This document shows, in pieces, positions 1 to 64,000 of a stretch of DNA of 64,000 nucleotides; the stretch's first letter is position 1; every line of letters begins with the position of its first letter. This DNA comes from Halobacillus litoralis. Its GTDB lineage: Bacteria; Bacillota; Bacilli; Bacillales; Halobacillaceae. The DNA is taken from positions 2,598,001 to 2,662,000 of the forward strand of contig NZ_CP129016.1 in assembly GCF_020524085.2 (NCBI RefSeq). Direction: 5' to 3'. The notes below the pieces were generated by a model. The model was not told where the DNA came from and made no database searches. It was given only the letters and a program-made list of their open reading frames with translations. The translations under genes were made by a program, and so were the position numbers.

Positions 1-125
1 TTGTAATAGGCCAGAATATCTTCAAGGTTTGAAGGGGTGTGTACGATCTTCCGTCCATTCTGCCGGAGGAGCTTTTTCATATATTCAACAGACAAGAACT
101 CATCCAATTTATAAATGTCCTGCAT
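1..125 (-). CDS. partial hypothetical protein (N-terminal 41 residues)
   Basis: The complement strand has an ATG at 125 preceded by AAAGGAG with a 7-base gap, opening a frame that runs off the window edge. The visible product begins MQDIYKLDEFLSVEYMKKLL and is hydrophilic and probably helical, with no signal peptide. I do not recognise a family from this fragment. The good ribosome binding site and unbroken frame make a real gene likely. It is transcribed away from the small genes that follow. Confidence 0.6.
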   Translation of the reverse strand, partial: MQDIYKLDEFLSVEYMKKLLRQNGRKIVHTPSNLEDILAYY

Positions 126-218
126 GATCTCACTCCTTTACTAATAAAACGTTCTACAATTATATGAAGGAAAAATTCCGCATATGATTTTCATGAAAAT
201 TTGTCAGAACAGAGGGAT

Positions 219-326
219 ATGTCCATCCCTTATCCTATGCCGGTGAATAAGATAATCATAGGAAGGTTTATTAAAGAAGAACTCACAGAAGCACGAAACA
301 ACCTGCATCGAATTATAATGAAGTAA
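219..326 (+). CDS. possible 35-residue small ORF
   Basis: An ATG at 219 opens a 35-codon frame (MSIPYPMPVNKII... to ...HRIIMK) ending in TAA at 324. Its AGAGGG box sits only two bases before the ATG, too close for a normal ribosome binding site. The in-frame ATG at 237 has no clear site either. The composition is plausible for a small basic protein, but nothing else supports it. It may be non-coding leader of the genes starting at 369. Confidence 0.2.
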   Translation: MSIPYPMPVNKIIIGRFIKEELTEARNNLHRIIMK

Positions 327-368
327 ACCTTTTCATACACTCTGAATTTGAAGAAAGGGAGTGGACTT

Positions 369-515
369 TTGACACCAGAAGATTTCAATGAACTCTTCCA
401 GAAACGCAGAAGAGTTCCTGCAGGTCGAAACAGAACCCAAAAGAAACCCAGGCAACTCTCCACAACGCAACCAACAAGAAAAAAAGGGGGCTGCGGCTGC
501 GGAAGAAGAAGCTGA
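369..515 (+). CDS. small basic protein with a C-terminal GCGCG motif
   Basis: A TTG start at 369 lies 7 bases after AAGGGAG and opens a 48-codon frame ending in TGA at 513-515. The product is very basic (QKRRR, TQKKPRQ, TRKK) and ends GGCGCGRRS. The two cysteines in the glycine-rich tail could bind metal or form disulfides, but I recognise no family. The next gene (JAMM-type, frameshifted) begins 10 bases downstream, so the two are probably co-transcribed. The reading-frame choice is inferred: a 243-base frame from 388 covers the same bases but has no ribosome binding site at its start. Confidence 0.45.
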   Translation: MTPEDFNELFQKRRRVPAGRNRTQKKPRQLSTTQPTRKKGGCGCGRRS

Positions 516-525
516 TAGCGGTCGG

Positions 526-922
526 GTGATTTATATTCATCACCAGTGTTATGAAAAAATGATTGCCCATTGCCGACGAGAACTGCCTTTTGAGGCATGC
601 GGACTTTTTTTCTGGAAGCGATGGCCGTAATCACACCCATTGGGAAATGGAGAGCATTGTAAAAAGCCCCGTTTCCTTTGAAATGGATGTTAACGAAATT
701 AGAGAAGTGTTTAGGTGGATGGATCGTAATGATGAAACGTTGACAGGGATCTATCACTCTCATCCAACAGCAGCACCACATCCTTCCGTGGACGATATAA
801 GGAACGCCTATTATCCAAATGCTGCTTATTTCATCGTATCCTTCGCTTATAAAGAACCTGTAGTCAAATGCTTTTATATTCGGGATGCTAAGGTGATCCC
901 GCTAATCATAAAACCATATTAA
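526..922 (+). pseudogene. JAB/JAMM metalloprotease-family gene with a +1 frameshift in a T7 run
   Basis: The product resembles stand-alone bacterial JAB1/MPN (JAMM) proteins, Zn-dependent isopeptidase-fold enzymes often linked to sulfur-carrier proteins or peptide trimming. The JAMM signature is complete when two frames are joined: the Glu of EACGLF near residue 26, then HSHP, seven residues, and SVDD. The frame from GTG 526 reads to EACGLF and then hits TAA at 628. From the run of seven T at about 605-611 the next frame carries the HSHP motif and the rest to 922. Removing one T restores about 131 codons, the usual length of the family. This is either a homopolymer sequencing error or a recent frameshift. 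A programmed shift is unlikely because no stimulator is evident. The start at GTG 526 is tentative. Confidence 0.7.
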
Positions 923-939
923 TACGTTTAACCTGTTAG

Positions 940-969
940 GCCTGAAGTTTGGAAAGCTTCAGGCTTTTT
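940..969 (+). terminator. rho-independent terminator after the JAMM gene
   Basis: GCCTGAAG at 940-947 pairs with CTTCAGGC at 957-964 and is followed by a T run. It lies 18 bases after the stop at 922. Confidence 0.75.
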
Positions 970-1040
970 ACGTTCTTTGAAAGCTGGAATTCTTCATGTT
1001 TATTTTTCTGAGACATAAAATTGAGTAGAGGAATGGAGCG

Positions 1041-1121
1041 ATGAAGATGAATAAACCTGGTGAAGAACAACAAGGGGGATGGCAGGATGAAGAGGAGAAC
1101 TCAGGTTTCTTCTACAAGTAA
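1041..1121 (+). CDS. possible 26-residue upstream ORF overlapping the coiled-coil gene
   Basis: ATG 1041 is preceded by GGAATGGAG at normal spacing and opens a 26-codon frame (MKMNKPGEEQQGGWQ..., stop TAA 1119). It overlaps the first 35 bases of the coiled-coil gene (ATG 1087) in another frame. It could be a translated leader coupling ribosomes into that gene, or the original N-terminus separated by a frameshift. The product is short and resembles no family I know. Confidence 0.25.
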   Translation: MKMNKPGEEQQGGWQDEEENSGFFYK

Positions 1122-2643
1122 AATGTCCCACATGGAGCTTCAGCAATTGGTCATCCATTTAAAGTCTGAACTTTCCAGATATAAAACGAAGGAAATAGAT
1201 CATCAAACGATGAATCAGACCGTTGAAAAAATAACAAAGGAGAACAAGCAGCTTCTTCACGAAATTCAGAAGTTAAGAGGAATCATCGGTGATGGGAATG
1301 ATGGAAACTGGGCGATGAAGTTAGTGGAGAAAAACAATCGTTTAACGAAAGATGTTGCTGCACTGAAGCGTGAAATTCAAGAAAAAGAGAGTGCTCATCA
1401 AACTTTGACCGACACACTTGAAGATGTGAATTATCAATATATAAAGGCATTAAAGGATAAGGAGCGGCTGAAAGATCAGCAAAGAGAATTAAAGAACCAA
1501 CTCGCCGACTTGAAGGAAGTTCAAGCTGAACATACAAGAGAGATGGAGGATGCAACTAGCGAATTAGTCAAACAAAGGAGTGAAAATACCGCATGGAAAG
1601 TGAAAGGGTCGCTTTTGGAAAAAGAACTGGGAGTATTGAAAAAAGAGTATGAAGCGGTTCTAGATGAAAATCATGAGCAGAACAGCAGGATAATTCAATT
1701 ACAAGAAGACCATGAAAAGTTAAGTCAAAAGATGGAAGAACAAGCGAACATGGACGTTCAATATAAAGAAAACATACAGCGGTACATGATGCGTGAACAG
1801 CAGTTAGAACGTGAGGTTGATCAGTTAAGAGAAGCCTCCAATCAAGATAAAGCGCACTTGGAGGAAAGTCTACAAAAACAAAGGGAAGAGAATGAAAGAT
1901 TACAAAATGATAGAAAGCAATATAAAACGGAAGTGTCAAAAACAAAAGAGAAATATGAAACGCTTCTTACACAAAATGCAAAGCACCAACAAACGTTGAA
2001 AGAAGAGCAACAGGAAAAAGATGAGCGGGGTAGCAGGATTAATGAATTGGAAAAACAGTTGGATCAGCAAACACAGGCCTTTTCTCAAAAGGAGAAAGCC
2101 TTTCACCAAGAGATCTGTGAGTGGGAAGATACGGTCAATCATTTGAAGAAACAGCACCATGATGCCATGGAAATGCAAAACAACCAAAGGAACAACGAAA
2201 TCGAATCCTTACAAATAAAAATAGAGGAACTCGAGGAGGAGTATCAGAAGTTAAATCAAGCATACGAGGGACTGGTTGCAGACAGTGATAAGCAGCAGAA
2301 CTCGTTCAAAGAACTGAAAGATAAAAATGAAAAGTTAACCAATGAATGGAATCTCGCAATGAAGAGGAAACAGGAGTTAGAAGATCACCTGCTTCAAATG
2401 TCTACCAGAGAACAGAAGTTGCACCAAGATCTTAAACTTTACAAGGAGAAAACAGCTGAATTAGAAAAACAAAAGAAGATTTTTCTGAGCAAAGATGGAG
2501 GGACTAAACATCAGTTGGTGAAACATTTGGTAGCGGATCTGGACGCATTTCAAATGAAAACAATAGAAGAGCAGGAAACTATCCAAGAGTTAGAGTCAGA
2601 GATCAGTAAGTTGCAAAAAGAGATTACTCTCTTGAAGGAATAG
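1087..2643 (+). CDS. long coiled-coil protein (518 aa), function unknown
   Basis: Almost the whole protein is predicted coiled coil: heptad-rich Glu/Lys/Gln/Leu sequence runs from about residue 15 to the C-terminus without a globular domain, signal peptide or membrane segment. ATG 1087 is chosen because AAGGGGG ends 8 bases upstream; a frame extension to GTG 1060 has no ribosome binding site. Comparable SMC-hinge-less, myosin-like proteins occur in Bacillaceae, but I cannot name a family. It is a single gene closed by a strong terminator at 2699-2740 and precedes a glycine-rich surface-type protein. A scaffold or cytoskeletal role is only inference from composition. Confidence 0.85.
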   Translation: MKRRTQVSSTSKMSHMELQQLVIHLKSELSRYKTKEIDHQTMNQTVEKITKENKQLLHEIQKLRGIIGDGNDGNWAMKLVEKNNRLTKDVAALKREIQEKESAHQTLTDTLEDVNYQYIKALKDKERLKDQQRELKNQLADLKEVQAEHTREMEDATSELVKQRSENTAWKVKGSLLEKELGVLKKEYEAVLDENHEQNSRIIQLQEDHEKLSQKMEEQANMDVQYKENIQRYMMREQQLEREVDQLREASNQDKAHLEESLQKQREENERLQNDRKQYKTEVSKTKEKYETLLTQNAKHQQTLKEEQQEKDERGSRINELEKQLDQQTQAFSQKEKAFHQEICEWEDTVNHLKKQHHDAMEMQNNQRNNEIESLQIKIEELEEEYQKLNQAYEGLVADSDKQQNSFKELKDKNEKLTNEWNLAMKRKQELEDHLLQMSTREQKLHQDLKLYKEKTAELEKQKKIFLSKDGGTKHQLVKHLVADLDAFQMKTIEEQETIQELESEISKLQKEITLLKE

Positions 2644-2698
2644 TTTAAGATGTCGGTCACCCTTGTCCCTGACTAAGAGTTTTTGATCTGCTATATAG

Positions 2699-2740
2699 AC
2701 ACCTGCATTGTACGTATCCGTACAATGCAGGTGTTTTTTT
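2699..2740 (+). terminator. strong rho-independent terminator
   Basis: CACCTGCATTGTACG (2700-2714) and CGTACAATGCAGGTG (2719-2733) form a perfect 15-bp stem with a TATC loop, followed by seven T. An outer A-T pair extends it. Confidence 0.95.
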
Positions 2741-2873
2741 GCATGTCATCGCTTGATCCTTCTATCATTTCTTTCGTTAGGTGGAAGCCGTTCCCATTCC
2801 ATATTATAGAGCATCTATTAACTATAAGTACTTATCGTGAAGACGAATGTAAATGAAAGAAGGAGAAAGGATC

Positions 2874-5015
2874 ATGGTTAATATTAATTTTAATTTTGTC
2901 GGTCCACAGCTTCAGATCTTTGAAGTTCCTGATAATGTGTGCAGGGTTACTATACAAGCAATCGGTGCAAGAGGTGGGAATACAGGTCCGAATGAAGGTG
3001 GAGCCGGAGCTTCCTTAAAGGGCGATTTTACTGTAACTCCAGGTGAGATACTGTCTGTATTGGTCGGAGAAGCAGGAATGGATACAAATGCATCTGGTGC
3101 TGGAGGAGGCGGTGGATCTTTTGTATGGCGAGGAAGTGGCTACGGTGCTTTAAATAACTCCAGTCTTCTTCTTGCTGCTGGAGGCGGAGGGGGTGCAGGA
3201 GTACGAACCCCAGGGAAGTCTGGCTCGATCATTGCGGATGGATTGCCAGGTTTTAATGGGGGAGATGATGATGGAGGAGAAGCTGGAGAAGGTGGTACCA
3301 GTCTTAACGGTGGTCCTGGTGGCGCTGGTGGCGGTATTGGTAGTGGCGACGGTATGATGGGTGGACCAGGCTTTGGAGGCGGAGGAGGCGGTGCCGGAGG
3401 ATCGAATGTTGATGGTGGCGGAGGCGGAGGAGCTGGTGTCAGCGGTTTTGGAGGCGAAGGTGGAGATGGGGGATTCTTTGCGTTTGGTCGCGGAGGCGAA
3501 GGTGGCCAATCCATCGTAAATGGAGGAGCAGGAGGACCAGGCGGAAGCGGTGATGATGGTGCTGGAGGAAACGGTGGTTTTGGTGGCGGTGCAGGCGGTG
3601 GAGGAGATGGAAATAGTTTAGATGATGGTGGTGGCGGTGGTGCTGGAGGATTCGCAGGCGGCGGAGGCGGCGGAGGTAATGGCGGAGGCGGTGGTGGTGC
3701 CGGATCTTATAATGCCGGTGATAACCCAGAGAATGTAATCGGTGTCGGTACAGGAAATGGCTTGGTAGTCATCACGTTTTCGGCTGAGCCCCCAACCATC
3801 CAATGTCCAGATAATATCACCGTTGAAAAGGATTCTGGCGAGTGTGGAGCCTTTGTTTTTTACCCGGATCCAATCGTTCAGGATGACTGTCCTGCAACGT
3901 TCTCATGCGATCCTCCATCAGGAAGCTTCTTTCCAATAGGTACGTCGGTTGTGGAGTGTATCGCGATAGATGTGTTCGGAAATACAAGCGAGCCGTGTAC
4001 GTTTGAGATAACTGTGACCGATACAGAACCACCTATGATCACTTGTCCCAATGATATTACAGATGCTGTCTATGAAGGGGCAGGTGGTAAGGTTGTCTTT
4101 TACCCGGATCCAGATGTCAGTGATAATTGTTCCACTGTTACATCTGTCTGTACGCCCGCATCGGGATCATTCTTCCCTGTAGGAACCACTGTGGTCACAT
4201 GCACAGCGACAGACGCTTCTGGAAATACATCTACATGTACGTTTACCATAACTGTAGTAGAACTCCCAGTCGCTTGTATTCGAACTATAAAAGTGTATGA
4301 CTGGCTCGTAGACTTCGTTTCCCGTGATGACAGAGTTGAAGTTCCAAGTGACTGTCAGGAGGTTATCGATGCCCTGCCAGAGGCCAGTTTTCCACTAGCT
4401 GTCACCTGTACGCCACCAGAAGTACCAGGAGCATTCCCTTTGATATCGAACTCGGAGTCTGAAGAAGATGCGTTTTGTATCATTTCTTCAAATATCGAGC
4501 GGAGGACATTCAATGTTGGAGGCACAGATGTCGAGCTTGCGATTATCAAAGCGGTATTTCGTGTGTCCTCAACCGTTTCCATAACTGATGCTAACGGAAA
4601 TAACGTTTGTACTTTCACTCCCACAATCACGCTATCCAAGAAACTTGCTGTCTGTTTACCAGAACCTTTGACCAGGGATAACATTCTCTGCCGGATCACC
4701 CAGGTGACCTGTGATGAGAACTTCCTGGAGGATCCTCCAGGTGGAGACTTGGATTTGCAGCTGGATATTACCGTCTGTTTTGAAATTCAAGTCGAGGCAG
4801 AGGTGAAACTGGGCATCTTAGAAAAGCTATGTCAGCCGCGTCCAAATGATATTGATATCAGTTTGAATACAGTTTGTCCGACCTTTGAATTCCCAAGGCA
4901 ATGTGAGACTGTGTTCCCAAGACCTCATGTAAGTCCACAACGTGTTCAACCTTCTGAAATGCCTCCGTGGCAACCTCTTAAAGAGGACCCAGACGGTTCT
5001 TCTGATGGAAGATAA
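2874..5015 (+). CDS. glycine-rich protein with two HYR domains and a Cys-rich C-terminal domain
   Basis: There are three parts. Residues about 1-300: after a short beta-type lead, a long run of GGGG/GAGG/GGNGG repeats resembling silk or glycine-rich surface proteins. Residues about 300-465: two tandem HYR (hyalin repeat, Ig-like) domains, each beginning PPTIQCPDNIT or PPMITCPNDIT and containing GSFFP(I/V)GT and FGNTS/SGNTS. Residues about 465-713: a Cys-containing domain starting CIRTIKVYDW, of a kind I associate with spore-surface proteins of Bacillaceae, though I am not sure. There is no signal peptide or sortase motif, which would fit assembly on a forming spore from the mother cell better than secretion (inference). 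ATG 2874 follows AAGGAG at 8 bases; the ATG at 2853 has no such site. Confidence 0.8.
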   Translation: MVNINFNFVGPQLQIFEVPDNVCRVTIQAIGARGGNTGPNEGGAGASLKGDFTVTPGEILSVLVGEAGMDTNASGAGGGGGSFVWRGSGYGALNNSSLLLAAGGGGGAGVRTPGKSGSIIADGLPGFNGGDDDGGEAGEGGTSLNGGPGGAGGGIGSGDGMMGGPGFGGGGGGAGGSNVDGGGGGGAGVSGFGGEGGDGGFFAFGRGGEGGQSIVNGGAGGPGGSGDDGAGGNGGFGGGAGGGGDGNSLDDGGGGGAGGFAGGGGGGGNGGGGGGAGSYNAGDNPENVIGVGTGNGLVVITFSAEPPTIQCPDNITVEKDSGECGAFVFYPDPIVQDDCPATFSCDPPSGSFFPIGTSVVECIAIDVFGNTSEPCTFEITVTDTEPPMITCPNDITDAVYEGAGGKVVFYPDPDVSDNCSTVTSVCTPASGSFFPVGTTVVTCTATDASGNTSTCTFTITVVELPVACIRTIKVYDWLVDFVSRDDRVEVPSDCQEVIDALPEASFPLAVTCTPPEVPGAFPLISNSESEEDAFCIISSNIERRTFNVGGTDVELAIIKAVFRVSSTVSITDANGNNVCTFTPTITLSKKLAVCLPEPLTRDNILCRITQVTCDENFLEDPPGGDLDLQLDITVCFEIQVEAEVKLGILEKLCQPRPNDIDISLNTVCPTFEFPRQCETVFPRPHVSPQRVQPSEMPPWQPLKEDPDGSSDGR

Positions 5016-5072
5016 TCTTTGACTATTAGATACAATCGGTGATCTTATCGGAAGCCAACCAGAGTTGAGAAA

Positions 5073-5127
5073 GCCTGACCCCATCGAGTTCATGCATTAC
5101 ATGACCAAGGGGCAGGTCCTTTTTTTT
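5073..5127 (+). terminator. probable terminator, degenerate member of the dispersed palindrome family
   Basis: GCCTGACCCC (5073-5082) can pair, with one bulged base, to GGGGCAGG (5109-5116), and eight T follow at 5120-5127. The left arm is the same GCCTGACCCC found in the palindromic repeats elsewhere in the window. Confidence 0.6.
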
Positions 5128-5270
5128 ATGATTTGATATAAGTGTTCATCTTTAAAAAGATTATGGAATACAAAAAAGACAGAAAACTCCTTCACTTCAT
5201 TTACGAAGCAATCTTGAGATGGTAAAATTTATCATTGTAAAGAACTAAAGAATATAAAGGAGAGAGGATT

Positions 5271-5930
5271 ATGGGGAACGATCTACTCTATGCAAAATCA
5301 TATTTTGAGAGGCTGCCGGAACTTGGAGATTTGGCACCAGAAGCGTTCAAAACTTTTGTAGCATTCGATAAAAAAGCGCTCGAACCAGGAAAGCTTAATG
5401 GGAAATTAAAGGAATTAATCGCTGTAGCGGTTGCTCATGTGACAGGATGCCCTTATTGCATCGATTTGCATGTGAAAAATGTGAAAAAGCAGGAAGCGAC
5501 AAAAGAAGAAGTTTCAGAAGCAATCCTTGTAGCGACAGCGCTTAAAGCGGGTTCATCCATCGCACACAGTGTAAATGCGTTGAATACATACGATGAAAAA
5601 GGCGACGATGCTTTATACAAAGCCTCTTACTTCAGCCGTCTTAAAGAACTTTCCAACCTTCATAGAGATGCCTTTCATGCGTTTGTCGATTTTGATCAGC
5701 AATCCATGAAAGAGGGAGCGATTTCCGCTAAAGATAAAGAACTCATTGCCGTAGCTGTCGCCCATACAACAGGCTGTCCTTACTGCATCGATGTTCATAC
5801 GAAAGGTGCGAAGAAGCAGGGAGCTTCTAAAGAGGAGGTAGCTGAAGCCATTTTTGTTGCCACGGCTTTAAAAGCAGGTTCGGCTCTAGCTCACAGTGTG
5901 AATGCTTTAAATTCCTACGATGATGAATAA
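5271..5930 (+). CDS. tandem-duplicated AhpD-like (carboxymuconolactone decarboxylase family) protein
   Basis: The 219-residue protein consists of two near-copies of an AhpD/CMD domain (about 1-107 and 112-219). Each has the redox motif GCPYCID(L/V)H and a following KEEV(S/A)EAI.VATALKAGS..AHSVNALN segment. The CxxC plus downstream His is the AhpD active site used for peroxide reduction or thiol-disulfide exchange. Typical family members are one domain of about 110-150 residues, so this is an internal duplication giving an intrachain dimer. ATG 5271 follows AAAGGAGAG. It is monocistronic and followed by a 14-bp inverted repeat. The role in peroxide or hypochlorite stress is inferred from the family. 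Confidence 0.9.
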   Translation: MGNDLLYAKSYFERLPELGDLAPEAFKTFVAFDKKALEPGKLNGKLKELIAVAVAHVTGCPYCIDLHVKNVKKQEATKEEVSEAILVATALKAGSSIAHSVNALNTYDEKGDDALYKASYFSRLKELSNLHRDAFHAFVDFDQQSMKEGAISAKDKELIAVAVAHTTGCPYCIDVHTKGAKKQGASKEEVAEAIFVATALKAGSALAHSVNALNSYDDE

Positions 5931-5968
5931 AAAGAATGTGGGATAAGCAATGATAAGTTTCCAGAAAC

Positions 5969-6000
5969 AGAGGCGATTCCTTAATCAAGGAATCGCCTCT
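5969..6000. terminator. perfect 14-bp inverted repeat after the AhpD-like gene
   Basis: AGAGGCGATTCCTT (5969-5982), AATC loop, AAGGAATCGCCTCT (5987-6000). The stem is strong but no T run follows, so termination efficiency is uncertain. Confidence 0.6.
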
Positions 6001-6187
6001 ATTACATATAAGTGAGCGGTGTATCGAAGTGGGGGGGAACACACTTTTTTTAAGATGAATGTTTCTAAATCCCTGGTTATTCCCGCTTATTAGACCTTCA
6101 TTTACCAGTTTACTTCTAAAGCCGTTGTGATAACATATACATAAATAGAACAAGCGTTCGCATATATGTTAAGGGATGTGATTGTAA

Positions 6188-6415
6188 ATGAATGGAGTAT
6201 TGAGAAGGGCTTTAGAGGAGAAGCAAAAACTGGAATTCATCTATATGGCTGACGAAGGGAAGATCTCACAGAGGGTCATCCGTGTTGTATCCATCAAAGA
6301 GGAGACCGTCCTGGCTTATTGTTATACACGTAAGACTGTTCGGACATTCAAGCTTGCCAATATTTTGTCTGTAACTCCTTATAAAGAGAGCAAGCGGTAT
6401 AAAAGGACCCCTTGA
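6188..6415 (+). CDS. stand-alone WYL-like domain protein (75 aa)
   Basis: The whole protein corresponds to the core of a WYL domain: LEFIYMADEGKISQRVIRV, then LAYCYTRKTVRTFKLANILS, matching the IEY...G..S.R.I.P..I....W.L.AYC..R...R.F.L.RI pattern of the family. WYL domains are SH3/Sm-like ligand-sensing folds usually fused to a winged helix in transcription regulators that control defence and DNA-damage genes. Here there is no DNA-binding part, and the residues usually W-Y-L are T-V-L. AAGGGATGTG about 13 bases upstream is a weak ribosome site. It may work with a separate partner. No regulatory target is evident. Confidence 0.75.
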   Translation: MNGVLRRALEEKQKLEFIYMADEGKISQRVIRVVSIKEETVLAYCYTRKTVRTFKLANILSVTPYKESKRYKRTP

Positions 6416-6544
6416 AATCAAGTCTTCAAAAAAGGAGTAAATGTCTGTGTGCTCTAATGGAGGTACATGATGAGAGATGCCAGCAACAAAATAAAGAAGT
6501 TATTTATATGAATATAGAAAAAGAACCACAGTAATAGTGGTTCT

Positions 6545-6730
6545 TTAGTCTCTCATGGATCCAGCTTCACGGGATGTCATGGCCCCAATACCTGCGCTTA
6601 CATCCTTTTGAATTTCCTGCTTTACTTTTTGTGGGTCTGTCCCGGAATGACCTGGATCCACCACTGATTTAGGATTCCCTATACTTCCTTGTCCAACCTC
6701 AGTTCCTGCCTTTGTCTGTTTCTTTGCCAC
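6545..6730 (-). CDS. small hydrophilic, possibly spore-associated protein (61 aa)
   Basis: A GTG at 6730 lies 9 bases after GGAGG on the complement strand; the upstream TTG at 6736 is too close to the site. The product begins VAKKQTKAGTEVGQGS and contains TDPQKVKQEIQKDVSAGIGA. Low complexity, small size and the TDxQKV...Q pattern recall small acid-soluble spore proteins of the gamma type, but the match is loose and I would not name it as such. It is a single gene lying between forward genes, with no evident partner. Confidence 0.6.
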   Translation of the reverse strand: MAKKQTKAGTEVGQGSIGNPKSVVDPGHSGTDPQKVKQEIQKDVSAGIGAMTSREAGSMRD

Positions 6731-6796
6731 TACCAATCACCTCCATACTTGTAGGTTTAGCCATAACTCAAATATTAATCGGGTAATAGTCCTGAT

Positions 6797-6852
6797 AAAA
6801 GTGCTTGCCCCACGCTTTGATTAAGAGTTAACGCGGTGGAAGTCATTTTTTT
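6797..6852. repeat. degenerate copy of the GTGCCTGACCCCC palindromic repeat
   Basis: AAAAGTGCTTGCCCCACGC, then GAGTTAACGCGGTGG, AAGTCA and seven T follow the order of the better copies at 36645, 39458, 41628 and 42924, with several substitutions in both arms. The GTTAACG core and the T run are kept. Confidence 0.55.
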
Positions 6853-6873
6853 GAGGTTCTATTAGCCAAATAG

Positions 6874-6917
6874 AGGACACAAATCGAGCGTCTTGAACGT
6901 TTGGTTTGTGTCCTTTT
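6874..6917 (+). terminator. terminator-like stem-loop upstream of the DUF1643 gene
   Basis: AGGACACAAA (6874-6883) pairs with TTTGTGTCCT (6905-6914) followed by TTT. It lies about 80 bases before ATG 6995, with no forward gene just upstream to close, so it might instead be an attenuator in the leader of that gene. Confidence 0.55.
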
Positions 6918-6994
6918 AACTACATAAGGAAGGAATTGGGTTTATTATATCGAATTGAATTAAATTAATATAACCATTTCAAAGGAAGTGAAAA

Positions 6995-7507
6995 ATGTCT
7001 TTACCATCAGGGTGCAGGTATTGGTATGCTGACGAAAAGGTAAATGCAGTCATGGATGAAAGTGAAGAGTATAGGTACCTTTTGAAATGTGAATGGGATG
7101 ATCATAAAGAAGGGGTAACCTTTGTCATGTTAAACCCTAGTTATGCAGATACAAAGATCTGTGATCGTACGATAAATAGATGTGTGGGGTTCTCCAGGTC
7201 ATGGGGTTATGGAAGAATGAATGTTGTGAATTTATTTGCCCTTAGATCGAAAAATCCAGAATACCTTAAAAGCCACCCCGATCCAATCGGAAACGAAAAC
7301 GACCGTTACATTTTGGAAGCTGCTTATGATTCGGAATTATTAATTTTTGCATGGGGAGAAAACCATTGTTCCATAAAAAATAGGGATAAGGAAGTTCAAG
7401 TTATTTTATCTATGTATAAACCTCATTGTATTAAGAAAACAGCTAACGGGAAACATCCAAGACACCCTTTGTTTTTGAGAAGAGATTTATATCCAATTCC
7501 TTTTTAA
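6995..7507 (+). CDS. DUF1643 family protein
   Basis: The 170-residue product shows the DUF1643 layout: a start rich in aromatic residues (RYWY), YRYLLKCEWD, the motif FVMLNPSYADTKICDRTINRC, then SWGYGRMNVVNLFALRSKNP, and a C-terminal KTANGKHPRHPLFLRRD. The function of the family is unknown; members are scattered among phages, plasmids and defence islands. The start is ATG 6995 after GGAAGTG. The gene stands alone, closed by a terminator at 7605, just before a primosome-like cassette. Confidence 0.85.
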   Translation: MSLPSGCRYWYADEKVNAVMDESEEYRYLLKCEWDDHKEGVTFVMLNPSYADTKICDRTINRCVGFSRSWGYGRMNVVNLFALRSKNPEYLKSHPDPIGNENDRYILEAAYDSELLIFAWGENHCSIKNRDKEVQVILSMYKPHCIKKTANGKHPRHPLFLRRDLYPIPF

Positions 7508-7604
7508 AAGAAAGAATCCTTACCATATCAACAACAAACTCTTGAAGAGGCAGGTCGTTTCTAAAAAAAATAAAAAAACTTTCAAAATTATAGACACCTA
7601 ACAC

Positions 7605-7643
7605 ACACTTCCTTCGATTATAGAATTGAGGAAGTGTTTTTTT
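7605..7643 (+). terminator. rho-independent terminator after the DUF1643 gene
   Basis: ACACTTCCT (7605-7613) pairs with AGGAAGTGT (7629-7637), followed by a seven-T run. Confidence 0.8.
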
Positions 7644-7686
7644 ATGCACAAATCCTCCATCTTTCCATAAGAATAGGAGAATCCAA

Positions 7687-8412
7687 ATGAACTATATCAA
7701 AGCGATCAACGCCTTCTACGATCACCAGGAATTCAACCCTCTGACTTCTGCCGCCATCAACCTTTGGCACAGCCTCATGCATGTGAATAACAATTCCCGC
7801 TGGAAAAAAGAATTTACGGCTTCGATGACCGTCCTTTGTCTGAAGTCCAACTTGAGCGAGAGCAGCATTCGTAAAGCACGCAAGGAACTCGTGGAGAAAG
7901 GGTATGTGACGTTCACTTCGAGACCGGGCAACCAGGCTCCCATCTATCGGATCCTCCCTTTATATGAAGAAATGGACAGCGAGAGCGACAGTGTGGAGGA
8001 GACCAGTGGCGGCAAGTCGAACGGCAGTGATACCGGCAAGTCGAACACATTAAGTAAACAAAACGAAAAGAAAGAAAAAGAAGCAGTAGTAGAAACGACA
8101 GCTGAGAATCCCCACCATTTTTACGAAAACAATATCGGGACGTTGTCGCCGTTCATCGCAGAAAAAGTCACTCAGTGGTGTGAAGAGATGTCTGATGAAC
8201 TCGTCATCCAATCGATGAAGCTTGCGGTGGAGAGCAACAAGCCTTTCTTCAGCTATTGTGAAGGCATTCTGAAACAGTGGCAGCAAGCGGGCGTGCGGAC
8301 TTTGAGAGCAGCGGAACGAGCTCAGGAAACTCACAAGAAAAAGAGGACCACTTCGAAGCATGAGAAAAACAAATCGGTGTTCAATAAGTTGAAAGAGGAG
8401 GTGCAGGTATGA
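7687..8412 (+). CDS. DnaD-like replication initiation protein (phage replisome organizer type)
   Basis: The 241-residue product has an N-terminal winged-helix part (residues about 5-95: LTSAAINLWHSLMH, then LSESSIRKARKELVEKGYV), an acidic low-complexity linker, and a DnaD-type C-terminal domain (about 135-205: FYENNIGTLSPFIAEKVTQW, then FSYCEGILKQWQQAGVRT). Such proteins recruit helicase loader and helicase at phage or plasmid origins. ATG 7687 follows AGGAG. The stop overlaps the next gene by 4 bases (ATGA), indicating translational coupling in a three-gene replication operon. Confidence 0.85.
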   Translation: MNYIKAINAFYDHQEFNPLTSAAINLWHSLMHVNNNSRWKKEFTASMTVLCLKSNLSESSIRKARKELVEKGYVTFTSRPGNQAPIYRILPLYEEMDSESDSVEETSGGKSNGSDTGKSNTLSKQNEKKEKEAVVETTAENPHHFYENNIGTLSPFIAEKVTQWCEEMSDELVIQSMKLAVESNKPFFSYCEGILKQWQQAGVRTLRAAERAQETHKKKRTTSKHEKNKSVFNKLKEEVQV

Positions 8413-8741
8413 AGAGAGAAGAAGCTATCGAGGTGCTCGAGACGATCAGTGAATTGTATCCGCAGAAATTCGATATCACTGAGCGTGTCGCGAATATGCT
8501 GATTCCGAAGCTTTTGGAGATGGATTATAGAGGGGTGATGGCCAAGCTTTCCGATTTCGCCGTCCGTAGTCCGTTCCCACCGACCATCGGAGAAATCGCT
8601 GTCTATCAACCTGAGGAAAACCGTCACTTGGAGCAGATGAAAGTGTGGGAAGCGGAAGCAGCGGAAGTTTCTGATGAGATCCGCCAGCGGTTCATGGCCA
8701 AGCTCCGTTCGCTGGCAGAGGAGAAGTCCCATGAGTCATAA
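8409..8741 (+). CDS. G39P-like replicative helicase loader
   Basis: The 110-residue protein is small, helical and acidic, beginning MKREEAIEVLETISELYPQK and containing MLIPKLLEMDYRGVMAKLSD and SPFPPTIGEIA. That pattern fits the helicase loader/inhibitor family typified by SPP1 G39P, which holds DnaB-type helicase and delivers it to the organizer. Position supports this: it is coupled to the DnaD-like gene by ATGA and overlaps the DnaB-like gene by 11 bases. The call rests on pattern plus context; sequence similarity in this family is low. Confidence 0.75.
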   Translation: MKREEAIEVLETISELYPQKFDITERVANMLIPKLLEMDYRGVMAKLSDFAVRSPFPPTIGEIAVYQPEENRHLEQMKVWEAEAAEVSDEIRQRFMAKLRSLAEEKSHES

Positions 8742-9969
8742 TCTACAGACGGAACAGGCCGTGTTAGGTATTTTTCTCGTCAACGGGGAGAAAATCAAGC
8801 AGACAACGCTCGCCCCTGAGCACTTCACACGACACGACCATCGACGCATTTTCCTAGCGATGCAGCAGGTGGACAACAACGGAACGCCAGTGGATATGGT
8901 GACGGTCACAACGAGTCTTGGAGATGAAATTGCCCAGGTGGGGGGAGTGAGCTACTTGTTAGGGCTGGCCGAATCTGTGCCGACGACCGAGAACTTCCAC
9001 TTCTATGAAAAACTCCTCGTCGAATCCTACACGAACCAACAAATGAGGCAGTCGGCGATGGAGTACATCGAGAATCCGAGTGCTGATGCGCTGCTTGGCT
9101 TGAAACAGCAGCTCCATCTGATGGATCAGGACCCGGAAGCGGATGAGCAGACGGTGAAAGAGCAGCTCAGTGACATCGCAATCGAGATGATCTCCTTCCC
9201 CGTACAAACAGGATTAGCCACAGGATTCGAAGATTATGACAAAATGACCGGAGGCGCGCAGCGTGGCGATTTGATCATCGTCGCCGCCCGGCCCTCGATG
9301 GGGAAGACCGCCTTCGCCTTGAATATCGCCATGAACCATTGCAAGAACGGAGGAGCCGTCGACCTGTTCAGTCTGGAAATGGGATCCAAGCAGCTGCTGC
9401 AGCGGATGATTTCTTCCGAAGCACGCATCGACGGGCAGAAGTGGCGTTCGATGTGTTTCTCCACCGAAGACTACAAACGTTCCTTCCACGCCATCGGTGA
9501 AATCGCCGAGTGGGATCTGTCCATCCACGAGCGCCAACAAACGGTCCAGAACATCACGACGAAAATCAGAGCGTCCGTAGCTTCCGACCCCGACCATGAT
9601 CATCTCATCATCATTGATTACTTGCAGCTGATGAACGTCAAAGGCCGCTATGAACGCCGCGACCTCGAAGTCGGCGCCATCACCCGTGAATTAAAACTCC
9701 TCGCTCGTGAACTCAACATCCCGATCATCCTCCTCTCCCAACTCTCCCGAAGTGTCGAACAGCGCCAGGACAAACGCCCGATGATGTCGGACTTGAGGGA
9801 GTCAGGAAACATTGAACAGGACGCTGACGTTATCAGTTTTTTGTACCGCGACGACTACTATTCGCAGGAAGGCAGTGATGTAGTGGAGGTGATTTTGAGG
9901 AAGCAGAGGAATGGACCGGTGGGGACTGTAATGATGGGATTTGAGAAAGAGTGTGGCCGTTTCGCGTGA
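8731..9969 (+). CDS. DnaB-like replicative DNA helicase
   Basis: The 412-residue protein has the N-terminal DnaB primase-interaction domain (LQTEQAVLGIFLVNG, then HFTRHDHRRIFLAM) and the RecA-type motor: Walker A ARPSMGKTAFAL, DLFSLEMG, DHLIIIDYLQLM (Walker B), LSQLSRSVEQRQDKRPMMSDLRESG and IEQDADVI. It is about 40 residues shorter than chromosomal DnaB, at the usual length of phage-type paralogs. ATG 8731 is preceded by GAGGAG; a longer frame from 8674 reads through the coding part of the loader gene and is rejected. It is the third gene of the cassette. The housekeeping dnaB is expected elsewhere. Confidence 0.93.
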   Translation: MSHNLQTEQAVLGIFLVNGEKIKQTTLAPEHFTRHDHRRIFLAMQQVDNNGTPVDMVTVTTSLGDEIAQVGGVSYLLGLAESVPTTENFHFYEKLLVESYTNQQMRQSAMEYIENPSADALLGLKQQLHLMDQDPEADEQTVKEQLSDIAIEMISFPVQTGLATGFEDYDKMTGGAQRGDLIIVAARPSMGKTAFALNIAMNHCKNGGAVDLFSLEMGSKQLLQRMISSEARIDGQKWRSMCFSTEDYKRSFHAIGEIAEWDLSIHERQQTVQNITTKIRASVASDPDHDHLIIIDYLQLMNVKGRYERRDLEVGAITRELKLLARELNIPIILLSQLSRSVEQRQDKRPMMSDLRESGNIEQDADVISFLYRDDYYSQEGSDVVEVILRKQRNGPVGTVMMGFEKECGRFA

Positions 9970-10524
9970 CTTGGATACTGTGAGTCATACAAAACTAACA
10001 ATGGGTAGATGACCGATTGCAAGGAAAGATAACAGGTTTAAAAAAGAACATAAACTTCTTTTAAGCTTTCTACGGATTTTGATGATGATTAGTTGTAAAC
10101 AGACATTAAAACGACTTAAGTAAAAGTCTCTGCCACGACTTCTCTAAAATATACACGTTTTGGAGGGCAGATACTTCACTCGTCTTTCTCAGAGAATTAA
10201 TTATCCCCCTCATCATAATTTAAATCACCCTTTTTAAAAGGTTCTTTATGGTTTGATACATGGGTATTTCCATGGGGGCTATTTGTCCAACATTTTGATG
10301 TCGACTTCCAATAAATAGCCAGATAATATGATTTTTGCATTTCGCATTTATAAGAGGAAAGGTTTTCAAAGTTATAGATTTCAATTATTGATTTACATCA
10401 TTTTGAAATAATATAATAATTTTTCTTTTAATACCCTTATTTAACTAGTAAAATAGTAGTGTAGCTGATAACTCAATTGAACCCTGAAGGGACAATATTT
10501 ATAAATAATAATGGAGGAGAAATT
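9970..10524. other. 555-bp intergenic stretch before the restriction island
   Basis: No frame with a ribosome binding site was seen. Base composition drops from the GC-richer primosome cassette to AT-rich sequence here, marking the probable left edge of the island. No att-like repeat or tRNA was recognised. Confidence 0.5.
10388..10417 (+). promoter_or_regulatory. putative sigma-A promoter of the GHKL ATPase operon
   Basis: TTGATT (10388-10393), 18 bases, TATAAT (10412-10417), about 105 bases before ATG 10525. The match is good in both boxes but the region is AT-rich, so chance matches are possible. Confidence 0.4.
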
Positions 10525-12900
10525 ATGAATATTAATTTAACACCTAACCCAAGAATACTTCAAATGTTGGGGCAAATCGATTTTGAGAATTGGCAATGTA
10601 TTGCTGAATTAATTGACAATTCGGTGGATGCCCTTTTAAAAGATTTTAAAATGAATGGTGAATATAAAGGTGAAATAATGGTGGATATACCTAAGCATTC
10701 AGAATTCATAAAAGGGCGGCCTATTACTGTTTGGGATAATGGGCCGGGAATGGATGTAACACAATTAGAAAACGCATTGAAAGCAGGTTTTAGTAGTAAT
10801 GATCCCGTTTCAAATTTGGGTTTGTTTGGCATGGGGTTCAACATAGCGACTGCAAGGATTGGTCAAAAAACAACTGTCTATAGTTCAAAAAAGGGAGCTA
10901 CAGAAGAAGTAGGTATAGAAATTGATTTTGCAGAAATGGCACAAAGTCAGAGTTTTATAAGACCAGTTTTAACTAGACCTAAGGATAACTCCTACACTAG
11001 TGGGACAACAATTAAAATATACCAATTAAAAGATAGAGTTAGCCACCTAGGGCAGCAAGGACTTGCTTCACTAAGAAAAAAACTTAATTCTGTCTACTCA
11101 AAATTATTACGTGATCATAGTGTTGATATAATAATTAATGGGGAAAATCTCATTCCAAACAAAAAATGTATATGGGCTCCTGAACGATATGTTGTAAGAA
11201 ATGGTGAAAAAATATTCTCCTATATTGAAGTAGATGAAGATTTAGGTAACATGTATTTTTGCTCCAATTGTTGGTTATGGTTAGACACACCTCACATAGA
11301 AGGTGAATCTCCTGTTTGTCGAATTTGTGATTCAAGCACATTAGTCAATAAAAGAGAAAGAAAACTTACAGGTTGGTTAGGGATACAAAGATATTTTGAT
11401 ATGGAAAACTTTGGTGTTGATTTTTATCGGAATGGAAGACTGATTGTTAATAATGATAAATCGTTTTTTAATTGGAAGAATCCAGAAACAGGGGAAGTTG
11501 TACTAGAGTATCCTATTGATACTACTCATTGGGGTGGCCGAATTGTAGGAGAGCTAGAAGCAAACTTTCTAACTGTTACATACACTAAAGACAGTATCGA
11601 AAAAAACGATCAACATTGGGATTCGGTTGTCAAACGTCTTCGAGGAGAGGCACCTATCAGGCCGAAGATCGCATCTACAAAAGGATATCCTAAGAATATC
11701 ACTCCAATAGCACGCTTGTTTAGTGGTTATAGAAAAGGGAAAAAGCCTGGCTATGAGGATCTCCTTCCCGGGAAGTACAATCATAAATATAACAAGTGGG
11801 AAGCAAGTAATGCAGAACCTAAGGCGTGGGCTGAATTATTTTATAAAGGTGACGAAAACTATCAGGATGATACTAAGTGGTGGCAAATGGTCGAAGAAGC
11901 TGAAGCAGGCAGAAGATCCAGTACCGGAGACCCAACAGACCCAACAGACCCAACAGACCCAACAGACCCAACAGACCCAACAGACCCAACAGACCCGACA
12001 GATCCGACAGATCCGACAGATCCGACAGATCCGACAGACCCAGAAGAAAAAACTAATCCCGAAAAAGATATTTCTATTGATGATGAAATAGATGATGGAA
12101 ACCCTAAAAAAGAAAAAACGGAACTACTAATTAAAGATGAAACTTTAAGTGGGCAATATTCTTTGGATGACCTTGAAGAAGAACCAATACTCCTAGATGT
12201 TTTTATTGATCCATCACTGAATGATGATCGCCCACTTATAGTAGAAAAACTTAGTCGATCCAATTATCGCACTTACTATAATGAGAATTCTCCATTATTT
12301 CTTAAACATGGAAACAGTGTTAAGGACTGTATCCTGATGGAACTATCGAATAGTTTATTTTTAAGAAAAAACGATCCTGAGGAATGGCCATTTTCAAGAA
12401 TATTTTATAATTTAAAGAATGTATACAGTATTGATGAAGCATTAGATGTCGACACTGTTAAAGAAAGAATTAATTTACTCTTGTTGGAAATTAAGCAAAT
12501 ATTAAGCAATTCCAACAAGGATTTAGATGAAGAAAGAGAATTAGATAAAGAAGATTTAAAAGCTTTACAACGGTCAGTATTGAATAAATTAGGTGAAGGT
12601 GATAATAGGGTTAAACAGTTGGTCAAAACAACTGAGTACTTAACATATATGCCTAATAAGTATGTTATTAAATTTTTTAAAGAGTATCCAGAAATGTTTT
12701 TTGATGGTGTTGTTTGGAATAGGCCATATAATGAAATAAGTGATGAGGAAATCCAAGAGGAAATTGTGGACGAGTTTTACGCATATCTTTCAGATTTACT
12801 ATGGATTTTAGAAAGTGAAGGTGAGAAATATAATATGTCTAGATTTAAAAGAAATGTAGGAAGTCTTGTTGTCTTAGAGGAGATTACATTTAATGGATAA
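10525..12900 (+). CDS. MORC/MutL-like GHKL ATPase of a restriction-type operon
   Basis: The N-terminal GHKL ATPase shows ELIDNSVDA (N box, about 28-36), DNGPGMD (G1) and GLFGMGFNIA (G2), and an S5-like transducer follows. Residues about 246-272 have a CSNC...CRIC zinc ribbon. At about 469-504 lie twelve DPT repeats, then an acidic linker and a helical C-terminal domain. GHKL proteins of the MutL/MORC/Hsp90 type are known in some bacterial restriction systems next to SF2 helicases, as here. ATG 10525 is used because GGAGGAGA precedes it; an upstream extension to 10477 has no site. The stop overlaps the next gene by 8 bases. The likely role is an ATP-driven clamp cooperating with the helicase-nuclease. 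It is AT-rich compared with the cassette before it. Confidence 0.85.
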   Translation: MNINLTPNPRILQMLGQIDFENWQCIAELIDNSVDALLKDFKMNGEYKGEIMVDIPKHSEFIKGRPITVWDNGPGMDVTQLENALKAGFSSNDPVSNLGLFGMGFNIATARIGQKTTVYSSKKGATEEVGIEIDFAEMAQSQSFIRPVLTRPKDNSYTSGTTIKIYQLKDRVSHLGQQGLASLRKKLNSVYSKLLRDHSVDIIINGENLIPNKKCIWAPERYVVRNGEKIFSYIEVDEDLGNMYFCSNCWLWLDTPHIEGESPVCRICDSSTLVNKRERKLTGWLGIQRYFDMENFGVDFYRNGRLIVNNDKSFFNWKNPETGEVVLEYPIDTTHWGGRIVGELEANFLTVTYTKDSIEKNDQHWDSVVKRLRGEAPIRPKIASTKGYPKNITPIARLFSGYRKGKKPGYEDLLPGKYNHKYNKWEASNAEPKAWAELFYKGDENYQDDTKWWQMVEEAEAGRRSSTGDPTDPTDPTDPTDPTDPTDPTDPTDPTDPTDPTDPTDPEEKTNPEKDISIDDEIDDGNPKKEKTELLIKDETLSGQYSLDDLEEEPILLDVFIDPSLNDDRPLIVEKLSRSNYRTYYNENSPLFLKHGNSVKDCILMELSNSLFLRKNDPEEWPFSRIFYNLKNVYSIDEALDVDTVKERINLLLLEIKQILSNSNKDLDEERELDKEDLKALQRSVLNKLGEGDNRVKQLVKTTEYLTYMPNKYVIKFFKEYPEMFFDGVVWNRPYNEISDEEIQEEIVDEFYAYLSDLLWILESEGEKYNMSRFKRNVGSLVVLEEITFNG
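11929..12036 (+). repeat. 9-bp minisatellite encoding (Asp-Pro-Thr)12
   Basis: Twelve 9-bp units lie inside the GHKL gene: the first seven are GACCCAACA, the eighth GACCCGACA, the last four GATCCGACA. All units keep frame, so slippage would change the linker length without breaking the protein. The two sequence blocks suggest separate expansion events. Confidence 0.95.
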
Positions 12901-14551
12901 ATGGGGTTTTTTGGGAACTGAAAGGGTCTTTAATGGCCCTTGGCAAGCTTTTGAGAGGGCCCTGGGAAGATTATTGGTTCATAAAGGTTGGGAGCATGTA
13001 GCTGTAGTTGGGGGTTCAGGTGATAACGGTGCTGATGTAATTGCTTCAAATGGAAAGAAAGAAATGGTTTATCAAGTCAAATATAGAAGTAAAGGCGGTG
13101 CAGTCGGTAAGGAGATTGTTGAAGATGTTAAGCGGGCGATGGAGTTTTACAATATTAATAATGGTTGTGTAGTTACCAATGGATATTTAAGTAAGGGAGC
13201 ACTAGATTATCTGAAAAATCTTAAGAAGAGTGCATATAATGTTTCATTTATTGAAGGTAGAAGGCTGTTAGCTATCAATGACAACCTCCCATTATGGCCG
13301 GTTTCTAATCATGAACTTAGAGAATATCAAGCTCTTGCGCTAAATAGCATTTTACAGTCTTTCAGAAATGGGGACCGTTCTGCTTTATTAGTGCTCGCAA
13401 CAGGGCTCGGGAAAACTTTTGTAGCTGGAAAATTTTTATCTCAAGTTTATCGAAGATATAGTGACATGAAAGTATTAATATTAGCAAATAAAGATGATTT
13501 AATAAAACAGTTTGATACAGCATTATGGCCACACTTGCCAAAAGGGATTGCGACTCACTTATGGGATGAACAGGAAAAACCTAAATTTAATGAGGGAACT
13601 ACATTAGCTACATTCCAGAGTGTATTTAATCAGATTAAATCCAATAGATCACTTCCAGATTATAATATTGTTATCATAGATGAATGCCATCACGCGGGAG
13701 CAGATACTTATAAAGCAGTTATTGAACATATATCACCTGATTTTTTACTTGGGATGACTGCAACGCCTTTCAGGACAGATGATAGGGATATTACAGAGAT
13801 ATTTGGTAAACCTGTTTACTCTATGGATATTATTAAAGGGATGAAACATGGTTTCCTTGCAAGAGTGGATTATCGTATTTACACAGATAATATTGATTGG
13901 GACTTTGTAGAAAAAAATAGCAAGAAATCGTTAACTGTAAAGGATTTAAATAAAAAATTATTTATCCCAAGTAGAGACGATGAAATTATTACTCTAATTA
14001 AAAATGTTTGGGAAAAAGAAAGAGTTAATAGAGCAATTTTATTCTGTGCTAGCATAGAACATTGTATGCAAATGGAAAAAAGCTTGTTAAGTTATGGTTA
14101 TAAAGCAAGGGCTTTATTTGCTGGCTTAGATCCGTGGGCACGAGAAAAGTATCTCAGGGAATTTAGACAAGGAAAAATCGATATGCTATTGGCAGTAGAT
14201 ATATTGAATGAAGGAATAGATATTCCTGAAGTTGATCTAGTTATCTTTTTGAGAGTAACACATAGTCGTATTATTTTTTTACAACAGTTAGGAAGAGGAC
14301 TACGATTGAGCCCAGGAAAGAAAAAAGTGACAGTTTTAGATTTTGTAACTGATATAAAAAGGGTTGCTTCTTTATTAAGCTTATCTAAACAAGGTAAAGA
14401 ATATAAAGAAGATGGTGTAGAAGTATTAGATTTAAATAATTTCAGTATAAACTTTAGTGATACAACTTCCGAATCTTTACTAGAAGCAATTATAAAAGAC
14501 AAATTTGAAATTGAAGATTATGATGATGCTTCTGAATTGTTTTTACCTTAG
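12893..14551 (+). CDS. Mrr-like nuclease fused to a superfamily II helicase
   Basis: Residues about 5-125 form a restriction-endonuclease-like Mrr domain: GSGDNGADVI (Asp48), then YQVKYRS (Gln61-x-Lys63), the D...QxK active-site form. Residues about 140-500 are an SF2 DEAD/DEAH helicase: LREYQ, ATGLGKT (169-175), DECHHAG (263-269), MTATPFR, GIDIPEVD and QQLGRGLR. Such proteins translocate on DNA and cut, or act with partner nucleases. The start ATG overlaps the GHKL gene, and the next gene begins 11 bases after the stop, so all three form one operon. All motor motifs look intact. Confidence 0.92.
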   Translation: MDKWGFLGTERVFNGPWQAFERALGRLLVHKGWEHVAVVGGSGDNGADVIASNGKKEMVYQVKYRSKGGAVGKEIVEDVKRAMEFYNINNGCVVTNGYLSKGALDYLKNLKKSAYNVSFIEGRRLLAINDNLPLWPVSNHELREYQALALNSILQSFRNGDRSALLVLATGLGKTFVAGKFLSQVYRRYSDMKVLILANKDDLIKQFDTALWPHLPKGIATHLWDEQEKPKFNEGTTLATFQSVFNQIKSNRSLPDYNIVIIDECHHAGADTYKAVIEHISPDFLLGMTATPFRTDDRDITEIFGKPVYSMDIIKGMKHGFLARVDYRIYTDNIDWDFVEKNSKKSLTVKDLNKKLFIPSRDDEIITLIKNVWEKERVNRAILFCASIEHCMQMEKSLLSYGYKARALFAGLDPWAREKYLREFRQGKIDMLLAVDILNEGIDIPEVDLVIFLRVTHSRIIFLQQLGRGLRLSPGKKKVTVLDFVTDIKRVASLLSLSKQGKEYKEDGVEVLDLNNFSINFSDTTSESLLEAIIKDKFEIEDYDDASELFLP

Positions 14552-14562
14552 GAGAATTTACA

Positions 14563-15495
14563 GTGAATGTTATATCTTTATTAAATATAATTAATATACA
14601 AGAGTGTTTATACAATCAATCTTTTAATAAAAACTGGGAGAGATATAATTATTATATAAAGGATTATTTAGGTAGTTATCCAACTCCTAGCAAGGTATTA
14701 AGCCTTGGGAGTGAATTGTCCTCTGTTTTTTTTAAAAGTGACTCGGAAAGAGGGCAAAGTGAGGTGGCAGTTTCTGGTAATGTTTGGTCAAGGCTAATTA
14801 GCTGGTATTTAAATATTAGTTTTTTAGGTACTAATTGTTGGGCTACTAATTCCTTGAATCTTGTCCCTCCACAATTAAAGAGAGCTCTTGAATTAAAGAT
14901 GAATGGAGAGAAAGTTAGCAAATCTAAGGAGATTATTATTATCCAATACCAAGGAAGTAATAACAACAATGTAGTTTTGCCTAATGATCTCTCAAGTGTA
15001 AACTTAAAAGAAACGTATAAAAGACACTATTACCACTTTTTTGAAACAATTAATTTAAATGAGCTTAAAGTAATATTACTTTCACCAAAGACAGCAGCCT
15101 CTGATATGTTGGCTATCCCATTGTTTTGGAATTTTTGTTACAAAGGTAACCAAATGGACAATGTTTTTGATGTGAAAGTAGGGAACAGCGAAGAAAACCC
15201 TGAATGTTTAATTGACAAGAAAGTGTATTATTCAATCGTGACAGTACCTACCGGGAAAGAAGATAAAATTAAAAAGGGAAATATACCGGGCAATGCACAA
15301 ATTAATAAGTTGCAATTATTAGACGGAGGCTTTTATTGGGGAAGGGATAGTTCTAATAAGGTTAAATCATTTGATAACTTTTTCCAAGATAACTTTCAAA
15401 ACACAATTCTTTTTGGAAAAGAAGTTAGTGAGAATTATGAATTTATAGAATATCCGAAATCTATTTATTATAAGCTTTTTAATAAACTAGTGTAG
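14563..15495 (+). CDS. unknown protein of the GHKL/helicase operon (310 aa)
   Basis: The GTG start at 14563 has GGAG 8 bases upstream, 11 bases after the helicase stop, so it is clearly part of the operon. There is no signal peptide or membrane segment. The fold looks mixed alpha/beta: SEVAVSGNVWSRLISWYLN, then KEIIIIQYQG, LKVILLSPKT and IPLFWNFCYKG. I cannot recognise a family. By position it could be a specificity or second nuclease subunit, but I see no PD-(D/E)xK, HNH, GIY-YIG or PLD motif that I would trust. Note the Cys/Trp-rich segment GTNCWATNS. A strong terminator at 15543 closes the operon. Confidence 0.8.
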   Translation: MNVISLLNIINIQECLYNQSFNKNWERYNYYIKDYLGSYPTPSKVLSLGSELSSVFFKSDSERGQSEVAVSGNVWSRLISWYLNISFLGTNCWATNSLNLVPPQLKRALELKMNGEKVSKSKEIIIIQYQGSNNNNVVLPNDLSSVNLKETYKRHYYHFFETINLNELKVILLSPKTAASDMLAIPLFWNFCYKGNQMDNVFDVKVGNSEENPECLIDKKVYYSIVTVPTGKEDKIKKGNIPGNAQINKLQLLDGGFYWGRDSSNKVKSFDNFFQDNFQNTILFGKEVSENYEFIEYPKSIYYKLFNKLV

Positions 15496-15542
15496 TGAAA
15501 CACTTGTAAGATTGTGCAAATAGAAGATTCCTTAGTCATTTT

Positions 15543-15582
15543 AATAATAGCCTTTAACTTTTATAAGTTAAAGGCTATTATT
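15543..15582 (+). terminator. terminator of the GHKL operon
   Basis: AATAATAGCCTTTAACTT (15543-15560), TTAT loop, AAGTTAAAGGCTATTATT (15565-15582): an 18-bp perfect stem followed by TGTTTC. Confidence 0.9.
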
Positions 15583-16057
15583 TGTTTCTAATCTCAATTA
15601 TTACAACTGTTTTCTATTTCTTTTCTATAAAAATCCATTTATCTTTGGATAATTCTCAACGAATTCATATTATATATCCGAATTTCTATAGGATTTTTAC
15701 ATTGTATGAATAATTTAAAGTTTTAATGCAAAGGTTTAATTATGGCTTTATGTACATAATAAACCTTTATATAGTAATATATATAATTATTTATAATAAC
15801 CTGATTATTTGTGAAATTAAAAGTTCTTTATGTATTTGTTTAGGTTTGATAAAATAGCTGTGGTGTTTATCGTTTTTTCTTTAATAAACAATTTCAGGCT
15901 TAGGCAAAAATAGATTTTTCCTTTTTGTAAGGATTAAATACGAGCTTTACATCAACATATTCCTTTATGTTAAATCGCTAAGCTTATCCCTGGAAAAATA
16001 CAAAATATGTAGTATAATGTAGTTTAGTAATATCCTATCTAAAGGAAGTGTTCTAAT
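15583..16057. other. AT-rich leader of the methyltransferase gene
   Basis: No gene was seen. The region is very AT-rich. A TATAAT at 16013-16018 is the best -10 box before ATG 16058, but no convincing -35 box lies 16-18 bases upstream, which could mean activator control by the XRE proteins encoded nearby (inference). Confidence 0.4.
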
Positions 16058-17434
16058 ATGTCAAAATATGCAATAGACCTCTTTTGTGGCGCAGGGGGTA
16101 TGAGCGAAGGTCTAATTCAATCTGGCTTTCATATATTGTTCTCAAGTGATATAAATGAGGATGTGGAGAGAACATACACTAGAAGACACCATCAGCTTGG
16201 CTTAGAGCAGGGGGTAAACACATATTTCCAAAGAGCAGATATATCTGAATTAACTGGTGAAAATATATTAGGTAGTATACAAAGACTTTCAATTTTTCGT
16301 GGGAGGGATATACCTGAAATAGATGCTATTTTTGGAGGCCCACCTTGCCAGGGATTTAGTTTGGCTGGTCGACGCAATAGAAACGATCCTAGAAATATGT
16401 TGTTTAGAGAGTATGTTAGAGTAATTTCAGAAATAGAACCTAAATATGTGGTAATGGAAAATGTAGAGGGCTTTTTGAATACACGCTTAGATGGTTTTAT
16501 AGGCTTACAAGGAGATGTTTACGCGAACAATAGTTTAGTTACTGAAATTTTATATAGTGAGTTAAACGCAATAGGTTATACGGTATTGCCTACAAGGGTA
16601 ATGGATGCCGCCCATTTCGGAGTTCCACAGAGACGGAGAAGAGCAATTTTTCTTGCATATAAGAATGATGAAACTCCTCCTGAATACCCACTAGGTAATG
16701 AGGAGCAAATTACTGTAGCTGAAGCTATCAGTGACTTAAGAGATGAGGGTGACCTCTTCCCTCAATCAAATTATCAACTAATGTCTCGTGAAGGAAGAAC
16801 CCCAACTATAATTGAAGCCAGTGCAGACGATATTATTTTTGGAGATCCTTTAAATAATTTTAATGATTTTAACAACCATGAAATTTCAAAACATTCTTCT
16901 ATTGTACAAGAGAGATTAAGTTTGTTTAATGAGGGTGAATCTACTGTAGCTCTTATCAAAAGGATCCAATTACAAGGGTTATCTAATATTTCGAAAAACT
17001 ATCCTAACTTGACTAACTTTAGTTTTAAAAAGCAATCCAATTATCAAACTATTGAAAAAATGGAAGAAGCTTTTCGAGACGGGTCCGTACCAGTAGATAT
17101 ATTGAAGATTTTTTTATCCAAGAAAAGCAACAGATATAGATTAGATCGAGAAAGCGTCTCTCCTACCGTTGTCACTTTGCCTGATGATTACATTGTTCCT
17201 TTTGATAATAGGATACCTACAGTAAGAGAGTTAGCAAGGCTTCAAAGTTTTGATGATAGTTTTAGATTTTTGGGTAAGAGGACTACTGGCGGCCCGAGAA
17301 GAAGAGTAGAAGTTCCACAATATACTCAAGTTGGTAACGCAGTACCTCCATTACTCGCTAAAGCAATAGCAGATCAAATAATGATAGCTTTAAATCACGA
17401 AAACATTAATAATGGCCATCTTACCAATATATAG
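16058..17434 (+). CDS. DNA (cytosine-5) methyltransferase
   Basis: The 458-residue protein has the ten-motif 5mC methyltransferase order: DLFCGAGGMSEG (I, AdoMet binding), GGPPCQGFS with catalytic Cys97 (IV), MENVEGF (VI), HFGVPQRRRRAIF (VIII), a long target-recognition region (about 200-390), then TVRELARLQSFDD and VGNAVPPLLAKAI (IX-X). ATG 16058 follows AAAGGAAGTG. It converges on a MvaI/BcnI-type endonuclease gene 17 bases beyond its stop, the usual layout of a type II restriction-modification pair. The recognition site cannot be read from the sequence. Confidence 0.97.
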   Translation: MSKYAIDLFCGAGGMSEGLIQSGFHILFSSDINEDVERTYTRRHHQLGLEQGVNTYFQRADISELTGENILGSIQRLSIFRGRDIPEIDAIFGGPPCQGFSLAGRRNRNDPRNMLFREYVRVISEIEPKYVVMENVEGFLNTRLDGFIGLQGDVYANNSLVTEILYSELNAIGYTVLPTRVMDAAHFGVPQRRRRAIFLAYKNDETPPEYPLGNEEQITVAEAISDLRDEGDLFPQSNYQLMSREGRTPTIIEASADDIIFGDPLNNFNDFNNHEISKHSSIVQERLSLFNEGESTVALIKRIQLQGLSNISKNYPNLTNFSFKKQSNYQTIEKMEEAFRDGSVPVDILKIFLSKKSNRYRLDRESVSPTVVTLPDDYIVPFDNRIPTVRELARLQSFDDSFRFLGKRTTGGPRRRVEVPQYTQVGNAVPPLLAKAIADQIMIALNHENINNGHLTNI

Positions 17435-17449
17435 GATAGATGGCCTTTT
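17414..17449. terminator. bidirectional terminator between methyltransferase and endonuclease genes
   Basis: GGCCATCT (17414-17421) pairs with AGATGGCC (17438-17445), then TTTT. The left arm lies inside the last codons of the methyltransferase gene. Confidence 0.65.
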
Positions 17450-17451
17450 CC

Positions 17452-18648
17452 TTACATAACTTCCCGTACATATCTAAACAATCTAAGCAAATATTTCTTG
17501 TTTTCTAAACGCCATAAGAAACCATGATCTCTAACTTTTCCATTTTTTTTGTGAATTGCGAAATCAATTCCAACTTGGTTCTCTTTGATTAAGTTAATAA
17601 ATTCTTTAAATTGTACTTCTCTACAGTGAACTACACTATCATAGTGGAAGGATTCAATTCCTTCTCTATTATTTTTAGCATGGGCTGTCACAAACACGGT
17701 TTCCCCGTGCTTTTTTTCCAATGCGTCTTTTAAATCAGACATATTATAATGGACTACTCTTTTACCTTCGTTACATAAATAGATTTTTTGCTCTGTATCA
17801 TCTATATCTAATTTCCAATCATAACTGTTTCCAGTTAGTTTTATTGTACAATATAGTCCTGTTCTCTCTTTTATAGGGTCATATTTTCCGTATTCTTCAA
17901 CAAGGTCTCTTCTGCTTGATAATATTCCCCAATTAGGCACCAAAGAGAATAACGTTTGTTTTCCTGTAGAAGCTCTCCTTTTCTGTTTGATTTGTCTTGA
18001 TCGTCCACATTTTATCTCTATTCCCTTAAAATCAGGATTTTTATTACTATTAGATTTTATTCCCAACTCTTCTTCAAAGGTGAAGCCAACTGCTGTATCG
18101 CCCTTTTTTTGTGATTGAATATAACCTTTTTCGTTTACTTTTTGTATTTTACTCATCAGCTCTTCAAAAATTTTCTTGTTGGAAGTTGAGTGGAAGATTT
18201 CTTCGAACGGAAGGAGAGCAGATCCCTCTACTCGATTGTTTAAATAGTTCAATCCAAAAAGGTCGATGACTTGATCGTAATGTTCACTACTTGGAGGAAT
18301 AATGTGACACTCATATTCGAATTTATCTCGGTATTTTCCGAATACTAGAATAGTACCATCTTTCTTGTTATTTAATAATTCTGGGGATAAACTGGTCATC
18401 CTTCTTTCAGGATACCTATGGTAGTGTTTCCATTTACTTTCTTTTTTTTCCCACCCTGTAGATTCTTTCCAATGCGTAACAATACGAGCTTCATAGTTCT
18501 GTTTATCTTCGGGATTAAAATTGATAAAGTCTGGGAAAAGATGATAGGCGTAAACTGGTATTAAGACACCATGGCGCCCGCTGTCATCATTCTTTGTTAG
18601 CACCTTACAAAATACATCTTCAATCGAATCTTCCTTAAAAAATTCCAT
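17452..18648 (-). CDS. MvaI/BcnI-family type II restriction endonuclease
   Basis: The C-terminal half matches the MvaI/BcnI nuclease pattern: GFTFEEELGIKS, then NPDFKGIEIKCGR (catalytic D...ExK), LFSLVPNWG, and near the end VRDHGFLWRL. The N-terminal 140 residues form an extra domain, possibly for DNA recognition, that I cannot identify. MvaI and BcnI are monomeric enzymes nicking CCWGG and CCSGG; specificity here is unknown. ATG 18648 is preferred (AAAGG 9 bases upstream); TTG 18669, overlapping the preceding XRE stop as TTGA, is the alternative and would add 7 residues. It is transcribed after two XRE regulator genes and convergent with the methyltransferase. Confidence 0.85.
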   Translation of the reverse strand: MEFFKEDSIEDVFCKVLTKNDDSGRHGVLIPVYAYHLFPDFINFNPEDKQNYEARIVTHWKESTGWEKKESKWKHYHRYPERRMTSLSPELLNNKKDGTILVFGKYRDKFEYECHIIPPSSEHYDQVIDLFGLNYLNNRVEGSALLPFEEIFHSTSNKKIFEELMSKIQKVNEKGYIQSQKKGDTAVGFTFEEELGIKSNSNKNPDFKGIEIKCGRSRQIKQKRRASTGKQTLFSLVPNWGILSSRRDLVEEYGKYDPIKERTGLYCTIKLTGNSYDWKLDIDDTEQKIYLCNEGKRVVHYNMSDLKDALEKKHGETVFVTAHAKNNREGIESFHYDSVVHCREVQFKEFINLIKENQVGIDFAIHKKNGKVRDHGFLWRLENKKYLLRLFRYVREVM

Positions 18649-18665
18649 AATTGACATCCTTTCAT

Positions 18666-18881
18666 TCAATCGGTTCTAAAAAGGTTTTTAGGGTCAATTT
18701 CCAGTGCTTTGGCTAACTTTTCTAAAGTATCTAAATATGGATTGTGAAACTCATTTTCTATTCTTGAAATAGTGGTCCTACCAATTCCAACTTTTTTTGC
18801 TAAATCATTTTGCGTGAGGCCTAGTTCTTTCCTCCTGTTCCGTATATTGATCGCTAACTCTTTCTTCCAATCAATACTCAT
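18666..18881 (-). CDS. XRE-family regulator, probable restriction controller
   Basis: The 71-residue single-domain helix-turn-helix protein has the core RRKELGLTQNDLAKKVGIGR followed by TTISRIENEFHNPYLDTLEKLAKAL. Size and position directly before the endonuclease gene, with a few-base overlap, fit the controller (C) proteins that delay endonuclease expression until methylation is complete. The partner gene 15 bases upstream encodes a second, different XRE protein, which is unusual for a C-protein operon. Confidence 0.88.
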   Translation of the reverse strand: MSIDWKKELAINIRNRRKELGLTQNDLAKKVGIGRTTISRIENEFHNPYLDTLEKLAKALEIDPKNLFRTD

Positions 18882-18896
18882 TTTTCACCTGCTTTC

Positions 18897-19112
18897 TTAA
18901 TCTGTTTCTAATAACTTATATGGTGTAGTTTTGAGCGAATCAGCCAAACGAAGAATAACTGATAGCGAGGGGTTTGCTTCCCCTATTTCAATTTTGAGAA
19001 GATAGCTTCTATCAATATTTGCTTTTTCAGCTAACTTTTGTTGTGTAAAACCACAGTCTTTTCTAATCCGAGAAACATTGGTCCCAAATTCGGTTGAAAG
19101 TGCTTTTTCCAA
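18897..19112 (-). CDS. second XRE-family regulator of the restriction operon
   Basis: The 71-residue protein has an XRE helix-turn-helix: IRKDCGFTQQKLAEKANIDR, then SYLLKIEIGEANPSLSVILRLADSL. The start is TTG 19112 after AAAGGGGGAGGGG. It is first in a three-gene operon (XRE, XRE, endonuclease) read leftward. It shares size with the neighbouring XRE protein but its recognition helices differ, so the two should bind different operators. Together they could set a timing circuit for endonuclease expression (inference). Confidence 0.88.
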   Translation of the reverse strand: MEKALSTEFGTNVSRIRKDCGFTQQKLAEKANIDRSYLLKIEIGEANPSLSVILRLADSLKTTPYKLLETD

Positions 19113-19376
19113 ATTTTCCCCTCCCCCTTTTAAAATGTTAGCAAGTCATTCACCGGAAATATGCAGTCTATGTGATACAAATTAATGGACGAAAATAAAA
19201 TGCTATTCTTTTTGAATAACATTTCGAGGGTGCACTGGAAGATTTAATAACTATAAGCCAAATTTTATATCTAGTTTTTTGTAATCGTTAGTTTATTACA
19301 ATCAGAGAGTTATAGGATAGGAGTAGGAACCATACAAGTCTGGGAGGGGGGAATACACTGAGAAACACTTAATGAA

Positions 19377-19673
19377 ATGGTAATCTTTTGAATACAATTA
19401 GAAGATTTTATTACAGAAAAAGGTTATGATGTAGAAATACGAAAAGCTGTCTGAAAAATAATTAAGGACTTAAGAGATGAAGGAGGAATATCACTGGAAT
19501 AATTCGTTTATTAAGGCGGTATTGAAAAGACATATGTCATTTTAATTGAGCGAGGGCACGGATCTCCAATATTACCTATGTTTTATAAAATTATTCATGT
19601 TGTTAAAGTCCATTCAGGTAAGCTCTTAGTAGACATCAATGAAACACCAGGTCAATCTATAAATAACCGTTAG
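19377..19673 (+). pseudogene. decayed gene with four in-frame stops
   Basis: Reading one frame from ATG 19377 to TAG 19671 gives protein-like segments (IQLEDFITEKGYDVEIRKAV, KIIKDLRDEGGISLE, KTYVILIERGHGSPILPMFY, KLLVDINETPGQSINNR) interrupted by TGA, TGA, TAA and TAA. The frame is kept throughout, so decay was by substitutions, not indels. I do not recognise the ancestor. It is followed by AGGAGG and a second small damaged gene. Confidence 0.6.
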
Positions 19674-19685
19674 GAGGGAAAATTT

Positions 19686-19877
19686 ATATTATACAAAGAG
19701 TACTTGTACCTTGAGGTTAAGAGTGCCCCTTTATTTATTGAGATTTATCAAGCGGATCAATGTATAGCTATGGCCAATTTTGACAACTGGCATTACAAAG
19801 TAGAGGCTCCCACTAAGAATGAAGCTGTTCAAGGTATACTAACGTCAATTAAGGACTTTGATTTAAATGATTATTAG
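19686..19877 (+). pseudogene. small gene whose start codon reads ATA
   Basis: AGGAGG at 19672-19677 is followed, 8 bases on, by ATA where an ATG is expected. From there 63 codons run without a stop (LYKEYLYLEVKSAPLFIEIY..., YKVEAPTKNEAVQGILTSIK, end DFDLNDY) to TAG 19875, and an 18-bp stem terminator follows at 19891. Either the start codon has mutated and the gene is silent, or it starts inefficiently at ATA or at the in-frame TTG 19704. The family is unknown. It was probably co-transcribed with the decayed gene before it. Confidence 0.5.
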
Positions 19878-19890
19878 AATAGAATATAGA

Positions 19891-19929
19891 CCAATGCCAG
19901 ATAAGTTTGTGAAACTTATCTGGCATTGG
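19891..19929 (+). terminator. 18-bp stem terminator after the small damaged gene
   Basis: CCAATGCCAGATAAGTTT (19891-19908), GTG, AAACTTATCTGGCATTGG (19912-19929): a perfect stem with a three-base loop. A T-rich stretch begins about 10 bases later rather than directly. Confidence 0.7.
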
Positions 19930-20056
19930 TCAAAGGGCTTTATTTTGGCGTATTTTGAAGAAGAATAACGAACAAAACATGTTACTTGTTGCGCAGTACA
20001 ACGATACTCCGCATTTGGTGCGATTGTGGTAAAACCATAACCCTAATTCCTTGATA

Positions 20057-20096
20057 AAAATGGCAATGGTTTTGATTTCAAAACCATTGCCATTTT
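20057..20096. terminator. 19-bp inverted repeat, possible terminator
   Basis: AAAATGGCAATGGTTTTGA (20057-20075), TT, TCAAAACCATTGCCATTTT (20078-20096). The ends supply A and T runs, so it could terminate in both directions. Confidence 0.65.
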
Positions 20097-20189
20097 ACTG
20101 TAGTAAACCCGTTAATAACAAATGGTAGAAAATTCGAAGCAACTACTAGTATAAAACCAGAGAATATTTGATGCTCAACAAAACACTGA

Positions 20190-20261
20190 TATATCACACC
20201 TTTCGTACACAACGTTAAAGATATTACACGCTCTCATCTTACGGGCAGCATAATGTGATGA
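20190..20261 (+). repeat. left copy of a 72-bp imperfect direct repeat flanking the five-gene operon
   Basis: By eye it aligns without gaps to 36430-36501 with about three quarters of bases identical. The longest exact block is GTTAAAGATATTACAC, and GGGC.GCAT.ATGT lies further on. The copies lie 389 bases before the first gene and 150 bases after the last. Confidence 0.65.
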
Positions 20262-20326
20262 CCGCTCAATCCCATGGTGTATAAGGGTTTGGATAACAAA
20301 ATGTTAACATATCAGTATATATTATT

Positions 20327-20377
20327 AGAGGCTTCTCAAAAGTTTATTTAACTTGTGGGAGGCCTCTTTATTATTTC
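20327..20377 (+). terminator. terminator-like stem-loop
   Basis: AGAGGC (20327-20332) and GCCTCT (20362-20367), with an inner AAGTT/AACTT pairing, followed by TTATTATTT. Confidence 0.55.
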
Positions 20378-20518
20378 TTTCATATACATGAAGGTAATTT
20401 TTCAGACGTATGAGTAGTTTGAAAAGAAAGATGTATTCTTCCTCTTTGAAGAACGCTCCTTGAGACAACAGTCCCGCATTATATTGAATTTTTTGTATTT
20501 TTCATCCTAATGAGGGAA

Positions 20519-20558
20519 AGTCAATCCAATTTCTTGTTATAATATAATTAGATTGACT
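20519..20558 (+). promoter_or_regulatory. inverted-repeat operator around the -10 region of the five-gene operon
   Basis: AGTCAATCCAAT (20519-20530) and ATTAGATTGACT (20547-20558) are inverted repeats of 12 bases with one mismatch, separated by 16 bases that contain TATAAT (20538-20543). No good -35 box is seen. A dimeric regulator bound here would cover the promoter; the winged-helix protein encoded 20 bases downstream is the obvious candidate (inference). Confidence 0.65.
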
Positions 20559-20578
20559 ATATAAAAGGGGAATTTTGT

Positions 20579-21346
20579 ATGAAATATAAATACCTAATCG
20601 ATCGCCTGAATATGGAATGGATTAATCAGGTTTTTTCTATTTTAACCGATCAAATGGCGGTAGAAAAAATCGTGGAATTATCAGTTGAAGATGGTGTGGA
20701 ATTTGGAAAAAGAAGAGATGTTTTTAATCGGTTAGTAGATTTAGATTTACTAGAAAAATCAAGAATAGGAAAATATAGCTACGTAACATTCACAGAACAG
20801 GGACAAAAGCTTAAGAATATCTACATTAAAAATTCAGCTAAAATACCAATGCTCCTGCATATGTTACATGTTTTAAAATCCTTTGATAAACATTCAAAAA
20901 GATATTTTTCAACCTATTACTTTACTACAAAGATTACAATTGAAGATAAAAAAAGCTCTATAGATCAGTACCAAACACTCATTAAATTGCTAGAAGAAAA
21001 ATTTCCTGAGGAAGAGCATATTACTGGACTGGATAATACGACGATAGGGAAGGCAAATGTCTTTTTACATGAAATAATGGATAATCAATATAATTATCTT
21101 ACATTTGTTGATCCTATCCTTTTTGCTTACGGTCTACAAAAATACATAGAAGCGAAGACTGGGAATAAATTAGGAAACATTCTAATAACAAATAAAGAAA
21201 AGGAGGAATTATCCATCTTATTTTTAGTTAGTCCGGATCAAATCGAACTGTTGGTGGAGAAATCCAATCGTTATACACGGGCATTTGAAACGAGATACAC
21301 AACGACAGGGACGATTCTTAATTGCTTAAAACAAACTGAATTTTAA
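20579..21346 (+). CDS. winged-helix protein, first gene of the five-gene operon
   Basis: The 255-residue protein begins with a winged-helix-like segment (about residues 25-85: MAVEKIVELSVEDGVEFGKRRD, then NRLVDLDLLEKSRIGKYSYVTFTEQG with the wing). The rest is alpha/beta and unrecognised. ATG 20579 follows AAGGGG. The stop is followed at once by AAGGAG of the next gene, so it belongs to the operon. A role as operon regulator or as a DNA-binding subunit of the complex is possible; the inverted repeat just upstream favours autoregulation. It is not obviously BrxA, BrxB or BrxR. Confidence 0.8.
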   Translation: MKYKYLIDRLNMEWINQVFSILTDQMAVEKIVELSVEDGVEFGKRRDVFNRLVDLDLLEKSRIGKYSYVTFTEQGQKLKNIYIKNSAKIPMLLHMLHVLKSFDKHSKRYFSTYYFTTKITIEDKKSSIDQYQTLIKLLEEKFPEEEHITGLDNTTIGKANVFLHEIMDNQYNYLTFVDPILFAYGLQKYIEAKTGNKLGNILITNKEKEELSILFLVSPDQIELLVEKSNRYTRAFETRYTTTGTILNCLKQTEF

Positions 21347-21358
21347 GGAGTGGCTAAC

Positions 21359-24300
21359 TTGAGTAAAGTAGCAGAATTAGAAGAAGTAAGCAAAGTATTG
21401 AGTAAAAATCCGGTTATTAATACAGTTTCATCTGAGGAGCTAATTACATCACCTGATAATGTTGAAAGAAACTATATGAAGCATGCAATGACACATATGT
21501 CATTAGGGAATACCAAGGATTATGAAAAACGTCTATTTCGTTATTTGGTACAAAATAAACGCGCTTTCTCGGGACTTGTTACTGGTGACTTTGGTTTAGG
21601 TAAAACGAGCTTACTCGTATATTTGTGGAAGCAATGCAACGAGAAAGGAATTATGGCAATTCCTCCATTCAGCTGGCGTTCACTAGATGACCTTTTTCAA
21701 GGTGTTTCAAAGTGGATTAGCTATAAATTAGAACAATCCAATACGGAAGCTTTATATGAATTTATTGAAATTGCTGACAACTTTACTAAAAAAAGTATGA
21801 AAAAAGAAGTTAATTTACTAGTAAAGGCTGGAATGGACAGAGAGAGTGCAATTGAGCATATGGAGTTGAAGATACGTGAAGGAACGTATCGTCTTGATCG
21901 CACTATTAGTGAATTAATTCAGTTTCTTGATCGAGTTACTACTTTCCTTTTACGTCACGGTTATGAAGGATTAATGGTTTTTACTGATGAGCTTCAAATT
22001 ACATTAAGCGAACTTGCTCCCGAAAAGGTATTCCAATATATGTTTGAGCTTGCCAATCAAACAATGGACAGACAAGGGAAGTTTGGTATTATGGTTGGCC
22101 TGCCTTTAAACTCTTATGTTCAAATGCAACAGGTGAAATCAGATGCCCTTGATCGATTTGGGGGACAAAAGATGCTGATTGATTTATCAAAAATGTACAC
22201 AGCAGACTTTGCTACTGATCTATGGGAAAAGTATGCCAGTTATTTAAAATTTGAAAAAATATCAGGTGATATTATTGATGAACATGCGCTTAAATCATTA
22301 GGCCAACTGACCGATTGTACTCGTAAAGATATTGGGAATGGACCACGTTCAGTTATTTCAGCGTTTAATACGATTATTCAACATTTCGAGAGTACTAGTT
22401 ATAAGTACACTGTAACCAACCTAGTAGAAGATATTCTTAAAGGTAATATTTTACTAGGTGAACGTTCGAAATATATACCAAAAGTGAAAAACTTATTGCA
22501 AAAAGTAGAGAATGATCCTGATTATAAACAATTCATTTATGTACTAGCTGGCTTTCCGCAAGGTTGTAAGCATGAAGTCCTTTCTTATTATGACTTGTTT
22601 AACAATAAAACAGAGAAACTGTTAGCTGAATGGCTTGGTAATGAAATACGTCAAAGTAGAATTGAAGGATACCGGCTAACGATGTTAGACGAAGTGCAGT
22701 CTGCACCAGAAGGTTTTTTTGAACAAGCCATTAAAGACTTCTTCCGCTTCTACCAAGCATCAGATAAAGAGTACCAAGAGAAGGCTATTAAATCATTTAA
22801 TACTTCGGTTGTTCCTGAGTTATTAACAGAGAAAGGACAACTAAAATGGAACTGTTTGTTCGAGCAAGTTACAGAGGATCAGATCGAATTTCAGCTTGTA
22901 TCACCAAACGTTTATGCAACAGATTTAGGCGGGACGTACGATAAAGTTAAAACTCGTTATCCAAATCGTCATTTGCATATCATTACGCAAAGTACGTTAA
23001 CGAAACCAAGATTATTTGATACAGATGTAGGGGATCAACAAAATGCTTATGTTGGTCAGTGGGTATTTTATTTAGATTTATCTGGAGAAAAAAGAAATGC
23101 GATTATTAAGCAAGACCGTTCCAATCCTTGTTATTTGTTCACGGTAAACATGAAGGAAAAAATAGAAGATGCCCTTCCGATGCTATCGAATTTAGTTCCA
23201 ATTGAAGCAATCGATGCGCAGTTAGCTTTAAATCTAATCTATTACTTAACAAAAACAACTGATGTACCACCAAGTGAGCAACAAGAGCTAGAGTATGTGT
23301 TAAAAGAGATTATTGATGCAACCATAACTACTTTGTTTAATCAAAACATGAAAAAAGTCAGTCATTCTTCTATTGAATTGCGTAATCATGGTAGAAGTGT
23401 TCTAGTAGAGCTTTTTGAACATATGTGTGAGGAACGTTTTCCGAATTACCACACATTAATGGTAGGAAAATTGAATCAACGCATGAAATATTTTAAAATT
23501 TTCTTAGAAAATGAAAATATTCAACTTTCGGTGAAGCGTGGTACTCAACCTATAGTAGAAAACTATAAAAGACTTTCTACTACAGATAAACGTGAAAAGG
23601 TAATGAGCAAATTTAATATCAATACTGTTTCACCATTTGAACAACTCATGCAGCACTTCCCTGCACTTCTTCAAGTTGGTGATGACGGTCACTTATACGC
23701 ACGAATTCATCCAGCGGAACAGCTATGCTTAGAAACCATTCAGAATAGTGAGCTAGAAATTTATGAAAACAACAAACAATGTCAAGCTGCTAAGTTGTTC
23801 GACATATCGGATAAGTTAAAAGAATTGGGATATATCGCGGATGAGATTAAGTATATTTATTTGTTTGGTGCTTATCGTAAGCTATTCCAGTATGAAGAAC
23901 GAAAACAAATGCTATATATCAAGCCACTTACGATTGAAGAGTGGAAAGTAACATTACAAGACAAACTAAACTACATTATCCAATTGAAGGATGAACTAGA
24001 TTTAGTAAATGAAAAAGTAAAATTAGATACAAATGCCATTCAAGCAGGTATCGAGCATCTAAGTGATGAGAACATGTATGAAGATCTTTCTAAAACAGTG
24101 AGAGAAGAAGAGCAAGTTCTACAACAGAAAATGAGTCTTTATATTAATAACAAGATTAATATTTTAGGAGATAAGCTTGATAAATCTAGTCGTATCATAA
24201 CAGAACTAGTAAATAATATGGAAGAGGTAACCGCTACTGATGATAATGAAATGCAAAGGTGGTATCAAAGCGGTGAAGATATACGTGATAAGTTAAGAGC

Positions 24301-25288
24301 TCTTCAAACGAAATACACAGATATTTATAATGCGAAGTTACGTCTTTCTAAGACACAACCAAATTGTTTTGGTATGAGTAATAATGGTATAGATTATTTC
24401 GTCGAGGTGTCTTCTACAGTAGAGGGACTTCACAAAGATTGGGATAGCTTAAAGGTTGAACGGAAAAATCTGGAGACAAACGTAGAGACATGGCTAGGAT
24501 GGAAAAGTTATTTTAATGCAAGATTAGAAATACGGGAGTTAATTGAGCGTCTAGAAAAATTAGGACTATCTCATTTAATTGAAGAAATTAATAAAATTGA
24601 TCAAGACCTTGACGTGGCTTGGGATAAAGCAACTATTATCTCCCATGAAACATGGCTAAACAGGCTGAAAAAGGTACGTATTGTAATTACAAGCGAAATT
24701 AATAAATCACGCGATCAGTTTAAATCAGAGAAGGAAAGTTATCAAAAGTTGTTGGATGAAAGTAAAGTTGGAGTAAGGTTGAAAACACAATTTAACGAAA
24801 CAGAGCAATCTAAGAGCTATAAAAGCTTAAAGGAAGAATTTATAGAAACCATTGAAGAGCAAGTGAAAAAATTTCTGAAGCAAACGGATCGTTTAGAGCA
24901 ACGATTAACGTATCTTAATGAGATATTGGAAGTTGATGTAACTAATATCGAGGATGAAGTCTTCTCGGTAAGCTCTACGTTATTTAGAGTGCAAGCAGAT
25001 CTTCAAAAAAACTATACTATTAATGACCTTCATCCATTAACGAAAATACATAGTCAGATTCGTAATGCTCGTGAAAGTGTGGAAGGTGCTGTTCAAAAAG
25101 GCGTATTGAATAAAAAAGAAGAGGAATTGTTGAAAGCAATAAATTCTTCTTCTGTTTCACTTGAGGAATTAGTCCTAAATTACGCTGATAAAAATGACTC
25201 ATTAAACCTTGAAGAAGTTTTACATCTTATCACAAACTTGTTTAAAAAAAATCACGTAAACATTCGAATTGAAAAAGGGGAGAATTAA
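21359..25288 (+). CDS. BrxC/PglY-like large P-loop ATPase
   Basis: The 1309-residue protein has an N-terminal AAA-type ATPase: GLVTGDFGLGKTSLLVYLW (Walker A near 76-84), LMVFTDELQ (Walker B near 204-212), then a sensor-like IMVGLPLNSY. From about residue 860 to the end it is coiled coil and helical. Size, N-terminal ATPase and long helical tail resemble the BrxC/PglY ATPases of BREX and Pgl systems, though I cannot quantify this. TTG 21359 lies 8 bases after AAGGAG; GTG 21350 overlaps that site and is less likely. The next gene starts 4 bases after the stop. It is probably the structural ATPase core of the system. Confidence 0.85.
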   Translation: MSKVAELEEVSKVLSKNPVINTVSSEELITSPDNVERNYMKHAMTHMSLGNTKDYEKRLFRYLVQNKRAFSGLVTGDFGLGKTSLLVYLWKQCNEKGIMAIPPFSWRSLDDLFQGVSKWISYKLEQSNTEALYEFIEIADNFTKKSMKKEVNLLVKAGMDRESAIEHMELKIREGTYRLDRTISELIQFLDRVTTFLLRHGYEGLMVFTDELQITLSELAPEKVFQYMFELANQTMDRQGKFGIMVGLPLNSYVQMQQVKSDALDRFGGQKMLIDLSKMYTADFATDLWEKYASYLKFEKISGDIIDEHALKSLGQLTDCTRKDIGNGPRSVISAFNTIIQHFESTSYKYTVTNLVEDILKGNILLGERSKYIPKVKNLLQKVENDPDYKQFIYVLAGFPQGCKHEVLSYYDLFNNKTEKLLAEWLGNEIRQSRIEGYRLTMLDEVQSAPEGFFEQAIKDFFRFYQASDKEYQEKAIKSFNTSVVPELLTEKGQLKWNCLFEQVTEDQIEFQLVSPNVYATDLGGTYDKVKTRYPNRHLHIITQSTLTKPRLFDTDVGDQQNAYVGQWVFYLDLSGEKRNAIIKQDRSNPCYLFTVNMKEKIEDALPMLSNLVPIEAIDAQLALNLIYYLTKTTDVPPSEQQELEYVLKEIIDATITTLFNQNMKKVSHSSIELRNHGRSVLVELFEHMCEERFPNYHTLMVGKLNQRMKYFKIFLENENIQLSVKRGTQPIVENYKRLSTTDKREKVMSKFNINTVSPFEQLMQHFPALLQVGDDGHLYARIHPAEQLCLETIQNSELEIYENNKQCQAAKLFDISDKLKELGYIADEIKYIYLFGAYRKLFQYEERKQMLYIKPLTIEEWKVTLQDKLNYIIQLKDELDLVNEKVKLDTNAIQAGIEHLSDENMYEDLSKTVREEEQVLQQKMSLYINNKINILGDKLDKSSRIITELVNNMEEVTATDDNEMQRWYQSGEDIRDKLRALQTKYTDIYNAKLRLSKTQPNCFGMSNNGIDYFVEVSSTVEGLHKDWDSLKVERKNLETNVETWLGWKSYFNARLEIRELIERLEKLGLSHLIEEINKIDQDLDVAWDKATIISHETWLNRLKKVRIVITSEINKSRDQFKSEKESYQKLLDESKVGVRLKTQFNETEQSKSYKSLKEEFIETIEEQVKKFLKQTDRLEQRLTYLNEILEVDVTNIEDEVFSVSSTLFRVQADLQKNYTINDLHPLTKIHSQIRNARESVEGAVQKGVLNKKEEELLKAINSSSVSLEELVLNYADKNDSLNLEEVLHLITNLFKKNHVNIRIEKGEN

Positions 25289-25291
25289 CAG

Positions 25292-28200
25292 ATGGCAATT
25301 GTTCATCAGGCTGGAAGTACTGCTTCCGATGGCGAGAAACTGTTAATAAGAGAGCTAAAAGCATCGCTACCAGATGATTTTCATATCTATCATAATTTTG
25401 AGATTCCATCATCGAATGGACAATTTTTTGAATATGATGTTGTTGTGGTAGCCCCCCATGCGATTTATGTTATTGAAGATAAATACTGGCACGGAGAAAT
25501 AGCTGGTAATGATGCGAAAATAACACTTGGAGCTTCTATCAAGAACAATCCTATTGGACAAGTATCTAGACAGGCAAAAATATTAAAATCGTATCTAGCT
25601 AATAAAGATCCATTTTTATCTAGTATTTGGATAGAGGATGTGATCCATTTTAGCGGACGTAATGTGCGAATTTCTGTTAAAGGGAATAGTAAAAAGAAGA
25701 TGCACACGCTAAAATCAATCAAAAGCTTCATCCAATCACCAGATAAAATAAGTGGGAGTGTCCGTAATCCTGCTTTTACTACGAAATTACAAGAGCGGGC
25801 TTTGCAGTTATTCAGTATCTTTGACCCGATCAGGAATAATGAGAAAGGGTTTCGTGAGTTCAAAGTTAAGGACGATAAAATTGCGCAAACAGAGTTATAC
25901 AATGAATATATTGTGTATCAGCCGGATATTAGGAGTAAGCCAGAATTTCTTTTGCGTGAATTTTTTATGGATCCATATCTTTCTGGTGATGACCAAAAGC
26001 GTCAAATGCATTTAATCAAAAATGATTACCAGACCTTATATCAATTAGAAGATGTTAAAGGAATTGTGCAGCCAAAAACAGGATTTGTACCAGACGGGGA
26101 TGAAAGTCGTTTTTGTGTAGTTTATCCCGCTCCTAAAGGAACACCGTTAGTAGAATGGTTTTTAACCGATAGCCAGATAGGTGAATCTAAAACACGAGCA
26201 CTTTTCGTTCAAGCTTTGAACATCTTAAAAGAGGTTCATAAGCACGGTATTATTCATCGTAACTTAACATCTTCGAATATTTTAGTGGATAGCGAAGATC
26301 AGTTATTCTTGCAGAATTTTGAGTTTTCCCGTGTAAGAGACGCTTCAACGAAATCAACCATAATGACGAAAACATTAGCGGAAAGTTTGGATGATCGATA
26401 TACACCATTACGCGTCCGGGGTGATTTTTCACTAGCGAATGAGAGTTCTGATCTCTATTCGTTAGCGAGGATCTTTTATGATTTACTTTTGGGTTCTGAT
26501 GAAAACACAATTGAAACAACGAATGGATTATTACCAGAGCTTCCTAATGTAAAAGACCAAGAACTTTTGAGAGTGATTCAAAAGATGGGACATGATCACT
26601 CTAATCAATGGTACGAATATGCATCTGAAGCTTTGGAAGATTTGAAAAAAGATGAAACAAAACCTTCAAGTTCATCCGAAAGTGTCGTAGACGATAAGGT
26701 TATTTATGAAGCGGGAAAAGATATTGAAGGACGCTTTTTGATTGAAGAACGACTTGGTCAAGGTGGGACGAGTAACGTATATAAAGCGTTTGTCATTCCA
26801 AGACAGGAAAGCATGGCTATAAAAGTGATGAAACGTAATGTTGCAAACGAAAATGTAGCATTAGACGAATACCATCGTTTGAAAACGCTTGATCACCCAA
26901 ATATCGCAAAAGCCTATGATGTCGATAGTATTTATAACGGCAGTCAAATAGTTTTAAAAATGGAATACATACCTGGTAAGTCGATTCAGCAGCTAATCGA
27001 TGAAGGTGCAGACTTTTCAATTACGAAGGTAATCAACTGGGCGAAGGAAATATTAGATGCATTATGTTACTTGCAGGATCGTCCTGAGCCGATCGTTCAT
27101 GCTGATATTAAGCCAGGTAACATCATGGTTAATGATGGAAATATTGTATTAATTGATTTTAACATTAGTAGAAAACAAGATGACTCTAGATTATTAGGGG
27201 CAACTCCTAGGTACTCTGCACCTGATGTGCATACGATTGGTATAGATGCAAGTATTGATACTTTTTCATTAGGGGTGCTTTTGTATGAGCTTCTTAGTAA
27301 TGGAGAGCATCCTTATCAAAATGGACAGCCAGATCTTGGGGTTGAGCCAACACCTTTAACTGATTATCGTAAAAGTATTTCACAAGAATTGAATTCTTGG
27401 ATTGGGAAAGCATGTGCTTCATTAAAACAAGATCGATTTAAATCTCCGAAGGAAATGCTAGATGAATTAAATGAAATTCATAAAATATTTAAAGATGTAA
27501 AGATTACAGAGCCAAAAATAGATTTGAAAAATATTACTCCTTTATCTCCTAGCATCAATAAAAATTATTGTAATCATTTAATTCCTTATTACCAGAGCCT
27601 TTATAGCCAAAGCGCAATTAGTAATAAAGGGACAAGAGGCTTAGATAGGTTTGCAGAAGCAAATTATATTGATACACGTCTTGATCAAAAGCTACGTCAA
27701 TCGATTATCGATGGAAAATATCAGCTTGTGATCATCACAGGGAATGCAGGGGATGGAAAGACAGCTTTCATTCAACGTCTTGAAAATATACTGCTAAAAA
27801 ATGGTGGTAAAATTACGGCTGAAAAAGGAAATGGGAAAGAAATTGAATTTCAGCAAGTAAAACTAATCACCAATTATGACGGTTCACAGGATGAAGGAGA
27901 AGTGTTAAACAAGAAAGTATTAGAAGACTTCTTCCAACCTTTTACAACAGACAATGCATTTGAACAAAGCTTTGAAGATAAAAAAGAGGTTCGTTTAATT
28001 GCCATCAATGAAGGGCGTTTAATGGAATTTCTCGATGATTCCAAATATCATCACTTGTTTCAAACTGTAGAAGGCTATCTTCGTAAGCGAGTGAATGATG
28101 TAGGTGAGTTTGCACTTGTCAATTTGAATTGGAGGTCCGTCGTTGCTAGAACAGAAGAAGAGCCCTCGATTGTCGAGAAACTAATGAATCAATTTGCAGA

Positions 28201-29332
28201 CCTTAATGTCATTAAAGATTGTGATGTATGTACGGATGAATTTATCTGTCCGACATGCTTTAACATAAAAACATTGAATGATGAAACGATTGGTCCACAA
28301 GTGAAGGAGAACATTCGTCGTGTATTTGAGTTGGTTCATTTACGGAAAAAATTCCACATTACGATGCGTGATATCCGATCTGCATTGTCATATATAATTT
28401 ACGGATCAAAATCTAGCAAAGAAATGAAACAACTTATGAAAGATGGATCGTTAAAAAGCTTACAAGAAATAAGCAATATGTATTATTACAATTCTATGTT
28501 TAATGCAGGTAATAGTAGTGACCGTTTGATGAAAGAACTACAGGATATTGATGTATCAAAGGTGGCAATTCCACAGATTGAGAAAAAGCTGTCTCAAACA
28601 AGTAGTAGTGACCAAAAAATGTATGCAACTAAAGACTTTGATGGGGTTGAAAAAGAAGCAAACGTACTTGATGCTTTTTATAAGCAAAAGCCGCTCGAAC
28701 AAGAGCAGTTAACCAACCTTTATCGTGTCAAGCAATTCAAGCACTTTGTTCAAATGAGCAAACGAAAATATTTCTTTGAGTCTTTAAATCAGGATTCTAG
28801 ATTACCATATCCTTCCTTTAAACGTTTTTCAAAGTTATTTGAGGATAATGAAGACTTAGTGGAAGTGCGTGACCAAATTCTGCAGGCTATTTCATTTACT
28901 GAAGGAATCCTTAAACCGCTAAAAGGCTCTTTAAGTTTACGTGAAAGTAAATGGAGGACAGAAGATTTACTCAGTATGCGCGTGTATCCAAAGGATGACT
29001 TCAAGCTAGAAATGTTAACACTTGGAGATGGATTCGATTTTATTGAATACGAGCCAGATGCGTTTAAGTTGGTGTATAAACCTAATAAAAGGATTAGCTT
29101 TGAGGTAACACTAGATTTATATGAGCTATTTCATAAAGTGAATCAGGGCTATGTACCAACTGCTTATGAACTGCGTGGTGCTTTTATGAACCTATCTATT
29201 TTTAAGAGACAGCTGTTAAGTCAGCGATATGAAGAGATTATTTTATCGGATCATACTGGTAGATATATTGCCAAAAAAGATGGAAAGAAATTGGTGCTGG
29301 TAACGATTGAGGAAGGAGGTTCTGAACAGTGA
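25292..29332 (+). CDS. NERD nuclease-pseudokinase-kinase-NTPase fusion (PglW-like plus DptF-like)
   Basis: Four parts in 1346 residues. About 1-150: NERD nuclease-related domain (SDGEKLLIRELKASLPDDF, EYDVVVVAPHAIYVIEDKYW). About 200-450: a kinase-like domain with HRNLTSSNI in place of HRD and NFEF for DFG, likely inactive. About 480-735: a second kinase with GQGGTSNVYKA, AIKVM, HADIKPGNIM (near 600), and DFN in place of DFG. About 770-1346: an NTPase domain with ITGNAGDGKTAF (near 815) and a CDVC...CPTC cysteine pair. NERD plus kinase is the PglW layout of Pgl/BREX type 2; the C-terminal third resembles DptF of Dnd restriction (tentative). ATG 25292 is 4 bases after the preceding gene. The stop overlaps the next start (GTGA). 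Confidence 0.85.
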   Translation: MAIVHQAGSTASDGEKLLIRELKASLPDDFHIYHNFEIPSSNGQFFEYDVVVVAPHAIYVIEDKYWHGEIAGNDAKITLGASIKNNPIGQVSRQAKILKSYLANKDPFLSSIWIEDVIHFSGRNVRISVKGNSKKKMHTLKSIKSFIQSPDKISGSVRNPAFTTKLQERALQLFSIFDPIRNNEKGFREFKVKDDKIAQTELYNEYIVYQPDIRSKPEFLLREFFMDPYLSGDDQKRQMHLIKNDYQTLYQLEDVKGIVQPKTGFVPDGDESRFCVVYPAPKGTPLVEWFLTDSQIGESKTRALFVQALNILKEVHKHGIIHRNLTSSNILVDSEDQLFLQNFEFSRVRDASTKSTIMTKTLAESLDDRYTPLRVRGDFSLANESSDLYSLARIFYDLLLGSDENTIETTNGLLPELPNVKDQELLRVIQKMGHDHSNQWYEYASEALEDLKKDETKPSSSSESVVDDKVIYEAGKDIEGRFLIEERLGQGGTSNVYKAFVIPRQESMAIKVMKRNVANENVALDEYHRLKTLDHPNIAKAYDVDSIYNGSQIVLKMEYIPGKSIQQLIDEGADFSITKVINWAKEILDALCYLQDRPEPIVHADIKPGNIMVNDGNIVLIDFNISRKQDDSRLLGATPRYSAPDVHTIGIDASIDTFSLGVLLYELLSNGEHPYQNGQPDLGVEPTPLTDYRKSISQELNSWIGKACASLKQDRFKSPKEMLDELNEIHKIFKDVKITEPKIDLKNITPLSPSINKNYCNHLIPYYQSLYSQSAISNKGTRGLDRFAEANYIDTRLDQKLRQSIIDGKYQLVIITGNAGDGKTAFIQRLENILLKNGGKITAEKGNGKEIEFQQVKLITNYDGSQDEGEVLNKKVLEDFFQPFTTDNAFEQSFEDKKEVRLIAINEGRLMEFLDDSKYHHLFQTVEGYLRKRVNDVGEFALVNLNWRSVVARTEEEPSIVEKLMNQFADLNVIKDCDVCTDEFICPTCFNIKTLNDETIGPQVKENIRRVFELVHLRKKFHITMRDIRSALSYIIYGSKSSKEMKQLMKDGSLKSLQEISNMYYYNSMFNAGNSSDRLMKELQDIDVSKVAIPQIEKKLSQTSSSDQKMYATKDFDGVEKEANVLDAFYKQKPLEQEQLTNLYRVKQFKHFVQMSKRKYFFESLNQDSRLPYPSFKRFSKLFEDNEDLVEVRDQILQAISFTEGILKPLKGSLSLRESKWRTEDLLSMRVYPKDDFKLEMLTLGDGFDFIEYEPDAFKLVYKPNKRISFEVTLDLYELFHKVNQGYVPTAYELRGAFMNLSIFKRQLLSQRYEEIILSDHTGRYIAKKDGKKLVLVTIEEGGSEQ

Positions 29333-30942
29333 AAACCCTTTTAAAAAACCACAAAGAATATTACGTTAATAAAGTATTAAAGGTGCAGGCAAAAACGATT
29401 AATAAAGACCGTATTATGATCAACCTTCTGCCGCTCCTTAAATTTAATGGGAAAACGCAATCCCCACTAGTAAATAATGTTGACGAATTGTTGGAGTACG
29501 TTTGGAATAATGAGCTACTTTTTGATGGTTTTTCCGATCATAAGGAGCTCGTAGAAAAATGGTTGAAGAATGATTACATGGATATGCTTCATAAGGAAAG
29601 TGAGAAAAAAGAAAGTAAGTTTGTTTCCCTATTACCCCTTTCCCTGAACGCATATAAAGCTAGTAATACTAAGAATCGAGATGATTACGGTGGTAGTGAA
29701 GAGCTTTGGCACTTACTTTATAAGGCAGATGAAGAACGAAAAGTGCAAAACCAAGATCTCATTATCCAAAAACTAACGGATTTCTTATCCAATGGTTACA
29801 ACCGAGAACTCGATCAAGTGGAGAATGATGACCAACAGGATTTATCAACTTGGTTAATTTCTAGCATTACCAACCAATTAAGCAATGACCAAGACAATGA
29901 TAAAGAAAGGATACACTCGGAGGATCCTCTTCTTTGTATGACACAAGCAAGATTATTAGCAGATGATATCGAGCGTTTACTTGCATACCAACATGTTATG
30001 TCAAGAACAGCATTAATAGAGTCATTATCCCAAGTGATGATGTTACATATTGGATTATATGTCTTGCGAGCAGCTCAAATGCTACCCGTGATGGTCAAAA
30101 AAAAGACCATGAATATAGATTGTGGTTGTTCTAGGACGAATAAATTAACGGATATGAATGCTTGCAAGTATCAACCATTCTTTCAAATGGACATGATGCA
30201 AAATTATTCCTCTCATCTCTCTAAAATATCTAGACGAAATATAGAGATTCATGAGCAACAGCTATCCTTATTTGTAGAATCTATGTTCTATATTCGTAAG
30301 AAGCTAGATTTCCTTGAGTATTTGGATGATGACAAAAACTACAGTTTAGAAGAAGTATTGCAATTTGATCTTTCTACTGAAAAGTTAAAGGTAGAAAATT
30401 ACTTCAAGGTAAGGTTTGATGGACTTAAAGAGTTTGTAGATGATGTTGAGAAAGATCCAGAAGAAGATTACTTTACTAATTATGTAGCAGTGATAAATCG
30501 TGAATATAACAAATATTATGTAGCATTTTTCAAACGGTTGATTAGTTCAGCTTTTTCTAAAAATGATGAGCGCGGTATTTTACGTCAAGCTGGCTCACAT
30601 AAAAAATACACAATTGGAAGTCAATTGTTAGATACGATAATTCACCTTGCTATGGTTGAAAAAAAAGGATATTCCTTTGAAACGAAGGTTCTGAGGCTCG
30701 ATCAATTTTTGAACTGGATTCGGGATCGTTACGGATTTTATGTGGATGACATTATTCCAGGATATGAATCATCACAAGCCTTTCATTCACTACGTCAAAG
30801 CAAAAATTACTTTACGACTAAGCTTCAAGAAATAGGTTATTATCAGGCGTTAAGTGATGCCTATAATACACAATGGTTAATCGCCCGATACGATGTGAAA
30901 GGAGGCAAACGTGATGCAACAGCAGGAAAGGCAACATCTTGA
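29329..30942 (+). CDS. Cys-cluster protein, possibly DptG-like
   Basis: GTG 29329 overlaps the preceding stop as GTGA, with GGAGG upstream. The 537-residue protein is mostly helical. Near residue 261 lies DCGCSRTNKLTDMNAC, a likely metal-binding cysteine cluster, followed by YQPFFQMDMMQNYSSHLS. The C-terminal part (about 440-530) looks like a winged helix. Size, position between a P-loop NTPase and a HerA-type giant, and the cysteine cluster recall DptG of the phosphorothioation-dependent restriction set DptFGH; this is a context-based suggestion only. The 3' end overlaps the next gene by 29 bases. Confidence 0.75.
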   Translation: MKTLLKNHKEYYVNKVLKVQAKTINKDRIMINLLPLLKFNGKTQSPLVNNVDELLEYVWNNELLFDGFSDHKELVEKWLKNDYMDMLHKESEKKESKFVSLLPLSLNAYKASNTKNRDDYGGSEELWHLLYKADEERKVQNQDLIIQKLTDFLSNGYNRELDQVENDDQQDLSTWLISSITNQLSNDQDNDKERIHSEDPLLCMTQARLLADDIERLLAYQHVMSRTALIESLSQVMMLHIGLYVLRAAQMLPVMVKKKTMNIDCGCSRTNKLTDMNACKYQPFFQMDMMQNYSSHLSKISRRNIEIHEQQLSLFVESMFYIRKKLDFLEYLDDDKNYSLEEVLQFDLSTEKLKVENYFKVRFDGLKEFVDDVEKDPEEDYFTNYVAVINREYNKYYVAFFKRLISSAFSKNDERGILRQAGSHKKYTIGSQLLDTIIHLAMVEKKGYSFETKVLRLDQFLNWIRDRYGFYVDDIIPGYESSQAFHSLRQSKNYFTTKLQEIGYYQALSDAYNTQWLIARYDVKGGKRDATAGKATS

Positions 30943-33900
30943 TGAACGTATTGGACAATTTGTAGCAAATAATTTAAAAGAAATGCTTATTAATAAAGAG
31001 CCTGGTCACTGTGCACAAGTGACGGATTTAAGCATCAATGTGATGGAAAAAGCAAACCAAGAGTTAAATGAGATTGGTGCTGGAAAGTTTGAAAGCTATA
31101 TACTTGCTGGAAATGATGAAGAAAACGTAGAAAGTGGAAAAATTCATGCAACAAAGCTAGTGGAACGTAGAAATGCAGAAGAAAAAGTGGTGATTGTTTT
31201 TATTCCCCATAATTTAAAAACAGCAGCTGAAGATTCTTTTGACATAGCGACATTTGAACCGATCTCTTTTTATTACGTTTATGATAGTGTGAAAGAGAAC
31301 TTAAAGCATGAAGTTATTCAACAATATTTGGGGAGTGAACGCACGGCCTTTGAACAGGCAATTGTGACAATCGAAAGAAACTGGAAGATACCTACTGCAC
31401 TAGACTGGTCGCTCTATTTCCTATCCCTTATAAACCAGGGGTTTTCAGCAGAATCCATAGGGCGTAACCTACCTTATGTATATTTATTTCCTGATAATAA
31501 ATTATTATCCAGTGGATCATTAACATCAAGAGTAGAAGAAAATATAAAGACGATGGATGGTTTAAGAAGTGTTTCGAAACCACTCCAGAACCGTGTAGAA
31601 GGTATTAATACAAAGAACAAGGAAATAAAAACGATTTTATTAAAGTTATTAAAGCAGTACGCTATTAGCTTTAATTTTGACCAATGGATCCAAGAAACAT
31701 TAATCGATCCCAAATTGATGGAAAAGCTAAACTTTAATAACTTGAAACTTGAAGCACTAACCGATAATTTAGGCAGTTTCCAGATTGATCAAATCAAAGG
31801 ACCTGCGTTAAAAAATAAGGATAGTGTTGTGGAGTTAACGATAGGTACAGGGAGTCACTTTTCAATTTATTATACAGTTGAACCTACCCCGCCTCGTTGT
31901 GAAGATTGGATGAAAATGCAGGTACATTTGATTGATGCAACGGCAGAAGAAGATTACACAAATGTGCATACTATCTCGTCTTCGAAAAAGCCAAACACAA
32001 ATAAAATGAAACAAGTGAAAAAAGTAACTCCGAACCAGCTTCAAAAGCTAAAATCAGTAGAGCCTGGTACGTATAAGATTGGAGTCAGAGCGTTATCAGA
32101 TGATAATTTTATTATTGCTGAATCGGTTTCCAACCAAGCGTTTGTACTTGTGAAAGAAGATGAAGAAGAGGTACCACAAGAGATCGGAACAGTTTTGTCA
32201 GGTGGTCAAGATATCCTGTTTGAAGGCAAAACTACTAGTATTGAACAAGATCAGCCGTTTATTTATAATAGCAATGATCTTGAGTTCGGGTTTGAACCCA
32301 ATGAAGAAGGGCAAAACCTCCAAGCACCAATGAAAGTGTACAACGAAAAAGAAAATGTTATGTACAAGTTGTCTACAAACCTATTTTTACACAAGATACA
32401 TGAAGTGTGGCTGAAAAATCCAGGGTATGTAGGGGCCATTGAACTTAAAAGATCTAATAGATTGACAGGCAAAAATTTAGAAGAATCGTTAGTCTTTGAG
32501 GATCAAGCTGAGCTTTCTGATGATTCTGTATCAATGTTGAAAAATTTTCTTAGGCTTAGGAAACAATTCTTTGAATCAATATTAGATATTGGACCATATC
32601 ACTGGGATCAAATTATTAGTTTTGAAGAAGAGCTATTGTTAGATAATGCTTGGTCATATGTGGAGAGCTATCAGAATATTATCGAAAAACTTTTGGCTCA
32701 GGAATCAGAAGACATGCAAGAATTACTAAACAGACTTCGCATGATTGACTTAATTGGTGTCAACGACATGAATGGGGAAACAATTTATGTCATGACACCA
32801 ACACACCCTTTAAATCTTTCATGGCTTTTATCTTATGAAGAGATAGGAGAACGATGGATTCGACAATCCGCCTTATTAGATGATAAAGCAAGTGAAATTA
32901 AAAAAATAAAAGAAATCTTACATGAGCAATCAAGTCTTCATTTTCCGTTTATCATGAAGGATAAGCATAACTCTTGGTTTGTAAATACAGATAATATTGG
33001 CAGTAGCTGGAGTGTATTTATACCATTAGAAAAAATGATGGAGGAGTCTTATTCACAGCAAATTAATTCTCTTCTAAAGTTAAATCAAGGGTTTAAACGA
33101 AAGGTGAAGTTTCCTGTTCCAAAAATAAACCAACACATTCTTCAGTATTTAGAAAGACGCCCTTATTTAAGTGTATTAACAATAAATGTATTTGAACCAG
33201 GTGATGGTGCTGAGTTAGTGCAATTATTGAAACAATTATATAAGTCGTTAGAAGACGATAAATACCAAGTGTTCGCTGACTTACGTATCAAGCTTCACTT
33301 GTTTACTGATGAAGAAGAAAACCTTGATCAACTAGCAAAAGCAATAGATTCCCTCATGTCTGCAGGGGAAAATAAGAGAGTTGATAGCTTTCAGGAGAAG
33401 TTGACTATGGAAGCGGAAAATCCATTGTTCCCACTTATCTCTTATTCGAAGCACTTGAAAAAAGATTTTCTACAATCACCAGGGCAGTTTGAATCAAACA
33501 TATCAATTCTTTATCAAATGTTGACGGTTGAATCAGGATTTGTAACAGCAGAAGAAGCAAAATTGCATCGTTCTTCTTATTTTAAAGGATTAAACTATGA
33601 GCTAACGACACGTACTGGTGGCCGAAGTGATCGTGAACATGATTCGAGTTGGAAGAAGTTTATATCAACAAAATATGAACTTAAAGACTCTGGTAATATA
33701 CGTTTGAATCGAATCATTGATGCATTCACTGGTCTAACTATGTTTGATGAGCCGAATAATCGAAGAGACCTACCTGCAATAGAAGTTAACATTAGTCCAA
33801 ACAAAAAGTTGGAATTAGAAATAATTCATAACACTTCCGATTGGGTGCTATTGCTCGATGAATATCTGGGAGTAGATTTTCTTGATCGACCGGCATCAGG

Positions 33901-36280
33901 AAGAGATCGCTATCATTTGATTGATTACATCCCTGGTGAAGTATTAGAAAAAAGCGATGTCTATGTCTCAACCAATCAATTGGTTGAGATAGAAAATATG
34001 GTGCAGCCATTAGCTAAGCAATTAGATCTACATCTGGAAGAGGGTGCGGAGCGTGGTATCATTGATAGCTTAAATGCCATCTCTGGACGACTTGTGATGA
34101 AATTATCATCAAGTGAAAGTCAAGTTAAAGGTGCAATGGGTATGGCTCTTGCACGTCTTTATTTAAATGAGATGAACTGTCTTGATGGGAAGATGAAAGT
34201 AATCATTCTTCCTTTAGATGCCCATAAAGATTGGTTCCTAAAAGAACGAAAACATTTGTCATCGCAAAAAATGACCGACATTTTAATGATTGCGTGTAAT
34301 GTGGAGACAAGAGAAATTACTTTCAATCTAATTGAAGTAAAATGGCGTTCTAATCTTCCAGGTGGAAATATTTCTAGTGCAGAAGACTTTAGAAACTCAA
34401 TCAATGCGCAGTTAGAGAATAGTAAACAATTGCTGAAGCAAAAATTCCAACAGTATTCGTTGAATGAAGCTACTAATCTATATCGTGCAAGAGAGCTTTC
34501 GAAAATTCTTCAGTATTACTTGGATAGATCGTATCGATTTAAAAGTATTGATGAAGAATCGTATGTTAGCTTCTCACAGTTCTTTAGCCAATTGAGTGAT
34601 CTAGATAATCCTTATTCACTCATGTTTAAAAAACATGCATTGTTATTTGTGTTGAGCGAACAAGATATTGATACAACAAATATTGGTGGAGTAAGTTATC
34701 ACGTTATAGGAAAACCACATGTTGAAGAATATTTAAATAATGCTAAAAAGCAATTTAGTAATGATACACAAATATTCTCGCATGATTACTTAAAACAGCG
34801 CACTACCTTCTTTTTCTCACGTACAAAGACTGAAGCGAGTGTGGATGAAGAGGAGTCCGAGAAAGAGTCAAGGGAACAAGAAAATGATTCTAAGCAAGAA
34901 CCTACCATAGACGAATCAAAAAACATTGATCATGATTCAGCAGAAAAAAAACCGGAAGAAGAGGAAGGTGTTTATTTTGATCTTGATTTAGGTGATAACT
35001 TTCGTGAAGAAGAGAATGAATCTGTTGATAATGAGGAAGGTGTATCTGAAACATCAAAGGAAGTAATTTCTTGTGATGAGCCTATCGCATTATTAGGAGA
35101 GCATCATATAACTAATCAATATGGCATCCTTGGAAAGTTAGCTTCTACTGGCGATACAGTTGGATTGGACTTGGATGGAACGTCGACCATTAGCTTATTT
35201 GGTGTGCAAGGAAGCGGAAAAAGTTACACGGTTGGAACCATTCTTGAGATGGCAACCAAACAATTTAACAAAGCGAATAAGTTACCTGCCCCCTTAGCTA
35301 GTGTTGTTTTTCACTATAGTAAATCGGAAAACTACCAACCAGAGTTTACTAGTATTAAGGAAGCGAACGCTAATTCTGATGAACTGGAACGCTTAAAACA
35401 AGAGTATGGTGTGAAACCAGATGGAATTGAAGATGTCATGATCATCACGCCAAAAGATCGTGTGGAAGAGCGTAAAGAGGAATATAAAAACATTGATGTA
35501 CGACCCTTACAATTTAGTACAAGAGAATTAAATGTAGAGGATTGGAATTTCCTTATGAATACTGGGGATAGCTCTGCTCTGTATTTACGCCAATTAAAAT
35601 CAGTCTTGAAAGAATATCGTAGAAATCTAACACTAGAAAACATCCGTAAGGGGGTACAGGAAGAAGATTTTGAAGATCGACCTAGAAGATTACTCGAGCA
35701 GCGAATGAAATTCGTAGAAGAATATATTAATGATCGAGCAAAAATTGGTGATATTTTACGGCCAGGGAGAGTTGTTATTGTAGATATTAGAGATGAATTT
35801 ATTGAAGAGGATGAGGCATTAGGCTTATTTATGGTTCTACTCCGAATTTTCTCAGATGTGAAATATAAAAACCAATTGTTTAATAAAATGATTGTTTTTG
35901 ATGAAGCACATAAGTACATGAAGGATCAAAGTTTAATGGGCAATGTAGTAGAAGTCATTCGCGAAATGCGCCATAAAGGTGTTTCGATGTTAATCGCATC
36001 CCAAAACCCACCTTCTGTACCAAAAGAAATAATAGAGCTTTCTAATATCGTTGTATTGCACAAATTTAATGCACCAGCATGGTTAAAGCACATCCAGAAG
36101 ACATTAACTGCAACTGAGAGTCTGCAAGCAAAGCAACTTAACCAATTAAAAGCTGGTGAAGCGTATGTTTGGGCAAGTAAATCAACCCATTCTGTGTTCG
36201 AAAAGCAACCACAGAAGGTTCAACTGAGGCCAAGAATAACGATGCATGGTGGTGCTACTAAGAAAGCTACGGTGAACTAA
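30914..36280 (+). CDS. giant protein with C-terminal HerA/DndH-like ATPase
   Basis: The 1788-residue protein has an N-terminal 1300 residues with no motif that I recognise except a nuclease-like core near 1120-1160 (IACNVETREITFNLIEVKWRS, an E..EVK pattern of the PD-(D/E)xK type). A very acidic linker lies near 1310-1380. The C-terminal HerA/FtsK-class ATPase has SLFGVQGSGKSYT (Walker A near 1430), VVIVDIRDEF, MIVFDEAHKYM (Walker B near 1660), MLIASQNPPSVP and a final LKAGEAYVW. DndH/DptH of Dnd restriction is similarly large with a HerA-type C-terminus. ATG 30914 has AGGAGG 8 bases upstream. It is the last gene of the operon. The Glu-x-Lys pair suggests it is the DNA-cutting subunit (inference). 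Confidence 0.85.
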   Translation: MQQQERQHLDERIGQFVANNLKEMLINKEPGHCAQVTDLSINVMEKANQELNEIGAGKFESYILAGNDEENVESGKIHATKLVERRNAEEKVVIVFIPHNLKTAAEDSFDIATFEPISFYYVYDSVKENLKHEVIQQYLGSERTAFEQAIVTIERNWKIPTALDWSLYFLSLINQGFSAESIGRNLPYVYLFPDNKLLSSGSLTSRVEENIKTMDGLRSVSKPLQNRVEGINTKNKEIKTILLKLLKQYAISFNFDQWIQETLIDPKLMEKLNFNNLKLEALTDNLGSFQIDQIKGPALKNKDSVVELTIGTGSHFSIYYTVEPTPPRCEDWMKMQVHLIDATAEEDYTNVHTISSSKKPNTNKMKQVKKVTPNQLQKLKSVEPGTYKIGVRALSDDNFIIAESVSNQAFVLVKEDEEEVPQEIGTVLSGGQDILFEGKTTSIEQDQPFIYNSNDLEFGFEPNEEGQNLQAPMKVYNEKENVMYKLSTNLFLHKIHEVWLKNPGYVGAIELKRSNRLTGKNLEESLVFEDQAELSDDSVSMLKNFLRLRKQFFESILDIGPYHWDQIISFEEELLLDNAWSYVESYQNIIEKLLAQESEDMQELLNRLRMIDLIGVNDMNGETIYVMTPTHPLNLSWLLSYEEIGERWIRQSALLDDKASEIKKIKEILHEQSSLHFPFIMKDKHNSWFVNTDNIGSSWSVFIPLEKMMEESYSQQINSLLKLNQGFKRKVKFPVPKINQHILQYLERRPYLSVLTINVFEPGDGAELVQLLKQLYKSLEDDKYQVFADLRIKLHLFTDEEENLDQLAKAIDSLMSAGENKRVDSFQEKLTMEAENPLFPLISYSKHLKKDFLQSPGQFESNISILYQMLTVESGFVTAEEAKLHRSSYFKGLNYELTTRTGGRSDREHDSSWKKFISTKYELKDSGNIRLNRIIDAFTGLTMFDEPNNRRDLPAIEVNISPNKKLELEIIHNTSDWVLLLDEYLGVDFLDRPASGRDRYHLIDYIPGEVLEKSDVYVSTNQLVEIENMVQPLAKQLDLHLEEGAERGIIDSLNAISGRLVMKLSSSESQVKGAMGMALARLYLNEMNCLDGKMKVIILPLDAHKDWFLKERKHLSSQKMTDILMIACNVETREITFNLIEVKWRSNLPGGNISSAEDFRNSINAQLENSKQLLKQKFQQYSLNEATNLYRARELSKILQYYLDRSYRFKSIDEESYVSFSQFFSQLSDLDNPYSLMFKKHALLFVLSEQDIDTTNIGGVSYHVIGKPHVEEYLNNAKKQFSNDTQIFSHDYLKQRTTFFFSRTKTEASVDEEESEKESREQENDSKQEPTIDESKNIDHDSAEKKPEEEEGVYFDLDLGDNFREEENESVDNEEGVSETSKEVISCDEPIALLGEHHITNQYGILGKLASTGDTVGLDLDGTSTISLFGVQGSGKSYTVGTILEMATKQFNKANKLPAPLASVVFHYSKSENYQPEFTSIKEANANSDELERLKQEYGVKPDGIEDVMIITPKDRVEERKEEYKNIDVRPLQFSTRELNVEDWNFLMNTGDSSALYLRQLKSVLKEYRRNLTLENIRKGVQEEDFEDRPRRLLEQRMKFVEEYINDRAKIGDILRPGRVVIVDIRDEFIEEDEALGLFMVLLRIFSDVKYKNQLFNKMIVFDEAHKYMKDQSLMGNVVEVIREMRHKGVSMLIASQNPPSVPKEIIELSNIVVLHKFNAPAWLKHIQKTLTATESLQAKQLNQLKAGEAYVWASKSTHSVFEKQPQKVQLRPRITMHGGATKKATVN

Positions 36281-36429
36281 ACTATTTTTATTAGGATAAG
36301 GAGATAACTCCTTGTTCCAGAGATTATAGTCTTAATTTATAAAATTGCTAACATTTTGCTAACGCAATCTCGTGAAAAACGGTAAAATTCCGTTAAGGAT
36401 GTTACAGACAGAAATTAGCAGAACCTTTA

Positions 36430-36501
36430 TATACCACATTTTTCGCAACCAATGTTAAAGATATTACACACTTTCACTATAAGGGCGGCATGATGTAAGT
36501 A
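36430..36501 (+). repeat. right copy of the 72-bp imperfect direct repeat
   Basis: It aligns gap-free with 20190-20261, sharing TTCG, GTTAAAGATATTACAC and GGGC.GCAT.ATGT, in the same orientation. Nothing like it was noticed elsewhere in the window. Confidence 0.65.
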
Positions 36502-36644
36502 TTCCCTTGTGCTAAATTTCATAAGTTAATCAAATAGTCGTCTAACATGAATTAGACTGGTAAGTATTATGAAAGAACTTTTGCGTAACTGAACAGGGTT
36601 AAGCAATGATACTAATGTGGCATAAGCCAGCAAATAAAGAATGG

Positions 36645-36701
36645 AAGTGCCTGACCCCCACTGCAATAAAGTGATAACGTGGTGAAGTCAGGCGCTTTTT
36701 T
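36645..36701. repeat. dispersed palindromic repeat, copy 1
   Basis: AAGTGCCTGACCCCCACTGC, a TAAAGTGATAACGTGG core, then AAGTCAGGCGC and six T. The outer arms pair (GTGCCTGAC with GTCAGGCGC). It could serve as terminator for the operon ending at 36280. Confidence 0.85.
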
Positions 36702-36759
36702 AGTATTCGCCTCGGTAAATTTATATTAAATTATTTACAAAACATTTAAGGAGGATTTG

Positions 36760-38094
36760 ATGGTTTCTAAACGTAGTCATAGAAGCAAAGAAGAATTGAT
36801 TGAACAGTTAAAAAATAAGAAAGAAACGTTTTGGCCTAATACATCTTTTGAACCTTATAACACGCTTGAAAAAAATCTGCCTATTCCGACCAAAGACCTT
36901 CATAAAGCAGAAGCGCTTCTTAAAAGGTTTACTCCATATTTAGCTAAGGCATTTCCAGAAACCAAAAAAATGAACGGAATCATTGAATCTCCCATCCGCG
37001 GCATACCTTCTATGAAGCAGGAATTGGAAAAGCGATATCAGCAATCCATTCATGGCCATTTGTATGTAAAGTGTGATCATGAGCTTCCAGTAGCTGGGTC
37101 CATAAAAGCGCGAGGAGGTATTTATGAAGTATTAAAATACGCTGAAGGGCTGGCAATAAAACATGGTAAGCTTACGAAAGATGACGACTATTCCAAGTTA
37201 GCTAATCCCGAATTCAAGCAGTTCTTTTCCAACTTCTCAATCTCTGTAGGATCAACAGGCAATTTGGCTCTAAGTATAGGCATCATGAGCGCTGTTTTAG
37301 GTTTTCAGGTGACGGTTCATATGTCCGTGGACGCGAAAGAGTGGAAAAAAGGATTACTCAGGGATAAAGGTGTAGTGGTGGTGGAGCATGATAAGGATTT
37401 TTCTTTTGCCGTAAACGAAGGACGGAGACAATGTCAGAAGCAAAAGAACTGTTATTTTATTGATGACGAAAATTCCAAGGATCTATTTCTAGGCTATGCC
37501 GTGGCTGCTTTGCGCCTCCATGAGCAATTAAAACAGAAGAATATCACGGTTGATGCGGACCACCCCCTGGTGGTTTATTTGCCTTGTGGTGTAGGAGGAG
37601 GTCCTGCGGGTATTACTTATGGACTGAAGTATGTTTTCGGGGATCATGTGCACTGTTACTTTGCAGAACCTACCAGCTCTCCGTGCGTGATGCTTGGACT
37701 TGCCACTGGAAAACATGAGGACATTTCTGTTCAAGATATCGGGCTTGATAATAAGACAGAGGCTGATGGATTAGCTGTTGGACGACCATCTGCTTTGGCC
37801 GGACGGCTGGTAGAAAATATGGTGAACGGCATTTATACGATCAACGACGAAAACTTGTATAAACTATTAGCTTTTTTACATGAATCAGAAGGTATTTCTC
37901 TCGAGCCATCGGCACTTGCAGGGATGTACGGTCCTGCTTCCATTGACATTCAACAACAGTTAGACCGCATGTATGGCTCCCGTTTAAGTCATGCTACCCA
38001 TTTAGTCTGGGCAACAGGTGGAAGTTTGGTGCCAAAAGATATTATGGAAGGTTTTATTTCTAAAGGGACATCATTTCTTCGTCAGGAGGAATAG
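36760..38094 (+). CDS. dsdA: D-serine dehydratase (D-serine ammonia-lyase)
   Basis: The 444-residue PLP enzyme is of the DsdA type, converting D-serine to pyruvate and ammonia in the cytoplasm. Diagnostic parts are KCDHELPVAGSIKARGGIYE (Lys of SIKARGG binds PLP, near residue 118), SVGSTGNLALSIG (phosphate-binding loop), VYLPCGVGGGPAGITYG, and the C-terminal ATHLVWATGGSLVP. Length is normal for the family. ATG 36760 follows AAGGAGG at 6 bases. No regulator (dsdC) or transporter gene lies next to it. It sits between the candidate defence operon and a lipoprotein gene, so it is probably ordinary chromosome or passenger metabolism. Confidence 0.95.
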   Translation: MVSKRSHRSKEELIEQLKNKKETFWPNTSFEPYNTLEKNLPIPTKDLHKAEALLKRFTPYLAKAFPETKKMNGIIESPIRGIPSMKQELEKRYQQSIHGHLYVKCDHELPVAGSIKARGGIYEVLKYAEGLAIKHGKLTKDDDYSKLANPEFKQFFSNFSISVGSTGNLALSIGIMSAVLGFQVTVHMSVDAKEWKKGLLRDKGVVVVEHDKDFSFAVNEGRRQCQKQKNCYFIDDENSKDLFLGYAVAALRLHEQLKQKNITVDADHPLVVYLPCGVGGGPAGITYGLKYVFGDHVHCYFAEPTSSPCVMLGLATGKHEDISVQDIGLDNKTEADGLAVGRPSALAGRLVENMVNGIYTINDENLYKLLAFLHESEGISLEPSALAGMYGPASIDIQQQLDRMYGSRLSHATHLVWATGGSLVPKDIMEGFISKGTSFLRQEE

Positions 38095-38298
38095 AAAAAA
38101 CTCACCTATTAAAGGGGTCCTCGTGACACAATTGTGAAGCCGGAGGGCGTTCAGTCCAATTCTATTCTTCTTTCATGATACACAGAAAAATAGCATTTTT
38201 AACCCTTCTATTCATTTAGAAATAGGGGAGTGAAATGAGTGAGCAATTGACCTGCCCGCTACTTCAGAGAAAAGTCGAAGAGGGAGGAATACTTTAAA

Positions 38299-39366
38299 TT
38301 GAAAAAAATCATAGCGCTATTAATTTCTACCTTCTTTTTTATAGCAGGTTGCTCTGATAACCCGGATGATAATAAACAGGAAGAATCGGCACTACCTGCT
38401 GAAGGTTTAGAAGTGATAGCAGATAATCTGGAAGTTCCGTGGTCCATCGAAAAACGGGAAGATACCTTTTATTTAACAGAAAGATCAGGGAACATTTTCA
38501 AAATAGAAGATGGTGAAGTAGAAAGGCAAAGGGTAGAGCTTGAAGAAGAGGTATCCACGGCTTCAGAGGCAGGGTTGCTTGGTTTTGTTCTTGCCCCTGA
38601 CTTTTCCGAATCGAACCTTGCTTATGCCTATTACACGTATGAAGATGGTGAAGAACAATTTAATCGTATCGTAACGCTTCGGTTGGAAGATCGTGTATGG
38701 AGAGAAGAGGATCTGCTTCTTGATCAAATCCCCAGCGGTACTTACCATCATGGAGGAAGACTAAAAATCGGTCCTGATGAAAAACTCTACGCTACGGCTG
38801 GGGATGCTTCTGATCCTGAAATAGCACAAGACCTGGATTCATTAGGTGGAAAGATTTTAAGAATGAACGTAGATGGATCGATCCCGGATGATAATCCATT
38901 TGAGGATTCCTACGTTTATAGCTTTGGACATCGCAACCCTCAAGGGATGACTTGGTTGTCGGATGGTACGATGTATGCAAGTGAACATGGGGATAATGCA
39001 AACGATGAGATTAATTTAATTGAAGCTGGTCAAAATTACGGTTGGCCGGTTATAGAAGGATCTGAAGAACAAGATGGAATGGTTTCTCCTCTATTCACTT
39101 CTGGAGATAAATCCATCTGGGCACCCTCTGGAATGGACAATTATGAAGGTGAGCTTTTTGTTGCAGCATTAAGAGGATCTGCCGTTTTAGAATTCGACCT
39201 TGAAACAGGTGAATACCGTGAAGTGATCACTGGTCTTGGAAGGATTCGGGATGTACAGATTAAGGATAATAATCTTTATTTCATTAGTAATAATACAGAT
39301 GGTCGTGGAAACCCACAGGACAATGATGACAAGCTATATAGAATTTCACTCTCAGATCTGGATTAA
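38299..39366 (+). CDS. PQQ-type sugar dehydrogenase (sorbosone/glucose dehydrogenase-like) lipoprotein
   Basis: A signal peptide with lipobox FFFIAGCSD puts Cys18 at the membrane surface. The mature part is a six-bladed beta-propeller of the GSDH/YliI type: VPWSIEKREDTFYLTERSG, EAGLLGFVLAPDF, HHGGRLKIGPDEKLYATAGDA, GHRNPQGM and EINLIEAGQNYGWP. Such soluble dehydrogenases use PQQ to oxidise aldoses, although many Gram-positives make no PQQ, so the true cofactor or activity is uncertain. The start is TTG 38299, 9 bases after GGGAGGA. It is a single gene with a terminator at 39404. Confidence 0.9.
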   Translation: MKKIIALLISTFFFIAGCSDNPDDNKQEESALPAEGLEVIADNLEVPWSIEKREDTFYLTERSGNIFKIEDGEVERQRVELEEEVSTASEAGLLGFVLAPDFSESNLAYAYYTYEDGEEQFNRIVTLRLEDRVWREEDLLLDQIPSGTYHHGGRLKIGPDEKLYATAGDASDPEIAQDLDSLGGKILRMNVDGSIPDDNPFEDSYVYSFGHRNPQGMTWLSDGTMYASEHGDNANDEINLIEAGQNYGWPVIEGSEEQDGMVSPLFTSGDKSIWAPSGMDNYEGELFVAALRGSAVLEFDLETGEYREVITGLGRIRDVQIKDNNLYFISNNTDGRGNPQDNDDKLYRISLSDLD

Positions 39367-39403
39367 CTAATGAAGAGTACCCGGTCAAAACCCGGTCCAT
39401 ACG

Positions 39404-39433
39404 AAAGAGCGCTTCAATCACGGAGCGCTCTTT
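39404..39433. terminator. terminator after the sugar-dehydrogenase gene
   Basis: AAAGAGCGCT (39404-39413) pairs with AGCGCTCTTT (39424-39433). An almost identical stem lies at 46158-46187. Confidence 0.85.
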
Positions 39434-39457
39434 GTTATTCATCTTTTCTGTATTTCT

Positions 39458-39510
39458 GTGCATGACCCCCCACTGTGATAAAGTGTTAACGTGGTGGGGG
39501 TCAGGCACTT
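39458..39510. repeat. dispersed palindromic repeat, copy 2
   Basis: GTGCATGACCCCCCACTG, TAAAGTGTTAACGTGG, then GGGGGTCAGGCACTTTC. The arms pair over about 16 bases with one mismatch. Confidence 0.9.
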
Positions 39511-39585
39511 TCACACTATTGAATCAGTCTGGATTGTTTTTTAGCTGATGAGCATGTAAACGAGGCAAGATTTTCATCCATAACC

Positions 39586-40456
39586 TCAAAGCTTCTTCAT
39601 GAGCATGACATCTTCGGATATCTTTTCAAAGCCTGCTTCTTTCCGCGCATTGTCTGGTAAGGAACTCTCATGTATGCCTACTACCTCTGCACCCAGCTCT
39701 CGAAGTTTTTCCACTGTTGATTGGAGACAGGCGATGAAATCCTCTTCTTCATTTACACCAGAAGCGATTATTTCAGCGTATTTATTATCTTCACGGAATG
39801 TGACACCAAAATATCCCGATAGTTCTTCATCTTCATAACATGCCACGGAAAAATCAAAATCTACGGATTGATAATACTCCTGAAGCATAGCTAATTCTTC
39901 TTGTTGATAAGTTTGGTTTTTTACCGCTGCTTGTAAAAATGAGTCAAAATGAAATTCATTTTCCACTTTGACCTCTTTAGGTAAGGTTTGAAGTGTAAGC
40001 CATTTCTTAACATCCAATCCATAAATGGGTGACCGCCCAGTGATTTCGAAACCTTTACCTACAAAGAAATCAATCTGATCCTTCCACTGCGAACGGAAGC
40101 GCTGTGCAAACATCTTACCCCCATATTCATTGCTGGCAAATGTATAAATTTTATCAAACATTTCATCTTGAATATCCCCTTGATACCCATCTAGCACCCA
40201 TGGATATCCCAGGGGAAATGAACTCATCACTTCCTGAAAATCCCATATGCCCCACCAGCTCTTCTCCGTCAAATACGAAACATCTTGACCTTGGATCAAA
40301 TGCCGGCTGCTCATGAAAAATCAGTGGTGACCTTGTCGGCTTCCAGGCCCAGGGCAGATCTCTTGTCACTTTCCTCCAAAAATCGTACTGAAGTTCCATA
40401 TCCTCAGGTCCTTGGTAAAACCTCATCGTTACATTCATGTTTTTCCCCACCCTCAT
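39586..40456 (-). pseudogene. GNAT-family acetyltransferase gene with a one-base insertion
   Basis: Two frames join into one protein. From ATG 40456 (AAAGGAGA 7 bases upstream): MRVGKNMNVTMRFYQGPEDM..., FVFDGEELVGHMGFSGSDEF and ISPG. Then, after the GGG at about 40213-40215, the next frame gives YPWVLDGYQGDIQDEMFDKI through two acetyltransferase-like repeats to 39586. Removing one G restores about 290 codons. The pattern is that of GNAT N-acetyltransferases with a C-terminal second GNAT-like half (ELSGYFGVTFREDNKYAEI...). The substrate is unknown. Either a young mutation or a sequence error. Confidence 0.65.
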
Positions 40457-40645
40457 AAGTAAATCTCCTTTATTTATTCTATCATGGATCATCCGTACAG
40501 TACCCATATGGAAAAAAAGGTTAAGAAGACGGGTGACCAGATTGCAAATTTCAGGACGTTTACATAACCCGTATGAAAAAGGAAAGTATCGCATTTTAAT
40601 TAATATACTGGAAGGAGATGTGATAAAAATCAGAGGAGGTTAGTT

Positions 40646-41557
40646 GTGGACGCATTCTTACTGATTTTAATGTCATTGGCTTTAGCAGGGCTGATCGTCT
40701 TTTTTGTTTTTGCCTTTGTAAAAGGAAAGGATCACAGGCGCGGGAACTTTCTAAAAGCAGGGGGGTGTCTTTATGCTTTTTTCGTCCTGGCTATAATTTT
40801 AGGATCTGAAGATGGTGCTTTATTAACTTTCTTAGTGATTTTAATAGGTACAGCTTTAGCAGGAATGGTGACCTTTTTCATATTAGCTTTCGTGAAAGGA
40901 AAGGGATACAGGCTGCGAAACTTCCTGATATCAGGGGGCTGCTTTTTCGCCTCACTCGCCTTTGCACTTATTGTGGGAACGATGAGCGAGGCTGGCAGGG
41001 GTACGGAAGAGGCTAAAGCTAATGCTCCTGTAGAAGAACAAGATGCCGAGGCGAAGGTGAAACAGAAAGAAGCGGAAGAGCGAGAGGATAGAGATCAAGT
41101 AGAGAAAGAGCAGGAAGAACGAGAAGCTAAAGAAAAAGCACAAAAAGAGCAGGAAGCCAAAGAGGCTGAGGAACTGGCGAAGAAAGAAGCAGAAGAGAAA
41201 GCCAAGAAAGAAGAAGAGGAGCGTAAGGCTAAAGAAGAAGCAGAACGTAAAGCTAAAAAAAACAGCGTAACGGTTTCTCAGGAGCAGGCGGCTGCTATGG
41301 CACAGCAATATCTTAATTTCACGGCATTCTCTAAATCAGGGTTGATCGATCAATTGAAGTTTGAGGGATTCAGCGCTGAGGATGCTACTTATGGTGTGGA
41401 AAATATTTCGGTGGATTGGCAGGAACAGGCGGTGATCAAAGCCGAGGAATATCTTGATTTTATGGCGTTCTCAAGACAGGGTTTGATCGATCAATTGATT
41501 TTTGAAGGGTTCAGTCAAGAACATGCAGCGTACGCAGCCAGTCAAGTGGGTTTGTAA
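40646..41557 (+). CDS. membrane protein with two Ltp-family C-terminal domains
   Basis: The 303-residue protein has four hydrophobic segments in a duplicated N-terminal part (about 1-115; LALAGLIVFFVFAFVKGK and TALAGMVTFFILAFVKGK mark the two copies), then a charged Glu/Lys/Ala helix (about 120-210), then two copies of a 40-residue domain: QYLNFTAFSKSGLIDQLKFE and EYLDFMAFSRQGLIDQLIFE, each followed by a GFS motif. That domain is the one in Ltp lipoproteins, known from temperate-phage superinfection exclusion. GTG 40646 follows GAGGAGG. Anti-phage activity here is inferred only from domain and neighbourhood; similar domains also occur in proteins of unknown role. Confidence 0.85.
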   Translation: MDAFLLILMSLALAGLIVFFVFAFVKGKDHRRGNFLKAGGCLYAFFVLAIILGSEDGALLTFLVILIGTALAGMVTFFILAFVKGKGYRLRNFLISGGCFFASLAFALIVGTMSEAGRGTEEAKANAPVEEQDAEAKVKQKEAEEREDRDQVEKEQEEREAKEKAQKEQEAKEAEELAKKEAEEKAKKEEEERKAKEEAERKAKKNSVTVSQEQAAAMAQQYLNFTAFSKSGLIDQLKFEGFSAEDATYGVENISVDWQEQAVIKAEEYLDFMAFSRQGLIDQLIFEGFSQEHAAYAASQVGL

Positions 41558-41627
41558 TAGCAGGAGGCAGCAGATCAGGTGAAATTACAAATTTACAGGT
41601 AAGAAATTGAAGGATTTACTTAAATGG

Positions 41628-41682
41628 AAGTGCCTGAACCCTACTACGCTAAAGTTTTAACGTGGCGGGGGTCAGACACTTT
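41628..41682. repeat. dispersed palindromic repeat, copy 3
   Basis: GGAAGTGCCTGAACCCTACT, GCTAAAGTTTTAACGTGG, CGGGGGTCAGACACTTTATT. It lies about 70 bases downstream of the Ltp-domain gene and may act as its terminator. Confidence 0.85.
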
Positions 41683-41711
41683 ATTTAATGAGTAGTACCT
41701 ATAAACAATAA

Positions 41712-41748
41712 AAAGAGGTCTCATTATATTAATCAAGGGGACCTCTTT
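41712..41748. terminator. terminator-like stem for the leftward gene pair
   Basis: AAAGAGGTC (41712-41720) pairs with GACCTCTTT (41740-41748). It sits 19 bases beyond the leftward stop at 41767. Confidence 0.7.
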
Positions 41749-41766
41749 AGTATATGGACGATTAGT

Positions 41767-42156
41767 TTAATCACGTATTGAAGGAACCTCTTCTTCAGAG
41801 CTTTCTCGAAGACCTTTCCTTCGAAGCTTGTTGTTAGTTCTTATTCCTTTCCTGCCCACAATATCAACTAGTATTATGGAATCATTACCTTCTTCGTTTT
41901 TATCTATCGTAAAGATAAAACGATGCCCTCTATGCCTAAACACATATACATCTTCTTCATTTTGCACTTTACTAATAAGTTTTTTGAGTTCTAATGGAGG
42001 TTTTGACCTATCAAAACTCTCTACTAAACCAAGATTGTTAATAAAGGCGTTACTAGCAAATTGAAAAAAATTAAAGGCTTTTTTAAAAGTGTAACTTTTA
42101 ACTAAGGCCTTTATTTTGTTCTTCGCTAGATCTGTCATTAGAAGCTGTTGAGCCAT
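41767..42156 (-). CDS. unknown 129-residue cytoplasmic protein
   Basis: ATG 42156 is used because GGAG lies 9 bases upstream on the complement strand. The product starts MAQQLLMTDLAKNKIKALV and has a beta-rich core (EDVYVFRHRGHRFIFTIDKN, then DSIILVDIVGRKG) with a basic tail. The beta core is reminiscent of RelE/ParE-like toxins but I cannot confirm any catalytic residue. It overlaps the preceding membrane-protein gene by 59 bases, so the two are co-translated and might be partners. Confidence 0.65.
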   Translation of the reverse strand: MAQQLLMTDLAKNKIKALVKSYTFKKAFNFFQFASNAFINNLGLVESFDRSKPPLELKKLISKVQNEEDVYVFRHRGHRFIFTIDKNEEGNDSIILVDIVGRKGIRTNNKLRRKGLRESSEEEVPSIRD

Positions 42157-42535
42157 GTCCATACACTCCATTCGCGTATTTATTAGCCTCTTCCAAAGCA
42201 TCTAAGTTACCTTTCCTTGCCTGTTCTTTTGCATATCGGGTTAGACCTTTATGCTGACCTTTGAAATAAGATCTCAATAGGACTCTATCATCCGACTTCT
42301 TTAAATTTTCGTTATTATCCATATCCCGCTTAATCATAGGAATACTATAACACAATAATAAAAACAACAAGACTAAAGACCACCAAAATAAAGGTATACT
42401 GGGCAAGGAACTATACATCAATTCTCCATCAACAGTAATTTCTGCAACTAGAGCACCGCAAATAAATGAGGGACCAAACATGGAAATTATTAAGAACAAA
42501 CTTCTCCCCACGGGGCTGAAAAGGTAATAGCTCAT
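42098..42535 (-). CDS. two-helix membrane protein upstream of the 129-residue protein
   Basis: The 145-residue product from ATG 42535 (AAGGA 9 bases upstream; the ATG at 42565 has no site) has two transmembrane segments: LFLIISMFGPSFICGALVA and IPLFWWSLVLLFLLLCYSIP. A hydrophilic C-terminal half follows (GLTRYAKEQARKGNLDALEEA). I do not recognise the family. It overlaps the following gene by 59 bases, an unusually long overlap implying tight coupling. Confidence 0.65.
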   Translation of the reverse strand: MSYYLFSPVGRSLFLIISMFGPSFICGALVAEITVDGELMYSSLPSIPLFWWSLVLLFLLLCYSIPMIKRDMDNNENLKKSDDRVLLRSYFKGQHKGLTRYAKEQARKGNLDALEEANKYANGVYGHGSTASNDRSSEEQNKGLS

Positions 42536-42884
42536 AATATCTTGTCCTTTTTCCTTTTTTTTCATAATACCATATTATGAAGCAATCTAGGGATAAATTT
42601 CTAATGTACCTAAAAGTTTTCCTGCCGAATTAGTACCTAAGGATAGAGGGAACTTTTTCAGAGGTCTTACAGGGCTAAAAAGTCTTCTTCGAAAAATGCG
42701 TTATTTTTTTGGACGAGAGTAAAAAACCAAAGAGGAAGCAAGAAACTAGAAAAAGAATATATTTATTTAACAAGTTATGACTAACAACAATTAGCTACGG
42801 AAAGGCGGTAACACAGTGATGAATAGCGAAATTAACGCAGTTCGAAGCAAACTAGCAGAAACGATCACGCAGCGGAATTTGTCC

Positions 42885-42920
42885 AACAGTAATGCTGTAA
42901 AATTTAACAGCATTACTGTT
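42885..42920. repeat. 14-bp inverted repeat adjoining the dispersed palindrome
   Basis: AACAGTAATGCTGT (42885-42898) and ACAGCATTACTGTT (42907-42920) form a perfect stem with an 8-base loop, directly followed by the palindromic repeat. Confidence 0.85.
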
Positions 42921-42923
42921 GGG

Positions 42924-42982
42924 AAGTGCCTGACCCCCACTGCGGTAAAGTGTAAACGTGATGGGGGGTCAGGCACTTTTTT
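42924..42982. repeat. dispersed palindromic repeat, copy 4
   Basis: GAAGTGCCTGACCCCCACTG, GGTAAAGTGTAAACGTGA, TGGGGGGTCAGGCACTTTTT. With a near-perfect stem and a T run of six, it also looks like a terminator. Confidence 0.9.
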
Positions 42983-43119
42983 CCTTATGGTGTAGAAATA
43001 TTTCGGTGGACATAAAATTGTGAAAATTACCTGTCTTAACTTGTAGTATTGCACAATGCATTGGTATAATTTGGTTGTGTTACTTTGTTGAATTTGTCGT
43101 AGTTCGGGAGGAGAGTCTT

Positions 43120-44253
43120 ATGTCCGAGGCATCAGAAAGAGATGGTGGATACTATGCGGTTAAAGGATTTATCTATCAGTTTGACTTAACAATATTAGAA
43201 ATACTAGATAATCCGACCTCAAAAGTTATGTTTGAGTTTCAGCAGGATATAAATTATGAACAATACGTAATACAGGTGAAGCATAAAGAAACTCAGACCT
43301 TTAAGAATAGCTTAATAAAAAAGCCAGTTATTCAACTATTGGAAGAGTTCAAATTAGATAGAAGTAAAACGTTCGCTTTATATGGATATTTCAAAGATAA
43401 AGAAATAGGCGAGAAGGTATATAATTTAGAAGAATTTAATAAATTGCTGGGGAATAAGCAAAATGAGTATGAGGAAGATTTGAAAAAAGAATTTGTGAAA
43501 AAATTCAAGGTTGTCTTTAAAGAAGATTATACTAGTCAGTTCGAGACAGTTATAAACAAAATCAAACAAGAATATGGCCTTAAAAGTAACGAGTTAGCAG
43601 TGATTTATCATATGATAATTCATTCTTCTCTCTTTAAATTAGCCATTAGAGAAAGAAAAGATAGATATATAGATAAATTGGAAGTAGATGAAATGTGTGC
43701 TAAAGCCACAGGTGTTGTTTTTCAGCACGCTTATAGAGAATATTTATCTGAAGGAAAGTATGAAAGAGAAATCAAAAAGCGTTATTTTTCACCCCGGGGA
43801 CATAGTAGAAGACCGAGAGATAGGTTATTTATTGTAGATTGCGATAATGTTGCTTCCGCCAGTGATATCGCAAATATAATATATGAAATAATTCACAAGT
43901 ATTATAAAAAACCTAAACCGCCTTATGTACTTCTTCGGAACATTTCCAATATAAAGCTAATTGAAGTGAAAAAAATGCTAATCAATGAACAATGGCCAAT
44001 GTATTTCAATGATGGTTCATACTTTGATGGAGATGATATAAGTGTAGGGGCAATTGTTATGAGGGATAGCCGCTTTATTGACATTACATTCGTATTACTT
44101 TTAAAGGAAGAGAACCTTTCAGAGATAACTGCAGGAATTAATATGTCTGAGGTGTACGAATTCTTCATTAATAACCCTATTGTTCCAGAAGAAGTTAACT
44201 CCACGAGTATTCAAGTCAGCGAAACCAATCAGATTATTAGAATGATAAAATAA
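43120..44253 (+). CDS. DUF4297-like nuclease of a nuclease-HerA defence pair
   Basis: The N-terminal domain has GGYYAVKGFIYQFDLTILEI, then VMFEFQQDIN (Glu39, Asp43) and YVIQVKHKE (Gln52-x-Lys54): the E/D...QxK arrangement of DUF4297-type PD-(D/E)xK nucleases. The remaining 300 residues (helical middle, then an alpha/beta C-terminal domain with RDRLFIVDCDNVASASDIAN) I cannot assign. ATG 43120 follows GGGAGGAGAG; the frame extends upstream to 43075 without a site. A HerA ATPase gene starts 19 bases downstream. DUF4297-HerA pairs are documented anti-phage systems in which the two proteins form a nuclease complex. Confidence 0.8.
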   Translation: MSEASERDGGYYAVKGFIYQFDLTILEILDNPTSKVMFEFQQDINYEQYVIQVKHKETQTFKNSLIKKPVIQLLEEFKLDRSKTFALYGYFKDKEIGEKVYNLEEFNKLLGNKQNEYEEDLKKEFVKKFKVVFKEDYTSQFETVINKIKQEYGLKSNELAVIYHMIIHSSLFKLAIRERKDRYIDKLEVDEMCAKATGVVFQHAYREYLSEGKYEREIKKRYFSPRGHSRRPRDRLFIVDCDNVASASDIANIIYEIIHKYYKKPKPPYVLLRNISNIKLIEVKKMLINEQWPMYFNDGSYFDGDDISVGAIVMRDSRFIDITFVLLLKEENLSEITAGINMSEVYEFFINNPIVPEEVNSTSIQVSETNQIIRMIK

Positions 44254-44272
44254 AAGATGGAAGGTGATTTTT

Positions 44273-46054
44273 TTGATAACACTCGATAATATAGCGAAAG
44301 TAGTATCTGTTCTGCCTAATAAAGTGAAGGTTCAAGTTCAAGATTTAGATAAATTCCACGAAGACAGCATGGAAAAAGTCTCTATAGGCTCTTATTTAAG
44401 AGTTTCAGACGAAAAAGATTGTTCTTTAATTGCAATGGTAGAAAATTTTACTATCGAAGAAAATAAAGATAATCCTGATGAACCTAAATACATAATAGAA
44501 GCTACACCAATGGGTTATTTAGACGTAGAAGGAGTTTTTCATCGCGGGAATTACAGCCTCACTATACCACCTACTGGAGTTGAGTTAGCAAAAAGAGACG
44601 AAATAAAACATATTTATGACACAGGTGAAGAAGAAGCCCGATTTTCTTTTGCGAAACTACAGCAAGATGAAATTACAACTGTACCTGTAGATGGAAATAA
44701 ATTTTTTAATAAACACATCGCTGTTGTAGGTTCAACTGGTTCTGGTAAGTCACACACTGTAGCTAAAATACTTCAAGAAGCTATTAGTTCTAAAAATTCA
44801 GATTATGAAGGGCTTAACAATTCTCATATTGTAATATTTGATATTCATTCAGAATACAAATCTGCTTTTCCTGAGTCAAATTATGTCGACGTAGGAAATC
44901 TATTTTTGCCGTATTGGCTAATGAATGGAGAAGAGCTAGAAGAAATATTTGTAGAAACTGGGGATAATAATGCATATAATCAGATATCTTTATTGAGAGA
45001 TATAATAACTAAAAACAAACAATATCACAACGATGATAATGAAAATATAACTTTTGATACACCAGTGCCCTTTTCTATGAAAGAGGTTGTAAGGTGCATA
45101 GTTAATTTAACAAATGAAACTGTAGATAATAATGATGCAACAAAAGTAACAATAATTGATGATGATGGGGAAGATAGTCACCTTGATAATGATAGCGAAA
45201 AATATAAACACTACTTTGAAAAGCAGATGGTTTTTCGTCCCCTTAAAAGAGGACAAGTTACCAGAGGCACTTACAATGATAGTGATAGAAAATTAGATAA
45301 GATGATATTTAGAATGAATGGGAAGATTAACGACAATAGATTGAATTTCTTATCTTTGGGCGACCAAGTCGATAATTATGACACTCCATTTGTTGATGTA
45401 CTTGAAGATATTATAGGTTATAGTGAAACGAATAAATCAAATATTTCTATAATTGATATAAGCGGTGTTCCTTTTGAAGTATTAAATATAACTGTCTCTT
45501 TAGTATCTCGTCTACTTTTCGAATACGGTTATTACTTTAAAAAATACTATGAAGAAAAAACTGAAGGCAAAGAAATGCATGATGAAGACTATCTACCTTT
45601 AATGCTTGTTTATGAAGAGGCACATAAGTATGTTCCTAAAAGCTCAGAGGCGAAATATAAATCTTCGCGCATGTCTATAGAAAGGATTGCAAAGGAAGGG
45701 AGAAAATACGGAGTATCTGCTATGATTGTTAGTCAACGTCCCTCCGAAATATCAGAAACAATATTTTCTCAATGCAGCAATTTTGTAGCAATGAGATTAA
45801 CAAACCCTGAAGACCAGAACTATATTAAAAGGCTTTTACCTGACAGTCTAGAGTCCCTTACCGCTTCTATTTCTACTTTGCAAAGTGGACAAGCAATTTT
45901 AACTGGTGAAGCAATAATAATGCCATCATTAGTTAAGATAGACCCTTGTTCACCTGCCCCGTCTTCGAGTGATATTAAATACCTAGAAGAATGGAAAAAA
46001 CCTTGGATTGAAGCACAATTAGAAATAATTACGAAGCGATGGAATAATAGCTAG
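44273..46054 (+). CDS. HerA-type hexameric ATPase/translocase
   Basis: The 593-residue protein has an N-terminal HAS-barrel (about 1-110), then a HerA/FtsK-class motor: HIAVVGSTGSGKSHTVAKIL (Walker A near 152), HIVIFDIHSEYKSAF, LMLVYEEAHKYV (Walker B, EEAH near 447), MIVSQRPSEISETIFSQCSN and LQSGQAILTG. HerA forms hexamers that work with nucleases such as NurA, or here probably the DUF4297-like protein encoded just upstream. TTG 44273 has GGAAGG 8 bases upstream; GTG 44264 lies inside that site. A terminator at 46158 follows. Confidence 0.93.
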   Translation: MITLDNIAKVVSVLPNKVKVQVQDLDKFHEDSMEKVSIGSYLRVSDEKDCSLIAMVENFTIEENKDNPDEPKYIIEATPMGYLDVEGVFHRGNYSLTIPPTGVELAKRDEIKHIYDTGEEEARFSFAKLQQDEITTVPVDGNKFFNKHIAVVGSTGSGKSHTVAKILQEAISSKNSDYEGLNNSHIVIFDIHSEYKSAFPESNYVDVGNLFLPYWLMNGEELEEIFVETGDNNAYNQISLLRDIITKNKQYHNDDNENITFDTPVPFSMKEVVRCIVNLTNETVDNNDATKVTIIDDDGEDSHLDNDSEKYKHYFEKQMVFRPLKRGQVTRGTYNDSDRKLDKMIFRMNGKINDNRLNFLSLGDQVDNYDTPFVDVLEDIIGYSETNKSNISIIDISGVPFEVLNITVSLVSRLLFEYGYYFKKYYEEKTEGKEMHDEDYLPLMLVYEEAHKYVPKSSEAKYKSSRMSIERIAKEGRKYGVSAMIVSQRPSEISETIFSQCSNFVAMRLTNPEDQNYIKRLLPDSLESLTASISTLQSGQAILTGEAIIMPSLVKIDPCSPAPSSSDIKYLEEWKKPWIEAQLEIITKRWNNS

Positions 46055-46157
46055 TTGAGCGTATTCCACCCCATATCCGAAAAAGGGACTCAAAATCGTG
46101 TGCCATCAAGGTTTCAGGAACTAATATAAGATTGTAAATACAATATAACCACATAAA

Positions 46158-46187
46158 AAAGAGCGCTTCAGTCACGAAGCGCTCTTT
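46158..46187. terminator. bidirectional terminator between herA-like and telA-like genes
   Basis: AAAGAGCGCTTC (46158-46169) and GAAGCGCTCTTT (46176-46187) form a perfect 12-bp stem. The right arm lies inside the last codons of the telA-like gene, whose stop is 46168-46170. Confidence 0.9.
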
Positions 46188-47295
46188 CTCTATAACTACT
46201 CGTCTGAGACAACCTCTGCCGCACATTCTCATTCAAAGCATCCATCTCCTCAATAAACTGCTCACTCGAAGCAATAATCCGCTCCGAAGACTGCTCCGTC
46301 GTTTTCAATGCATCAAATACGTTATCGAAAGACTCCTGAAGAGCTTCCATACTAATCGCAGGATTCTCCATCATCTCTGTCGTCTCTTCCGCATTCTCCT
46401 TCAGATTCATGGAGTTCGAAAGCAGCATCTCCTCGGTCGCTTTATTGACACCGTTCACCGTATCGATCACTTTCCGCTGATTGTTCAAAGCGAGCTGGAT
46501 CGAAGCAGAGACAGTAATAATATTTTTCGTCAGTGTCACTGCATTACGAATCGATTCTTTCAGTTTTTCATTGTTTTTCTTGATGATATCCACGGAAGAA
46601 ATGCTCTGATGCAGCACGCTCTTCATCTGCGTCATGTTTCTCGTACGTGTAATGATTTTCTCTTTTCCTTCGGTAAGCAGCGCCAAGTCGTATTCGCCGG
46701 TCGCTTCTTTTTCTTTCAAAAGCTCAAACAGCTTTTTCCCGAGATAGATCTGCTTGTCCAGATCATAGATGCGCTTCTGAGCATTTTCTTTGATCAGCTG
46801 TAATTCAACGCTGTCTTCTTCCAGACGGTCTTTCCCCGCCAGCAGGCTCCTAACAACCATATCGATCTTCGAGTCGACCGTTTCATATTTCTTCATGTAG
46901 CGGTCGATGGGCTGCTTTTTGCTTAGTTTATAAAAGAATTTCTGCACGCCGTTGCCTTCGGTTCGCTTCGGATCAAGGTCCGATACGATCGTTTCAAGTT
47001 CTCTCAGCGAATCGGGGATGTCGTTGTTGCCTTTGGTCATGAGGTCATTGACCGGTCGCTTCAACGTTTCCATCGTTTCGCCGGCGACGCGCTGTTCTTT
47101 TTCTCCGAGGTCTCCGAGTTCTCTCATCACGTCAGATAGGGAATCGTCCCTGGATGAATCGAACTTTCCTGCGTAGGCTTCGGCCTCTTCGTTCAGGCGG
47201 TCGATATCTTCTTGTTCAATAAGCGTCATCGCTTCTCTCAGATCCTGCTGGTTCATTTCCGCTTCTTTATCTTTATAGGGAGAATGTTTACTCAT
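46168..47295 (-). CDS. telA: TelA-family protein (toxic anion resistance / YceH-like)
   Basis: The 375-residue helical protein has the TelA pattern: a conserved middle VQKFFYKLSKKQPIDRYMKK, KIDMVVRSLLAGKDRLEEDS, LIKENAQKRIYDLDKQIYLG, and a C-terminal part with VSASIQLALNNQRKVIDTVN and NKATEEMLLSNS. Family members were named for tellurite resistance and in Bacillus sit in stress-induced ter-like operons; the biochemical role is unclear. ATG 47295 follows AGGAGG at 7 bases. The upstream gene (47349-48203) ends 53 bases before it and is read in the same direction, so the two probably act together. Confidence 0.9.
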   Translation of the reverse strand: MSKHSPYKDKEAEMNQQDLREAMTLIEQEDIDRLNEEAEAYAGKFDSSRDDSLSDVMRELGDLGEKEQRVAGETMETLKRPVNDLMTKGNNDIPDSLRELETIVSDLDPKRTEGNGVQKFFYKLSKKQPIDRYMKKYETVDSKIDMVVRSLLAGKDRLEEDSVELQLIKENAQKRIYDLDKQIYLGKKLFELLKEKEATGEYDLALLTEGKEKIITRTRNMTQMKSVLHQSISSVDIIKKNNEKLKESIRNAVTLTKNIITVSASIQLALNNQRKVIDTVNGVNKATEEMLLSNSMNLKENAEETTEMMENPAISMEALQESFDNVFDALKTTEQSSERIIASSEQFIEEMDALNENVRQRLSQTSSYRERALRD

Positions 47296-47348
47296 GTCCA
47301 TACCTCCTGTATGTCATTCGTTGGTTTTAAGAAAAACAAAACGGCCGT

Positions 47349-48203
47349 TTACTTTCGTGAAAGGAAGTTTTCGTCTTCCTTATTATATTTGGAAGCAATG
47401 ATTCCTTTGCTTCTGGCAAAGTTCTGCGTATAGCTTTCTTCTTCTTTTCGCTCCAGATTTTCAATGAACTTCTGCAGATCATACATCGTCTCCACCAGTT
47501 CATGTTTCCGGTTTTCCTTATTCTCATGTGACAATCGTTGGAACGATGCGATGAAGTCAGGGACGTCTTTGTCCATCATCGTCTCAAGGGCGTATTGTTC
47601 TTCGATGTCGAGTTCTTCCATTCGTCTGAACTGTTTCTCTGTCCGTTCCTTCAAAGATGACCACTCCTGTTGAAGGTCCGGATGGTTCTCGAGAAACGGG
47701 AAGTCCCAGTCTTCGAAGTTCGGTTCCTCAGGAGCTTCAAACATTGTACTCTCTCCGGATACTTCCATGTGCTCGACATAGGTATTCACATGTTTGAAAA
47801 GTACTTCTGAAAAATCTCTCATCGTGCCTCCGAGTCCTTTTTTTCTCGTGAATTCTTCTTTCAGAAAAGTAGGGAGGAAGGCTTTTTCTTCTTCGATCCA
47901 TTCAAAGCGGCCCAGTAGCATTTTCGGCGGCTTGCCGTAAAACTCGAGGGTTCCCCTGAATGTGTTGGACTTCGGTATAACGGCGGAAAATAAGACACCG
48001 TTCCAAAACCCATCCATAATATATCTCTTCTTCATCTCTACCAGTTCTTCTATATCCAGATCGAAATAAACAGGGCGTTTCCCTTTGATCACCTGCTTCA
48101 TATCTCTCATCGTTTGAAAATCGATGTAGCGTTGATATTCGGAGGTATGTGGCATGAATGTTCTTTCCAAGTTCTCAAGCATAAAAGAGTTGAGGTTTTC
48201 CAT
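47349..48203 (-). CDS. unknown protein paired with the TelA-family gene
   Basis: The 284-residue product is hydrophilic: an N-terminal alpha/beta part (MENLNSFMLENLERTFMPHT; PVYFDLDIEELVEMKKRYIM; GVLFSAVIPKSNTFRGTLEF) and a highly charged helical C-terminal part with likely coiled coil (ENKENRKHELVETMYDLQKF). It has no signal peptide. I do not recognise the family. Genes of this size precede telA-like genes in other Bacillaceae (general knowledge, not checked here), suggesting a partner in envelope or anion stress. Confidence 0.75.
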   Translation of the reverse strand: MENLNSFMLENLERTFMPHTSEYQRYIDFQTMRDMKQVIKGKRPVYFDLDIEELVEMKKRYIMDGFWNGVLFSAVIPKSNTFRGTLEFYGKPPKMLLGRFEWIEEEKAFLPTFLKEEFTRKKGLGGTMRDFSEVLFKHVNTYVEHMEVSGESTMFEAPEEPNFEDWDFPFLENHPDLQQEWSSLKERTEKQFRRMEELDIEEQYALETMMDKDVPDFIASFQRLSHENKENRKHELVETMYDLQKFIENLERKEEESYTQNFARSKGIIASKYNKEDENFLSRK

Positions 48204-48536
48204 GCTTCGTCAGCCCCTTTTCCGTCTTTCCTTTTCCACGACTAAATGTATCTATGATACTTCAAGAATACCACAAAATGGGGTTTCAGACTAAGATTGG
48301 CCTACGTCACTTCCCAATGAGAAGGAGGAGGCGGAGTCATCGTCTGTGGAAAATCTATCTTCCATTTACTATGAATATACGTATATATGAGTTTAAATGT
48401 TTCACAATTTTACATATTACTCCTCAAAGTTCGAGTGGGAGTATTTATGCATATTTTTTCCTTTGTAGGGAATTGGTACCAAAAGAGAAGGACACTTGCT
48501 CTTGAAGAAAGAAGGAATATAAGGAGGAATTTCAAG

Positions 48537-49082
48537 GTGAAAAAGATTTTAATCGTAATAGCAACCATCCTATCCGTTTTATTCATTACCAGCGCCTGCT
48601 CAAATTCAAATCAAAGCTCTGGTGAACAAGGGGGAGATTCAAGTGAGGGAAACGAAGCCACAACCCCTTCAGATGAGAATCGTGAACGAGTACGGGAGTT
48701 TCTCGAACACGAATTTAACGGCCCGAGTGAAAAATCGGAAGAAATATATAGGGAGGGGACGACTGAAGAGCTCCGAAATTATATAGAGGAGACGTACAAA
48801 CCTTACTTTAATGAAAAAGGATACGAAGACATAACACAATTACAAAAAGCTTCAATGTATATCAGTGAAGCAAGCAGGAGTGGTTATGAATTGAACGCAA
48901 CAGACATTAACATTGATAAAGATGAAGAAAATAACGCTTACGCTTTTGAGGTAGATGTGGAATACAGCAAAAATGGCGAAACAAACGCTACAACGGTGAA
49001 AGGAAGAATCAACTTGGATGAGGATGGTAAATTTAGTTTCCTCAGATATTCAGATCGAGGCGGATTGCTTGAGAGTATGTGA
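48537..49082 (+). CDS. lipoprotein with acidic linker, function unknown
   Basis: GTG 48537 lies 6 bases after AAGGAGG. A lipoprotein signal peptide ends in LFITSACSN, then comes a Ser/Glu/Gly linker (about 22-45). The mature domain of about 135 residues contains SEEIYREGTTEELRNYIEET and YAFEVDVEYSKNGETNATTV, with an NTF2-like or DUF-type alpha+beta look. It is anchored on the outer face of the membrane. A longer in-frame extension to 48387 has no ribosome site. Monocistronic. Confidence 0.8.
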   Translation: MKKILIVIATILSVLFITSACSNSNQSSGEQGGDSSEGNEATTPSDENRERVREFLEHEFNGPSEKSEEIYREGTTEELRNYIEETYKPYFNEKGYEDITQLQKASMYISEASRSGYELNATDINIDKDEENNAYAFEVDVEYSKNGETNATTVKGRINLDEDGKFSFLRYSDRGGLLESM

Positions 49083-49287
49083 GTTTCTTTAAGCATCATG
49101 TGTTGAAGTCCTACGAAAAATCAGGACCACGATACTAACCAAAGCTGTACATCTAAACATTTGGTTAAGTTTATTAAAATTTGAACTTTTGTCCAATGAA
49201 TTATGATAGGTTGGTCATACAAGGACTCCTATTAAAATAGAAGCAGATAGAGTTTGGTACCACAAGTGGTTAACAGGAGGGGTTGAA

Positions 49288-49635
49288 GTGACGAGGGTTT
49301 TGCTTCATTTGGAAGGAGCATTCGTATTCCTGGCAAGTTTATATTTTTACCAGCAGAATGATTTCAGCTGGCTCGCCTTCGTGTTCCTTTTATTGATCTT
49401 CGACATTTCCATGCTCGGATACCTCGTCAATGAGAGAGTCGGGGCGGTTGTCTATAACCTTTCCCATAGTTATGTTCTTCCGTTATTGCTTATAGTAGCT
49501 GCTATAGCTGCCTCCCTAGACGGGCTCCAGATGATCAGCTTGATCTGGATCGCGCATAACGGGATGGACAGGATGTTCGGGTATGGGTTGAAATATCCGA
49601 CCGGTTTTAAGGACACTCATCTTCAAAGAATCTAG
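49288..49635 (+). CDS. DUF4260 family small membrane protein
   Basis: The 115-residue product has four hydrophobic helices with the DUF4260 landmarks: LHLEGAFVFLASLYFYQQND, LLIFDISMLGYLVNERVGAV, YNLSHSYVLPLLLI and a final LIWIAHNGMDRMFGYGLKYP. The function of the family is unknown; it is common in Firmicutes. The GTG start at 49288 follows AGGAGGGG. The next gene begins 12 bases downstream. Confidence 0.88.
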   Translation: MTRVLLHLEGAFVFLASLYFYQQNDFSWLAFVFLLLIFDISMLGYLVNERVGAVVYNLSHSYVLPLLLIVAAIAASLDGLQMISLIWIAHNGMDRMFGYGLKYPTGFKDTHLQRI

Positions 49636-49647
49636 GAGGGTAAATCA

Positions 49648-50430
49648 ATGGTCGATGCTTTTCTCGTAAGATGTACGGAGAAGTTCTATGAAATTTTCGG
49701 TGAGAATATAACAGGCGTGTATCTGCATGGTTCGCTTGTCTTAGGTGGATTTGTGCCTGCGAAAAGTGATGTCGATTTGATTGTCGTGACGGAAAAACCG
49801 ATGTCCCGTATGGATGCCGTTCAGCTGACAGATTTTCTGCTAGAACAGTCGAGCTCTCCTTATCCGATTGAAATCTCTGTATTGAACCGCAACCAGCTGG
49901 AGGAATGGCAGCACCCGTGTCCGTTTGATTACCACTACAGTGAGGACTGGAGAAATCGTTTCCTCGAGGGTGGATTAACCTATTCAAACGGGGAAGTACG
50001 GAAAGACGCAGACTTGGCCGCTCATCTGACCATCATCCATCACAGCGGGTGTGTGTTGTTCGGAAAGCCCATCGATGAAGTATTCCCTCCTGTTCCGAAG
50101 CGGGACTTTGTGGATTCGATTCTGAGCGACTATGAGGATTGTCTGGAAAATGTCGAGGTGGTACCGGTTTATAGTGTGTTGAACATCCTCCGGGTCTATT
50201 ATTACTTGGAGGACGAACGCATCTACTCGAAGGATGAGGCCGGCCAGTGGGCCTTGAGTTCTCCTTTTTCAAAAACCGTGGTAAAAGTATTGAAGCGGAG
50301 GCGGGGGGATGCTGTTTCGATCTCAGAAGAAGAACTCTCTTCTTTCAAACGATATTATCAAGAGAAAATAGAGGCCTCCCTTCAGGAGAAGAATGTGAGG
50401 GTGAAGGGCTCTGTCAAAGTTGGTGATTGA
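49648..50430 (+). CDS. aminoglycoside-type nucleotidyltransferase domain protein
   Basis: The 260-residue protein starts with a Pol-beta nucleotidyltransferase core: YLHGSLVLGGFVPAKSDVDL, where GS...DVD supplies the metal-binding aspartates, followed by a DUF4111 (AadA C-terminal) domain (DLAAHLTIIHHSGCVLFGKP, SVLNILRVYYYLEDERIYSK, DEAGQWALSS). ANT(3'')/ANT(9) enzymes adenylylate streptomycin or spectinomycin and share this layout, but chromosomal copies in environmental Bacillaceae often have unknown substrates. ATG 49648 follows TAGGAGG. Probably co-transcribed with the DUF4260 gene. Confidence 0.87.
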   Translation: MVDAFLVRCTEKFYEIFGENITGVYLHGSLVLGGFVPAKSDVDLIVVTEKPMSRMDAVQLTDFLLEQSSSPYPIEISVLNRNQLEEWQHPCPFDYHYSEDWRNRFLEGGLTYSNGEVRKDADLAAHLTIIHHSGCVLFGKPIDEVFPPVPKRDFVDSILSDYEDCLENVEVVPVYSVLNILRVYYYLEDERIYSKDEAGQWALSSPFSKTVVKVLKRRRGDAVSISEEELSSFKRYYQEKIEASLQEKNVRVKGSVKVGD

Positions 50431-50680
50431 TCGTTGCTTGAGGGGGATCCACGATGAGCAGGGGGAAGACTGGAAGAGCAAACGATATCCTTAAAACCAA
50501 TAGCTAACCGGAAAATCACCGTATACGTAAGCTTACGTGAATTCTTCCGTACACAGGAGCGATATCTTCCTGTCATCGATCAAAAACGGACTATCATCCT
50601 CCCTCTAATTCATGTATAGTAGGTAAGGCATATCTTAGGCTTTTTAAGCAGAAGATCAATTATTATTAGAGGTGAAACAG

Positions 50681-50947
50681 ATGGACTACAATCAAATTAC
50701 ACAGAAAATTGAAGATATTGGCGGGAACTATATCACCATATCTTACTTGCAGGCCACCGAGGAAGATGACTCGCTATATGACGTTTTCGTGAATGTATGG
50801 CCCAATAAAAGTATGAAGAGAAAATTTGAAACGATCGTCGTTAAAACTGATATTCCAATGGAAAAGGCTGAAAACATTTCTAAACGCCTGCACACATCAT
50901 TGGGACGTGTATATGGAGATGTTCATTACACAGGACTCGAAGCTTAA
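50681..50947 (+). CDS. small conserved-looking cytoplasmic protein (88 aa)
   Basis: ATG 50681 has AGAGGTGA just upstream. The product (MDYNQITQKIEDIGGNYITI, then SLYDVFVNVWPNKSMKRKFE and TDIPMEKAENISKRLHTSLG) looks like a compact alpha/beta protein of known type, but I cannot name a family. It is monocistronic, closed by a strong terminator at 50958. Confidence 0.75.
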   Translation: MDYNQITQKIEDIGGNYITISYLQATEEDDSLYDVFVNVWPNKSMKRKFETIVVKTDIPMEKAENISKRLHTSLGRVYGDVHYTGLEA

Positions 50948-50957
50948 TATCTTAGGA

Positions 50958-50990
50958 AAAAGCATGGATGGGATCCATGCTTTTATTTTT
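50958..50990 (+). terminator. rho-independent terminator
   Basis: AAAAGCATGGAT (50958-50969) pairs with ATCCATGCTTTT (50973-50984), then ATTTTT. Confidence 0.92.
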
Positions 50991-51069
50991 ATGAAAATTT
51001 ACTATAGAGACCTACCGGGGCCAAATAAAAAAAGAGAGAAAAGCGTCGATGGCCTTTCTCTCTCTAAAA

Positions 51070-52068
51070 TTAAGAAATGGAGAAACTTTTTTCTTCCTGT
51101 ACGCCTGCGTTTTCCGTGAACTCATCAAGCAGAGCGCGGACTTCATCGGTCGATTCCGTGTTCATCAGCTGGTTCCTGAGCTCGCCGGCTCCACGGAAAC
51201 CGCGCACGTAAATCTTGAAGAAGCGGCGGAGCGGTTTGAAGAGACGCGGCTCAAGTTCTGCTGAGTACTTATCATGCAGGTCGAGCTGCAGACGCAGAAG
51301 ATCGAGCAGTTCTTCACTACTATGCTCTTTCTTCTCTGTTTCGAAACAGAACGGGTTGTGGAAGACGCCACGTCCGATCATGACTCCGTCGACACCGTAT
51401 TTCTCTACGAGTTCAAGACCCTTCTGTCGGTCAGGGATATCTCCGTTGATCGTCAGAAGGGTGTCTGGAGCTATTTCGTCACGCATTTTCTTAATTTCCG
51501 GAATCAGCTCCCAGTGCGCATCGACATTACTCATCTCTTTTTTCGTACGAAGGTGGATGGAAAGGTTGACGATATCCTGTTCCAACAGGTGCTTGAGCCA
51601 TGTGCGCCATTCGTCCACTTCGGTATAACCGAGACGAGTCTTCACACTGACAGGAAGTCCGCCGGCTTTGGATGCCTGGATGATCTCTGCGGCCACATCA
51701 GGACGGCGGATCAGTCCACAGCCTTTCCCTTTCGTCGCAACGTTCGGAGCAGGGCATCCCATGTTGATATCGATTCCTTTGTAGCCCATTTCCGCCATCC
51801 CGATACTCATCTGACGGAAGTATTCGGGTTTATCTCCCCAAATGTGGGCAACGATCGGCTGTTCATCTTCTGTAAACGTCAGACGGCCGCGTACGCTGTC
51901 TTTTCCTTTCGGATGGCAATAGCTTTCCGTATTCGTGAACTCTGTGAAAAACACGTCAGGTCTCGCCGCTTCACTTACGACATGACGGAACACGACATCC
52001 GTCACGGCTTCCATCGGTGCCAGGACAAAAAACGGTTTCGGCAACTCATGCCAGAAATTCTCTTTCAT
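51070..52068 (-). CDS. dus: tRNA-dihydrouridine synthase
   Basis: The 332-residue FMN enzyme reduces uridines in the tRNA D-loop. TIM-barrel motifs: [20 protein letters not shown] (FMN site), [33 protein letters not shown] with catalytic Cys, [15 protein letters not shown] and [14 protein letters not shown], then the C-terminal helical tRNA-binding domain. ATG 52068 is the first codon matching the family start ([13 protein letters not shown]); the frame extends upstream to 52104 with poorer agreement. The exact Dus subtype (position specificity) is not evident. It stands alone and is read leftward. Confidence 0.95.
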
Positions 52069-52345
52069 ATATATCTGAACCCTTTCTTTATTGAAAATAA
52101 TCATAGTATTTTTGTAAATGTATTGTTTCTATTATATCCATTACCATTTAGGCAGGATTTGAACCATTATATACTTTAATGGTATCGCGTGAAAAGTGCA
52201 AGGGGAAGAGCTGGATTGGATCTATAAAGGTGTTTATTGAAGAAGATCATTAATTTCTCCTTTGACCGGTTTATGAGAAGTCAAAATGGTTTGTCAGTGC
52301 CATCTCCAGGTAATAGAGTCCTAAAGAGTAGTATGGAGGGCTATT

Positions 52346-52519
52346 ATGAATGATACGCTTATGTCAGTCATTATTATTCTATTGGTTTCAGCGGGTTGGG
52401 GAGCTATTATCCTTAGAGACTTTGATATCGCAAAAGGAATAACGAAGGGAAATGGTGTTCACCTCGTGGCTGCAGCAGGTTTTGCTTTTTTACTCATTTG
52501 GATAGCGACAAGCTTATAA
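52346..52519 (+). CDS. 57-residue membrane protein
   Basis: ATG 52346 is preceded by GGAGGG at 6 bases. The product has two hydrophobic helices (LMSVIIILLVSAGWGAIIL and GVHLVAAAGFAFLLIWIATS) joined by a short charged loop RDFDIAKGITKGN. No family was recognised. A bidirectional terminator follows at 52526. Confidence 0.75.
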   Translation: MNDTLMSVIIILLVSAGWGAIILRDFDIAKGITKGNGVHLVAAAGFAFLLIWIATSL

Positions 52520-52525
52520 GAATAG

Positions 52526-52566
52526 AAAAAGCCAGTACTCCTGAAAAGGAGACTGGCACTTTTTTA
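52526..52566. terminator. bidirectional terminator
   Basis: AAAAAGCCAGT...CTCC (52526-52541) and GGAG...ACTGGC...TTTTTT (52548-52566) pair with a TGAAAA loop. It separates the small membrane protein from the leftward cell-wall hydrolase gene whose stop is at 52564. Confidence 0.85.
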
Positions 52567-54221
52567 TATCTCATCAAGCACATCATTCAACTGCACACGC
52601 TGCTCATCCATCGCTTGTAGCACAAAATTGATATTCCGCTCATGAAGCTGCAAAATCAGTTGACCATACGTATCCCCAGGTACAGCCCATCGGCCGTTCA
52701 AGCGGGTCCACGTCGGTGCGATCCCGCGGGTAACGAGGTCGAAGCGCGGGTCGACTTTTTCAAATCCGTCTGGAATCGGATCCATTGATGCATAGGCATA
52801 GAGGTGCTGGATGTGGGCGTGGACGCCTTTTTCTGGTGTTTCGAAAGTGGCTCCTCGAACACCACCACCAGTCGCGCCGATACCGGCATAGTTGTTCTGA
52901 TCCGCTCTCACATCTCCGGTAAAGCGGAAGTAGTTGGTTTCGTTGAGTGCCTGGGCATAAGCGACGTCACCGCGGATGCCGTAAGCTTCTCCGTATTTCA
53001 AATAGAAGCGGCCGAGGTCCGGAGCGTCTGGGTTGACGGTTTTCGCGTAAGTGTCGAGCTGGCAGGCCGTCAAATACATGTCACCGAGGATTTTGTAACC
53101 GCCGTCGTCGACGGGAGGTTCCGTTGGCGGTGTCGAGTCTCCTGTGACAATGAAAGCATCCGTGATACCAATGGAATTGAGTCGTTCTACTTGGGCTTCG
53201 GCGTTTTCCCTGTCCGCATAGGCTCCTGCCTGGACGCGGAAATAGGTCACACCGTTGATTTCGGTCGGCACGATGAAGCTATCGATGCCATTTTGTGAGA
53301 GGGTTCCTACTCGTTGTTCCGCATTCACGCGGTTTTGAAAGGAACCGGCGATGACGCGATACAAGCTCTCTTCAGGCTCTTCCGGTTCCGGCTGTGGTGG
53401 GGCAGGGGCATCATCTCCGCGTACGATAAAGGCATCCGTAATTCCGATGCGCTTGAGACGCTCCACCTGTTCTTTCGCGTTTTCTTCATTAGAAAAAGCG
53501 CCTGTTTGCACACGGTAATACGTTGACCCTGAAATGGTCGTTGGTACGATAATCCCAGTGAACCCCTGGGCGGCGAGTGTTTCAATCTGTTGTTGGGCAT
53601 TCGCTCGGTTTCGGAACGATCCGGCGATGACACGGTATAATGTGTCCTCCTCCGGTGGAGACGGTGGGCTTATCATTCTCGGCAAATCGAGCATCCGCGA
53701 CGCCTTCTGCAATCCCTCGGCTCACATCATTGATGAAGGCGGAATTCCTCAAAAGTGCAAGATCGCCGGGGTTGTCGACGAACAGGACTTCGATGAGCAG
53801 GGAGCTCATATCCGTTTCTCTCAATACAAAAAAATTGGCACTTTTTTTTCCCGCGGTCGCGTACATTGTACCCTTGAATTGTACGGTAAGTGGTGTCGTG
53901 GATGATATTTTGGTAGGTTTGTGTATTGGGCATCAACGGGCCGTTATAAATATAGGATTCGAATCCGCTTCCTCCGGCTGCATTGTTGTGAATCGATAGG
54001 AAAAAGTCAGCGTTCTCTTGATTTGCAAGACTTGTACGGGCTTCGAGGGATAACGTAACGTCTGTCGTTCGTGTCATCAGAACTCTCACTTCATAATTCA
54101 AAGAAAGGATGCGTTGGACATTCATGGCGATAGACAAATTGAAGGTCTTCTCCTGGAATCCGCGATAGGTTGCACCAGGATCAGACCCTCCGTGACCAGC
54201 ATCTATAACAACAGTTTTCAT
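52564..54221 (-). pseudogene. N-acetylmuramoyl-L-alanine amidase / SPOR / glucosaminidase gene with two frameshifts
   Basis: Read in three frames it encodes one protein: an amidase_3 domain (MKTVVIDAGHGGSDPGATYR, GFQEKTFNLS, FFLSIHNNAAGGSGFESYIY) broken at the A8 run (53842-53849 on the + strand), continuing in the next frame with GKKSANFFVLRETDMSSLLI and EVLFVDNPGD (catalytic Glu), then broken again in the linker near 53640-53660. The last frame has four SPOR-like repeats (YRVIAGSF, YYRVQTGAF, YRVIAGSF, YFRVQAGAY) and a glucosaminidase domain (VAYAQALNETNYFRFTGDVR, NNYAGIGATGGG). It would be secreted or sporulation-associated, cutting both the peptide bond and the glycan; no signal peptide is seen. 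ATG 54221 follows AAAGGAGA. Two shifts in one gene, one at a homopolymer, suggest sequence error or true decay. Confidence 0.75.
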
Positions 54222-54437
54222 ACTAGTCGATCTCCTTTCTGTACTTCCCCCTATTATATGAAAATATCAGACAAAGAGTATAGTCACATATAATGTAAGA
54301 TTCGCAATTATTTTCACTCTAGATGAAACTTTATTCCTACTCTTTCTTTTATTCCCCTTCTCTGTACCTATCATTTATATTTCGATGAAAAAATCATGTA
54401 TAATGGAGGGAGATAAAGAAAAGCAGGAGGGGGAACC

Positions 54438-55652
54438 ATGGATCCACTCGATATCTTAGGCAACTTACATAAAATCAGACCAGTCTTCCAGCCGATCGTC
54501 AGCGCGATCAATCAGGACGTCATCGGCCATGAAGTGCTGGCGCGTTACGAAGAAAATGGGGAATGGCACAGTTTAGGTCCTTTTTTCCTTGATCCCGACG
54601 TTCCGGAAGAATTCAAAGTCGAAGTCGATCAGCATGTACTGAGACTGGCCATCGAACAGGTTTTGGAAAAAGGCACCGATGGGTTGTTGTTCATCAACCG
54701 CAATGCGAAGCAGCTGATGATCAATGACGGGGAAGATCTCATGCAGTCGCTCCTTGAGTATGAAGAGAAAGGGCTGGACATGAACCGGGTCGTCATCGAA
54801 GTCACCGAGCACGATTTCGATGAGGATTTCGAGACGTTGAACCATTTGCTTCTCTATTATAAAACGTATGGCATCCAAATTGCTGTCGACCATGTAGGAG
54901 CGAAGAGCTCGAACATCGACCGCATCCGTCAGCTGGAGCCACATATTCTGAAGATCGACACGAGAATCATCCGGCAGCAGAACGGGGACACGTTCCATGA
55001 CATCATGTTCTCGCTGTCGATGCTTGCCCACAGGATCGGGGCGGCACTCCTTTTTGAAAACATAGAAGATGACTACCAGCTCTATTTCGCATGGAAACAT
55101 GGCAGCCGTTATTATCAAGGGTTCTATCTCGGATACCCTGCGTTCCAGCCGGTTACCCGGGAGTCGCTCGCCTTGAATATCGGTGAGCGGATGGCGGGTT
55201 ACGTCCAACGTGAAAAAAGCCTGCTGCAGAAGCGCCATGATTTCATCAAAGCATGGGAGAAAAAAGTGAAGAAACTTCTGCCCAAGTGGGAAGGTCCGAA
55301 GAAGGCGGACGCTTTCATCGAAGGTGTCACAGAGGAGTTCGATGACGAAAGCTTCCGGATGTTCGTCTGCCATATCGACGGGCAGCAAGTGTCCTCGAAC
55401 TTCAGGAAAAAGACGGATGTATGGGAACTGGAACCGCACAAACGTGGATCCAACTGGGCCTTCCGTCCATACTTCCTAGAAAACGTCATGCAGATGAAAG
55501 CCCTCAATACCGGCTTGCTTTCTGGTCTTTATTCCGATATCGAAACGAAGGAAATGGTGAGGACGTTCAGTTTTCCTCTGACGGATCAACACTTCCTTTT
55601 CATCGACTTGAGGTATGCCTACCTCTATGAGCACGAGTGTCTGCTTGCCTAA
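54438..55652 (+). CDS. ykuI: EAL-domain c-di-GMP protein YkuI
   Basis: The 404-residue protein matches the YkuI layout: EAL domain (FQPIVSAINQDVIGHEVLAR, RVVIEVTEHDF, IAVDHVGAKSSNIDRIRQLE, PHILKIDTRIIR) and a C-terminal PAS-like domain (FRMFVCHIDGQQVSSNFRKK, FRPYFLENVMQM). The EAL signature reads EVL, and the DDFG loop is DHVG, so phosphodiesterase activity may be low; B. subtilis YkuI binds c-di-GMP with little hydrolysis. Length is close to the B. subtilis protein. ATG 54438 follows CAGGAGGGGG. Confidence 0.92.
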   Translation: MDPLDILGNLHKIRPVFQPIVSAINQDVIGHEVLARYEENGEWHSLGPFFLDPDVPEEFKVEVDQHVLRLAIEQVLEKGTDGLLFINRNAKQLMINDGEDLMQSLLEYEEKGLDMNRVVIEVTEHDFDEDFETLNHLLLYYKTYGIQIAVDHVGAKSSNIDRIRQLEPHILKIDTRIIRQQNGDTFHDIMFSLSMLAHRIGAALLFENIEDDYQLYFAWKHGSRYYQGFYLGYPAFQPVTRESLALNIGERMAGYVQREKSLLQKRHDFIKAWEKKVKKLLPKWEGPKKADAFIEGVTEEFDDESFRMFVCHIDGQQVSSNFRKKTDVWELEPHKRGSNWAFRPYFLENVMQMKALNTGLLSGLYSDIETKEMVRTFSFPLTDQHFLFIDLRYAYLYEHECLLA

Positions 55653-55779
55653 ATGGATAAAGAGGTGCAGGAAGATGATGACAACCACGCCATTTGATAC
55701 GTTCCTGTAGGGAGCGAGTAAGTGCCTTGAGCCTCCTTGCGGGATCGTGTCAAATCTCTAGGGACAGGACGTGGGTACG

Positions 55780-56043
55780 ATGAAAAACAGAACGACCGAT
55801 TATTACCGCCATCACAGGGAGCGCATCATCCGGAAGCATCTGGACATTCTGCTGAACGTGAGACAACATGAGGAAAGTGAACCCGGTCATCCGTGGCTGA
55901 AACACCCTAGGAAACTGGCGAAAGCGCACCGGAAAGGGGCGTATCGGTATGAAAAGAAACATAAAATCAAAACAGCACCGGAAAAGTCGCGGCTGGAGAT
56001 GATGCTTGCCGAGATGGACCATTATGAAGAGGAGTGGTGCTGA
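55780..56043 (+). CDS. small basic protein (87 aa), function unknown
   Basis: ATG 55780 opens MKNRTTDYYRHHRERIIRKH, a His/Arg/Lys-rich helical product with KHPRKLAKAHRKGAYRYEKK in the middle. The ribosome site is weak (GGGACAGG 11-18 bases upstream). It lies between ykuI and an acetyltransferase gene, 15 bases before the latter. The family was not recognised. Nucleic-acid binding is possible from charge only. Confidence 0.55.
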   Translation: MKNRTTDYYRHHRERIIRKHLDILLNVRQHEESEPGHPWLKHPRKLAKAHRKGAYRYEKKHKIKTAPEKSRLEMMLAEMDHYEEEWC

Positions 56044-56058
56044 GAGAGGGGGAGCAGG

Positions 56059-56529
56059 TTGAATCTTTCAGTACAAACAATGACGTATGAATATGCGGAA
56101 GAATCTCTCCGGTGGACGTACGAGCCGCCTTACGATTTTTATAACGTGGAACTGTCTGAAGAGGCGCTTGCCGAGCGGTTGGACGGAAGTTATCGTACGG
56201 TAATGGATGAGGATGGAGCACTCATCGGTTTCTTCTGTACGGGAGAGAGTGCGAAAGTTCCGGCCGGTGTGAAGGATGGCGTCTACGCGGAAGCGGCGGT
56301 CGACATGGGACTTGGCATGCACCCTTCGCTTACGGGGCAGGGGAACGGGGGTCTTTTTGGGAAAAAGGTCCTTGCCCAAATCCAGCAGGAAAACGAAGGG
56401 ATTCCCATCCGACTTTCGGTGGCCACCTTCAACAAGCGGGCCATCCGTCTGTATGAAAACATGGGCTTTGTCGAACAAGCTTCATTTCAGACGGATGCGT
56501 GTCCCTTCATTACGATGATCAAAGAATAA
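56059..56529 (+). CDS. GNAT-family N-acetyltransferase
   Basis: The 156-residue single-domain protein has a GNAT fold: DEDGALIGFFCTGE (beta4), VDMGLGMHPSLTGQGNGGLF with the acetyl-CoA pyrophosphate loop Q/R-x-x-G-x-G/A as TGQGNGG, and IRLSVATFNKRAIRLYENMG FVE. The substrate is unknown. The TTG start at 56059 follows GAGGGGGAG; ATG codons further in would cut into the domain. A terminator lies at 56534. Confidence 0.88.
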   Translation: MNLSVQTMTYEYAEESLRWTYEPPYDFYNVELSEEALAERLDGSYRTVMDEDGALIGFFCTGESAKVPAGVKDGVYAEAAVDMGLGMHPSLTGQGNGGLFGKKVLAQIQQENEGIPIRLSVATFNKRAIRLYENMGFVEQASFQTDACPFITMIKE

Positions 56530-56533
56530 TGGA

Positions 56534-56564
56534 AAGTCCGGGACTGATGTTCCGGGCTTTTTTT
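56534..56564 (+). terminator. rho-independent terminator
   Basis: AAGTCCGGGAC (56534-56544) pairs with GTTCCGGGCTT (56549-56559) using two G-U pairs; a T run of seven follows. Confidence 0.85.
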
Positions 56565-56683
56565 ATCCTGCTGCACTCTAATTGTCTAAAACATTAAAAT
56601 TGCCAGACATCTTACTACTGGGTATAATGATGAATATACAGAGATGGGTATTATGGATTATTACACGGGAGAGGAATGATTGA

Positions 56684-57595
56684 ATGGTACATAGGATAGA
56701 AAAAATGAGTGTGAATAAAGATTTAATGTTTGAAGCGGCGGAGAGGAATCTGGCGATGATTCAATTCGGGACAGACCGGAGAGTCTCTTACGTGAATGAT
56801 ATCTTTTCTTCAACGATGCAGTTCAAATCGACCGAGGATATGATCGGTTTACATCATAAGAACTTTTGTTTTGATGATTTTGCCAGAAGTAGAGAGTACG
56901 ATACGTTCTGGAACGAGTTGCTGAGCGGGCGCAGTTTTCAGGATAAAATTGAGCGTAAGGATGCGAAAGGCCATCGTGTCTGGCTTGAAGCTACATACAT
57001 GCCGGTTTATGAAGGCGCTGAAATCGTCGGTGTGATGAAAGTCGCGACAGATATCACCAAACGTCAGAGTGAAATTACTGAAGTGGTCGACAATTTGAAA
57101 GAAATGTCTTTCACCTTGAATACAAGGGCCGAAGAAGGGGTCCGCCAACACGAAGAATTGAACCTCAAAATCAATGAAATCGCTGCCAAATCGAAAGGGA
57201 ATACCGATATCCTCATAGATTTACGTGCGCAAGCGGAAGAGATCCAGGGAGTCGTGAAGACGATCCGGGACATTGCCGCTCAGACGAACTTGCTTTCATT
57301 GAATGCCGCCATTGAAGCGGCGCGGGCAGGCGAACATGGCCGCGGCTTTGATGTGGTCGCGAAAGAAGTGCGTAAGCTTTCGACGAAAGTGGAAGAATCC
57401 ATCGGAGAGGTCCGTGAAAATATTGATAACATCACCAAAGAGATTTCCAATATCACAGCAGGGACTGAGCAGATCGGAAAAGATGTGGAAAGCAGTCAAA
57501 CGCAGATCATCGAAGCTTCTGCGGGCTACAAGGAAGTCGTAGGTTCGGCGGAATCATTGAAGCGGGAAGCGGAAGCCTTGTCTGGCATCATTTGA
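56684..57595 (+). CDS. soluble PAS-domain methyl-accepting chemotaxis-type receptor
   Basis: The 303-residue protein has one PAS domain (about 15-130: [53 protein letters not shown]) and an MCP signalling tip ([20 protein letters not shown] and [14 protein letters not shown]). It has no membrane segment, so it senses a cytoplasmic signal (redox, ligand) and could couple to CheA/CheW. The C-terminal coiled coil is short. ATG 56684 follows GAGAGGAATG. Confidence 0.92.
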
Positions 57596-57715
57596 ACATT
57601 GAATGGTTTCAAATGTAGTCGGAGGGGTATTTTCACCTTAGAGTAAATATACCTAGGTCTAAATGACTTATCAAAAGTATAATTATTCTTACCCCTTTGG
57701 AAAGGTCGTCTTGAT

Positions 57716-58531
57716 ATGAAATCGAATTATTTACGGTGGATGCTCGTCATCTATATCGTTCTCGGGACTCTCATGGGCATCATTTTTTCGCTTGTCCTCA
57801 ATAAGTTCATCCCTATCCCTGAGCAGCTGTTCTTCTTCTTCATGATCGCTTCGGTCTTTGCAGGGGCACTGCTTGGGATAATCAACTATCTGGTTTATTT
57901 TCACTTCACAAAAGTTTTCATCCGTCACGTGAATCAGGTGTTGGACTCCGTTAGAAACGGGGACCTGTCAGCAAGGACGAAGTTCCGTTCTGGAGGCATC
58001 ATCGGAGAATTGAACAGGAACATCAATAAGACGCTCATCAATTTGGAGCGCTCCCAGAACACCATCCTTCATGATGATCTGACCGGGATCCCGAACAGCA
58101 AGGCATTACAGCAGCGTTTTCTGAACGATGAGGAGAGCGGTGCCGGTGCGCTGTTGTTCATTGATGTGGATGAATTCAAAAGGATCAATGATACATACGG
58201 TCACGTGATTGGAGATGAAATACTCAAAGCCATCGCAGCTGTCCTGGAGGAAGCGGTGAAAGGGGACGGGCAAGTGTATCGGCTGAGTGGTGATGAATTT
58301 GTCATCCTTCAAAAAATGCAGGGCGGGGAAAGTGCGCATGAATTGTCTGCCCGCATCCATCATGCTTTTCATGAACCGTTCCATCAAAATGGTCACCAGA
58401 TCCCTGTCAGCATCAGTATCGGCATAGGTGAATTCGAATTTGGACAAAAGGATTTTATCAGCATTTTGGATGAGGCGGACCAGGCGATGTATAAAGAAAA
58501 ATATAGGCGTAAATGGAGGATCCAATCCTAA
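57716..58531 (+). CDS. membrane-bound diguanylate cyclase (GGDEF domain)
   Basis: The 271-residue protein has two transmembrane helices (YLRWMLVIYIVLGTLMGIIF and FFFMIASVFAGALLGIINYL), a HAMP-like segment (VNQVLDSVRNGDLSARTKF) and a GGDEF domain (HDDLTGIPNSKAL, LLFIDVDEFKRINDTYGHVI, VYRLSGDEFVI, ISIGIGEFEF, ADQAMYKEK). The signature is SGDEF, an active variant in many cyclases. It should make c-di-GMP at the membrane, balancing the EAL protein encoded 2 kb upstream. ATG 57716 follows GGAAAGG at about 12 bases. Confidence 0.92.
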   Translation: MKSNYLRWMLVIYIVLGTLMGIIFSLVLNKFIPIPEQLFFFFMIASVFAGALLGIINYLVYFHFTKVFIRHVNQVLDSVRNGDLSARTKFRSGGIIGELNRNINKTLINLERSQNTILHDDLTGIPNSKALQQRFLNDEESGAGALLFIDVDEFKRINDTYGHVIGDEILKAIAAVLEEAVKGDGQVYRLSGDEFVILQKMQGGESAHELSARIHHAFHEPFHQNGHQIPVSISIGIGEFEFGQKDFISILDEADQAMYKEKYRRKWRIQS

Positions 58532-58547
58532 GGGTTGGTCACAAACG

Positions 58548-58588
58548 AAGGAAGCCGTTTGGACTGGGTCCAAGCGGCTTCCTTTTTT
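58548..58588 (+). terminator. strong terminator after the GGDEF gene
   Basis: AAGGAAGCCGTTTGGAC (58548-58564), GGG loop region, GTCCAAGCGGCTTCCTT (58568-58584), then TTTT. Confidence 0.95.
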
Positions 58589-58661
58589 CAAAGGTTCTCT
58601 CGTCCTAAGAGCATCGACTTTGTTTTCCTTATGAGACTTGTTTTGTCCCGTCGTTCCTCTA

Positions 58662-59357
58662 TTATTTCACAATGAACGTTAAGTCCCCGACTCCTATTTC
58701 AGCATCGATATGAATGTGTGTTTCACTGGAATCATAGGCTTCGTTCACCCATGAATCTCCCATTTTTGTTAGACCATCCGTTGTGATCTCGCCGATGCCT
58801 TTCTCTGCTGTAATTTTCACACCGGTTCTTTGAGGCAGGTAAACGGTGCTTTCCCCAACTCCTGTTTCCATTTTTACATCAAAGCTTTCCTCATAATCGC
58901 CGGATAGATCGACAATCAATTCACCTACACCCGCTTCGAGGGAGAGGTTCTGTAACTTCGCCGCTTTCAGGTCAAGTGTGGATTCCGCAGCACCCGTTTG
59001 GATGGATAAGTCGACAGGAATACGGTTAGTTAAGAGAACGTCCCACTCACTCTTTTGATTATTGATGAACTTCTTTTTCACTTTAGCCTGCGTAAGCTTG
59101 ATCGTTTCGTTCTGATAGGAAAGCTCTGGAATCAAATAGCTTTCAGGGTAAAGGAACGACCCTTCCAGCCAGTCTTCCGATCCTGTACCTAACGTAAGCT
59201 CTCCGACACCCATATCGATGTCCACTTGTAGTTGATTTGCCTCATCTTGCTGGACTCGTTGGGTTTCTTCCACCTGTTCACCAGCATGAACGAATGAACA
59301 TCCCGCCAATGTCATTAAGGTACTCGCGCCAACCAGAGTTTTGAATAACTTCTTCAT
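58662..59357 (-). CDS. toast-rack/DUF4097-like adhesin-fold lipoprotein
   Basis: A lipoprotein signal (STLMTLAGCSF) is followed by a repetitive beta-helix-like domain with the marks of LiaF/toast-rack proteins: DIDMGVGELTLGTG, LSLEAGVGELIVDLSG, METGVGESTVYLP, GIGEITTDG and AEIGVGDLTFIVK. These are G-V-G-E repeats of stacked beta strands. Such proteins sit on the outer membrane face and may sense envelope stress. Either ATG 59360 or 59357 could start it; AAAGGAG is 5 or 8 bases upstream. It is read leftward, divergent from the ectC remnant. Confidence 0.85.
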   Translation of the reverse strand: MKKLFKTLVGASTLMTLAGCSFVHAGEQVEETQRVQQDEANQLQVDIDMGVGELTLGTGSEDWLEGSFLYPESYLIPELSYQNETIKLTQAKVKKKFINNQKSEWDVLLTNRIPVDLSIQTGAAESTLDLKAAKLQNLSLEAGVGELIVDLSGDYEESFDVKMETGVGESTVYLPQRTGVKITAEKGIGEITTDGLTKMGDSWVNEAYDSSETHIHIDAEIGVGDLTFIVK

Positions 59358-59533
59358 CATCACCGCTCCTTTTTTCCAACTACAACTAGTATAGAGGACT
59401 TCCAGCAAATGGCTCACTGGCTGAGGGTGTATCTTTTATAGGTCTCGGGATGTATTTTCCTTCCATAAGTCCGTGAAAGAGGCGTTCTACTCTTTCGGAT
59501 AGGGAATAGATTGGAAAAGAAGGAGGAGATGTT

Positions 59534-59920
59534 GTGAAGGTTGTTGCCTTAAAAGATGTGATCGGGACGAGCTAGGATGTTGATGGAGGGACGTGGAACA
59601 GCCGCCGTCTCATCGTCAAAAAAGACGGGATGGGCTATTCTGTCCATGACACGATCATCCGCGCAGGTACAGAAACCCACATTTGGTACAAGCATCATTT
59701 GGAATCGGTCTATTGTATCGAAGGGGAGGGTGAAGTCGTCACACTCAAAGACCGAAAGACATGGCCGATTGAACAGGGGGTCCTCTATGCGCTCGACGAA
59801 CATGATGAGCATCTGTTACGGGCGAAAACGGATATGAGGATGATCTGTGTGTTCAATCCTCCCATCAGCGGGGATGAAGTCCATGATGAAGATGGGGTAT
59901 ATCCAGCCGATGAGTCGTAA
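59534..59920 (+). pseudogene. ectC: ectoine synthase gene with an in-frame amber codon
   Basis: GTG 59534, after GGAGGAG, opens VKVVALKDVIGTS, then TAG at codon 14 (59573-59575), then [70 protein letters not shown] and [20 protein letters not shown] to 59920: a full-length EctC of 128 codons otherwise. EctC (cupin) closes N-gamma-acetyl-diaminobutyrate to ectoine, a compatible solute of halophilic Bacillaceae. The TAG replaces a position usually Lys, Arg or Glu-like (one-base change from AAG or GAG). Restart at ATG 59630 would lose the first beta strands. ectA and ectB are not adjacent, so this is an orphan copy. Confidence 0.85.
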
Positions 59921-59950
59921 CCTTTCCTAGTGCAGGAAAGGTTATTTTTT
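59919..59950 (+). terminator. terminator after the ectC remnant
   Basis: AACCTTTCCT (59919-59928) pairs with AGGAAAGGTT (59934-59943), followed by ATTTTTTT. Confidence 0.92.
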
Positions 59951-60008
59951 TCCATAAAAAAGGGAAATTCTGTTACAATAGGACCCGTGGTGTTGAAGGA
60001 GGGTTCCT

Positions 60009-60257
60009 GTGATCAAGGTATGGGACAGGATTGGTATCATTTTTTTAGTCGCTGGATTCTTCGCCCTCATCCTACCGCTGTTTACAGATTTTCCTTTTCG
60101 ATGGGAGTTATTAGGGATTTGCTCCGTCCCATCCATGGTGGTTATGAGAGTAAAAGATATTCAGAATGGAAAGAGAGTGGAACCGACTCTTACTATTTCT
60201 TTCGGTGCCCTTATTTTTGGGGTTTCCCTGTATCGTTTGTTATTTCATTCGTTATGA
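60009..60257 (+). CDS. small membrane protein, paralog of the next gene
   Basis: GTG 60009 lies 7 bases after AAGGAGGG. The 82-residue product has two or three hydrophobic helices (IGIIFLVAGFFALILPLFTD, LTISFGALIFGVSLYRLLFH) joined by a loop with RVKDIQNGKRVEP. The neighbour (60337-60582) is clearly related (TRVRDMRESGRKVEPLITI), so this is a tandem duplication. The family is unknown. Confidence 0.75.
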   Translation: MIKVWDRIGIIFLVAGFFALILPLFTDFPFRWELLGICSVPSMVVMRVKDIQNGKRVEPTLTISFGALIFGVSLYRLLFHSL

Positions 60258-60336
60258 AGAGTGTTCTTATAAATGAGGACTCCTTGAGCAAATACTTGCT
60301 GCGATCAGACCAGTGTAGCTTGAAAGGGGAATGAAT

Positions 60337-60582
60337 TTGAAGAAAATTTGGAGATGGGTGGGCCATATTCTATTCGGGGCTGCCGTCCTTATTTTTCTTT
60401 TGATGCTGTTCACAGATTCTCCATTTCATGCAGAATGGGGTTGGATTTTCATGGCACCTTCCGTTGTCATTACAAGAGTGAGGGATATGCGGGAATCAGG
60501 AAGGAAAGTGGAACCGCTGATCACGATCACACTTTGTATCCTCATTTTTAGTCTCTCCTTATACGGTCTATTATTTATCTGA
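60337..60582 (+). CDS. small membrane protein, paralog of the preceding gene
   Basis: TTG 60337 with GGGG 7 bases upstream is preferred; ATG 60331 is too close to that site. The 81-residue product has the same helix-loop-helix plan as the protein at 60009, with LFTDSPFHAEWGWIFMAPSV against LFTDFPFRWELLGICSVPSM. It is followed 22 bases later by another membrane protein gene. Confidence 0.75.
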   Translation: MKKIWRWVGHILFGAAVLIFLLMLFTDSPFHAEWGWIFMAPSVVITRVRDMRESGRKVEPLITITLCILIFSLSLYGLLFI

Positions 60583-60604
60583 TGACATATTGCGAGGGGT
60601 TCAT

Positions 60605-61063
60605 ATGGAAGAAGCATTAAAACAAGAAAGTGTGAACCAGAAAAAGGTTAGAAACAAAGCACGCAGCTCTATGTGGCACCTTTTCCTGCTGATGGTTTTG
60701 TGTATTGGTTTTGGGCAGATTTTTTTCAAAATGATCCCGGGTCTCTTTTATCTTGGTGCTGTCATCTTTTATGGTTTTTTCCTTTATGAAACGTATATGA
60801 GCAGGAAAACGAATGAAGAGTTGTGGCAGATCTGGGATGAACGGTGGAGGGATCGCCGTTTTCTTTTTCAATTCCGGTCTTCACTGTCCAAGAGTTTAGA
60901 AGTCCTGTTCCCTGCCATTCTTGGGGCAAACGCTTCATGGATAATGTTTGGCCTGTTCCTGGCTATTGGGCTGGCGACTGGCTTTAGACAAGGCATTAAG
61001 AAATGGAAAGCCAAAGAGCATTACTATGAAGAATACATGAAGGATAGGAGCATGGCCGCATGA
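60605..61063 (+). CDS. 2TM-domain membrane protein (152 aa)
   Basis: ATG 60605 follows GAGGGG at 7 bases. The product has an N-terminal charged segment, two adjacent helices (MWHLFLLMVLCIGFGQIFFK and LFYLGAVIFYGFFLYETYMS) and a third near the end (WIMFGLFLAIGLATGF). It contains NEELWQIWDERWRDRRFLFQ. The family was not recognised. The stop overlaps the ATG of a damaged small gene (ATGA), so the two were co-translated. Confidence 0.75.
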   Translation: MEEALKQESVNQKKVRNKARSSMWHLFLLMVLCIGFGQIFFKMIPGLFYLGAVIFYGFFLYETYMSRKTNEELWQIWDERWRDRRFLFQFRSSLSKSLEVLFPAILGANASWIMFGLFLAIGLATGFRQGIKKWKAKEHYYEEYMKDRSMAA

Positions 61064-61286
61064 AAGCATTAAAGGTATTTAATGTCTTGTATGGGGGTGT
61101 GCGCTGATCTGGCTCTCCACAAGTTTGTTTCATGACGGCTTCAATCCTTCGGTACAACTCAATGGTGCGATCATTGGCGCGCTCTTATTATTGCTGGGGA
61201 TTGACGACTGGGTGGATGACCGGAAAAAGTATGCGTTTTTCTATTTCTTTATGGCGTCTGTTTCCTTTTTTACGGTAATCGTTTAA
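61060..61286 (+). pseudogene. frameshifted small membrane-protein gene
   Basis: ATG 61060 (ATGA overlap with the gene before) gives MKALKVFNVLYGG, then the frame breaks in GGGGGTGTGCGC near 61093-61103 and stops. The other frame continues ALIWLSTSLFHDGFNPSVQL, GAIIGALLLLLGIDDWVDDR and ends at TAA 61284. Removing one GT (or one base) restores about 74 codons with two transmembrane helices. Confidence 0.6.
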
Positions 61287-61434
61287 AAAGAGCTAAGAAC
61301 TGGCTCTATCTGTGGTGATAGGTTAGATCAATCATTAAGATTGTACATAATATCAGGATGGCCTGTTCTTCACTCCACGCGTGGCCTCTTATATGATAGA
61401 GGTCACCGGAAAGCCAGGCTTCTTTTGTAGTCGG

Positions 61435-61761
61435 CTATGATTTTTTGTGACACCACCCCTTTGAAATGGAGGTCGAACGTAGAATCTGCCGTTTGAATGG
61501 AGACATCGCTTGAGAGCCCTTCTTTCTATGAATATGAGCGGTGACTTCCTGTTTATAGGATAACAGCTTAATATGTAAGCTTGCCATTTGGTCAAGGTTG
61601 AACAATTTCAAGGCATGGTTCAGCCAGTGGCTAGACGTAGAAGAATCCTCCTCAAATGTCGCGACTCTCTGATTCTCACGATCTGAAATGCTGAATTGAG
61701 CGCTTTGATGAGCCATGATGGTTTCGGTCTGCGGTGTGTAGTAGGTAGAATGATGGAACAT
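61435..61761 (-). CDS. possible small hypothetical protein (108 aa)
   Basis: The frame from ATG 61761 gives MFHHSTYYTPQTETIMAHQS, then DSSTSSHWLNHALKLFNLDQ and LHIKLLSYKQEVTAHIHRKK. Composition looks protein-like and there is a GAAAGCGAG of weak ribosome-site quality upstream. No family was recognised. The C-terminal 25 residues look less natural and may follow a frameshift. Confidence 0.4.
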   Translation of the reverse strand: MFHHSTYYTPQTETIMAHQSAQFSISDRENQRVATFEEDSSTSSHWLNHALKLFNLDQMASLHIKLLSYKQEVTAHIHRKKGSQAMSPFKRQILRSTSISKGWCHKKS

Positions 61762-61840
61762 AATCGTCTCGCTTTCTATATATGGATTCCCATATAGTAC
61801 GGATGACTGAGTGAGGTGGTTCCAACCATTTAAAAATAGC

Positions 61841-61918
61841 GAATCGCGCCAAAGGGAGCCTGAATCGCGCCAAAGAGAGCCCGAGTCGCGCCAAAGGAAG
61901 TCCGAACCGCGCGAAAAG
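61841..61918. repeat. 21-bp tandem repeat, three full units plus a partial fourth
   Basis: The unit is GAATCGCGCCAAAGGGAGCCT at 61841, then GA(A/G)TCGCGCCAAAG units at 61862 and 61883, with a partial GAACCGCGCGAAAAG at 61904. It lies about 25 bases before the start of a membrane-protein gene. Confidence 0.9.
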
Positions 61919-61940
61919 AATACAAGTTAGGAAGATACAT

Positions 61941-62843
61941 ATGAAAGGAAAAACATTTATGATCTCTCTGCTGATCATTGCCATCAGTTGGGGAGGCAAC
62001 CTATGGTTCTATCAATCCAAGCAATTGAAGGAACCGGTTTTTCTCGAACATTTTTACGGTGGTGTGGGGATGTTCGAGCTTTATTACTTAACCAATAGAG
62101 ATGATCCGGCACAAGTCGTGAGTGTAGAGTTTAGTGATGGAACGACCTTACATGCGGAATCGGATTATTATGCTTTGCAAAACGAGAATCCAGCCTATGG
62201 GCCGGATGTGCGTAGCAGGTCCTCGCACTATTTGCTGAAAACAACACGGTTTGATGAGCAGCAAATGCGAGAGATGAGCGTTGATCATGAAGGCCAAGCT
62301 ACGATCCATTTTAATAATGGAAAAACAATCATATCGGATATTGGCAAGGTTACAACCAGTGAACTCAGGGATGGAAATGGAATATTCCGTTCGCAATCAA
62401 GTTCCAGTAGCAGCAACGGGCGCTCCATTCGTTCTTTTACCGTCGTTGAAGATATAAAAATAGAATCGATGACCTCCCCGTTCCCTGATGTTGATGAAGA
62501 TGTAAAGATGAAATTGTACACGTCATCCATTGGTTCGACAGGTACGCCCGATGGGGGAGGACCCCGCTCGTACTCGAAAGAAATGGATAAGGATTGGAGT
62601 GAAGTGGCAGGAGCTCCTCTGGAAAGCATCGATTTCCCCATCGAAATGAAGAGGGGAGAAAGAATCAGGCTGACAATGCAGGAAAAACCGAATGAGATTC
62701 GCTCTTATTCCTATGAGATCGTCATGGAAGGGAAGATGATCAATGGAGAGCAGCCGTTCATGCAACCATTCTACGTTTCGAATGATCCCCAATTCTCAAC
62801 AGAACAGATGGACCTGCTGATCGAAAGGAGGAGAAGCCGATGA
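61941..62843 (+). CDS. membrane-anchored extracytoplasmic protein, function unknown
   Basis: The 300-residue product has an N-terminal signal anchor (FMISLLIIAISWGGNLWFYQ) and a beta-rich extracellular part (VVSVEFSDGTTLHAESDYYA; ATIHFNNGKTIISDIGKVTT; GERIRLTMQEKPNEIRSYSY). A Ser-rich stretch lies near residue 155. No family was recognised. ATG 61941 follows TTAGGAAG. The stop overlaps the next gene (ATGA), so the two membrane proteins form an operon. Confidence 0.8.
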   Translation: MKGKTFMISLLIIAISWGGNLWFYQSKQLKEPVFLEHFYGGVGMFELYYLTNRDDPAQVVSVEFSDGTTLHAESDYYALQNENPAYGPDVRSRSSHYLLKTTRFDEQQMREMSVDHEGQATIHFNNGKTIISDIGKVTTSELRDGNGIFRSQSSSSSSNGRSIRSFTVVEDIKIESMTSPFPDVDEDVKMKLYTSSIGSTGTPDGGGPRSYSKEMDKDWSEVAGAPLESIDFPIEMKRGERIRLTMQEKPNEIRSYSYEIVMEGKMINGEQPFMQPFYVSNDPQFSTEQMDLLIERRRSR

Positions 62844-63406
62844 ATCCTTTTCACCGGATCTTCGGAGGTTTACTGCTCGTTTTAATCGACATCCACCTCG
62901 GTCAAATTGAGATCTTAGCTGATTTCATCGGGTACTTCCTAATATTAAGTGCTTTGAATGGAATGGATGGAAAGTTAAAAGGGATGAAGGGGGCTAGAAC
63001 CACAGCCTTGATCATCAGTGTTCTTGCAATTCCGCAAGCCTTTTTAGGTCAGCCGGCAGGAACGGCAGAAGGTGTGACTATGGGTTTCGATCTTCCTACG
63101 ATTTACCATCAATCGTTAGGAGTGCTCAAGTTGATTCTGACCTTTTATCTGTTTCAGGTGTTCATCGATTGGGCGAGGAAAAAGACAGAGGAGGATCTTC
63201 AAGAAAGAGCACGAAAGCTATTTAGATTCTATCTGACCGCACACATCCTTTATTATGTTCTTTTGCCTTTCTCTATGAACTTCCCGGAAAACACAGTCAT
63301 CCCGTTATTTATCGTAGGCATAGCTGTCATGATCATCCTTGAGATTGTGTTCCTGGTCTTAATCCGGTCTTTTCATAATGAACAACAGAAAATGGAACTC
63401 TATTAA
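62840..63406 (+). CDS. polytopic membrane protein (188 aa)
   Basis: The product has about five transmembrane helices: IFGGLLLVLIDIHLGQIEIL, an Ala/Ile-rich second helix, LKLILTFYLFQVFIDWA, FYLTAHILYYVLLPFSM and VIPLFIVGIAVMIILEIVFL. ATG 62840 overlaps the preceding stop as ATGA. The family is unknown; partnership with the anchored protein upstream is likely from coupling. The terminator begins at the stop. Confidence 0.8.
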   Translation: MNPFHRIFGGLLLVLIDIHLGQIEILADFIGYFLILSALNGMDGKLKGMKGARTTALIISVLAIPQAFLGQPAGTAEGVTMGFDLPTIYHQSLGVLKLILTFYLFQVFIDWARKKTEEDLQERARKLFRFYLTAHILYYVLLPFSMNFPENTVIPLFIVGIAVMIILEIVFLVLIRSFHNEQQKMELY

Positions 63407-63436
63407 AAAAGGCGCCCCGCTATGAGGCGCCTTTTT
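63406..63436. terminator. bidirectional terminator
   Basis: AAAAAGGCGCC (63406-63416) and GGCGCCTTTTT (63426-63436) form an 11-bp stem serving the rightward gene ending at 63406 and the leftward gene ending at 63435. Confidence 0.93.
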
Positions 63437-63746
63437 ATGTCGGCTGTTTTTCCATTTCGGGGTCCGCCTCCGCTGCATCAATGAACAAAAAGATCGCTGT
63501 CAAAATGTGCATGACCATACCGACGAAAGGCACCCAGCCGATGCATGAGGTGACGATTCCGAGGATGCTTCCTCTCGTTTCCCTCCCTTTTTGCTGGGAA
63601 AGCACAAGGGTGATGATATGGAGAATGAGCATGACGGCCAGGGGAGTCCACAGTAACGAGATGACGAAGGTTCCCCCAATAAAAGGGATGCCTAAGAATG
63701 CTTCTAAAGCGGCGGTGACCCACATGAGTATGCGTGCTGCTGACAT
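63435..63746 (-). CDS. small four-helix membrane protein (103 aa)
   Basis: ATG 63746 follows GGGAGGTG on the complement strand; the frame extends upstream to 63926 without a site. The product has hydrophobic helices ILMWVTAALEAFLGIPFIGG, VISLLWTPLAVMLILHIITL, GILGIVTSCIGWVPFVGM-like and VMHILTAIFLFIDA, with a charged tail ADPEMEKQPT. The family was not named; similar small proteins are common in Bacillaceae. Confidence 0.8.
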   Translation of the reverse strand: MSAARILMWVTAALEAFLGIPFIGGTFVISLLWTPLAVMLILHIITLVLSQQKGRETRGSILGIVTSCIGWVPFVGMVMHILTAIFLFIDAAEADPEMEKQPT

Positions 63747-63858
63747 ACAAACACCTCCCGGTAATCCTCCTTCAATGTATTCACAGAACCGATGTTTAGA
63801 ACTTGGGACTATAGAAACAGGACAATCGTTTCCTTTTCGATCATTTTCTGAATATTTA

Positions 63859-63886
63859 TTCACATTCAGGAAATGTATGGTATATT
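63859..63886 (+). promoter_or_regulatory. putative sigma-A promoter of the gene at the right edge
   Basis: TTCACA (63859-63864), 16 bases, TATATT (63881-63886). The cre box begins 6 bases after the -10, so it would cover the transcription start. Confidence 0.45.
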
Positions 63887-63892
63887 GGTTTG

Positions 63893-63906
63893 TGAAAGCG
63901 TTTGCA
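63893..63906 (+). promoter_or_regulatory. cre box (CcpA operator)
   Basis: TGAAAGCGTTTGCA matches the consensus TGWAARCGYTWNCW at every defined position. Placed at or just after the expected transcription start, it predicts glucose repression of the gene starting at 63956. Confidence 0.75.
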
Positions 63907-63955
63907 CTAAATGGCGTGCATCGCACTCAGAACCTTTTTAAAGGAGGAAAATAAT

Positions 63956-64000
63956 TTGAGGATGAGGAAACAGTGGTGGAAGGTTGTTATCAGTGTTGTG
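63956..64000 (+). CDS. partial CDS, likely secreted or membrane protein start
   Basis: TTG 63956 lies 7 bases after AAAGGAGG and opens LRMRKQWWKVVISVV before the window ends: basic residues followed by a hydrophobic run, as in a signal peptide. With the cre box just upstream, a carbohydrate-related secreted or binding protein is the simplest guess. Confidence 0.65.
   Translation, partial: MRMRKQWWKVVISVV

What the first reader, a model, noticed from the sequence alone, without database searches (positions are those of the whole stretch)
20579..36280. Five-gene, 15.7-kb operon mixing BREX/Pgl-like and Dnd-restriction-like parts
Seen: five tightly coupled genes (gaps or overlaps: 12, 3, -4, -29 bases) encoding a winged-helix protein, a 1309-aa ATPase with an N-terminal P-loop and coiled-coil tail, a NERD-pseudokinase-kinase-NTPase fusion, a 537-aa Cys-cluster protein and a 1788-aa protein with a HerA/DndH-like ATPase. 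Known: NERD-kinase (PglW) and PglY/BrxC ATPases belong to Pgl/BREX; DptF, DptG and DptH restrict DNA lacking phosphorothioates. Inference: this is a hybrid defence system. It lacks PglX, PglZ, BrxL and dndA-E here, so it has no evident modification arm and must discriminate invaders otherwise, perhaps through kinase signalling or by abortive infection.
Basis: partly seen in the sequence, partly recalled or inferred. Interest (0 to 1): 0.92.

Follow-up and report, generated by a model that had tools for sequence, protein, structure and literature searches.

The report
MADS/DndFGH effector with BREX-like front
A bacterium carries a five-gene probable anti-phage operon that joins a DNA-cutting machine, known from two other defence systems, to a DNA-sensing pair from a third, with no gene in the operon that would mark the cell's own DNA.

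The parts
20579..21346 (+). Gene 1: SspB/BrxA-like multi-wHTH DNA-binding protein, 255 aa
21350..25288 (+). Gene 2: BrxC/SspC-type AAA+ ATPase with long coiled-coil tail, 1312/1309 aa
   Evidence: 18 of 32 alignment members match PF10923 BrxC_BrxD at E<=0.1, and the three tested singly exceed its cut-off; the window protein itself does not match it (best Pfam AAA_22, E 0.004)
21569..22369 (+). Gene 2 ATPase region: Walker A GDFGLGKT (79-86), Walker B DE (213-214), GPR motif (331-333)
   Evidence: conserved in the 32-sequence alignment; letters
25292..29332 (+). Gene 3: MAD6-like / DndF with N-terminal NERD and tandem kinase domains
   Evidence: NF047741 2.3e-135, 452.5 bits vs cut-off 460
25325..25651 (+). 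NERD nuclease domain, D49, E62-x-K64
   Evidence: Pfam stretch 12-120; D49 and K64 invariant, E62 nearly so in 15 MAD6 proteins
25889..26671 (+). Pseudokinase (HRN; NFE in place of DFG); borders approximate
26714..27484 (+). Kinase with K511, D605, N610, D622 kept (HAD, DFN)
27689..29311 (+). DndF-type P-loop core: Walker A GNAGDGKT (817-824), Asn Walker B (IAINEG, N906), C977/C980/C986 insert
   Evidence: hhalign to two DndFGH-like F sets 98.4 and 97.8% over 271-281 columns
29329..30942 (+). Gene 4: MAD7-like / DndG-like DNA-binding protein, 537 aa
30911..36280 (+). Gene 5: MAD8-like / DndH-like protein, 1789/1788 aa
   Evidence: NF047742 4.7e-39, 134.4 bits vs 175; PADLOC mad8 8.9e-41
34202..34420 (+). 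PD-(D/E)xK nuclease-type motif of gene 5: D1123, E1142-V-K1144, Q1167 (motif assigned by eye)
   Evidence: invariant in 15 of 15 MAD8 proteins
35096..36277 (+). HerA-type ATPase of gene 5: GVQGSGKS (1431-1438), FDEAHK (1663-1668), Q1698
   Evidence: HerA structures by profile, 8xau E 1.5e-4
20179..20256 (+). Left copy of a direct repeat that brackets the operon
   Evidence: 76% identical to 36419-36496; only these two places in the genome at E<=0.001
36419..36496 (+). Right copy of the direct repeat

Best explanation
A modification-free restriction-type defence system. Genes 1 and 2 (SspB/BrxA-like multi-wHTH protein plus BrxC-type AAA+ ATPase) form an ATP-dependent DNA-binding complex that recognises invading DNA. 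They stand where MADS has its MAD2 methyltransferase and MAD5 specificity subunit. They license a DndFGH/MAD6-7-8 effector: MAD7/DndG contacts DNA, MAD8/DndH threads DNA through its HerA ATPase and cuts with its PD-(D/E)xK nuclease, and MAD6/DndF gates the complex through its nucleotide-binding core and kinase, with NERD as a second nuclease. Shown here: gene content, recurring order, predicted folds of genes 1 and 4, kept catalytic residues, exchange of front modules. Inferred: complex formation, the trigger, cleavage, defence.
Against: No experiment. All three MADS scores lie under NCBI's cut-offs. MAD8-DndH support by sequence is weak. Foldseek alone gave no significant hit for the MAD7 model (best E 0.59); 7exx surfaced only on re-alignment of its candidates. 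For gene 1, Foldseek E was only 0.01, shared by an unrelated methyltransferase. Gene 1 shows no sequence match to two DUF4007-type proteins (<=7.2%) or DpdG, and gene 2 only 9-24.5% to their partner ATPases. What spares host DNA is unexplained.
Confidence: 0.5

Rival explanations
1. Abortive infection by kinase signalling: infection activates the MAD6-like kinase (PglW-like), which shuts the cell down; the nuclease arm is secondary.
For: NERD-pseudokinase-kinase architecture shared with PglW; kinase catalytic residues kept; a PP2C phosphatase gene follows MAD8 in the Bacteroides locus L035.
Against: REase and HerA motifs are invariant in 15 of 15 MAD8 proteins; the kinase is an add-on: the DndFGH-like F proteins of L048/L049 are 604 and 612 aa, and L048's shows no kinase match in Pfam.
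Confidence: 0.2
2. A modification arm acts in trans: the nearby C5 methyltransferase (16058-17434) or a DndC-like sulfurtransferase on the second contig marks self DNA, and this is an ordinary modification-sensing system.
For: C5 MTase 3.1 kb upstream of the operon; 430-aa PAPS-reductase-family protein on C2, 32% identical to a Salmonella DndC over 64% of its length.
Against: The C5 MTase sits beside an MvaI/BcnI-type restriction gene, its likely partner, and tblastn found no relative of it in L007 or about 19 kb either side. The DndC-like gene lies among phage-like genes (judged from the ORF list). No MAD2 ortholog (best 29.6 bits vs cut-off 720; 10 of 14 controls also ring), and the only TGT is a full-length high-scoring one.
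Confidence: 0.12
3. Interception of plasmids or conjugative DNA rather than phage: the HerA motor catches DNA during transfer or segregation, as proposed for HerA/FtsK capture systems (PMC10853773).
For: HerA-type ATPase at the C-terminus of gene 5; the MAD8 C-terminus matches the HerA gene of the Haloplanus locus (blastp 1.4e-15).
Against: No direct evidence; MADS, which shares the triad, is named anti-phage (NCBIfam names; listed with DNA-targeting phage defences in PMC12904381).
Confidence: 0.13
4. A decayed MADS that lost its methylation arm and is no longer functional.
For: MAD2 and MAD5 are absent from the window, MAD2 from the genome.
Confidence: 0.05

Closest known systems
MADS (mad1-8; Maestri et al. 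2024, not held here; cited in PMC12904381)
   Same: MAD6-MAD7-MAD8 triad in the same order as canonical loci
   Different: No MAD2 methyltransferase or MAD5 specificity subunit in the window; genes 1-2 in their place, with no match to mad1-mad5 models; all three triad scores under NCBIfam cut-offs
DndFGH (Rakesh, Aravind, Krishnan 2024, PMC10853773; abstract, sections 11, 20, 21, 25 and passages seen)
   Same: F-G-H order, F core with Asn Walker B and a Cys insert, G fold, H with REase then HerA; the paper describes some DndF with NERD plus inactive/active kinases, and DndFGH as standalone without a modification module
   Different: Triad in one operon with an SspB/BrxC-like pair; no dnd_assoc model listed; the paper's text has no BREX, BrxC, DUF4007, DUF6079 or MADS
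BREX-Related Capture (BRC) systems (Rakesh and Krishnan 2026, PMC12839542; abstract, sections 34, 36 and passages seen)
   Same: BrxA-like triple-wHTH, BrxC-like ATPase and a HerA motor together; L032 (Haloplanus) resembles one (TGT, pair, HerA; PglZ not confirmed)
   Different: Window has no PglZ, STAND, GNAT or TGT in the operon, and has the full F-G-H triad with nuclease and kinase
Ssp (SspBCDE) and type 4 BREX
   Same: Gene 1 has the SspB fold; large AAA+ ATPase partner
   Different: No PAPS reductase (SspD) and no SspE-like gene in the operon
Pgl / type 2 BREX (PglW, PglY)
   Same: NERD-pseudokinase-kinase N-terminus
   Different: PglW score 168.7 vs cut-off 990; C-terminal half is a DndF-type P-loop core; no PglX or PglZ in the operon

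Membership tests
MADS | MAD2 methyltransferase and MAD5 S subunit | tested here: not met
   tblastn none in window; genome-wide MAD2 best 29.6 bits vs 720; MAD5 not searched genome-wide
MADS | MAD6, MAD7, MAD8 over curated cut-offs | tested here: not met
   452.5/460, 303.8/410, 134.4/175 bits: homologous but below
DndFGH | Three adjacent genes F-G-H; G 450-500 aa, H about 1700 aa (sizes from PMC10853773) | tested here: met
   1346, 537, 1789 aa in that order; G is somewhat longer than the range given
DndFGH | DndF core: canonical Walker A, Asn in Walker B | tested here: met
   GNAGDGKT and N906 of IAINEG, invariant positions in 15 of 15; feature described in PMC10853773 section 20
DndFGH | DndG fold | tested here: met
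DndFGH | DndH: REase followed by HerA/FtsK ATPase | tested here: met
   motifs; no structure model of gene 5 was made and the N-terminal DndH domains were not tested
DndFGH | Match to NCBIfam DptFGH models (dnd_assoc) | tested here: inconclusive
   none listed at E<=1; no DptH over cut-off in 200 genomes to compare with
BREX | PglZ and BrxX/PglX with BrxC | tested here: not met
   none among the five genes; not searched genome-wide
BREX | BrxC-type ATPase | tested here: inconclusive
   PF10923 in 18 of 32 members, not in the window member; a relative (L046) scores 19.5 bits to NCBIfam BrxC, cut-off 400
BRC | PglZ and STAND NTPase with HerA | tested here: not met
   no such separate genes in the operon
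Ssp | SspB fold | tested here: met
Ssp | SspD PAPS reductase beside SspB/SspC | tested here: not met
   genome has two PF01507 matches, neither near the operon
Dpd | Genes 1/2 homologous to DpdG/DpdH | tested here: inconclusive
   hhalign 0.1% (gene 1 set-DpdG) and 0.4% (gene 2 set-DpdH), with only two sequences each on the Dpd side

The most novel reading that the evidence does not exclude
The DndFGH/MAD6-7-8 triad is a general plug-in effector. Its front end is exchangeable between a type I-like methyltransferase + S module (MADS) and an SspB/BrxC-type module, as here. In the latter the system tells self from non-self without any DNA modification, and the unknown restriction step of MADS is the DndH-type nuclease of MAD8.
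Probability: 0.4. Interest if true: 0.82.

Novelty: new variant of a known kind. Interest (0 to 1): 0.68.

Why it matters
A 2026 review counts MADS among systems that restrict by unknown mechanisms (PMC12904381, passages). Reading MAD6-7-8 as a DndFGH-type triad names a candidate nuclease with three residues to test. Finding the same triad behind two unrelated front ends suggests which half recognises and which half kills, and offers a natural experiment on how a nuclease without a modification partner spares its host. The 2024 analysis proposed modification-independent DndFGH (section 25); this operon supplies a candidate recognition module for one branch.

Tried and rejected
Dpd: the gene 1/2-like pair sits beside TGT/DpdA-like genes in L032, L044 and L046 (L046's is 24.8 bits against a cut-off of 26.3), so I suspected DpdG/DpdH. 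Profile comparison with two classic pairs (DpdH over cut-off; DpdG taken as the gene before it) gave <=0.4%: dropped as homology, kept as context. PDB sequence search with gene 2 listed helical and coiled-coil chains, no ATPase. Viral contigs: no gene 2 relative, two MAD7 loci. Phages: no gene 2 match. Plasmids: no nucleotide match; gene 2 protein matches in two records. E. coli genomes were not searched. TIGR03237 in 200 genomes of the phylum of L009's genome: none over cut-off. Rfam: two sub-threshold hits. Promoter and terminator scans: fewer sites than shuffles. Class-wide sample: MAD7 in 4 of 398 genomes (own, one strong, two weak); gene 2 in 7 of 398 at E<=0.001, of which six (E 1.2e-5 to 7.6e-4) match only the coiled-coil region. 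A first tree run timed out; FastTree and a fast IQ-TREE AU test replaced it.

Rows dropped: from 38 gene-2 hits, P0001 (the window itself), P0009, P0022, P0031, P0034, P0037, P0038 left out of A2 (32 rows with the window); 29 of 41 MAD7 hits plus the window in A1; 27 of 71 gene-1 hits plus the window and L007 in A7. L014 (contig cut) and L047 are not in the trees. Profiles were built partly from the loci they were run on (10 MAD2, 9 MAD5, 10 MAD6, 10 MAD8, 4 gene-1 seeds), so those seeds match by construction; independent support is the leave-one-out test, blastp, the NCBIfam scan of L012 and the non-seed loci.

Paper searches bearing on novelty. 'DndFGH' with 'MADS' gave one paper, a review that lists them apart; 'DndFGH' with 'BrxC' gave four, of which two were seen in part, the other two only as listings. 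Supplements and subscription papers were not read.

Full report
Observation. Five same-strand ORFs at 20579-36280 with the reported lengths and spacings. The operon has GC 0.351 against 0.410 for the rest of the window. Upstream lie a HATPase protein, an Mrr-type helicase, a C5 methyltransferase and an MvaI/BcnI-type restriction gene; the two genes just downstream are a PLP-dependent enzyme and a sugar dehydrogenase family protein. Gene 2 was not found in 198 related genomes at E<=1e-10, so the operon is probably acquired.

Genes 3-5 are MAD6-7-8-like. NCBIfam: MADS6 2.3e-135, MADS7 2.9e-90, MADS8 4.7e-39, each under its cut-off; PADLOC agrees. Genes 1 and 2 match no mad1-mad5 model at E<=1. 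17 show MAD2 and MAD5 by profile (part of them are seeds of that profile), L017 shows MAD5 by profile and MAD2 by tblastn; in the Bacillus locus L012 both exceed NCBI's cut-offs. L014's contig ends just upstream. L007, Ktedonobacter robiniae, has neither: it has a 284-aa relative of gene 1 (found by a profile without it, 3e-31) and a 1287-aa relative of gene 2 (23% identical, E 1.4e-92).

Exchange of front modules. In the concatenated tree L007's triad is sister to the loci L006, L010 and L011, all from Chloroflexota-type genomes by their titles (support 1.000; MAD6 0.958, MAD7 0.509, MAD8 0.999). L006 and L010 have MAD2+MAD5 directly upstream, L011 further upstream behind other ORFs. The window is a long separate branch whose place differs between genes. 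Forcing window and L007 together costs 95 log units (AU p 0.00029). On an unrooted tree this needs at least two changes of front module. Long-branch effects on the window's position remain possible.

Modification. No MAD2 ortholog, one high-scoring TGT and two PAPS-reductase-family genes, neither near. One of these, on a 53-kb contig with phage-like genes, is DndC-like: it weakens 'no modification arm' for the cell, not for the operon. PglZ and MAD5 were not searched genome-wide.

Mechanism and literature. The best reading, rivals and tests are given in their sections. Neither Rakesh paper names MADS. The 2026 paper reports BrxA/BrxC-like genes with HerA, PglZ and TGT, not with DndFGH, in the passages seen. 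A link made in the MADS paper itself or in supplements cannot be excluded.

Noticed in passing
window 20179-20256 and 36419-36496: A 78-nt direct repeat (76%) brackets the operon closely (322 nt before gene 1, 138 nt after gene 5); only these two places in the genome match at E<=0.001. Possible old insertion boundary or paired regulatory element.
   Followed up: partly
window 43075-46054: Two adjacent low-GC genes (392 and 596 aa); the second matches the MAD8 profile weakly (2.3e-6), perhaps a HerA-type motor with a partner: a second defence pair.
   Followed up: no
window 10477-15495: HATPase protein, Mrr-type nuclease-helicase and a 310-aa protein in a row: another possible defence operon. 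The first ORF holds a 9-nt tandem repeat near 11928-12038.
   Followed up: no
L071 8029-9321 (second contig of the window's genome): DndC-like sulfurtransferase-family gene among phage-like genes.
   Followed up: partly
L035 19127-19792: A PP2C phosphatase gene follows mad8 in Bacteroides finegoldii; L013 and L016 have unidentified genes of similar size there. A possible off switch for the MAD6 kinase.
   Followed up: no
L011 2095-5685: In a Thermoflexus MAG four ORFs (145, 140, 282 aa and a 593-aa Schlafen/AlbA_2 protein) sit between MAD5 and MAD6.
   Followed up: no
L049 851-15305: DUF4007-like protein, 1158-aa ATPase, a protein with an SGGAGS motif that looks like a PAPS reductase, then a DndFGH-like triad: an apparent Ssp-type front with a DndFGH-type back (the PAPS label rests on the motif only).
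   Followed up: partly
L044 and L045 (genome G783): Two convergent copies of the gene 1/2-like pair side by side.
   Followed up: no
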